DNA of 64,000 bases, taken from NCBI GenBank assembly GCA_037951105.1, contig JBAMJV010005537.1, positions 1 through 64,000 on the forward strand. The letters are read 5' to 3'. The first letter of the stretch is position 1. Every line of letters starts with the position of its first letter. The position numbers were made by a program, and so were the translations under genes. Source of the DNA: Echinarachnius parma. Lineage: Eukaryota; Echinodermata; Echinoidea; Clypeasteroida; Echinarachniidae. This document shows positions 1-64,000 of this stretch, one piece after another. Below the pieces are notes generated by a model that did no database searches, was not told the origin of the DNA, and saw only the letters and a program-made list of their open reading frames with translations.

Positions 1-1474
1 GCCTTATTAGGGTTATATGATGATAAGCAACGGTCAGCCATGGGTGTCGGTGATCCCAATACCTCAAACACTCAAACAGTAGGATGGTAGACAGTTACCA
101 AGTGGTGGTAGGAACTTCATCCGGTCTCAATCAAATCCCTTTGACAAGGAGCTGTGCGTGTTTGTGATTGTACGTTGGACGCTTGCAGTTGGAGTTGCGA
201 ACCACCAGTCCATGTGAAGCAAGAAAATCGTCAACATCGTGAATAGTTGGATACACACTCATATATGGTTGGAAGGGAAATTTGTTCTGTCCTATAGTGC
301 ATGAAGACTTCTGATGGTGTATACATATATGTTGTATAGGAGAGACACATATATTTCGCAGAAGACAACGTTGACTTCGCAGAAGACATTACAGATGGGA
401 AGCGCTCCCTGAATGAGACAACGATGCCAACATTACAATGAGGCCCCAGCCAGCTTTGAGAGACATCCTTCATAATGACCTGTGAAACTACCATAGATGC
501 TTGACTGACAAAATACAAATAGCAAAACACAATCCCCAGTCTATGCCTCATTCGGACAAAGTAAGTACCCACCATAACCATCAAATTGTTCCCTTCCAGA
601 TGTTACCTGACTGATGTGTCGAACTGTGTCTAGGTTTCAGCAGTAGGTATTCTGCGGACATTCAGCAAAGACAGTGCTATTAGTTCCACTAGTGGCGTTC
701 AATGTTTGGAAAGCAGCGCTTTGTACCAACTCCAGTAACGAAGTTTGTGTTGCTACATAGTTACATCAATTGGGATACTGCCATAATGCTGTCTGAATGA
801 TCGCTGCTGATACCTAACCACGGTTCGACCCATTAGTAAGGTAACATCGGGAATGGAGCCATTTGATGGTTGTGGAGGGTTTTGATACGTCTTTGTCCGA
901 AGGAGGCACATACTGTTTGTTCTTTTGTTATTTGGTTTTGGACACTCAAGCAGCTTGGTAGTTGCACATGTCATCAGATCCTTCGGTGTGTTTCTCAAAG
1001 CTGACTGGGGGTTATACATCTATGTGCCTCATTGTCATGTTGGCTTCTTTGGTAAAATTGCCATCGCTGTCCCATGCAGGGAGCGCTTCCCATCTGCAAT
1101 ATCTTCTGTGAAGTCAATGTTGTCTACTGCGAAATATATGTGTCTCTCTTAGTTACAACATATGAGGGTATGTAGTCATTACCATTGAACTTCATTCACT
1201 GTAGGGCAGACGTCACAAATTACCATTCCAACCGTACAGGAGTGTTTATCCAACTATTCAAGATATTGACGACTTTCTTGCTTTGTATGGCCTGGCGGTT
1301 GGCAACTCCAACGTACAATCACAAAAAAGCACAGCTCCTTGTCAAAGAGATTGGATTGAGACCGGATGAAGCTCCTACCACCACTTGGTAACTGTCCACT
1401 GTTTGAGTGTTTGAGGTATTGGGATCACCGACACCCATGGCTGACCGTTGCTTATCATAATAACCCTAATAAGG
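1..1474. repeat. Large inverted repeat, arms of about 700 bp
   Basis: Bases 1-700 match the reverse complement of about 755-1474 at moderate divergence, ending in GCCTTATTAGGGTTAT at both outer edges. Each arm reads toward the centre as a decayed coding stretch (DNIDFTEDIADGKRSLHGTA in the right arm, minus strand; a diverged version in the left, plus strand). That phrase resembles a multi-copy invertebrate protein family I recall but cannot name. The structure may continue beyond the window start. Confidence 0.75.
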
Positions 1475-2240
1475 CCGGGAGGCCATCATCCCCCCCCCCC
1501 CCCCCCCCCCCCCCCCTCAGGAATTGTTATGATTGCTCAGAATCGCGTAACGATCACGCCCCACCGCTTGGTGACTTTCTTCTTTTGAGTCTTACGCATC
1601 TTTTAAAACAAAGTTTTTGGAAATCGGACTTTCGTTACAAAGTCAGGTGACCTTTTGTCACTGCATGTCAGCCCAACATTCGCTAATTTTCGTGATTTAT
1701 GTACAAAACATATGGAAATATCAGTTTTCATAAAAACAGATATATCATTGGCTAATTGGTCTTGTTTACCTTTTAGGTATTTGTTTTTGGTGTAAAAATA
1801 GTTCAATTAAAGTTAGAAATAAAATAAAACAACAAAAACAATGAAATACATAAGTTAAAAAACAAAGAAATACATAAGAAATTATAAAAACAATATAAAA
1901 CAAAAGGAATAACCGGGCTCTTCTAATTCTTTTTGTTGTATTACTATTCAAGATCCTCTAAAGAATATATGTAGTGAAAACCAATGTTTAATAATGGAGA
2001 ATATATGATTTATGTGCAAAAATTTGAATTTTATTACCTTTTTTGCATAAATTACCATAAATATGCAAATTAGAGAAATTTTCGAGGAAAACAAAAATAA
2101 CATAGTATTGTATACATCTTACTTTAAATGCATGCAAGTTTTCGCGACGATTGGGCATTTCAAGGCCGAGATCTTAAGGGAGCCATAATGACCCCCTACC
2201 GAAAAAAGACCTAAAATAGCCCAGATTTGTGTAGGGTTAT
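1461..2240. mobile_element. MITE family 1 (AACCCTAAT...GGCCGGG ends), copy 1
   Basis: It begins AACCCTAATAAGGCCGGG followed by a long C run, and ends near GTAGGGTTAT. The interior has GTCAGGTGACCTTTTGTCA and several AATACATAAG stretches, shared with copies at 16,998-17,766 and 57,421-58,070. No coding capacity is seen. Confidence 0.65.
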
Positions 2241-3738
2241 AGGGTGCCCTCTGCTGGCCACCTGCACAAGATTTCAGAGTGCAATCATGTTTTTTATTGT
2301 TATTTGGGGTGCCCTTGAGACATTTGAATAGGTGGCTTGCTTTCATACCAAAAATCCCACGGGAATTTTCAAGCTCCTTGACTAAAGAGGGTTTCCCTAT
2401 AGCTGCAACGGCTCACTATATACAAATCCTTGGGCTATTGTATTTCTTTCTCAAGAAGATGGTAAGTAGGTCTACTAGACCGATAAATCTGTCCTTCTCC
2501 TCATTTGTTGTTTCACTCACCACTTCAGAGAAAGCTTGTAGTAATATAAAAAGGACCCCTCCAGAAAGAGGTGGATTTTTCTGTCTAACCAGCTATCTGA
2601 TCGGATCGGACAAACGACCTTTGATCACCTATACATATTACGCCGCATCCTGTTCTTACAATCGAAACCGATTAACCGAGCCATAATTCCACAGAAATGA
2701 ACACTCGATGTAAACAAAGAGATAATTAATGAACACTGTTAAACAGTTTGTACTTTGGATTGGATTACATCGATGGAAGGTTAAACCCCGGTTAAACACA
2801 TACCAATTGTACAGCGCGCGCCTATGGGTGCATTGAAAGACCCTTTGCAGGTACATGTATATCGGGTACAGGTTGGTTTTATTATTATCCAACTTATAAT
2901 GCGGAAGTTGGGAGAGCAAAAAGTACAGTGCGTAATTTAATTACTCCGGCATGCAGCTCGGACAGTCGATTATTATGACACATACTGCCACATTTGAGTT
3001 TATATACAGCGCAGATTGATATGGTAAGTGCATCGGATCTGATTTTACTCATAATAGTTATAACCAGGATAACTTTTACCTAGTTTATTTATGTTGATTT
3101 CAACCTAGGAAAAGGGACGTTGGATGGTGACCGTATAACAACATGAACATGCAGTACACCCATTTAGGAGTGCCGCAGCTACCGGTGATCAACGGGAGCG
3201 GGGCGGCTCTTTAGTCGTGGTGGTGGTGGTGGTACTGGTAGTGGTAGCCAGTGCATGCAGTGGTGCGGGATCAGGAGTAGCGGCCTTGGTGAAAATGTGT
3301 GTTGTTTAGTATTACAACGGCAAACTTACAAATGCGCATGTGTTTAAATTTAAAAAGGTACTATTTATTTATAAATATAAGTCTACTTACCAAGTGCATG
3401 TTAGAGATATGATTATATTTTGTAACATATGATATAATGACTTTGTTCATGTTTGTTTTGAAGATTTGATTGATGGCATATGGCATGGGATCGTGTGAGA
3501 TGAGCTGAGACAATGCAACTTGATGTACATAACATAGTAGAGATTGTAACCCATATAATATGATCATTGTAATATATAGACTATAGAGTATGACATATTA
3601 TTTATTGGAGTAGCATGGACCAAAGTCTATGCATGGACTAATCTTAAGTTAGAGTGCACCTTATTCAAAGTATTTTGGGGAGGTGATGGGGGGGGGGGGG
3701 GGCAGGGGGGGGAGGCACCCATAGCCTGCAAGTCAAGG
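2241..3738. other. Intergenic; one short repeated segment
   Basis: No gene is seen. 2,482-2,600 (from CCGATAAATCTGTCCTTCTC to TTTTTCTGTCTAAC) recurs at 4,271-4,367 plus 5,008-5,030. There is a short GGT run at 3,219-3,236 and a poly-G run near 3,690. The rest shows nothing recognisable. Confidence 0.6.
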
Positions 3739-3900
3739 GCCCCGTTGCAGAAAGAGATACAATCAAGTGTAAGTTGCAATTAATCGTAAGTCAGATCACG
3801 TGTTCTAGATGCGCAAATCTGATTGGTTGAAACGTGTACATTTTCTGACTTACGATCAATCGTAACTTACAATCGGTTGCATCTCTTTCTGCAACGGGGC
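3739..3900. mobile_element. Palindromic MITE family 2, copy 1
   Basis: The ends are GCCCCGTTGCAGAAAGAG and its complement. The centre has AAATCTGATTGGTTGAAA. A 5-bp duplication CAAGG flanks both sides (3,734-3,738 and 3,901-3,905). Related copies are at 24,627-24,765, 48,467-48,628 and 55,605-55,940. Confidence 0.85.
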
Positions 3901-4365
3901 CAAGGGCTAGCTAACCCCCCTGCACCTGCTACCCAGTAACTATCCATACATGCAGGAGGTGGGAACATGCAACCTTGGATTATAAAGATGTGCCACTACA
4001 ACTGAGAATTCAGACCATTTTCTTCTAATAGTATTTGCGATTTCTAGATACATAAATTTACTTTCTATGACCTGATAGAAAAGGGTGAAAATACAGCACT
4101 TGTAAATGGATTGATATATAGTTTGCCAACCAAGCATAAATTCATCTCACTATCTATCATACATCCTGCTGAAAAAAGGCAAAACAAAAAAAAATGTTGC
4201 CATGGCTACAGTAGTCTGCTCTGCCAACAAAAGTCCTCTGTGTGCCAACTAGGAGAGTTCACATGTAGACCGTTAAATCGGTCCTTCTCCTCGTTTGTTG
4301 TTTCACTCACCACAGATGGAGGGGATAGTATGACGTCATAATATTAAAGGACCCCTCCAGAACGA

Positions 4366-5006
4366 GATAAATAATAATAATAATAGACATTTATATAGCG
4401 CATATTGCAAAGAGCCTCTAAGCGCTTAACATATTTACATAAAAATTAACAAAATTAACAAAACTACATTAAATCTTTATTATAAACATATTAACAAAAT
4501 TAACTATCGCGAAAGGCTAACTTAAACAAATGAGTTTTTAATCTCGATTTAAAAGTACATGTATCTACATTGTGAGAAGTGCGAATGTTGAGGGGAAGAT
4601 TGTTCAACAAGAAAGAAGCAGCGTAAGAAAAGGATCTTTCACCATACTATTTTGAGGTAATTTGTTGTGTGAATTCAAGGAGTGACTGAGTAGATGATCG
4701 CAGTGTTCGGGTAGGAGTGTAGTGGTGGATTAGATCTATTAAGTAGGTAGGAGCGAGGCCATGAAAGGCTTTGAAAGTAATGAGAAGGATTTTGTAGATG
4801 ATACGAAAGTTGATAGGGAGCCAGTGAAGATTGTGTAAGATTGGTGTAATGTGATGAGATCAGGAAACAAGATACAAGGCGAGCAGCAGTATTTTGTACA
4901 TGTTGCAGTTCTGTGAGATTCTTATCAGGGAGTCCATAAAGTAGGGAGTTACAAGAGTCAAGTCGTGATGTAATTAGTGCATGAACTAGGCGAATAGTGG
5001 AATAGA
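4366..5006 (-). mobile_element. LINE 3' end (CR1/L2-like), 5'-truncated
   Basis: Read on the minus strand, fragments in shifted frames match the end of a LINE reverse transcriptase: DSCNSLLYGLPDKNLTELQ, VQNTAARLVSC, ITPILHNLHWLPINFRIIYK, TFKAFHGLAPTYL, LRSSTQSLL, LNNLPLNIR. The 3' end is TTAAGCGCTTAGA...GCGCTATATAAATG then (ATT)n, typical of CR1/L2-type elements. At least one frameshift and one stop make it dead. It interrupts a copy of the 2,482 repeat. Confidence 0.85.
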
Positions 5007-5029
5007 TGGATTTTTCTGTCTAGTTCACA

Positions 5030-5580
5030 TGATGATACGGGGTTAATATCCTATCAATGGTCTTTACAGCGATTCCATGTAAGTGTCATTAAACTTTAAA
5101 AATGAAGTACAAAGAACCAATTTGTGATTAATATTTTTAGGAAGAGAAATGTTGAAATGGTTTAAATTTTTTTTTTTTTTTTTAGGGGGGTCTTTTTCTG
5201 AAAAGTTACAGCCCTATGAACGTATGGGAAGTTTTGGGTCAAAATAGAGGCCTCTGGCCACACAACACTACATTGTAATGCTGCGCTATACGGGAACAAT
5301 GTGGGACAGTACAAAAAAAGTTTGTCAAAATTTCACACAAAATTCTTATCTTAAATTCAACAAAATCAATCATGACTGGCCCTAAAAATGATACAAGTGT
5401 TATATGAACTTACCAAAATGGTCCAAATTATTTTTCAAATGTCAAAAAAAATGCAAAATCTGCAGTTTTGGAAAATAAAAAGACTGAGAAAATCTCAGTC
5501 GTGATCCCTCTCGAAAGTGTTGCTGCTATCTGGATGACTGTCATGTATTTCCCGCAAGCTTCCCACACCACACGTGTTAC
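5030..5580. other. Intergenic, nothing recognised
   Basis: AT-rich with a T20 run near 5,167. No similarity to other parts of the window was noticed. Confidence 0.5.
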
Positions 5581-5643
5581 CGTATCCGAATTCTGACACG
5601 GCGTATCCGAATTCTGATACGGCGTATCCGAAATCGGATACGG
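5581..5643. repeat. Three tandem 21-bp near-palindromes
   Basis: Units 5,581-5,601, 5,602-5,622 and 5,623-5,643 follow CGTATCCGAATTCTGATACGG. The third is an exact palindrome over CGTATCCGAAATCGGATACG, apart from its centre. It resembles an array of dimeric protein-binding sites. Surrounding sequence to about 5,720 is more GC-rich than average. Confidence 0.85.
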
Positions 5644-6287
5644 CGGGCATGCTTGCAGATCGCGAGTTGGCTTGTTTTGGACAATAATAAGCGGCCTCCG
5701 CATGTTGCGGGCGGGCTTTCTTTGTTTACGATGGGACATCGAGCAGGAAGAGAAAGAAATGGAACTTATATGACGATTTTTGTAAGTATGACTTAACATT
5801 TTGAAAATGAAATTTTGTACAATAAATCATAAAATCAGCTTCAATCTAGGTATGCAATTTTTTACTTTAGATATGCTGTTCTTTTCTCTCTGTTTGTAGT
5901 TCAAATTGTGTCCCGTAGATTTTTACCAGTGTGAGCAGTAAATGGTCCTATCAGGACCATTTACAATACATTGTAGATGTGCCTCTGGCTTCATATTATA
6001 GTGTCAAACCAAAACAATATTTTAACCATCAGCTGTCCCTTAGTTTTCCATTATTAAATGGTTATGATATTAATTTTGAGAAAACAGTAAGATTTTCCTT
6101 CTATGTTAGCATTTAGCAAATTTATCATCCTCAAAATACACTTGATGAATGTCACCCGAGTCACGCAAAAGTTTGATTTTTTTTAATTACAGTAAATTTA
6201 GATTACTATCCAACAATTGTTTGAATGCTTTAATAAAGAGTGATGCTTTTGCTCTGCAACCCTCCCATAAATAGCTGCCTCAAAAGT

Positions 6288-6533
6288 GTCAAGCGAGTCA
6301 CGTTTGGACTCTGTCACGCGAGTCACGTTTGGACTCTGTCACGCGAGTCACGTTTGGACTCTGTCACGCGAGTCACATTTGGACTCTGTCACGCGAGTCA
6401 CGTTTGGACTCTGTCACGCGAGTCACGTTTGGACTCTGTCACGCGAGTCACGTTTGGACTCTGTCACGCGAGTCACGTTTGGACTCTGTCACGCGAGTCA
6501 CGTTTGGACTCTGTCACGCGAGTCACATGCCAG
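6288..6533. repeat. 25-bp minisatellite, nine full units
   Basis: The unit CGTTTGGACTCTGTCACGCG plus AGTCA repeats nine times from 6,301 to 6,525, with partial units each side and one A/G variant. Because 25 is not a multiple of 3, all three plus frames stay open; I do not regard these frames as genes. Confidence 0.95.
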
Positions 6534-6900
6534 TGTAATAATAATAATAATAATAATAAACAATTCTTAGAAACGCATAACACAACTGTCTCTATGCGTT
6601 TAAAAACTAAAAAGACCAAAAATTATACGGATAACTAACTAAAATGTTGTAAGAATAAGTGAGTTTTTAAGTGAGTTTTAAATGAATCTAAATTATTAAT
6701 GTCTCGCAAATATTGTGGGAGTAAGTTCCAATACTGTAAAATACATGGGCGTCGATCTGTCATTGATACCCATTCATCAGGGGGGGATGATCTATTCATT
6801 CATCCCCCCTGATGAATAGGTATTACGTAAGTATCTATGCGCTTAGAAACATCCGTATTAAGCGCCTAATAAATGTTGTGTATTATTATTATTATTATAG
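6534..6900. repeat. Elements bounded by (AAT)n and (ATT)n, with a C/G hairpin
   Basis: (AAT)7 at 6,538-6,559 and (ATT)5 at 6,880-6,898 bound about 330 bases. 6,770-6,830 forms an inverted repeat around ATTCATCAGGGGGG. It may be a decayed LINE or SINE tail; the family is unclear. Confidence 0.5.
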
Positions 6901-7608
6901 TATTAACTAAGGAGTAACGTGGTCGGGGGTAGTACGGACTATAACTAAGTTAACTAGTAAAATGATAGACTTCAAACGGCAAGCAGCAAATCATACAGCA
7001 AACATCAGAGAACATAAGGTAGAAGTAGAACGAAGGAAGAGACGTGTGGACAGGTTGGAGTCTGGTAACTGCACTAGTTTATTCAAGGCAATACTGCCAA
7101 ATAAATACTCTCAATAACAAAAGATATAATATGCAAATTAACTAAATGAGAACGTACCTACAACTAAAATGGACTAACCTTATTCTACAAAATAACCAAT
7201 AACAGATGAGATGATGATGACATGTGGAAAGGAGAACAAACACAATAGAATAGATAAGTGGCGTCCACATAAAGAGAAAGTAAAAGATGGGCAGAAAGAG
7301 AGAGAGAAGGGGAGAGAGGCTATACAAGTGGCAAGCAAGCCAGAGGGAAACAATAGAACAGAAATAGCAGTAGACAAGAATGAGCTGATTGAGATAACTG
7401 AACAGAATACAAACAGATGTTGATAGAGAAGAATGGGGTGACAGTGACAAAGGGGATGAGCATAATAGAATGGAACTTGAACTAAATACCAACGTCAAAA
7501 TAACAACCTTACATGGCCAGGGTTTTATGACGGGGAGGGGGGGGCGGGGGCAGGGGACAAAAATAGTTTGTAACCGAATGACACCTAAAGTCAATGGGTA
7601 TAGAGTGG
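6900..7608. other. Intergenic, nothing recognised
   Basis: AT-rich, with a purine-rich stretch (GAGAGAGAAGGGGAGAG) near 7,300. The long minus-strand reading frame here is the complement of that stretch and is not convincing as a gene. Confidence 0.45.
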
Positions 7609-7990
7609 TGAAGTGTGATGTCATACAAAATCATTTTTTAGAATTTTCAAATTTGAACTTCATTTTCGGAAAGAGCATGACAAATAATGTCCAAATACCA
7701 AAAATCAATTTAATATGTTAAGTATTTACTGAGATATGCCCATCCGAATGAATTTTACTTCAATAGGCAATCAGTGTTATAGTGCCCTGGTTCATAACTT
7801 TATGAACCAGAGCACTATAACACTGATCGCCTATTGACAAATATTTATTCGGATGGGCATATCTCAGCTAATACTTAACATTTTCAATTGATTTTCGGTA
7901 TTTGGACATTATTTGTTATGCTCTTTCCGAAAATGAAGTTCAAATTTGAAAATTCTAAAAAGAGATTTTTATGACGTCATAGCTTCTGTA
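7609..7990. mobile_element. Long palindromic MITE, arms of about 185 bp
   Basis: The arms are reverse complements with few mismatches around a 5-base centre near 7,798 (GGTTCATAA-CTTTA-TGAACC). The outer ends carry TGATGTCATA / TATGACGTCATA. No coding capacity. Confidence 0.85.
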
Positions 7991-8704
7991 CGCTATTGTG
8001 TGCACGCGTAGCACACTTGGTGAGCACTTTGGCAAGAAACCCTTAGAGAAAGCTGGGGAGTAGGGGCCTATTTAGTACCTGCCGGGGCCCAGGGGGGCAG
8101 AGCACCCATTAGCTTTTCTGGTATAGTTGGAAATGTAAAAGCCAAATGACAGTATTTGGAAATGCCCCACACACCAATTATGAAAAATATGCTTTCATCA
8201 CCAACTGAAAGAATATATATAATATTTTAATGTCAAGATTTTTACAGAATTTGCTTTTTAATCGACTACATGTAATTGAGCATTAAAAGGTTTGAAATTA
8301 AAACGATCAGGATACAGATCGATTCATCCGCCTATGCTAACGCACGTATGCATGGTATGATGGGCTTGTCGATATCTCTAGCCCAGCACTAGCGGCGCAG
8401 AGAAGGGCGAACAGGCAGTGAATTGCGGTGAATTGAGGCCAAGTCTGACTGGTGCGCTGACGGAGTGAATTGAATTTCTTCTGATATTTCTGCATGTAAC
8501 GATAATACGGTTCGATTTTAACATACAAGCTATTCTTTTATACTTAATACAACAATATTGATCAATTAGTTTGGCCGATACAGATGTTTTCGGTAACTTT
8601 CCCCAACACTGTTATTTTGTTGTAAGATTATTAAGTGCACATTGCAAACACCCTGATGGAACCCTGAATGGAATCAGTCAAGGGATACCCACATTGGTTT
8701 ATTT
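7991..8704. other. Intergenic, nothing recognised
   Basis: No repeat or coding signal was recognised in this stretch. Confidence 0.4.
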
Positions 8705-8802
8705 CCTGGTTCCGTACGGGCCAAACATTTGCGAGTGCGCCAATGCTATTCACGCGTACGTTTGGAGACAATAGAATCCCGGACGATTCGTTCGCTCTGG
8801 AC
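8705..8802 (-). mobile_element. Fragment of the TTAA MITE family 3
   Basis: The reverse complement matches the middle of the elements at 22,633 and 54,903 (GGCCAAACATTTGCGAGTGC, ACGCGTACGTTTG). Both ends are missing. Confidence 0.75.
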
Positions 8803-8850
8803 AAAAAAAAAAAATTTTTTTTTTGGGGGGGGGGGGGGCCAATTTTAAAG

Positions 8851-9020
8851 GGATAGTTGAGTATTGGTCAAACTTAACTTTAGTAACCAAAACCTGCACC
8901 ATTACGGTACAAAATAATAGTTATAACTCCACCATGCTCGAAAAGTATACACAATTACAAACGACAAAGTAAAACTCCTGTTATCATTCAAAAAGAGCCG
9001 TTACAACTCAAGAGTCAAAT
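8851..9020 (+). mobile_element. MITE family 4 (AGGGATAGTTGAG end), partial
   Basis: It follows TTAA and begins AGGGATAGTTGAGTATTGGT. It matches the left 170 bases of the element at 29,758 up to CAAAAAGAGCCGTTA. The right part is absent. An A/T/G homopolymer cluster (8,803-8,840) precedes it. Confidence 0.75.
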
Positions 9021-9025
9021 TAACT

Positions 9026-9414
9026 CTAGAGTACGCTAGCGCGAAGCGCTAGCGTTCTAGGTCCTCTTAATACGGGAGTGAAACTGAATATAGTTTTTGC
9101 ACGCTAATTGTGCTTAAAATTATACATATGATACGGTACTTACCACCGATTCATTCTCCAATATGTGATCCAACTATCGGTTGGATTAAAATTATGGGTT
9201 TTCCCTCCATTCCGCTAAAAATCAGTGATTTATGCGCCTCCTCGACTTTTCTCCGTGTGTTAGCGCGACTCCGAACAGATTTTGAACGAAAGATGATTGC
9301 GATGGCCGCCGATGCGAACGGCGCTTGCGATACCGTACACATTGTACATGCGCGGTAAGCATAGGAGGACCTCCTATAGGAGAATGCTAGCGCTTCGCGC
9401 TAGCATTCTCTAAA
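9026..9414. mobile_element. Inverted-repeat element with a perfect hairpin at each end
   Basis: The left end holds ACGCTAGCGC-GAA-GCGCTAGCGT (9,033-9,055) and the right end ATGCTAGCGC-TTC-GCGCTAGCAT (within 9,383-9,407). The ends are also reverse complements of each other over about 40 bases, including TAGAG and GGTCCTC. The interior is GC-richer than its surroundings, with CpG and no clear gene. Confidence 0.75.
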
Positions 9415-9535
9415 AGTGATGGCCGGACGTCAATCACTTTTATATTATATTTTGAAAGCAAATTTCACAGCAATGAGAGCATTTGAATGGGAATTATTAT
9501 TATTTCCCATGTTTTTTTTTAATGATCTTTCACAT

Positions 9536-10127
9536 GGAATTGAAATCACCCAAATCAGTTACAATTAATTTGGGGGGGGCACTTCGGAAAATACCAATAC
9601 TCAACGCTCGCCTGCATGAAAATACAATTTATGGGGGCTCTTTTATGATTTTGGGGGCTCTTTTGGGCATTTCGGAGGCGAACTCGCCCCTAGCCTCTGT
9701 GTATTTTGCACTGTGGTCCCTGATTTATGAATGTGTGTTTTACTGTGTACTACATGTTCATGTGCAAACGTGCCCACTCTCAACTTTGGAACTTCCGTAC
9801 TTTGTTTACATTCACTCTGGCATTTGTGCATTTTTTTCCCATTTCCCTGAGTTTTTTTTTATTAGGTTCAGTAAGGATCAGTACAAGTGATCAAATCTGA
9901 CATCAATGCTTACTTTTTTCACTTCCCTAGCCTACATGTCAATGCAGGAATTAATGTTTAATTTTAGGGGGCTACTTTACCAATCTGATGGAAATCCAGA
10001 AATTGTTTTTCACATAATTACCTATGGTAATTTTAGGGGCTACCTACTGATTTCAGGGGGCTATTTTGAAAATAAGGGGGCAAAATCGCCCTCAGCCCCC
10101 GTGTATTTCCTACCCTGGTACATGTAG
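9536..10127 (+). repeat. G-rich repeat family (GGGGGCT.. units)
   Basis: 9,570-9,720 and 9,890-10,127 hold runs such as GGGGGCTCTTTTATGATTTT and GGGGCTACTTTACCAATCTG. They end CTCAGCCCCCGTGTATTTCC. Reverse-strand relatives lie at 14,690-14,890 and 18,300-18,445, and a plus-strand relative at 40,080-40,320. Confidence 0.7.
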
Positions 10128-10230
10128 GTATTCTCTTTTTCTATGACATTTTGAATTACAATGACAATGACGTAGGTTTATTATGGAGCTCTTGAATGTC
10201 ACTGAATGAAGTTAATGGATCACTTGAAGT

Positions 10231-10455
10231 GCAAGTTGTGTCAAGCAGTGTTTGTGTAATGTGTACTTTAGGTGTAGTAATAAATACCATTGCAGTTGTA
10301 CAGTGCAAGTTGTGTCAAGCAGTGTTTGTGTAATGTGTACTTTAGTTGTAGTAATAAATACCATTGCAGTTGTACAACTGCAAGTTGTGTCAAGCAGTGT
10401 TTGTGTAATGTGTACTTTAGTTGTAGTAATAAATACCATTGCAGTTGTAGTACAA
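10231..10455. repeat. Tandem repeat, three units of 74-75 bp
   Basis: Units start at 10,231, 10,305 and 10,380 (GCAAGTTGTGTCAAGCAGTG), nearly identical. No function is apparent. Confidence 0.95.
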
Positions 10456-10534
10456 CATTTTTCATACGTACACTTTTAGAATTTCAAGCACAAGTGGCTT
10501 AGCTACCGGTGAGGGGGTACCTTTGCCTCCCCCC

Positions 10535-10665
10535 CGCAGGCCCCCCCCCCCCCCCCCCCAGGCCCCCCCCCCCCCCAAATAATTTGAAGAAAAAATTACA
10601 AACATAAGGATCTCAAGCATTTGTGAAAAAATATAAACATTAAGGTTTGCCCCCCCCCCCCCCAA
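10535..10665. repeat. Cluster of long poly-C tracts
   Basis: Three C runs of more than ten bases at about 10,540-10,576 and 10,651-10,664. Such runs are frequent in this window and many sit at the ends of small elements. Confidence 0.8.
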
Positions 10666-11312
10666 AATCAGTCCAACGACGCTACGCCACGCCACTGTAC
10701 ATCCGGAACTGTACTTGAGCCATTTCCTCTCCGCCGGATGGTTTCCTATTGTATTACAAACAACTTGAAACAAAACAACTTGAAATAAGTGCATACATTT
10801 GTCATCCACCTTGGTGTAATTCGAGGAAGTGATAATGTCAGAGCTGTATAATATATCCTTTGTTTGAATGTTTCTGTTTCTAGACAGAGAATTAGGTCAG
10901 ATACCTTGTAGTCATTTATACATTGAGAACTATTACTGAAAGCAGTAGGGGCAGGTACATGTAACAGTAGTAATTTAAAAATTTTAATGTATATTTCTGA
11001 TTTGTTTTAATACAGTAAATATGTTTTAAATTGTTGCAATATACTTGAACATACATTGTATATCAATTTATTTATGTTGAAGCCTATGATATACTAATAT
11101 GGTAAAACAATATTATACAAACATTTATGATGCTAAATACTGCTGAAAACTGCTTATCCAATGCTCGAAATTAACTTTTTTTTGCTGGTGGCCCGAAACC
11201 GAAATTTGATGGCCGAAAAAACAAAAAAAAACAGAAGAATAAATTACTGGTAATTTATCTACTATATAATAACGCCCAAAATGAGAGTCAACAACTTTTT
11301 ATTTCTATTTAA
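10666..11312. other. Intergenic, nothing recognised
   Basis: AT-rich sequence with no repeat or coding signal that I recognise. Confidence 0.45.
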
Positions 11313-11535
11313 TGCCCGGCGCAGACAGAGCCGACTCGACCCGATCCGACTGGTTTCAATCATGCTAGAATCGGGCCCGATCGGTCAGAGCTGATTCATC
11401 GTGTTGAATCGGCCCCGACTGGCATACGACTGTCTCTCGACTGGCAAAATGTGTGTAGCGAGGCACTGAAAACTGACCCGATCCGAATGAAAACCAGTCG
11501 AATCGGGTCGAGTCGGCTCTGTCTGCAGAGGGCTT
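11313..11535. mobile_element. Palindromic MITE family 5, copy 1 (TAA target)
   Basis: The ends carry CAGACAGAGCCGACTCGACC and its complement. A TAA flanks each side, as for PIF/Harbinger-type elements. A second copy is at 41,706-41,929. Confidence 0.8.
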
Positions 11536-11709
11536 AACTTGTTTTCTGTTTTAACAAAAAGCTCTCTAATTATTCTTTTTATTAGTTTTTCTTCTTTTGC
11601 TTACTTTATTATTATGTAAGTTAATATAAAATGTTAATTTTGTTAACATTTATGTAAGTCAATTGTAGAAAAAGTTAATTTTATTTTCTTTCTTTGGTCT
11701 TTCTTCAGG

Positions 11710-13207
11710 TCCACAGTGGAAGGACGGTTCGGTTGAGTCAATATTGAAAGCAAAAGCTGGTGACGGGAATTCTTGGAACAGCAGCTGCATGTAGCAACAA
11801 ATTGAGAACATTTGGAAATAATCATAATCGAGGCCCGATCATGCCAGAATATGACTCAACCACTCACCAGTCTGAAGTGTGATGTACTTATATAGTGTGA
11901 TGTTTATAAATCAACACATGTATGGTTTTATAGATCAGCTGCATGTAGCGACAAATTGAGAACATTTGGACATAATCCTGGACTGTTTGAAACTTAGAAT
12001 AACATCCAGATGATGCACCTCCATGCCAGATAGTGACTCAATCACTTACTAGAAGTGTGATGTTTATAAATCAACGCACGTATGGCTTTATAGATCTGTG
12101 GAAGTTTATCTTCTCACGAAATTGAAAACAGAACTCGTTGAAGCTGATAAATAAATACATGTCCATGTATCCTTTCCTGAAATAAAAAACAAGAACTTGT
12201 ATGCATGTGACTGATCTTTTTATAGATCTTTAGAAATTTATGCTTTTGTGAAATTGAAAACAGAACTTGTTGAAGCTGATTCATTTACCTGACTGATCGA
12301 AAGAGAAACACATTTGGAGCAGAATTTAGTCAACTTTAATTCAATTTGGAAATCAAACATTTTCACCATCATATTATGCTACCATCTACTTCTACCCGAG
12401 GTGCAGACACTTTAAGAGAGGAGACAAGTAATGTTGAATACTTTGGAATGAAAGAAGTGAAAGTGTCAGCAGTTTAATCCATTTAATGTTGATATGGACC
12501 CGAGCCAGATAACACCAACTTGAAAAGAAGAATTCAAGGTTAACGAATTGGAAATGCCTTTGTGAAATCTGACTTTCAGATATTGGTTTGCATTGAGCAA
12601 AGTATGTTGCTGTCCTTTTGAATCAAGGACTCAAGAGTGTGAAAAAGTTCCTCAAGAAACAAATACGGAAAAAAGAAGGAAGCAATTAGGAATGCGGCGT
12701 AAAAACTGACTTTCAGACGTTTTGCAACATAGGATGTTCCTGTTCCCATGAACCATAGATTTCCAGCCTGAAACTTGAGGGAAAGGGGGAAAAGAAGAGG
12801 GGGAAATTGGGATTGCCTCGTAAAAACTGACTAAATCAGAAGTTTGACATGAAACATGGTAAGCTTTTGGCCAGAGTAGAGGAACATCAAAGAAAGCAAC
12901 CAATTGGAAAAGGAATATATGGTGACAAGTATGACCGATGATGAGTGAGTGAACAGTTGCACTTCATCATTTGTTGTGGATTAAAGCTACCTAATATCTT
13001 TGCGAAAACTGACTAAATCAGAAGTTTGACAACATGTTGAGCTTTTGGCTGGTGTAGAGATACAACATCAAGAACAGGAAAGAAGGAAAAGGATCACCTT
13101 ACAAGGTGAAAACTATGAGCGAAGTGGACAGATTGACAGTTGTGCCTTATCACATGTAGTGAACTAAAGCTTCATAAACGTATTATTATTACAAAGAGAA
13201 GACAGAA
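11710..13207 (+). other. Possible 5' UTR of the kinase gene, built of diverged tandem units
   Basis: A strong acceptor-like stretch (GTCTTTCTTCAG) ends at 11,709, and no splice site is needed between it and the ATG. The block is locally repetitive. Units beginning near 12,567, 12,702, 12,825 and 13,004 share an AAAACTGACT(TTC/AAATC)AGA core. A second pair near 12,095-12,150 and 12,222-12,280 shares AAATTGAAAACAGAACT. A third pair at about 11,780 and 11,940 shares GCAGCTGCATGTAGC. I infer transcribed leader sequence; no promoter element is recognisable. Confidence 0.35.
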
Positions 13208-37019
<23,812 letters not shown>

Positions 37020-37129
37020 CGTGTGTAAATGTGTTTGTACATAATATACCCAAGCCTCAACACTACTCATTCTTTTTGTTTGCCTGTTTGGGTAAGTCAA
37101 ATTAGGCAAATTGTACTTGCCCAAACTGA

Positions 37130-37212
37130 AAATTTGAGATGCTCGTCAACTTTCTCAACGACTACTTTGTATCAACAGAACCGGATTACCACGACCCGGA
37201 AGGTTTCTGATG
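37130..37212 (+). pseudogene. Decayed copy of the end of kinase exon 11
   Basis: About 80 bases match the last 26 codons of exon 11, including the STEPDYHDPEGF tail and stop codon, 186 bases downstream of the real end. It lies in the presumed 3' UTR and has no acceptor. Confidence 0.8.
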
Positions 37213-37530
37213 TTTTTAAATTTGCTTGTACTCAAGTTAACCAATTATGCAGGGCTTGTTGCCCTGGGCTGGGCAGTATTGGCCACCAACTAAGAGGGAT
37301 GTGTAACACACAAGTCTGAAGTTAGAGTCATATGGCCCTGTTTCATCAAACTTGTCCAATTGTTGTAAATGTCAATCTAAATTTATTTTGCATATTTTAG
37401 GCGATTACAACTCATTTACAACTCTTAATAATAATTTTGTATGCAAGATGTTTTTGTTTATTTGTAAATGTGAGAATTATCTTACAACATTCCTTTTTTC
37501 CATGAAAACCAAATGAAACTGACCAATGAA

Positions 37531-37536
37531 AATAAA
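37531..37536 (+). promoter_or_regulatory. Candidate polyadenylation signal of the kinase gene
   Basis: This is the first AATAAA found after the stop codon, 511 bases downstream and before a SINE insertion. Its use cannot be judged from sequence alone. Confidence 0.35.
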
Positions 37537-37603
37537 CACAAACTGACCACAGTTTTCTTTCCACTGAAACAAAAAACAATTCCAGATAGCTTATGAATGT
37601 ATT

Positions 37604-37847
37604 ACCGAGTATGGTGGCTTATCAGATAGAGTGTCCGCCTCATGCACGGGAGGTCCTGGGTCCGAACCCAGACCGGGTCATACCAAAGACTTTCAAAATG
37701 TACATTCTGCCTTCTAGCCAGGCACTCGGCATTTGGAATGGAGAACACGCAGAGTTACTACATACAGCAGACGTGTGGCCTAGGGCTAATCAATGGGAGA
37801 TGGGTGCCGCATTATGTGTCAAAATTGGCACGGGAAGGACTTTTTTT
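37604..37847 (+). mobile_element. tRNA-derived SINE, full length with target duplication
   Basis: The head has an A-box-like TGGCTTATCAG and a B-box-like GGTCCGAACCC. The tail is a T run. TTATGAATGTATT is duplicated exactly on both sides (37,591-37,603; 37,848-37,860). The exact duplication suggests a fairly recent insertion, within the 3' flank of the kinase gene. Confidence 0.85.
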
Positions 37848-37860
37848 TTATGAATGTATT

Positions 37861-38135
37861 TCCTAAGAAATTTGAATGATGTATTTCTCAAAGATATGCA
37901 AGCTAACATTCTGATTATCCAACTTGTTCTGGTCTAGCTCTGCATTTTGCACGGATCGACCCGGATTGAAAACCTACATTGTGTCTCTCAGATGGTGATG
38001 TTCAGGGGGGTCCCAGACATAAATAATCACAATTGATTGAGCGCATCTGTGAAACTAGTTAATAACATATCTCTCATTGAAGTAAATGATGCGGTACGGG
38101 TGAACTATATGATTAGCATTACTCTATATATAATA
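37861..38135. other. Intergenic, nothing recognised
   Basis: No element or gene was recognised here. Confidence 0.4.
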
Positions 38136-38215
38136 ATAATAATAATAAGGGTTATTTATATAGCGCTAATCCCGTGGGGATCATAGCACTTTACACGATT
38201 ATTATTACCCCGGTC
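38136..38215 (-). mobile_element. 3' tail of a LINE or SINE
   Basis: On the minus strand it reads AAAGTGCTATGATC...TTAGCGCTATATAAATAACC then (ATT)n, the same kind of end as the LINE at 4,366. Confidence 0.65.
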
Positions 38216-38813
38216 AACAGATACACACTACAAGCATAATACAATACATCTAATCATGACATTTGTGAGATTATATAATCAAAAACTTTGACTGATATAT
38301 TGAAATACTTTTCAGTACTGACTGCCCAACAAAATAGCACCTATTCTTTTTTAGTAAGATGATCTCTCTAATATCAAAGGGAAATCCCCAGAATGGATTA
38401 AAACGTTGCTTTGCAATGGGTCGGCAGGATTATGTTACTCACACTAACAAATTATCAATGATGTTGACAATGATTTTATTTTAATACTCTCCATAATTGT
38501 AAGGTTCAACTTAGAATCTTTGTGACACCTACAAATTGTAGATAGTCAGGATCATTTGTCCTATTTTGCACTCTGGTACTTTGACTCATTTTGTTCAGGC
38601 TCTCGACTTGTAGCTCACCCGCATCCCATTATTTGTTCAAGGTGTTTTTAATAAGCAGCATTTGGTTCCAATTTACAGGATGCTAGCAGTAAATTATGTT
38701 ACTGGATAGTTCCTTGGGAATGGTGGTCTGTGACTTTCTTGTTGTATAATGTGAATGTTGGCAACATTCTGTGCTTGTCTTTAATATTGATTGAAAATGA
38801 GCAAAGAAAAATA

Positions 38814-38885
38814 GGCATCGCCGGGATTCGAACCCGAGACCTCCGGATTGCTAGACCGGTGCTCAACCCATTGAGCCACGAAGAC
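38814..38885 (-). repeat. tRNA-like cloverleaf, probably a SINE head
   Basis: The minus strand folds as a tRNA: D arm GCTC/GAGC, anticodon loop CTAGCAA (AGC), T arm with GGTTCGAATCC. The acceptor stem has two mismatches and lacks the G3:U70 pair of tRNA-Ala, so I read it as tRNA-derived, not as a working gene. Confidence 0.6.
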
Positions 38886-40080
38886 TCTTGAATGGGGGGC
38901 ATTCCCATGAAACACTTTTCATTGCTTGATTAGTCAGAAGCTTGTCTTATATTAGAAGAAATGATCTTGGAACTCAGAGGCAAGCTATTTGAGTTATTTA
39001 TTGTCCATAGCTTGTTATATAGAGGTAATATAACATAAGGTTTGTTATGTTGGATTAATAGATAATAACACTTATTAACATACATGTATATGAATAAAAT
39101 ATCTTTTTTGAAAATGTGATATTAAAATTGAAATGTATATTTTTAAAGATGTATCAATGTTGTGAAAATAAATCTGCAGAAATTTGCATGATTTAAGGAG
39201 GCAGATTCAACAAACAAATGAAGAAGAGAAAGAATACGAGAAGATCTTGCCATAAATTAGAAAGTGTGAAGTGCTGCCTAATTAAAAAGGAAATATTCTT
39301 AAATAAGGCTGATATGTGTATACATGTGTGTATTCTGTTTAGGCAGGCAAATTAGCTTAATCATGCATTGCTTGATTTATATATTGCTTTTGTAGAAGAC
39401 TTTGATGGATACGTGTAGTACTATTTCATAGAACACATTACAATATTAAATATACCATGAATATTAAGTGTTTTAAAAACCTGCCTGTAGCAGCAATTGA
39501 TTTATAATTATTGTAGCATTTGATAATGCATTTATAACTATTCAGTGTTTGATGATTTTTTTTAAAGGTACTATATAATTTCATGTAGTCTCTATCAAGG
39601 TTTCAACATTCTTGGAAACTTTGACATTGATACACAGAGAAATTATTTGCATACATGTTTTACTTGTTTTATACAAAAATATTATGATATCTGCACAATT
39701 TAGGCAAATATGATAGGATCACATCTTAGTGGAATGGCAAAATTTGTGGTAAAATTTAATGATTATGATTGTAAAAAAAGACAAGCACTTCATTACCTGC
39801 ATAATTAGACAATGTTGGAAGCATAAGTGTGCATTTATAGGAAATGTGACGCAATAATTAAACTGATATTCAGTTTGTTTGTTTAAGAATCTACATAATG
39901 TATTATACAAACATACTTTTAGATTGAGCAGTACTTAGAGATGAATTAAGTGAGATATTGATAGTGATGAAGATTGCTTAGTGATGTGAATACAAAAACC
40001 AGTGTGGAACAGGGGACAACATAACAAGTATTTTTTAGTGCTACTTTTCCAGCTCGGCTGCCTGAAATAAGCAATTCAAA
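38886..40080. other. Intergenic, nothing recognised
   Basis: Strongly AT-rich; no repeat or gene was recognised. Confidence 0.5.
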
Positions 40081-40320
40081 ATTTGTTTTGCACTGAACTC
40101 TTGGCAAATTTACAGGGCTCTTTTATGAATTTGGGGGCCCTTTTGGGGCATTTGGGGGGCTTAATCAATTCACTGAACTCTTGGAAAATTTACAGGGCTC
40201 TATTATGATTTTTCTCTTCTTTTTTTTGCGGGGGGGGGGGGGGGGGGGGCTCTTTTTGGCATTTTGGGGGCTTAATCCCCCTGAGCCCCTGGTTTATTTT
40301 GTCACTGGTGTAGAACCCAG
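40080..40320 (+). repeat. G-rich repeat family with poly-G
   Basis: Two diverged units of GAACTCTTGG(C/A)AAATTTACAG then GGGCTCTTTTATGA; the second contains a G run of about 19. Related to 9,570-9,720. Confidence 0.7.
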
Positions 40321-40892
40321 AAAGGTTATAAATCATGGTTCTGTTACTTTTCATTTCACTTCCACAAAGTAATAAGCATTCAGTTTGATTTATCACAACA
40401 TTTTATTGCAATACTGAAAGGGAAAATGTTGGTAGTGATCCATTAACTTTGTAAATTTCAACCCAAAGCTTCCACATTTTCTCTTGTACTGTACCTTGTT
40501 GTTTGGCTTTATGGTAACGGAATAATGAAATGGGTTTGATATGTTTAATGCCCCCCTTAGAGAGATATTTATGATTTATTTGGATTGCTTTTCGACTGTA
40601 GTCAAAATCAATGGGCAGTAGGTGATAAAATCTGACTTGCATTTCTTTTTGTGTTTTTTTTTTCTATGAAACTATCGCATATTTTACAAATATCTAAAAT
40701 ATAACTTTTGGAAAAATCTTATGAGGTTAATGAGGCACTTTGTCCAGTGTAGTATGTGGTATAGGTATAATGCTTTAATATTTAAACCACTTAGATGTTT
40801 AAATATGACTAACATTCATGGGAAATGTTCTATTTGTTCAGTTTTAAAATAGGATCACTTTCCATTTAATTTTATTTTCTCCTTTTGCTTAA

Positions 40893-41362
40893 TAAAGGGA
40901 AAGGAAATACAGGAATTCTCACTTGTTGTTACTGATAAGTGTGGAATTCCTGTCACTTCTAGTCGTATATTTCCTCTTGGGTATCACTAATAATGGAAAT
41001 TATTAATGTTTTAGAAACCACTATCAACTGTTTTGACTAAGCACTGAAGGCTGCCATATGAAACGTCATCTGACCGCATAATGAGCTTGCACTAACAAAA
41101 GCGGGTTACGTAACCACTGACAAAGCAGCAGATTCAACAACAGCGATTACACGACCCGCTTTTGTTAGTGCTCTCAGATGATGTTTCATACAGAAACATG
41201 GCAGCCTCCAGTGCTCAGTCAAAACAGTTGATAGTGATTTCAAAAACATTGATTATTTCCACTATTAGTGATACCAAAGAAGGAAATATACGACTAGAAG
41301 TCACAGGAATTCCGGACTTATCAATTACAGCAAGCAAAAATTCCAGCGTTTCCTTCCCCTTT
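40893..41362. mobile_element. Foldback MITE family 9, copy 1
   Basis: Arms of about 190 bases (AACTGTTTTGACTAAGCACTG, CACTAACAAAAGCGGGT) surround a centre at about 41,130. The right half recurs at 56,645-56,935. Confidence 0.85.
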
Positions 41363-41705
41363 AATACTAGATTTTATTATACAGATGATTTACTTATCTT
41401 GTGGGTGAGAGTATATAATTATAACCAACATTTTGTAGACCAACAATTCAACTGCCAAGTACAAATGAAATTCAGGTTTACATATTGGATTTGATTGTAG
41501 TACTTTGATAGAATGTTTTGCATCTATTTTTATCATGAGCATTAATTGACTTTGCAATAACTACAGTATGTACATTGTCCAGCTATACATTTGTGAATAC
41601 TTTTTAGAGTTTGCACATAATATTATAGAATGTAGAAATTTGAACATACGTAGATGGCTTTTGACTTTGTAATTTCATGGGGCTCTGTTGAAAATAATAC
41701 AAGTA

Positions 41706-41929
41706 AAGCCCTCTGCACACAGAGCCGACTTGACCCGATTCGACTGGTTTTCAGTCGGTTCAGCTCAGTATACGTTGCCTCAGGACTCTTGTTCCGCCAG
41801 TCAAGAGCCAGTCGGAAATCATTTGAAGCCGATTTAACATGTTAAATTAGCTCGACTGAGTGAAACCGACTCTAGCCTGACTGAAAACCAGTCGGATTGA
41901 GTTGAGTCGGCTCTGCATGCAGAGGGCTT
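41706..41929. mobile_element. Palindromic MITE family 5, copy 2
   Basis: Ends AGCCCTCTGCACACAGAGCC and GGCTCTGCATGCAGAGGGCT, flanked by TAA. The interior repeats CCGACT/AGTCGG phrases. Confidence 0.85.
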
Positions 41930-42062
41930 AAGCAAATTTTGTAGCCCAAATAAATGGGTGCTTCAAGTTCCAATCATGAAGCTCAGAGTTTGAAATCGAT
42001 TAATACCTTGACATTTTTGTTCTTCAGCAAGGCCGTTAATTAAAACTGTAGCTTTCTACCCT

Positions 42063-42311
42063 GGGGGTGTTTCGCAAAGTTCCTAAGTTGAACTTAAAAT
42101 TATGGTAGGCTATTTGTAGCCTTAGAATAAAACATATTTAAAAGCATCAAGGCTCCTTGATAATTACAAATATTACTAATTTTTATCAAAATGTAGTATG
42201 CCTTTTAAAAATAACTGTTTCAACAATTGTGCAAGAAACTAACAGCTTCCCATATTGTTAGGTCCAACTTAGAGTTAAGTTCAACTTAGAAACTTTGTGA
42301 AACGCCCCCCA
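42063..42311. mobile_element. MITE family 8, copy 2
   Basis: Ends GGGGGTGTTTCGCAAAGTT and AACTTTGTGAAACGCCCCCC. Confidence 0.85.
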
Positions 42312-42354
42312 GGAGTATACAGTATATTGGTAACTTGTCGTGTGTAAACTAGTC

Positions 42355-42545
42355 TGCAGATACTATAGGCCAATATGGTTGCTTGTGGCTAGCATGCTCC
42401 CTTGGGAGATGAGAATGTGCACAAGATAGCTGTGCCAATTGATACTGTGCCTTTTGAAAATGACCAGGGTAATAATGCCTTGTAAAGTGCTTAGAGATTA
42501 TACAAGCATTTTCATTATTATGATGAAAATTATAATGATGAAAAT
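42355..42545 (+). mobile_element. SINE-like repeat, copy 1
   Basis: Shares GGCTAGCATGCTCCCTTGGG-type sequence and a GGGTAATAAT section with 62,337-62,545. The tail is ATTATTATGATGAAAAT-like. Confidence 0.6.
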
Positions 42546-43157
42546 TATAATGAATGGTGACCATTATAATTGTTTCATACGTTTCCATCAAGGAGTCTTT
42601 CAAGATTTTTGTCAGTAAAATGCTTAACTACATGTATGCTACTGAACAGTTTGAAGTGTTCTTCCTATTTAGTCAAGACAGAGTGTGTATTTTATAACTG
42701 ATAAATATATTTACTTTGTAAACTTTGTAGAGCACACAACCAAGCAGTACTTAAATTTTGTATGAAATATTGTCCAGTTGAATGCAGTATTGCCTTTTTG
42801 TATCCAATTGTCTTGTTCTTATTTGCACAGGGTTAACCCATAAAGGATTGGTCTCGCAAATACTCTGGCTTGGGTGTATGGAGAATACATGATAGCAAAA
42901 CCAAGCAGTTCTGAAAGGGTTAAGAGTGATGTGGGATATAACATATAACCCAAATTGACCATTCTATGAATTATAATGAAGACTTTGTCTGAAGTTTGGT
43001 ACATGTACATTCAATGCATTATTATTTCATAAAACGTAAATGTCTGTGACGAATACATGTAATTGTGTTTCACTTGATTGTATGGTGAATTGGAAGTGCA
43101 ACTTTAAATTCATTTCATGTGTTTACATTATAATTTCTTTTTCATAATACTAGCTGG

Positions 43158-43383
43158 ATATGATGACACATGCAGTACCCCGGTATCCCGCGTTGTGTAG
43201 CGCCATCTTGTGTCCACCCGAATTACAACAGACTGTACCGCAGCTATTGCGTTGTGCATGCAGTGCAGCGCGCGCTTGTATGCACGCTATACCCAGGGTA
43301 CAGCCCTAAAAAATAAATAAATAATTAAACAAAATGGCGGATTTTCGTTTGGTACCCCAGGGTACCATTTATGTCATCATATA
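43158..43383. mobile_element. Small MITE (ATATGATGACA ends)
   Basis: Inverted ends ATATGATGACACA and TATGTCATCATAT, with GGTACC-type sequence just inside. GC-richer interior. Confidence 0.65.
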
Positions 43384-43684
43384 GTGATTTTTTTTTCAGT
43401 AACTAGCTTTATTAAAGTCTTTCACTCGTTTTCTAATAGATCATAGTTTTTACTTAATTGTCTAAAGTCTTTTATAGAAATGTTCACAATCATGGTATCT
43501 GACAAAGTGGTTTACATACATGCATGTTCATAAATAACAAATTTTAAAAATAGCTCTTAGCACAGTACTTTGTCAATAACTGTTGTACAAGCTTTTGGAT
43601 AGTGACCACCAAAGGGAAACAAGAAAAGCAGCCACTGTCATAAACTGTAATGGACTGCTGAATGATATAACTTGTGTATAATTA

Positions 43685-44218
43685 CAGGGTGTCCCCCAAA
43701 AAACGGAACGGGGCACTTCCCAAAATAAAGTAATGATTATGTCCAACGGATAAGGTGTCTTTTCCAATGAAAAACAATACCAAGAACATTAATTTTGGTC
43801 GTGCAGTTTTTGTTTAATGGCGCTCTGAGTGACACCATGTCATGTTCCCATTTTTGTCAATTTTGACCAAGTCAGTGCCTGATAAATCGCACTTCCTGCC
43901 CGTCATATCATCAAACAACCATGCCTATTCTCTCGGCACACAACTGAATGCACACTAACAATCGTGCACGTATTGCTCCTTGTTCGATGCTATGACGGGC
44001 AGTAAGTGTGATTTATCAGGCACTGACTTGGTAAAATTTGACAAAAATGGGAACCCGACATGGTGTCACTCAGAGCGCACTAAAACAAAAACTACACGAC
44101 CAAAATTATTGTTCTTGGTATAGATTTTCATTGGAAAAGACAGCCTATTCGATGGACATCATCATTTTGTTACTTTATTTTGGGAAGTGCCCCATTCCGT
44201 TTTGGGGGGGCCACCCTG
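43685..44218. mobile_element. Foldback element with mariner-like ends, TA target
   Basis: Ends CAGGGTGTCCCCCAAAAAAC and CGTTTTGGGGGGGCCACCCTG, flanked by TA. Arms of about 230 bases surround a unique centre near 43,950. No transposase; Tc1/mariner-type by ends and target. Confidence 0.85.
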
Positions 44219-45170
44219 TATAGTAGAAGCTAAGAAATAAAGATGTGTGCAAAGCTATTTGCTTGGTTTTGAGAAGTGTATTATAACAATTCAATTTAAT
44301 ATATCATATTGAATGTACCTTATTTGTTAACTGTGTATTAATTGTATGTAATTTGTGTGTACTTTACATTGTATTTATGAGATCCTTTCATACTGCTACC
44401 CTGCTACCATTTTCTTCATTGTAAATCATGAGAAAATGCTATTGCTAAACTGTGTTTATCATATTTTCTGTGAGTAATATAATTACATAAATCTATCAGT
44501 GGTTAGAAATTACTTAATTTCTTAAATATAATATTTTTGTTCTTGTGCCTAGCAATGCCTATGAATATTTTATTTGTTAATCAATTTTTTTCTTAATAGA
44601 AATAGAAGAATAAGATTTATTGTACATTTACCTGTGCATATTTTGTTTATTAAAGTGTTCTTTGATAACTCCAACAAGAATAAGATATTGTATTGAATCA
44701 TGCATTACTGATTACATGATGTCAAAATAAATACTCAGAAAATAATAATGTAATTTGTATGCATGTGTCTTACTCTCTTTTTTATAGCATTGGTGAAATT
44801 CTATACTTTATTTTGTGCAGGAATGGTTGATGTTTGTATCCATTCATCATGGTAATTATAATAGCCCTGAGAGGGTCATTGCAATTTCAGCTATAGCCTG
44901 ATTTCAGGCCCCTTTATTGTACATAACATGAGGCTTCAACATGTCTGGGTCTCTTTTCAGGCTCATCTGGAGAAACCAACTGGTATCCCTGACTCTATAA
45001 ATATCCATTATTATTACTAGAATACCGAGTTTGTTTTCTTCTGAATATTTAATTAGTCACTTCACATAGATGATTTGAATTGAATAAATAAAAATGAGCA
45101 AAGATAACTAGTGAGAGTTGAGGTGAAGTTGTTCATAGATCTGTCTGCTAATGAACGCAGAGTGCAGGGG
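44219..45170. other. Intergenic, nothing recognised
   Basis: AT-rich; no gene or repeat was recognised. Confidence 0.45.
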
Positions 45171-45182
45171 GTCAATCTGGGA

Positions 45183-45257
45183 GTGTCGTGGTAAATTTGT
45201 TTGGGGCCTTCATCTTTTAATACGAGGGTCGTGGGTTTGATTCCCAGCCGCGGCATG
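45183..45257 (+). repeat. tRNA-like SINE head
   Basis: A B-box GGGTTTGATTCCCAG ends a degenerate tRNA-like stretch; the A box is poor. Confidence 0.4.
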
Positions 45258-45703
45258 TGTGTCCTTTATCCACTTTATCCACATTTGCTGCTCTCAACCC
45301 AGCCTGCAGAGCTTTAATATGCAAGTCATTTAGTTAGAAATGATTGATCTAAATCTTTCAACATAGAATACAAATGAACAAATTTTACATTTGTATTATG
45401 TAGTTTAATTTACAAAATGTACACATTTATATGTAATGTACATGCGGTGAGTTCCACAAACAGGCCATCAAAATAATTAAGCAATCTTACATCATACATG
45501 TAGCACCCATGTATCTCTCAGTATTTATAATTACATTCACTGCACGAAATATAAAAATCAATCGTCTTTTATAACAATAGTTTTAAGGTTGACCCTCTAA
45601 GTAAATTATATAATATTTATCTTTGTCATTATGTCATTATTTTTGGTTGGAACCACGGTTCTATTATTTCGAATTTTTGGTAGTATTTATTACAAACAGT
45701 AGA

Positions 45704-46000
45704 TATGTCTGAATGATGTGTGAAAGACTCATTGAAAAAGAACACTGCTTTCCTGGTTAAAAAAGCGAAAATATGCGTCAGCTTTTACAACGCATTACTG
45801 TATGACGTTTATGAGGTTTATGACCGTTCATTAATGCTCTTTAGCTGAATGATTATCAATGATAGATATCGTCATACTAAAGGGGCATTTGAAAAAATCT
45901 AACCCTATTTCATTCTTCTCTTATCATAAGCTAAACAACACGGTAGAAGAGAAACGAGGAAGCTCCAAGTAATTTTCGTGGAGTTTTTTCAGGCATCCCT
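45704..46000. mobile_element. TTAA MITE family 7, copy 3, left-truncated
   Basis: Matches copies 1 and 2 from GTCTGAATGATGTGTGAAAG onward. The right end is shortened, followed by TTAA. A separate right-end fragment (GTTAGACACTTTACAGGC) occurs at about 46,705-46,737. Confidence 0.8.
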
Positions 46001-46004
46001 TTAA

Positions 46005-46636
46005 GGGGAGAGATCCACTTTTGCAAGCCAAAATTAAAAAGTTGCGAGGTTATTGTCTTATATGAAAGGAAATGTCATTTAATAGCATGCCTGAACAAAT
46101 TAGGGCTTGAAATCTCTTTTTCGTGGAGTTATAGACCTAAAACTGAATAAACTGAGGGACGTCGGTTAATTAGGTACATACATATTTTCGGCCGGTGAGT
46201 AAGTTTGTACATAGATTTCACGGAATGCCAGATCGGTATGCATGACCCCTACGTGACCCGGGCTAGCTACGTGACTCGCGCATACGTACTAATGTGTGAG
46301 CGTTTACCAAGCAAAATACCCAAACATCGCTTAAACTGACTACATGTAATTATATATTCTTTCTTTTTGAGATCTTTTTCCGTGACATACGTTAACAAAT
46401 GTCGGCTTCACAATACCTTTACGAGAATTAGTACTATATTGTTGTAATATTATGCTAAATCAGTTGAACTCCTTTATTGACCGATATATAGTTTAAATGG
46501 AGGGACGCATTCGTTTTTCATTCGTTGAATCCAAATTAGAGGGCTGTTCGCTCTGATTTTTTTATTGCGTGTTACATTGATCCCCATCCGTCAACTGAAA
46601 GCTGTTCAGACGTTTTGTAAAAGTGGACCTGTCCCT
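46005..46636. mobile_element. TTAA MITE inserted beside the family 7 copy
   Basis: Ends GGGGAGAGATCCACTTTT and AAAAGTGGACCTGTCCCT are inverted and stand between TTAA sites. 632 bases, non-coding. Confidence 0.75.
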
Positions 46637-46855
46637 TTAAGTAATAATTAAGTAAAGTATGTAAGTAACTTTGAATTTTGCGTTGTGAAAAAGAGTATTT
46701 CTTACCACAGAGTTAGACACTTTACAGGCATCACTTTAAACATGATAATCTCTGAAGTACAAAAAGTGGCTTGGCCCTTTTCTCTTTCTCAACTGACGAT
46801 ATGGTAGTAAGCAAGTAACCTGGGACCAAATTCATAAAACCACGCTAGCTTAGTT

Positions 46856-46942
46856 CTTGGCAGAGGACAGAGTTGCATGGCGTGCTCTCGTGAAGACCAG
46901 AGCAGCGCTTTACAGTGCCACCTGAACTTGATGATGATGATG
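46856..46942 (+). mobile_element. Short 5'-truncated LINE end with target duplication
   Basis: Encodes EDRVAWRALVKTRAAL, like the end of LINE ORF2 proteins, then a (GAT)n tail. AGCTTAGTT is duplicated exactly on both sides (46,847-46,855; 46,943-46,951). Confidence 0.85.
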
Positions 46943-46951
46943 AGCTTAGTT

Positions 46952-48466
46952 CCATGCTAAGTGCATTTCAAATGGTGCAATTTAGTATGCTACAAACAGT
47001 TTCCCTAGTCCTAGTTCCCAACTAGATCCCTTTAACACTACATATTATGGCAGCTGATTGGGTTTATCGTCTTCTATACCCTCATTTTATAGTGATTGTG
47101 AATGCTTCATGTAAGAAACTTAGGCAACGTTTCTTTAATTTCGTTTTAATAAAAGACTTTAGTAAATTATAAGACTACAATAAAAAATTAATTGACGAAC
47201 TTAAGATCATAGTATCAAATGACGCAGTCAAAGAAAAAAAAACTAAAATGGTTATTAATAAAGCATGGTTTCTTTATCATTCTGTATCAATATGCTGGTA
47301 GCTAAAACCCAACCTGTCGATATACGAACTACGCTCTCTTTTTTACATGTTCTAATTGAGTACATTATGAAAAAACTGACCCGCTTATATAAATCTCACA
47401 AAATGTTATATAATGTAAATAAACAAGAGAAATAATTAACTTTTATGGCCGCGGTGGTCTATAGAGCGGTCGGAAGAAAAAGTTGATGGTATGTATATCC
47501 ATTACACTTCCGACTACGTATTAAAGGAAATGAAGTATCAGTTTTCAGGTGTCATAAAAGTTTACAATTTGCGAAGGTCTATCCAATTCATTATCGCGTG
47601 TAACGATTACAGATATTTGTAATACTATAGGTTATTTGATATAGCGCTATAATTCATGTAAGTTTCATATAGTATTATCTTGATTCAGATATGCATGACA
47701 AAGAAACTCAGAAAGCGGATCATCCAGGACATCTTTCTAATAAAATAAAATGTTCAATGCAACAAGGCGGAATTGTGTCTAAATCCCCTCTCTGCCCGCC
47801 CCCCGCCCCCCCCCCCCCCCCCCAACAAAAAAATAAAAAATATATAAATACAGTAAAATACAATAAAAATCGCAATTCAGTTCGTTGTATGTATGAAGAT
47901 TCCGACCTTGAATAAATGAATGCATCAATAAATTTGTTAATTAAACCAGAAATACACCGATCCTGAAATTAGGAGGAAACAAAAACAACACTCGCGACTA
48001 TATTATATACCTTTAAAAATAATCTTCAAAAGTATCTGTTTCAGGTGCACAAAAAAAAAGGGACATTGTTATATAAGCAAACTAAGTTGGAAGGTAGTAA
48101 AGTTAATCATGATTATGCTTGTTAATCATTGTATAAGATTTCTGCTGGTATTCGGACCTTGAATTACATAATTATTACAATGCCGTGCACGGGGTTGATT
48201 AACGGTCAGCCGAAGGCAGGAACCTTCACATAATTATAAGCACGTGCCACTTTTTTGTAATGAACATTCGAGCATAGTTTTGTAGTTGGAAAGTTACTTA
48301 TTATACACAAAGGATGCTGGTATCGAAATACATTGAATTACATAATTATACCGTGAGATTACTTTACCACGGCCAGTGGAAGGCGAGAACCTTGTCACTT
48401 TTTTATGAAACAAGCTACAACAGTTGGGTATTTCAAACAAATCATGGCGGATACCGACCAGCTAGG
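46952..48466. other. Intergenic, nothing recognised
   Basis: AT-rich; a C run of about 16 at 47,806. No gene was recognised. Confidence 0.45.
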
Positions 48467-48628
48467 GCCCCGTTGCAGAAAGAGATGCAATCGATTGTAA
48501 AGTTGCAATAATAATTATTGAAAATCAGACTCAATGCTCAAATCTGATTGGTTGAAATGCGCAAAATTGTTCTGACTGACAATTAATTGTAACTTACAAT
48601 CGATTGTATCTCTTTCCGCAACGACCCC
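48467..48628. mobile_element. Palindromic MITE family 2, copy 3
   Basis: Ends GCCCCGTTGCAGAAAGAG and CTCTTTCCGCAACG; centre AAATCTGATTGGTTGAAA. Confidence 0.85.
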
Positions 48629-48660
48629 CACTCCCCCCCCCTCCCCCCCCCCCCCCCCCA

Positions 48661-48840
48661 GCCCAGTTTGGACTGGCGAATTTATTTTATACCTGTCCGC
48701 TCCTGCCCGCTAGTGTATAACCCCACTAACCTGTGTGGTATGGCAGCCAACAGGGGTTAGACAGATTAGTGGGGTAACAGGTTAGTGGGGTTTGAAGCGG
48801 ACAGGGATAAAATAAATTCGCCACAGTCCAAACTGGGTCT
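48661..48840. mobile_element. Palindromic MITE (CCCAGTTTGGACTG ends)
   Basis: Inverted arms of about 65 bases, CCCAGTTTGGACTGGCGAAT and its near complement. It is separated from the preceding MITE only by a poly-C tract. Confidence 0.85.
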
Positions 48841-49560
48841 ACACCACTTGCAACCTATTCTTATTATGGCTGATGCACATAATTGTCCAAAATACGTGTA
48901 TGTCTTTAGCAATATCATCCATTGTTCAACTAACAGCCACCCTCAAACACACATAATACTACAAGTACAACAAAATGATCCCTCCTATATTTATGAAGAT
49001 TCTCTTTTAGCTAAACTTATGTTTAAATATTGCGGGTTGTGGAATAATTCATTTCTAAACATAATTATTTGTAATTTGGAAGATTTATGAAGATTTATGA
49101 ATGGGTTATGTTCAGACGGCTCAGGATGGGCTTAGGATATCATCCAATATCGTATATATAGGTGTTCCTATGGCAGAACCAGAATCGTGGTGTATTAATT
49201 GCATTGATATGAAAATAATGTATTTTTGTACACGTATATAGAGTTCCCATCTCCAATTACCAGCAAAAGGAAGGAAAGCAGCAAATTATAATACCTGCTT
49301 ATTAGCATTATACATAAGTAGTTAATTGGTCCACGAATGCGGTTGGGCGATATCATAATACACTACAAAATAATATAAGCGGTTAACGGTTTCATATTCT
49401 CCATGCGGATAAAAATAATTATAACTAAAACAAAACAAAAATGTATTGGGTGTCAAACACGTGGGAGGGGTGTGGGTTTTTTTTTTTTTTTTTTTTTGTA
49501 ATTACCGGCAGTAATGGTATATCTTGTCAGTAAAAGTGTTGCGAACAGCATCAATGGCGT
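48841..49560. other. Intergenic, nothing recognised
   Basis: AT-rich sequence with a T run of about 21 near 49,478. Confidence 0.45.
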
Positions 49561-49589
49561 ATCATTAATATTATTATTGATAGACGGGG

Positions 49590-50117
49590 GCGTCATCAAG
49601 TGCATGGGGTGGGGTGCGGTGGGGGCGTAAAGGGGGGTGGGGTGCGGGGCGTAAAGTGAGGTGGGTTAGGGCGTAAAGTGGGCTGGGTTGGGGGCGTAAA
49701 GTCGGCTGGTGTGCAGTTGGTTGGGGCGTAAGGTGGGGTTTGGTGAAGGGCGTAAAGTGGGCTGTGGTGAAGGGCGTAAAATGAGGTGGGCTGGGGGTGT
49801 AAAGTGGGGTAGGTTGGGCCCTTTGGGGCGTTAAGTGGTGTGGGTTGAGGCGTAAAGTGAGGTTGGATTAGGGCATAAAGTGGGGTGGGTTGGGGGCATA
49901 AAGTGGGGTGGGTTGGGGGCGTAAAGTGAGGTTGGGTGGGGCGTAAAGTGGGTTGGGTTAGGGCGTAAAGTGGGGTGGGTTGGGGGCGTAAAGTGAGGTT
50001 GGGTGGGGCGTAAAGTGAGGTTGGGTGGGGCGTAAAGTGGGTTGGGTTAGGGCGTAACGTGGGTTGGGTTAGGGCGTAACGTGGGGTGGGTTGGGGGCGT
50101 AAAGTGGGGTGGGGTGA
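49590..50117. repeat. G-rich minisatellite, 19-26 bp units
   Basis: About 22 units of GGGCGTAAAGTGGGGTGGGT-type sequence of variable length. The plus strand is rich in GGG runs and could form G-quadruplexes. Confidence 0.9.
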
Positions 50118-50389
50118 GCTGCGCAGTCATCACGTTTTATATGGAAGTATTAAAGCAGAATATATGATCAATATCATGGTCCAAACCATTGCTGGGATTA
50201 GATTTGGACAATATTGATTATAGAAAAGGGGCGTCTCCATCGAGTTTCAAACAAAATAATTCAATGCACCTCTAAATTTTCAAAATTGTTGCCCCCCCCC
50301 GTGCAATCATATTGGGGGGCTTACCCCGTTGTCTCCACTTCCAGCGCAGACATTAACAAAACAAATGAAATTAAACTGAACTGCACTGA

Positions 50390-51345
50390 ATAATGTTTCA
50401 TTGATTGTTTGAAGGTCCCATCCCTTACTGCCTTAGTGTACATCATTTTACTAACCATATGGCCCTTTTAGGGGATATTATGTTACCATTAATCATTATT
50501 GTGAGCGCCACTAGGGGTTGTGGCCTTGTGGGGGCGTACACGGTGCCACACCCATACTGATGGTGGATACGCCATGGTGTAACCATGGTATAAAGGGAGA
50601 TTTGAAATGCAGACAGTCATTATAATTTTCTCCTATACCCGATTTGTTGTCACCATTATTATAAGCACCACTTGTTTTTTTCTTTTTTTCTTTTTTCTTT
50701 TTTTTGTTGTTTTGTGGGGGGGGGGGGGCTTCCTGGCTCCCTCCGTCACATGTACGGGGTACCCCACATCTGTATGTCGTGAATGGGCATTTTAAACTGC
50801 ATACATTATGGTTATTTGCTAACCATATGGCCCGATTTAGGGGATATCATATCATATTATCATTCATTATTGCAAGCGCCACCGGAAGGGTGGAGGGGGG
50901 GGGGGGGGGGGGTTCCCTTACTGCTGGATACGCCATCACACTGTGTAATGTATCTATTTAAACTGCACGCATGATATGATAATTCCAATATTGCATAATT
51001 ATGCCCCGATTTATAGGGTGCGCTTTCTGGCCCAGCATACGTACTACGGGGTAATTGCCACATCATCGTGTAATGAAGACATTTAAATAATGCACGCATT
51101 ATGATTATTTCCCAACCATATTTAATGGTCCGATTAGGGGGTATCATGTTGTTATCATTAATTATTGTAAGCACCACCGGAGGTGGGGGGGGGGGGGGGT
51201 GGGGTGGGGTTGGTCCCTTACTTTAAATGGATACGCCCTCGCATTGTATGCATCATTATTGAATAGATTTAAAATGCACACATGATTGTATTACGTATCA
51301 ATTTCTCGACCAGATGGCATCTTTTGTGGGATATCATTATCATAG
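50390..51345. repeat. Tandem array of three to four diverged units, ~190-370 bp
   Basis: Units share AACCATATGGCCC, TTAGGGGATATCAT, ATTATTGYAAGCRCCACCGG, a G run, GGATACGCC and AAAYTGCACGCATGAT. They start near 50,455, 50,822, 51,110 and 51,310. Confidence 0.8.
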
Positions 51346-51399
51346 TATTAGTGCTAAATGTTGCTTCTATTTTTAGTCCGTGTACATGTATGTAGTATA

Positions 51400-51853
51400 G
51401 TAGTAGCAGCGTGCGTACTATATTTATCGCCATTGACGGAGAGTACAGTCTTTATGTCAGACCCCAGTGAATGTTATTTTCCTTCATGTTTATTATCATC
51501 AGACCAGTTTACTATCATTCCAATCCATGCGCATTCTTGGGCCGTCTGGTGACCTGGTGACCTCACTACAGCCTTGTAATAGGGCCTAGGAAGCAACGGG
51601 AAGGCATTTATCTATGTAATAATAGTTGGAAATAATTAATCCTATATCATCTAAAAATATATTTATGCTTTTTATCGTTTTATAAACTTATGGGCCCTGG
51701 AGAAAATTGGTTTAATTAACCTGATCCTATCTATCTATCTATCCTATCTATCCTATCCTAGCCTATGTGTGCGCGCGTACTATGTCGCCATTGACGGAGA
51801 GTATAGTCTTTATGTCAGACCCCAGTGAATGTTATTTTCCTGGTTTATGTACT
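51400..51853. repeat. Direct repeat of about 75 bp
   Basis: GCCATTGACGGAGAGTA and GTCAGACCCCAGTGAATGTT occur at 51,430-51,482 and 51,787-51,840. A CTAT microsatellite lies between them. Confidence 0.85.
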
Positions 51854-52420
51854 TACTATAGTTAACACTAATTATCAAATAAAAGGTTGTGGATGTGTTT
51901 GTTACAAAGCCACATCATCCAAATAGATTTAGCATGAAACTATGGTGGGCTTTTATGAATATGGGCTCTGACCATCAAGTCCTGAATACCGGTAGGCAAA
52001 AGAAGCAAATCATTCCATTGGGATTTCCCAATATAACTTTGGCAGGGGTATATGGAGATTGCACTAAAATTGATACAGGTTAACACTGAACCATTTTAAT
52101 TATTTCAATTAGGGGCTAACTGCAATTTAACTCTTAACATTTAGTATTAGCACTTAATATTTCTGTTAGAAAGGACATAATTAGCTTTACTGATTTAAAG
52201 TCACTTGCATCTTCATGTATGTGGATCTTGGGGGATCAATGAAGACAACTTGAGGAGTAATTTCTGCAACTGTTTTTTTTTCTTCCAGTGAATCTTTGCT
52301 ATTCAAAAGATTGAAGTAACAAAACTGTGGGAATATACAGAATGATCTCTAATTACAAAAACTGACCAATACGAAGCAAAATACAATTAAGATCAGAACA
52401 AACAGTGGAGTCCTAAATGT
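51854..52420. other. Intergenic, nothing recognised
   Basis: No gene or repeat was recognised. It may include distal TAF2 3' UTR. Confidence 0.4.
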
Positions 52421-53035
52421 CACATGGTCCAATTAATTACATTCACATGGTTGGTGATATCTGTGGCTCTCTGTCCGGAATTGCTCTCCTTTTCTTGGGA
52501 TTTAACGTACTATATTCTTTTCTTGAATTGCTGAAGAACAGGCGTGTGCCCAATAAATAACAATCACATGGCCATTGCATGGGAATCACATGATCAGTTC
52601 ATCATAGTCACATGGCAGGCTTATGTCATTCACATGGTAGTAGAGCGCTGCAGCTCTTTGTCCGGCCTATCGTGCCTGTGTTTATGCTTGTGCTTGCTCT
52701 TCTTCTTCTTCTTGTGGTGCGACGAGTGACCTTTACCCAAATCACATGTTTAATCTATTACAGTCACATGGCCATTGCATGATAATCACATGATCAGTTT
52801 TAACAGTCACATGGCCAGTGCATGCTCAATGTATGAGATTCACATGGTAGTCGAGCGCTGCAGCTCTCTGTCCGGTGATGAGTGTGCCTTCCTCAAAACA
52901 CTATTTAAAAAAGTGGTCACATGATCAGTGTATTCGTTTCACATGGTCAATTCATTACAGTCACATGGCCATTGCATGAGAGTCACATGCTCAGTTCATC
53001 ATAGTCACGTGACAGGCTTATGTCATTCACATGGT
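52421..53035 (-). promoter_or_regulatory. Presumed TAF2 3' UTR dense in CATGTGA
   Basis: About 16 TCACATG words (CATGTGA in the mRNA sense) occur within about 600 bases, far above chance. They are interleaved with the terminal-exon copies, so part of the density comes from the tandem duplication. The motif includes an E-box core (CACATG). No polyadenylation site could be fixed. Confidence 0.5.
52629..52885 (-). pseudogene. Tandem partial copies of the TAF2 terminal exon
   Basis: 52,629-52,739 matches the terminal exon from the Lys/His tail through the stop codon and past it, with about ten differences. 52,838-52,880 is a shorter copy of the ELQRSTTM region with stop. Both lie in the presumed 3' UTR. 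A spliced form using the distal copy would end in nearly the same tail. Confidence 0.8.
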
Positions 53036-53271
53036 AGTAGAGCGCTGCAGCTCTTTGTCTGGCCTGTCATGCCTGTGTTTATGCTTGTGCTTGCTCTTCT
53101 TCTTCTTCTTGTGATGTGATGAGTGACCTTTACCGGGCTCGCTGAAGAGGGAGGTGCGCGAGTCATCTCGTTGGAGTCCGTGGTGGGATGACGCTGGGGA
53201 GCCAGGAAGCGGGGTTGTTGCCACGGAAGAGAGGCCTGAGAAACTGTCCCTGGAACTCTCATCCACCTCAC
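53027..53271 (-). CDS. TAF2: TAF2 terminal exon with Lys/His-rich tail and stop
   Basis: Acceptor TTATTTTCTAG. It encodes EVDESSRDSFSGLSS, then HHKKKKKSKHKHKHRHDRPD and ELQRSTTM, then TGA at 53,029-53,027. The basic tail is the typical TAF2 C-terminus. The Lys/His part and stop region are repeated downstream at 52,629-52,739. Confidence 0.92.
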
Positions 53272-56200
53272 CTAGAAAATAAAACAATTATGATTAAAAA
53301 AAATCACAGAAAATTAAAGATTTTGTCTTCATTTATTTTTTGTTACAATAAAGAGAAGGACATGTTGATCTACCTGTTTCTTTTTAAGCATTTAGAGGCC
53401 AGTTTTGCAGTAGGCACCACAAATATATAACAATATATCATCATCATCTTCATCATCATCATCATCATCACCAACAACACCACCATCATCACAAATTTTG
53501 TGAAATCATGAAAATAATTGTAGTTATGAAATGAATTAATATGTAGAAATGATTCTTTAGAGTGCTTAGAGTGGAAATAAAACCACAATTTTTTTAAATA
53601 GAAAATCAAAACCTCACCTGGTTCTACTGGAGACAGAGGTGACTCCTCCTTGACCTCTTCTTTGCTTTCACCTTTGACCTCGTCTGGGTCAAAGGTCACG
53701 GTCTGGGGTTCAGCTTCTTCACTGTCAAGTCTCTCCCTCTAATATACAAAAAACATACAAATATGAGGGAAAATTAAATGTATAATGTATTATAAAAACA
53801 CATATTTTTGGAGATTACAACATTCAAAGTCACTCAAATGCAGTGTTTAAACCATTAGATTCCCTTTTCCAGTACTAGGCTTCTTTGACCTCGTCCTTGG
53901 TTTCACCTTTGACCTTGTCTGATTTTAAGATGATGCTACACCACAGATCTAGTTTGCGCGCACTGCATAACAGTGATTTAGTTCCATGTGCATTAAGCAC
54001 ACAGAGCTCACAAGGCATTCGCAAGATGGCATCACACCACCTTTAAGTGACAACTTTTCTTGTATCCCTTCAATAGGTGGTTATAGGTTTGACTTGATAT
54101 TTTTGTCTGTAGACCAGATAGCTGCCAACCCTGATCAACAAAGAAACAGAATTAAATGACCCAAAAAACAGAATTTTCAGGAAAAAAACAGAATTTGATG
54201 AATTATCATGTTAAAAAATTGACCTTATTACCAAAAAAGCACAGAAATCGCACATCGCGAGTGGAGCGATCTTCATAGCTTACTACAATGTACATACTGA
54301 TGTTCGCGCACAAAAGTAGACAATTAATTTGAAGATCGTATATTTGAACAGGGTCAGTGCTGGTGCTCATAACGTGCATATTACATGTTACAGTGTTTGA
54401 ACTTTTTCTCTAAGCGTTTTAAAACTTTTTTTTCTTTCTTTTTTTCCCCAATGTAATTTAACTTCAAAAATAGTACTGCTGTAATTACATTTTAAAATCT
54501 GTAACAGAATGGTTGGCAGCTTTGGTAGACTGATAGTTTTTCACCATCTGTAAATTATCAAAGTTAAAGAGACAAATTACCTTGACTGGTGGTAGGAAGG
54601 GCTCATCTTCTCCCTCCACATCCACATGAACGGGGGACGATGACTCTCTCTTCACCCTCGGTGATGACAAGCCCGGTGATGAACGGTTGCTAGGCGCTGT
54701 CACACGCTCACTGTTGCTGTCTGCATCAAGATCAGAATCCACCCGGAAATCCTGCAAACATTTGTAATGGAATACAAAAGGTAGTCATTAATTTGTTAAA
54801 GAAAAGGAGTGTTTGTAATTATAGGCGCCATGAGTGTCACAATTTGACAGTCCAATGGGCTACATACATGTACGTCACCACTATAATCATATTATAACTT
54901 AAAGGGTACCACCACCCAAAACTAATATTCTTATACATGAAAGGTAACATCTTCAGCATTCCATTCCATCAACAAGTTCACAAAAATATGTTTTCAGAAA
55001 AAACATATAATAGGAAAACGCATCACCATTCTGAAGCATGCGATCATGCGGTCTGAATTGCGAAGACTAATGCGTGCGGAGCGAAAGAATCGCCCGGGAT
55101 TCTATTGCCTATAAACGTACGCGTGAATAGCATTGGCGCACTCGCAAATGTTTGGCCCGTATGGAACCAGGAAATAGTAGTGGTTCCGTAAGTGGTGGAA
55201 ATTAATTGCTTTGTTTATGAACTACACAACCCTTTGCAAAATGTTGGGTATCTATTTGATATCACAAAACGGTATCAAAACATATAATTATGTGTTGTTC
55301 TTTGCCTGGTGGTCCCCTTTAAACCCTTTCCCTTTTAGATTCTGAAATTCCCATATACTTTGTACATAACCCATCAGGTTCATGTAGTCAAAAGCTAACT
55401 GAAAGATCTAATTGATCATTTATCCCAATATCTTTTCTTTTTTTACTGATGCTGATAGAGGCAGAGAACCAAAAAACAGGTCTTCTTTCCAAACAAATTT
55501 GCAATGACTATAATGCCCCAGTATTGCTGATTGGCTCATGGCAGACTAGTTAAAATATTTGGAAACTTACAACAATTAGAATGTCTTTTTAAACTGAACC
55601 CCAGGCCCAATTGCATTAAGAGATATAATCGATTGGAAGTCTAACAAAAATTGAAAGTCAGATCATGTGTTCTAAATGCGCAAATCTGATTGGTTGAAAT
55701 ATGCAAATTTTCTGACTTACATACAATCAATAGACCACTTCTGTAATGTATGCAAATAATATGCGTATGACGTAAGACTCCCCGTTGGCAAGCTTAACAA
55801 TAGTAACTAGGTCCGGCAAGCTAAGTTTGCCGGAGCTTGCCGGACCTAGGTACTATTGTTAAGCTTGCCAACGGGCGTCTGACGTCATACGCATATTATT
55901 TGCATACATTACCAAAGCGGTCTATTGTACTGGTCTCATAAATTTGATATTTTTATAGAATAATTCTCACCGCTGCCACCACGTCCTCGTCTGGTTTCTC
56001 GTCATCTTCCGCCTCATCATGCAACATGGCAGGGTTCACGGCCGTCGTGCCACGCCGCAGATTCACCACAAAGCCCAGCTAGAGAGAACAACAAATAATT
56101 GAAATGCTCAGATATTATAAAGAGAACAAACAAAAGGAGAATAACTTAATAGCATTCATAAATGAGCTAGTAACAAGATATTAACTTATATTTATCTAAT

Positions 56201-59200
56201 TTGAAAATGAAAACCTCCGTCTCCCAAATGTTTTTCGTCCTCCTCTGCCTCATCATTCAACATGGCAGGGTTCACCACAAAGCCAAGCTGGAAGAATAAA
56301 AGGAGAATGCAGTGATGACATTTGTGAAAGAGATTAATATGGTAACATATTGAATTTTGAAATAAAAACTTCCTTGTTCTTCAGATTCTCTTTATCATTT
56401 TGCTCCCCCTCATCATTCAACATGGCAGGGTTCACGGCCGTCGTGCCACGCCGCAGATTCACCACAAAGCCAAGCTGGAAAAACAAATTACAGAAGAAAA
56501 AAAAATCATTAAACTAGAAAATTCTTTGAATGGTCAGTCCAACCTGAGAATTAGACTACCAAGCAATTGATTATTGCGTCATTTGAATTCTGTTCTACTG
56601 TGAACTTTATCTTTTCATGAAACCTCATTTGATTGGCACTAACAAAAGCATGTTACATAACCACTGACATAGCAGCAGATTCAGCAACAGTGGTTACATA
56701 ACCCCCTTTTACTAGTGCACGCTCAGATGACGTTTTATATGGTACCGTTGGAAAACATGGCAGCCTACAGTAGTCAGTCAAAACAGTTGATAGTGGTTTA
56801 AAAATGGAGTATTTCCATGATTAGCGATACCCAAGAGGAAATGTATGATTAGAAGTGACAGGAATTATGCACGTATCAGTAACAGTAAGGTAACAGTAAG
56901 CAAATTGCAGCGTTTCGCTTCCCCTCAACAATTGTGTTAGATTTGGTTGCCAATAAGGGCAAGTAAAGTTTCACACAATCAAAGTCTTGATGGCCAGAAG
57001 CTAATTTTTAGTGGCCCAATGCCAAAGTGCCTGTGCTAATTTTGAGCATTGTATTAGCATTAGCATCATACCTCTGGTAGTGGTAGACATGACGGTCTTG
57101 TCTTGCCGTAGAGCGTGAAGAAGAAGTCGACTGTGTCACAACGCAGCCTCGAATCATGGGACGTGCCAGAGCTAAGAGGGGAAACAAACAAATAAGATAA
57201 TATAGGGACTATCAACACTAAAATTGAACTCTTTTTTGATAGATTATTACATTAATTGGAAATAGAGCAAAGAATTGAGATCTGGCACGGCCTTAACTCA
57301 AGATCTTCAAAATACTTCCATTGACATTTCTGTTGGCAAGGTCAAGGACTTCCATAGCTACATGTACAACAAGAAAATATTTTCCTGCCAGAAATCTTCA
57401 TTTTTAATCTAGGTCTCTCTACCCTAATCCCATTAGGGGGGGGGGGCCATTTTGGCCCGTGCATCTAGTGCATCTAGTGCATCTAGACCGATTGGAATTT
57501 CACGTTCAAACTTCATGACTTTTTTCTCTCAAGTCTCCCGCATGTTTTGATATATAATTCACCCCGGTCGGACATGTAGAACTGATTTTAGAGGTCGATA
57601 ATTGCTCAACCGTCACAAAAAACTGCAATTTTTGTACAGGTTTCTATGTAATTCCTACATATCCGATGCCATGTAAACTCCAAATCTGTTAAATTGTTAC
57701 ATTGAATTATAATTTGGATTATTTCTTTGTTATTAGTTTAATTCATACACTTCATAGATAAATAATTCTTAAAAAAAACAACAACAAAAATAAAAACAAT
57801 AAAATACATAAGAATGAAAACAATGTGGGTAAATCCGGGAAACCTAATTGGCATATTTGCATATTTTATGCAAATTAGTGATATATTTTGTCACCATAAA
57901 AAACATGGATATGATGAATTACATCATTTGAAAGTATTTTTACAGAAAACCTGAAGAAATCCTGTAACCCGAGATTTGAGGGGGGGGGGGGGCCAAAATG
58001 CCCCCCCCCCCCCCCCCCCCCCCCCTCTAATGGACTCAAGTGACCAAATTAACCCAATGGGATTAGGGTTAAAGTGCCCCAAAGTTATTAAACACAAGCT
58101 TCTATGGGGTTCCATCATTTGCAATTAGCAGTAGCAGAAGTATTGAAAAATCTCCCTCAGAATATAAAGCAAATAGACACAAATGGGGGGGGGGGACTAA
58201 AGAAAGAAATCACTTCATGTGCGCCCACATTCTCTCTACAAGCTCCTCTGGGCTCAGTTTAGACTCATCCTTGCACTTGAAGGGCGGGTTGTCAATCAAC
58301 ACTCAGAGCAGCTAATGCAAGATTTTATGGGGCTCAATTATTAGCAGGAGCAGTAGCAGAATAGCGGTACAAATTTCACTCAGGATGAAAAGCACATCAA
58401 CACAAATTGGGGAAGGGGAGAGAGAAATTAACTTACTTCATGTGCGCCCACAGTCTCTCTACAAGCTCCTCTGGGCTCAGTTTAGATTCATCCTTGTACT
58501 TGAACGGCGGGTTGTCAATCAACATCCAGAGCAGCTAATGCAAGATTTTATGGGGCCCAATTATTTGCAGTAGCAGTAGCAGAATAGTGGTACAAATCTC
58601 CCACAGGATAGAAAGCACATCAACACAAATGGAGTAGCGGTGGGGAAAAAAGAAATCGACTTACTTCATGTGTGCCCACAGTCTCTCTACAAGCTCCTCT
58701 GAGCTCAGTTTAGACTCATCCTTGTACTTGAATGGGGGGGGGGGGGGGGGGGTTGTCAATCAACATCTGAAGCAACTAATGCAAGATTTTATGGGGCCCG
58801 ATCATTTGCAGTAGCAGTAGCAGAATAGTGGTACAAATCTCCCACAGGATAGAAAGCATGTCAACACAAATGGAGTAGGGGTGGGGAACAGACCAAAAAT
58901 AAATTGACTTACTTCATGTGCGCCCATAGTCTCTCTACAAGCTCCTCTGAGCTCAGTTTAGATTCATCCTTGTACTTGAATGGGGGGGGGGGGGGTTGTG
59001 AATCAACATCTACAGCAACTAATGCAAGATTTTATGGGGCCCGATCATTTGCAGGAGCAGTAGCAGAATAGTGGTACAAATCTCCCACAGGATAGAAAGC
59101 ATGTCAACACAAATGGAGTAGGGGTGGGGAAGAGACTAAAAAGAAACTGACTTACTTCATGTGCGCCCACAGTCTCTCTACAAGCTCTTCTGAGCTCAGT

Positions 59201-62200
59201 TTAGACTCATCCTTGTACTTGAAGGGCGGGTTGTCAATCAACATTCGCAGCAGCTCATGCCTGAAATATTCAGATTTAAATGCGAGTAAGATTACATATT
59301 AAACGATAACAATAAACAGCACAAAAAGAAACTTTTAATTTTTATTGCATTCACATCCAAACAAAAATACATGGATCAAAATCAAAATATTTTAAAATAA
59401 ATTTTAGTTAAATTTTCAAAATTCTACTTCCAAATGCTAATAAACAGAGACCCATATTTAAGTATTTTATTCAGCTTTCTTGGTTAACAGAAATAAGATT
59501 TATTACTAGATGAACTTGAACATTGTAATTTTTATTGATAGCTTATATGCAGCATATTTTAATTATTAGCAATTAAAGTAAACCATTTTACTCTCAAATT
59601 ATTTATCTGAACTTCTGTAATTTTGCTAAAATAATGTGAATTTTCATTTTATAATTGTTGTCGTTTGTTCATGTGTAAATCTGTCGCAATTTCTTTTTTT
59701 ATTTTTTACATTTCTTTTTAATAAACCTTTACATATAAAATAAATAAGCAGATAAATAAATGTATATAGATACATAAATAAATAAATGAATGCATGACTG
59801 AAAGAATGAAAGAATGAATGAATTAATTAATTAATTGATAAATAAATGAATAAATAAATAAATAAATAAATAAGTAAATAAATAAATAAATAAATAAATA
59901 ATTAAATAAACAAATAGACCTTTTCATTTCAGATTGAACTCACCTAATGATAGGCACAGGGTCTTGCTCTACAATGTCCAGCAACCAGGAGAAGATATCA
60001 CCACTCGACTCAACTGATAACAAAGAAAAAAGCCTCTTTAATATTTCCAGGCCCCCGTAAACATAAATATTCATAACTTATTGTACAATTCATCATCAGG
60101 GCCCAGATATTAGCAAGATAAAATACAAACAAATTGTGTTATTACACTATCTCAAAAATGCTTGACACATTCAAAACAAGATGGCGTATGTCATACATAA
60201 TGTTTGCTCGCTGGGTAATCTTTTGAATGAAATTATAACTCATAATCCTTCCAAACACAGAATCCGAGAACAACTATTGTCAGACCTTTGACATAATCTA
60301 TAAGTGCTTTCAAAGTAGCCAACCTGATTTGATAAAGTGACTATACTGAGTGTAGGTTAGGTATAAGGTTTGTTTGATGGGTAGATGGCTGTTGGTATTC
60401 TTTGCATTTTCAATATTGAGATTAAGATTGTAACTTATAATAATTCCAAACAAAGAATTGAATAACAAGTTTTGTTATACCTTTGTCTTTGACATAGTCC
60501 ACAGGCGCTTCAAGAGCATTGTGCTTAGGTCTGACATACATGTATAGTCAGTTCACCTGGGTAGATGACTGTACTGATTCTTTGTGGGTTTTTTATCTTA
60601 AAGGTATGGTGAAATCCCGGCTTTGATTCAGGTTTATAGCTTTAAATATGTGCCTATATTGATATACCACACTCTTTTTTTCAAAGAAATCCTTAAGTTG
60701 GGCAAGAAAGGTAAATTTCATGCAACTTTTTTGCTTGTTTTCGCATCGGCGTTCCATACTGTTAAAAAAGTAATTTATAGCGGAGCGGGAATGTGCGCAC
60801 GTGCAACCCGGATCATGACATCACAAGCAGACCACAACGCGGAGGAATGTGCATGGTCTACATGCAGAGCCTATGATTTCCTTGTAAAACAAACTCGTTT
60901 TTGCTTGTAAATTGAGGCTTAACTGAAAATTCCTAAGAAATGAATTATAGCAGCTTGCAGCAACACATCTGAGTGTAGATCGTCCATGATATAAACTTTA
61001 ACAAATGTTTGCAAATATTGAAAAAAATCGAAATAATATCTCTCTGTCAACGTGAGTATTGCACTCAGCGTGTACGTCTATGACCGAGCTATATACTGCG
61101 ATTGCCTGCATGTGACGTCACAAAGATGACGTCATTTTTCTTCGCCCGGACTCATTTTTTTTACGGGGATTACTAAAGTGAATTTAAAAGTTGATTTTTT
61201 TATTTTACTGGGTTTTCCGACGCGGAAAATATGTTTTTATTAGTAATCTTCATGACAATCTACCTTAGATACAGTAAAACACAATTTTTAGGTAGTTTTC
61301 TTGTCAGCCAACCTTTAAGGATAAGATTATAACTTACAATCATTCCTATGTCAGATTTAGAAACCAGATTGTTGGAATATACCTTTGACGTAGTCCACAA
61401 GGGCTTCCAGAGCAGCCAACCTGACCTTGACGAAGTGGCCATATTGGGCGTAGGTCTGGAACAATGTTGGTTCGCTGGGAAGATGGCTGTTCTTCTGCAG
61501 TAGTCTAATGGTCCGTAGGCAGGAGATAGTTACTGTGTGTTGGTAGCATGGTAGTAGCTTCTCTAGGTTTAGGCATCGTGTCACTTCTTCAAGAACCATC
61601 TGGAAGGGAAAGGCACAAAATGTAAATGATTAATGTCCGATAGAGTAAAAATAAAGAGTGCATAGAACTAAACAGATGAGAGATTGGCTCGGGAATATGG
61701 CTGTTCTTCTGCAGTAGTCTAATGGTCCGTAGGCAGGAGATAGTTACTGTGTGTTGGTAGCATGGCAGCAGTTTCTCTAGGTTTAGGCATCGTGTCACTT
61801 CTTCAAGAACCATCTGGAAGGGAAAGGCACAAAATATAAATGATTAATGTCTGATAGAGTAAAAATAAAGAGTGCATAGAACTAAAAAGATGAGAGATTG
61901 GCTCGGAAATATGGCTGTTCTTCTGCAGTAGTCTAATGGTCCGTAGGCAGGAGATAGTTACTGTGTGTTGGTAGCATGGCAGCAGTTTCTCTAGGTTTAG
62001 GCATCGTGTCACTTCTTCAAGAACCATCTAAAAGATGAAGAAGGCAAAACAATGTTATTGATGACAATTCTTTCAGAAACATGTTAAGAATAAAGAACAA
62101 AATGAACTTAATAGCTTAATAACTTCTGGAAGAGTCCTATTGTCCGTAGGCAGATGGTGACCGTGTGCTGATAGCAAGGCAGGAGCTTCTCTAGGTTTAG

Positions 62201-63645
62201 GCATCGTGTGACCTCTTGAAGAACCATCTAAAATATGAAGAAGATAAAACAAATCTTGAGGATAAGATTATAACTTACAATCCTATGGAAGATTTAGGAA
62301 CCAGATTGTTTTAATAATGATATGATGAAATGGGTACCATGGCCTTAGCGCCATCTTCAGTGGCAGTTTGGCTAGTATGCTCCCCGGGGAGTTGAGAAAG
62401 TACACAATATCATTGTGTGGGTTTGAAATGTACCTGATGACCATGGGTAATAATTAAATAATTATTTAAGCGTAGTAGAGTATATATTTATAGTAGCTGC
62501 GCTATAAAAAGGTTCATATTATTATTATTATTAAATGAAATGATGCTGATAATCATCACAAAACTTCCTGAGAATGGCCAATAACAATGACCTCTCATGA
62601 TCTAAAGGGAGCTGATATTGACCAGAGCATCATCTCAGGTTTCAGGGTATCCTTTCACTTCTAATACTATCAAAGTAAATAAAAAAAGAAAAAACAATGG
62701 TTTCTAGAGCAAGATATATTTCAGCTTTTCTATTTTTCCCTGAAATGTGGATAGATGAGGATAGTTTAATGTCTTTCATTTAAAAATCTAAAGTAAAATT
62801 ATATATTTCTTTCACAAGTTTCCCTTTTTTATAAAAGTTACCTTTGTCTCTGGTGAGAGGTTTTCCACGCTTGTGTTGACCATGGCAACCGCTGCTGTGA
62901 TGGTGTTTGACAGAGCATCAATCAGCCCAGCACGGTAGTAACAGTCCGAGAACTATGGAGGCAATAAATGAAGAAAATTTGTTTTAGTTTTTGAGGGACA
63001 TATTACATAGGAAGGAAACATGATTAGTTTACCATATGTGACCGGCTATAGCAAAACCCGGCACTTGTCGGTAATTCATGTCTTGAAGAAATGGGCATTT
63101 TAAGTTCACACAATGTGTGTAAAAGACCTATTGATTGTAAAATCATATCTTTACCAATTAATGACCAATTAGATAGAACAAAGGATCAAATGAAAGCTTG
63201 TGATGGGGCCTTTGTAATGGTAAGAAAATCTACATTTTGATTTTTACCGACAAGTGCAGGGTTTTGCTATAGCTGGTCACATATATTCAGTGGTATAGCA
63301 AACATATGAGAAAATGCATCATCATCATCATCATGCGCTATACATTATAAATCCATTAGTATTATCACTATTATTATCATTATCATCATCATCATCATCA
63401 CAACATCATCATAAAAATCATCATCATAAAAATCACCATCATCACCATTGCCATTTTCAGTCATAATGATTAATAATGTACTATAAACTAATCATAGAGA
63501 CATATCCTTAACATTAACCTTGTTCTTGGCATTGTCGTTGTACTTGATGAGATCCAACAGGAATGCCAGACTCTATCTTGGACACATGGTGTGTGTGTTG
63601 CGGATCATCATCATCATAATTATCATTATCATTATCATTATCATT

Positions 63646-63678
<33 letters not shown>

Positions 63679-63683
63679 TTCAC

Positions 63684-63724
<41 letters not shown>

Positions 63725-64000
63725 CCATCACCATCACCATCACCACCACCACCACCACCACCACTACCATCATCATAATCATCATTACCATCATCATCAT
63801 CATCTTCACCATCAACGTCGTCGCCGTCGTCGTGGTCATCATCACCATAATCATATCATCATAATCATATCATCATATCATCATATCACCATCATCATCT
63901 TCATCATCACTACCTTCAGTCATTACTATTAATACTATAAACCAATCATCACATAGACATTTCCTTAATAATTACCTTGTTCTTGGCATTGTCGTTGTAC
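53027..64000 (-). CDS. TAF2: TAF2, TFIID subunit 2 (C-terminal part; 5' end beyond the window)
   Basis: Exons in mRNA order are 63572-63519 (start uncertain), 62952-62842, 61599-61383, 60013-59944, 59260-59156, 57171-57072, 56078-55971, 54751-54581, 53738-53618 and 53271-53027. All phases agree, giving about 433 residues and a TGA. Segments recall human TAF2 in order: DLIKYNDNAKNK, FSDCYYRAGLIDALSNTIT, EEVTRCLNLEKLLPCY, AQYGHFVKVRLAALEALVDY, WLLDIVEQDPVPIIRH, LRMLIDNPPF, LWAHMNSGTSHDSRLRC, RPSCLPLPELGFVVNL. An acidic, serine-rich region follows, then a Lys/His-rich end (HHKKKKKSKHKHKHRH). TAF2 is a scaffold subunit of TFIID; its aminopeptidase-like domain contacts promoter DNA and lies upstream of this window. 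The C-terminal HEAT-like region is what is seen here. Several exons have extra tandem copies. Confidence 0.95.
53618..53738 (-). CDS. TAF2: TAF2 exon, acidic linker (REKL-type, EVKGESKEEVKEE)
   Basis: One hundred and twenty-one nt, acceptor TTTGTATATTAG and donor AACCAG|GTGAGG. It begins RERLDSEEAEPQTVTFDPDE and ends SPLSPVEPG, a low-complexity acidic region. Confidence 0.85.
54119..54522. mobile_element. MITE (AGCTGCCAACC ends) in TAF2 intron
   Basis: Inverted ends AGCTGCCAACC and GGTTGGCAGCT, with repeated ACAGAATT phrases inside. Non-coding. Confidence 0.6.
54581..54751 (-). CDS. TAF2: TAF2 exon, Ser/acidic linker
   Basis: Fifty-seven codons, phase 0, acceptor ATGTTTGCAG and donor GTCAAG|GTAATT. 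Composition is Ser, Asp, Glu and Pro rich (SPGLSSPRVKRESSSPVHVD), probably disordered. There is a possible SUMO-type VKRE motif, but this is not verified. Confidence 0.85.
54903..55318. mobile_element. TTAA MITE family 3, copy 2
   Basis: Same ends and TTAA flanks as 22,633-23,050, and highly similar along its whole length. Confidence 0.9.
55605..55940. mobile_element. Palindromic MITE family 2, copy 4, interrupted
   Basis: The left part (ATTAAGAGATATAATCGATT, AAATCTGATTGGTTGAAA) runs to 55,730. Another palindrome is inserted there, and the remainder (TTGTACTGGTCTCAT) resumes after 55,924. Confidence 0.7.
55733..55922. mobile_element. Palindromic MITE, TA target, nested
   Basis: Arms of about 90 bases (GACCACTTCTGTAATGTATG and complement), centre AGTTTGCCGGAGCTTGCCGG, flanked by TA. 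It is inserted in the family 2 copy. Confidence 0.85.
55971..56078 (-). CDS. TAF2: TAF2 exon (LGFVVNLRRGTTAVNPAML)
   Basis: Thirty-six codons, phase 0, acceptor TTCTCTCTAG and donor GCAGCG|GTGAGA. It corresponds to human LGLVLNLKEKKAVLNP, then becomes acidic. Two further partial copies lie upstream in the mRNA sense (56,237-56,289 and 56,385-56,475). Confidence 0.92.
56237..56475 (-). pseudogene. Two extra copies of the TAF2 LGFVVN exon
   Basis: At 56,385-56,475 the copy reads LGFVVNLRRGTTAVNPAMLN and stays open, but it lacks a consensus donor. At 56,237-56,289 the copy has an internal in-frame deletion (LGFVV joined to NPAMLND). Both keep a CCAG acceptor. They may be alternative or dead exons. 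Confidence 0.8.
56645..56935. mobile_element. Foldback MITE family 9, right half
   Basis: Matches the centre and right arm of 40,893-41,362 (CAAAACAGTTGATAGTG, CTAGTGCACGCTCAGATGA). Confidence 0.8.
57072..57171 (-). CDS. TAF2: TAF2 exon (SGTSHDSRLRCDTVDFFF)
   Basis: One hundred nt, acceptor CCCTCTTAG and donor CCAGAG|GTATGA. It encodes SGTSHDSRLRC and RPSCLPLPE, both close to human TAF2. Confidence 0.93.
57421..58070. mobile_element. MITE family 1, copy 3, in TAF2 intron
   Basis: Starts ACCCTAATCCCATTAGGGGG and ends CCAATGGGATTAGGGTT. Poly-G or poly-C stands just inside each end. The interior has AATACATAAG, as in the other copies. Confidence 0.75.
58205..59035 (-). pseudogene. Four extra tandem copies of the TAF2 HELLRML exon
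   Basis: Copies lie at about 58,214-58,312, 58,433-58,535, 58,661-58,770 and 58,913-59,009, plus the genuine one at 59,156. Spacing is roughly 220-250 bases and includes flanking intron. In all four, the acceptor side reads ATGCAAGATTTTATGGGG instead of the genuine acceptor. Two have the middle replaced by a run of G, and the first has a stop. Donors (CATGAAGTAAGT) are kept in most. Confidence 0.85.
59156..59260 (-). CDS. TAF2: TAF2 exon (HELLRMLIDNPPF...LWAHM)
   Basis: One hundred and five nt, acceptor AATATTTCAG and donor CATGAA|GTAAGT. The split codon AA|C gives the Asn of NSGTSHD. It is one of five tandem copies; only this one keeps the acceptor that fits the preceding exon. Confidence 0.92.
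59735..59925. repeat. (AAAT)n-type microsatellite
   Basis: Runs of AAATAAATAAAT with GAATGA interruptions, in the TAF2 intron beside exon 59,944. Confidence 0.95.
59944..60013 (-). CDS. TAF2: TAF2 exon (SWLLDIVEQDPVPIIR)
   Basis: Seventy nt, acceptor TTTGTTATCAG and donor ATTAG|GTGAGT. The DPVP motif matches human TAF2. It is followed in the intron by an (AAAT)n-type microsatellite. Confidence 0.92.
60276..60572 (-). pseudogene. Two decayed copies of the 3' half of TAF2 exon MVLEEV
   Basis: At 60,276-60,400 and about 60,476-60,572 the sequence matches the GHFVKVRLAALEALVDYVK end of the 61,383-61,599 exon, together with its donor-side intron, with many changes. They lie between the genuine exon and the next one. 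Confidence 0.7.
60573..61260. other. TAF2 intron; possible element, unresolved
   Basis: GC-richer patches (60,775-60,860; 61,060-61,160) and TGACGTCA-like words suggest a transposon interior, but I could not match the ends. Confidence 0.35.
61383..61599 (-). CDS. TAF2: TAF2 exon (MVLEEV...ALVDYVK), the full-length copy
   Basis: Acceptor CCCTTCCAG and donor GTCAAAG|GTATAT; 217 nt encode the conserved EKLLP, SCLRTIRLLQK and FVKVRLAALEALVDY helices. It is the only complete copy among about six tandem copies, and it is the one whose phase fits the next exon (G|TT, Val). Confidence 0.93.
61694..62227 (-). pseudogene. Three tandem copies of the 5' half of TAF2 exon MVLEEV
   Basis: Copies at 61,694-61,813 and 61,908-62,027 are nearly identical to the genuine exon over about 40 codons and share the CCAG or TTTAG acceptor. 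62,120-62,227 is more diverged. All stop matching after QKNSH and run into intron. The spacing of the two closest is 214 bases. Intron sequence at 62,254-62,312 also repeats 61,316-61,378. Confidence 0.85.
62337..62545 (+). mobile_element. SINE-like repeat, copy 2
   Basis: Shares GCTAGTATGCTCCCCGGGGA and GGGTAATAATTA with 42,355. Its tail is GCTGCGCTATAAAAAGG then (ATT)n. Confidence 0.7.
62842..62952 (-). CDS. TAF2: TAF2 exon (FSDCYYRAGLIDALSNT)
   Basis: Thirty-seven codons, phase 0 at both ends, acceptor TGCCTCCATAG and donor ACAAAG|GTAACT. It matches the human FSDNYYRAELIDAL segment. Confidence 0.93.
63034..63285. mobile_element. MITE family 6, copy 2 (reverse)
   Basis: Ends ATATGTGACCGGCTATAGC and GCTATAGCTGGTCACATAT; reverse orientation relative to 23,318-23,590. 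Confidence 0.9.
63315..63910. repeat. (CAT)n microsatellites around a TAF2 exon
   Basis: Runs at 63,319-63,445 and 63,604-63,905, mostly CAT/CAC. Open frames of poly-His, poly-Ile or poly-Met follow from the repeat and are not genes. Confidence 0.95.
63519..63572 (-). CDS. TAF2: TAF2 exon (SLAFLLDLIKYNDNAKNK)
   Basis: Eighteen codons are open and join in phase 0 to FSDCYYR. The donor is AACAAG|GTTAAT. Upstream in the mRNA sense the frame meets a stop, and the only nearby AG has no pyrimidine tract. A (CAT)n repeat occupies the region where the rest of the exon should lie. The edge copy at 63,976 may be the one actually used. Confidence 0.6.
63976..64000 (-). CDS. TAF2: TAF2 exon copy at window edge (YNDNAKNK end)
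   Basis: The last 25 bases of the window encode the end of DLIKYNDNAKNK, followed by donor AACAAG|GTAATT. The same exon end recurs at 63,519, so one of the two is a duplicate. This copy has the better donor, but its start is outside the window. Confidence 0.6.

Follow-up and report, generated by a model that had tools for sequence, protein, structure and literature searches.

Serial tandem copies of exon edges in TAF2 and a Src-family kinase gene of the echinoid Echinarachnius parma as probable mirage-like microduplications

The window that we analyzed, the first 64,000 nucleotides of contig JBAMJV010005537.1 of the Echinarachnius parma assembly GCA_037951105.1, carries part of TAF2 on the minus strand and a whole Src-family kinase gene on the plus strand (Table 1). 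TAF2 was identified by exon C, which matches PDB TAF2 (E 7.9e-32), and by the spliced window part, which finds at least 111 proteins, the named ones largely TAF2. The real TAF2 exons of the window splice to an open frame of 433 amino acids, the first 18 of which were later traced to the copy of exon A, and the real kinase exons splice to an open frame of 516 amino acids. Upstream TAF2 exons were mapped one by one, so that the open spliced frame covers the window part only.

Table 1. Real exons, exon copies and a dispersed repeat in the window (identities are to the real exon)
Feature	Position	Strand	Identity or remark
Kinase copy K1b: 5' part of exon K1 + acceptor, 6-nt in-frame insert	33237..33358	+
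Real kinase exon K1	33451..33596	+
Old copy of kinase terminal exon K5, 5' part	36496..36550	+	42/55
Kinase exon K5 fragment, positions 63-88	36690..36715	+	25/26
Real kinase terminal exon K5 + stop	36811..37019	+
Kinase copy K5b: 3' part of terminal exon + stop	37133..37210	+	69/78
TAF2 copy J3 + 3' flank	52551..52737	-	Coding part 52630-52737 = exon J positions 138-245
Copy J2: exon J positions 210-245	52840..52875	-	33/36
Real terminal exon J + stop codon	53027..53271	-
Real exon I	53618..53738	-
Exon I copy, positions 53-92	53882..53921	-	35/40
Exon H	54581..54751	-	Local copy: none found
Real exon G (LGFVVN)	55971..56078	-
Copy G2: exon G 5' part + acceptor, internal deletion	56230..56287	-
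Copy G3: exon G positions 1-71 + acceptor	56404..56474	-	68/71
Exon F	57072..57171	-	Local copy: none found
Copy E5: full exon length, acceptor absent, GTGATT at donor	58214..58318	-	97/105
Copy E4: full exon length, acceptor absent, donor present	58437..58541	-	97/105
Copy E3: full exon length, poly-G insert, acceptor absent, donor present	58665..58782	-
Copy E2: full exon length, poly-G insert, acceptor absent, donor present	58913..59025	-
Real exon E (HELLRML)	59156..59260	-
Exon D	59944..60013	-	Local copy: none found
Exon C 3'-part copy, positions 109-217, complementary to C4	60286..60393	-	83/108
Exon C 3'-end fragment, positions 186-217	60487..60518	-	28/32
Dispersed repeat, ~720 bp, between exon C and its 3' copies	60598..61319
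Real exon C (MVLEEV)	61383..61599	-
Copy C2: exon C positions 1-129 + acceptor	61684..61813	-	124/129
Copy C3: exon C positions 1-129 + acceptor	61898..62027	-	123/129
Copy C4: exon C positions 1-108 + acceptor	62123..62227	-	88/105
Exon B	62842..62952	-	Local copy: none found
Exon A copy, decayed: 3' part + donor, TAG replacing GAG	63519..63603	-	83/85
Real exon A (YNDNAKNK), 3' end in window	63976..64000	-	Whole exon contig 63976-64086

The initial annotation had described five TAF2 exon sets, and all are present in the window DNA at the copy numbers claimed, real exon included: two for A, six (given as about six) for C, five for E, and three each for G and the terminal exon J. The six of exon C comprise the real exon, three upstream copies of its 5' part (C2 at 124/129, C3 at 123/129, C4 at 88/105) and two downstream copies of its 3' part. 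The dispersed repeat within this set recurs at no fewer than 39 other places at 96-98% identity. A sixth TAF2 exon of the window, I, also has a copy, which had been missed. That each set has its own history, rather than all stemming from one event, is supported as many separate events.

Only one copy per set had been said to fit the splice phase; a single usable exon per set does stand, but phase is not quite what distinguishes it, as both copies of exon G retain the acceptor in the right phase. The copies of exon E are full-length exons without the acceptor AG, and the listed copies lack one or both splice sites of their exon, or part of the exon, none having both sites. The YNDNAKNK duplicate inside the window has decayed and carries a TAG stop (CPR*SLAFLL, where the real exon reads CPRESLAFLV), and the real exon crosses the window edge; exon A as first modelled at the place of the copy was rejected, since the extended contig puts the real exon at 63976-64086.

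The copies had been thought peculiar to a single-copy basal transcription gene, which they are not: 2 of the 11 exons of the window's kinase have them too, as does an M1-peptidase gene at another place in the assembly. This peptidase gene is found on two contigs, C9056 and C2371, which are either haplotypes or recent copies; beside the array the two agree at 98.9% across 915 bp and at 99.0% across 1076 bp, and they show 8 versus 5 successive repeat offsets, i.e., about 9 versus 6 units. Followed along the rest of its contig, TAF2 has local copies at 16 of 24 mapped exons, a count that leaves aside the approximately placed X14; the first two of the coding exons located, near 95.5 kb and 94.7 kb, lie outside the copy test.

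Within the window, 8 of 21 exons (exon A represented through its copy) have a local match scoring at least 44, and the other 13 score 18-25; of 204 intron tiles 36 match, with 8 of the 168 outside the array spans doing so, all in one 23-bp minisatellite. Placement was then judged on DNA only, with protein ignored. Inside the two gene spans of the window, to which the rotation test was restricted, 8 of 9 tandem clusters are exonic versus 3.4 expected (P 0.0016; 46/5085 rotations), counting exon A at its first-modelled place, using only the nonrepeat part of the A pair, and omitting the short-unit clusters 28053 and 34495; without the two weakest sets the result is 6 of 7 (P 0.023; 141/5085 rotations). 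Across the TAF2 gene at 52.5-93.7 kb, from a cluster list for the extended contig with 7 pairs removed as short-unit repeats, 17 of 24 clusters are exonic versus 7.8 expected (P 7.5e-5; 11/3745 rotations), as are 13 of the 18 having a pair at 85% identity or more (6.1 expected). Six of the 24 are purely intronic, and a seventh merely borders an approximately placed exon. Of the 167 intron tiles of this longer gene that lay outside the exon arrays known at that stage, 32 match, about 13 by position in the X15, X9, and X14 arrays and 19 in intronic arrays. The exon bias may be partly a detection effect, because a real exon is conserved and stays alignable for longer.

A second contig, C7302, represents the other haplotype of the kinase and carries the end of K1b, the junction and spacer, and K1 in the same order, beginning inside the K1 copy. 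Spacing between K5 and K5b equals that of the window contig, and K1 and K5 have equal copy numbers on both haplotypes. The initial annotation had named strict segregation as alleles as evidence against duplication; in the kinase, copy and exon instead stand together on both haplotypes. For TAF2, an assembly search with the exon C array matched the contig of the window only, and the exon E array found its full match there alone, with nine other places matching 40-97 bases. Summed over ten haplotype blocks, 281 of the 18,693 aligned columns are mismatches, or 1.5% (0.3%-8.4% per block), and the copies differ from their real exons by 2-24%; because the haplotypes differ by about 1.5%, an allelic origin of the copies in general is not favoured. 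In general the sets do not have the at most two copies at allelic divergence that mark false haplotype duplication; the second-contig comparison covers the kinase sets and not the two-copy sets A and I.

Differences between copy and real exon are mostly synonymous, beyond the expectation for neutral copies, which counts against simple neutral passengers. By hand sums in which copies within one array are not independent, nonsynonymous differences fall under the neutral expectation in 31 of 37 copy comparisons (5 lie above, 1 has no differences), and of the 233 codons that differ, 90 have a nonsynonymous or stop change versus about 153 expected. All 6 differences of J3 and all 7 differing codons of K1b are synonymous. 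Neutral evolution is rejected for 3 of the 15 window copies tested (C4, J3, and K1b; P <= 0.0015 at kappa 2 or 4) out of 19, those at A, 60487, G2, and 36690 being excluded and A tested later with the copies of the extended contig. Constraint fits poorly (P 0.005 to 0.04) for E5, the exon C 3' copy, the X5 5' copy, the A copy, and one X15 copy. In arrays X15, A, C, E, G, and J, six of 13 (the other 7 self-matched), differences at codon positions 1, 2, and 3 and in the flank are 8/198, 1/200, 16/199, and 46/449.

We propose that the copies are very probably real serial tandem microduplications, usually of one exon edge with adjoining intron, of the same kind as the "mirages" of amphioxus. They are arranged head to tail next to the real exon; upstream copies hold the 5' part with the acceptor (C, G, K1, X7, X13, and X17), downstream copies hold the 3' part with the donor or stop (A, J, K5, X3, and X15), and the E copies are the exon minus its acceptor. 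Because the breakpoint cuts the exon or lies adjacent to it, both splice sites are kept only in the copy that continues into the remainder of the exon, which leaves one usable copy per set without requiring any function of the others. Replication slippage or unequal exchange would give rise to such copies, which might then expand, contract, and swap sequence with the real exon. The common step, mostly 120-245 bp, could conceivably reflect events the size of a nucleosome or an Okazaki fragment, and positioned nucleosomes on exons might in that case produce the exon bias; the available part of the source consulted gives the sea urchin nucleosome repeat as 218-240 bp. Spacings in the window alone are very tight (187-243, n=15), whereas those of exonic arrays over the whole gene, compiled by hand, have a median of 195 and a range of 55-243 (n=34, excluding A at 457, the 896 gap from exon C to 60487 in which the dispersed repeat lies, and the fourth gap of X7). 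Because the range widened in this way, a nucleosome step is not established and the uniformity first suspected is speculation only.

Could the exon link be merely a matter of what a reader recognizes, with minisatellites turning over in the ordinary way at an even rate across the genome? Exon-free tandem arrays do exist, six in the TAF2 gene, nine clusters fall in a span of the contig without mapped exons (98-118 kb), and an 80-bp array varies between haplotypes, but the exon excess in the DNA-only placement test, together with the restriction of matching window intron tiles outside arrays to one minisatellite, makes this unlikely. The initial annotation offered biology and assembly artefact side by side, and of these the biological reading is probable and the artefact disfavoured. 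That alternative haplotypes or failed contig overlaps were joined end to end would suit an assembly that holds some haplotypes apart and has a suspicious large duplication (about 8.65 kb twice inside C7302, with identical match statistics), the confinement of the TAF2 arrays to a single contig, and young copies (A, 83/85; C2, 124/129; G3, 68/71) no further apart than the most divergent haplotype blocks. It sits poorly with sets of up to 6 copies of graded divergence (4% to 23%), with a haplotype mismatch lower than that of most copies, with kinase copies in the same order on two contigs, and with a contig that contains no N, and we regard it as highly improbable.

The synonymous leaning of C4, J3, and K1b, with their rejection of neutrality, and the intact acceptor of several copies would be expected of functional alternative exons kept by selection, either mutually exclusive or poison exons truncating transcripts. 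Such a role is nevertheless very unlikely, as the want of a complete splice-site pair is joined by the position of J3 beyond the stop codon with no AG in its preceding 14 bases, by stops in the E copies and poly-G frameshifts in two, by the five copies that fit constraint poorly, and by amphioxus mirages, which the available portions of two papers report as leaving regular splicing undisturbed (PMC3087553, PMC3902484). A doubtful idea, put forward tentatively, is that unexpressed copies stay coding-like through gene conversion with the real exon: a damaged copy would imperil its own chromosome whenever it converted the real exon, and in a very large population selection might reach DNA that is never translated. 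Hints of it are the shortage of nonsynonymous differences given above and, on the second haplotype, two synonymous changes three bases apart in the real kinase exon that match the neighbouring copy, although a third nearby change does not.

The structure had been called unusual, yet amphioxus offers a precedent: in the parts available, the two papers describe mirages in Adh3, globins BflGb6 and BflGb9, TnC, and PGBD5 as tandem duplications of an exon-intron boundary, 5' and 3' alike, that leave the gene intact and differ in unit number between haplotypes, with 6 versus 3 units in one pair (PMC3087553, PMC3902484). Here too the units run across exon-intron boundaries of both kinds, the host coding sequence is intact (for the kinase in full, for TAF2 in the part inside the window), and, as the same portions indicate for amphioxus, copies are truncated and many retain an AG or GT. 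Length variation is seen in the M1-peptidase units, on contigs that are haplotypes or recent copies, and not in K1 and K5. Whereas the described hosts are cephalochordates, ours is an echinoid, with sea urchins nearest in protein comparisons, a difference of place found and not of structure; in TAF2, 16 of the 24 exons mapped are affected here, as are two further genes that we looked at, the substitution pattern is coding-like, and the units are mostly 120-245 bp, as against 10-72 bp (Adh3), 60 and 108 bp (PGBD5), and about 150-160 bp (globins) in the available text. The Rogers model, in which introns are gained when AG/GT sites are duplicated in tandem, as cited in the portion available of PMC3087553, would find raw material in these splice sites, but no new intron is shown here. 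Searching open-access PubMed Central, we found no paper whose title concerns structures of this kind in echinoderms, which does not prove absence.

Mutually exclusive tandem exons also arise by local exon duplication. The likeness ends there, as such exons need an acceptor, a donor, and a compatible frame in each copy and the present copies have no full splice-site pair.

With the feature extended from amphioxus to echinoids, its cause and splicing cost can be compared between two deuterostome lineages, and the synonymous-leaning pattern makes selection on silent copies via gene conversion directly testable. If general in the genome, exon-edge duplication would be frequent enough to supply new splice sites, variant exons, and gained introns at a steady rate, and to be a steady source of gene-model errors too, since predicted proteins can absorb copies. 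The Branchiostoma belcheri TAF2 model P0006 seems to have done so: a predicted protein only, it has four head-to-tail copies of the first ~32 codons of exon C, which are probably mirage copies annotated as exons, and the related model P0038 has one. A self-BLAST for internal repeats in the fetched proteins listed none and missed even P0006; a further listing across 231 fetched proteins gave 26, comprising P0006, 21 Src-family pairs of the WEI...KLG type, two Anguilla SH3 repeats, a simple repeat (P0184), and an identical 63-aa repeat in Centruroides P0098 that we judged to be a draft-assembly artefact.

The tandem exon sets that the initial annotation had described in TAF2 are confirmed, with each copy aligned to its exon. 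The gene lies on the minus strand and exon C (MVLEEV) matches a PDB TAF2 sequence with an E value of 7.9e-32. The spliced window part, an open frame of 433 aa with matching phases, has at least 111 protein matches, the best five of which are echinoderms (the best 7,995 candidates by word sharing were scored), and in a TAF2 tree the window sequence groups with echinoderms, with modest group support (83/79). The candidate exon A (YNDNAKNK) used as first piece of this model was rejected, as it proved to be a copy. A complete Src-family kinase gene on the plus strand, with 11 exons and 516 aa, carries partial tandem copies at two exons, K1 and K5; its best full-length relatives are in Diadema antillarum (75%) and Strongylocentrotus purpuratus (74%). 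Together with the TAF2 tree, these relatives make a sea urchin the most likely source of the window. The window holds 15 TAF2 copies, that of exon A included, and four kinase copies, and identical tests of 13 other exons found no local copies. The claim that only one copy per set fits the splice phase holds in so far as none of the 19 copies retains both splice sites of its exon, but phase is not the exact criterion, as both exon G copies have an acceptor in the right phase. C4, one of the exon C copies, and a downstream fragment are exact complements (exon positions 1-108 and 109-217). Donors of the exon E copies read GTAAGT in three cases and GTGATT in one; two of these copies contain long inserts of expanded poly-G, which the real exon E lacks.

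Location and form of exon copies and neighboring features (window coordinates unless stated)
Feature	Location	Form
Exon A, real	63976-64086 (contig)	
Exon A copy	63519-63603	TAG replacing the exon's GAG
Exon C copies	60286-60393 (complement of C4)	three upstream, 5' part, with acceptors; two downstream 3' fragments
Exon E copies	58665-58782, 58913-59025 (poly-G)	four, full-length; one shared sequence in place of the acceptor AG
Exon G copies		two upstream, acceptors kept; internal deletion in one
Exon I copy		single internal fragment
Exon J copies		two, 3' end including stop codon
Kinase gene	13208-37019	
K1 copy		single, upstream, 5' part
K5 copies		one 3' copy downstream; two fragments upstream
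M1-peptidase exon array	fetched stretches L024 1821-3189; L025 3879-4773	~9 vs 6 units on two near-identical contigs
Dispersed repeat	60598-61319	
MITE-like element	63034-63284	
Its inverted relative	23321-23586	
Palindrome	55728-55927	
23-bp minisatellite	28053-29040	
80-bp array	40091-40212; C7302 13420-13781 (L032)	

The window forms bases 1-64000 of a 120,301-bp contig (C5531) in an assembly of 1.2 Gb and 14,790 contigs. We fetched the rest of this contig and mapped the upstream TAF2 exons (X3 to X17) with echinoderm proteins. Local copies occur at 16 of 24 mapped TAF2 exons (A, C, E, G, I, J, X3, X4, X5, X7, X9, X10, X12, X13, X15, and X17), a figure combining 14 of 22 from the first exon test with X9 and X15 from later scans, X9 being counted through a short 3'-end copy; among the 24, none were found at X6, X8, X11, X16, B, D, F, or H. 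Nor is the phenomenon peculiar to a single-copy basal transcription gene, as had been supposed, since all three genes examined (TAF2, the kinase, and an M1-peptidase-domain gene encountered via a family search run for a different purpose) carry copies. The last of these genes is borne by two contigs, C9056 and C2371, whose exon-containing array shows 8 and 5 successive offsets, respectively. In two stretches adjoining the array their identity is 98.9% and 99.0%, so the contigs could represent either haplotypes or copies of recent origin.

A tandem-pair scan on DNA only, covering 52.5-93.7 kb of the contig, found 24 tandem clusters, 17 of which touch exons against 7.8 expected (P = 7.5e-5 under independent placement; count reached by 11 of 3,745 rigid rotations). 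Six contain intron only, and five of these sit in the long X17-A intron; the remaining cluster adjoins the approximately placed X14, whose inclusion would give 18 of 24. Across the two window gene spans, exons are touched by 8 of 9 clusters (P = 0.0016; reached in 46 of 5,085 rotations), or by 6 of 7 without the two weakest sets (P = 0.023). Of 167 intron tiles lying clear of the exon arrays known at that stage in the longer gene, 32 also gave matches; judged by position, ~13 fall in the X15, X9, and X14 arrays and 19 in intronic arrays. Exons are therefore favored, though not required, and part of their excess may reflect detection bias. Spacings in the exonic arrays are 187-243 bp in the window (n = 15) and 55-243 bp, median 195, with the rest of the gene included (n = 34). 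Sea urchin nucleosome repeats are reported to measure 218-240 bp (PMC12961432), a match that is suggestive only; many exon-free arrays have units of similar or shorter size.

Merged haplotypes had been offered as an artefactual origin of the copies. The TAF2 arrays lie on a single contig; queried against the assembly, the exon C array matched nothing besides that contig and the exon E array only short pieces elsewhere. For the kinase gene, a further contig, C7302, represents window 33295-52155 on the other haplotype, with 281 mismatches in 18,693 columns (1.5%, summed over ten blocks with a duplicated stretch counted once; 0.3%-8.4% per block). Window copies differ from their own exons by 2%-24%, so most are not alleles, although a few young copies would fall within the range of the most divergent blocks. 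C7302 also has the K5 copy, at the same distance of 190 bases from K5; the contig starts within the K1 copy (K1b), so that the end of K1b, the junction, spacer, and K1 are visible and the K1b acceptor falls outside it. C7302 itself repeats ~8.65 kb (~11928-20511 and 20581 onward), both stretches giving identical match statistics; this duplication probably arose in assembly, and in appearance it is quite unlike the exon arrays. The exon-copy feature is very probably real.

Counted by codon position (1, 2, and 3), copies differ from the real exons at 41, 18, and 91 sites in the window (17 comparisons) and at 26, 18, and 81 in the extension (22 comparisons). Against a simulated neutral copy next to a constrained exon, neutrality is rejected for C4, J3, and K1b (P ≤ 0.0015), though same-array copies are nonindependent and the expectation hinges on a simple model; none of the 22 extension comparisons individually reaches that threshold (minimum P = 0.013). 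Constraint is a poor fit for E5, the exon C 3' copy, one X5 5' copy, the A copy, and one X15 copy. Haplotype divergence disfavors an allelic origin of this pattern, and alternative use of the copies or a gene-conversion load remain as candidate explanations. The real K1 of the second haplotype reads GCC GAA in place of the window's GCT GAG, and thereby agrees with K1b, a hint of exchange between exon and copy.

Amphioxus "mirages" consist of exon-intron boundaries, duplicated in tandem, in the Adh, globin, TnC, and PGBD5 genes; they vary between haplotypes and reportedly leave regular splicing undisturbed (PMC3087553, PMC3902484). The echinoid arrays share the structural features examined and differ in host lineage; a difference in length was seen only at the M1 gene, between contigs that may or may not be haplotypes. 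A Branchiostoma belcheri TAF2 model (P0006) contains at residues ~820-940 four head-to-tail copies of approximately the first 32 codons of exon C, whereas a second protein, P0038, has one copy of that start; this predicted protein suggests that the same TAF2 exon was hit in amphioxus. The exon-edge copies here are of a kind already known, in a new form, and their interest lies in what causes the exon bias and in the coding-like pattern of the copies.

Other repeats also occur in the window. The dispersed repeat of ~720 bp in a TAF2 intron recurs in at least 39 other places at 96-98% identity (40 of 4,360 first-look candidates scored), the MITE-like element has 41-bp inverted ends that are 95% complementary, and nested inverted repeats form a near-perfect palindrome of ~200 bp. 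The minisatellite, in a kinase intron, has ~43 units, and the 80-bp array, ~4.5 units long in the other haplotype, is represented in the window by a short match of two units.
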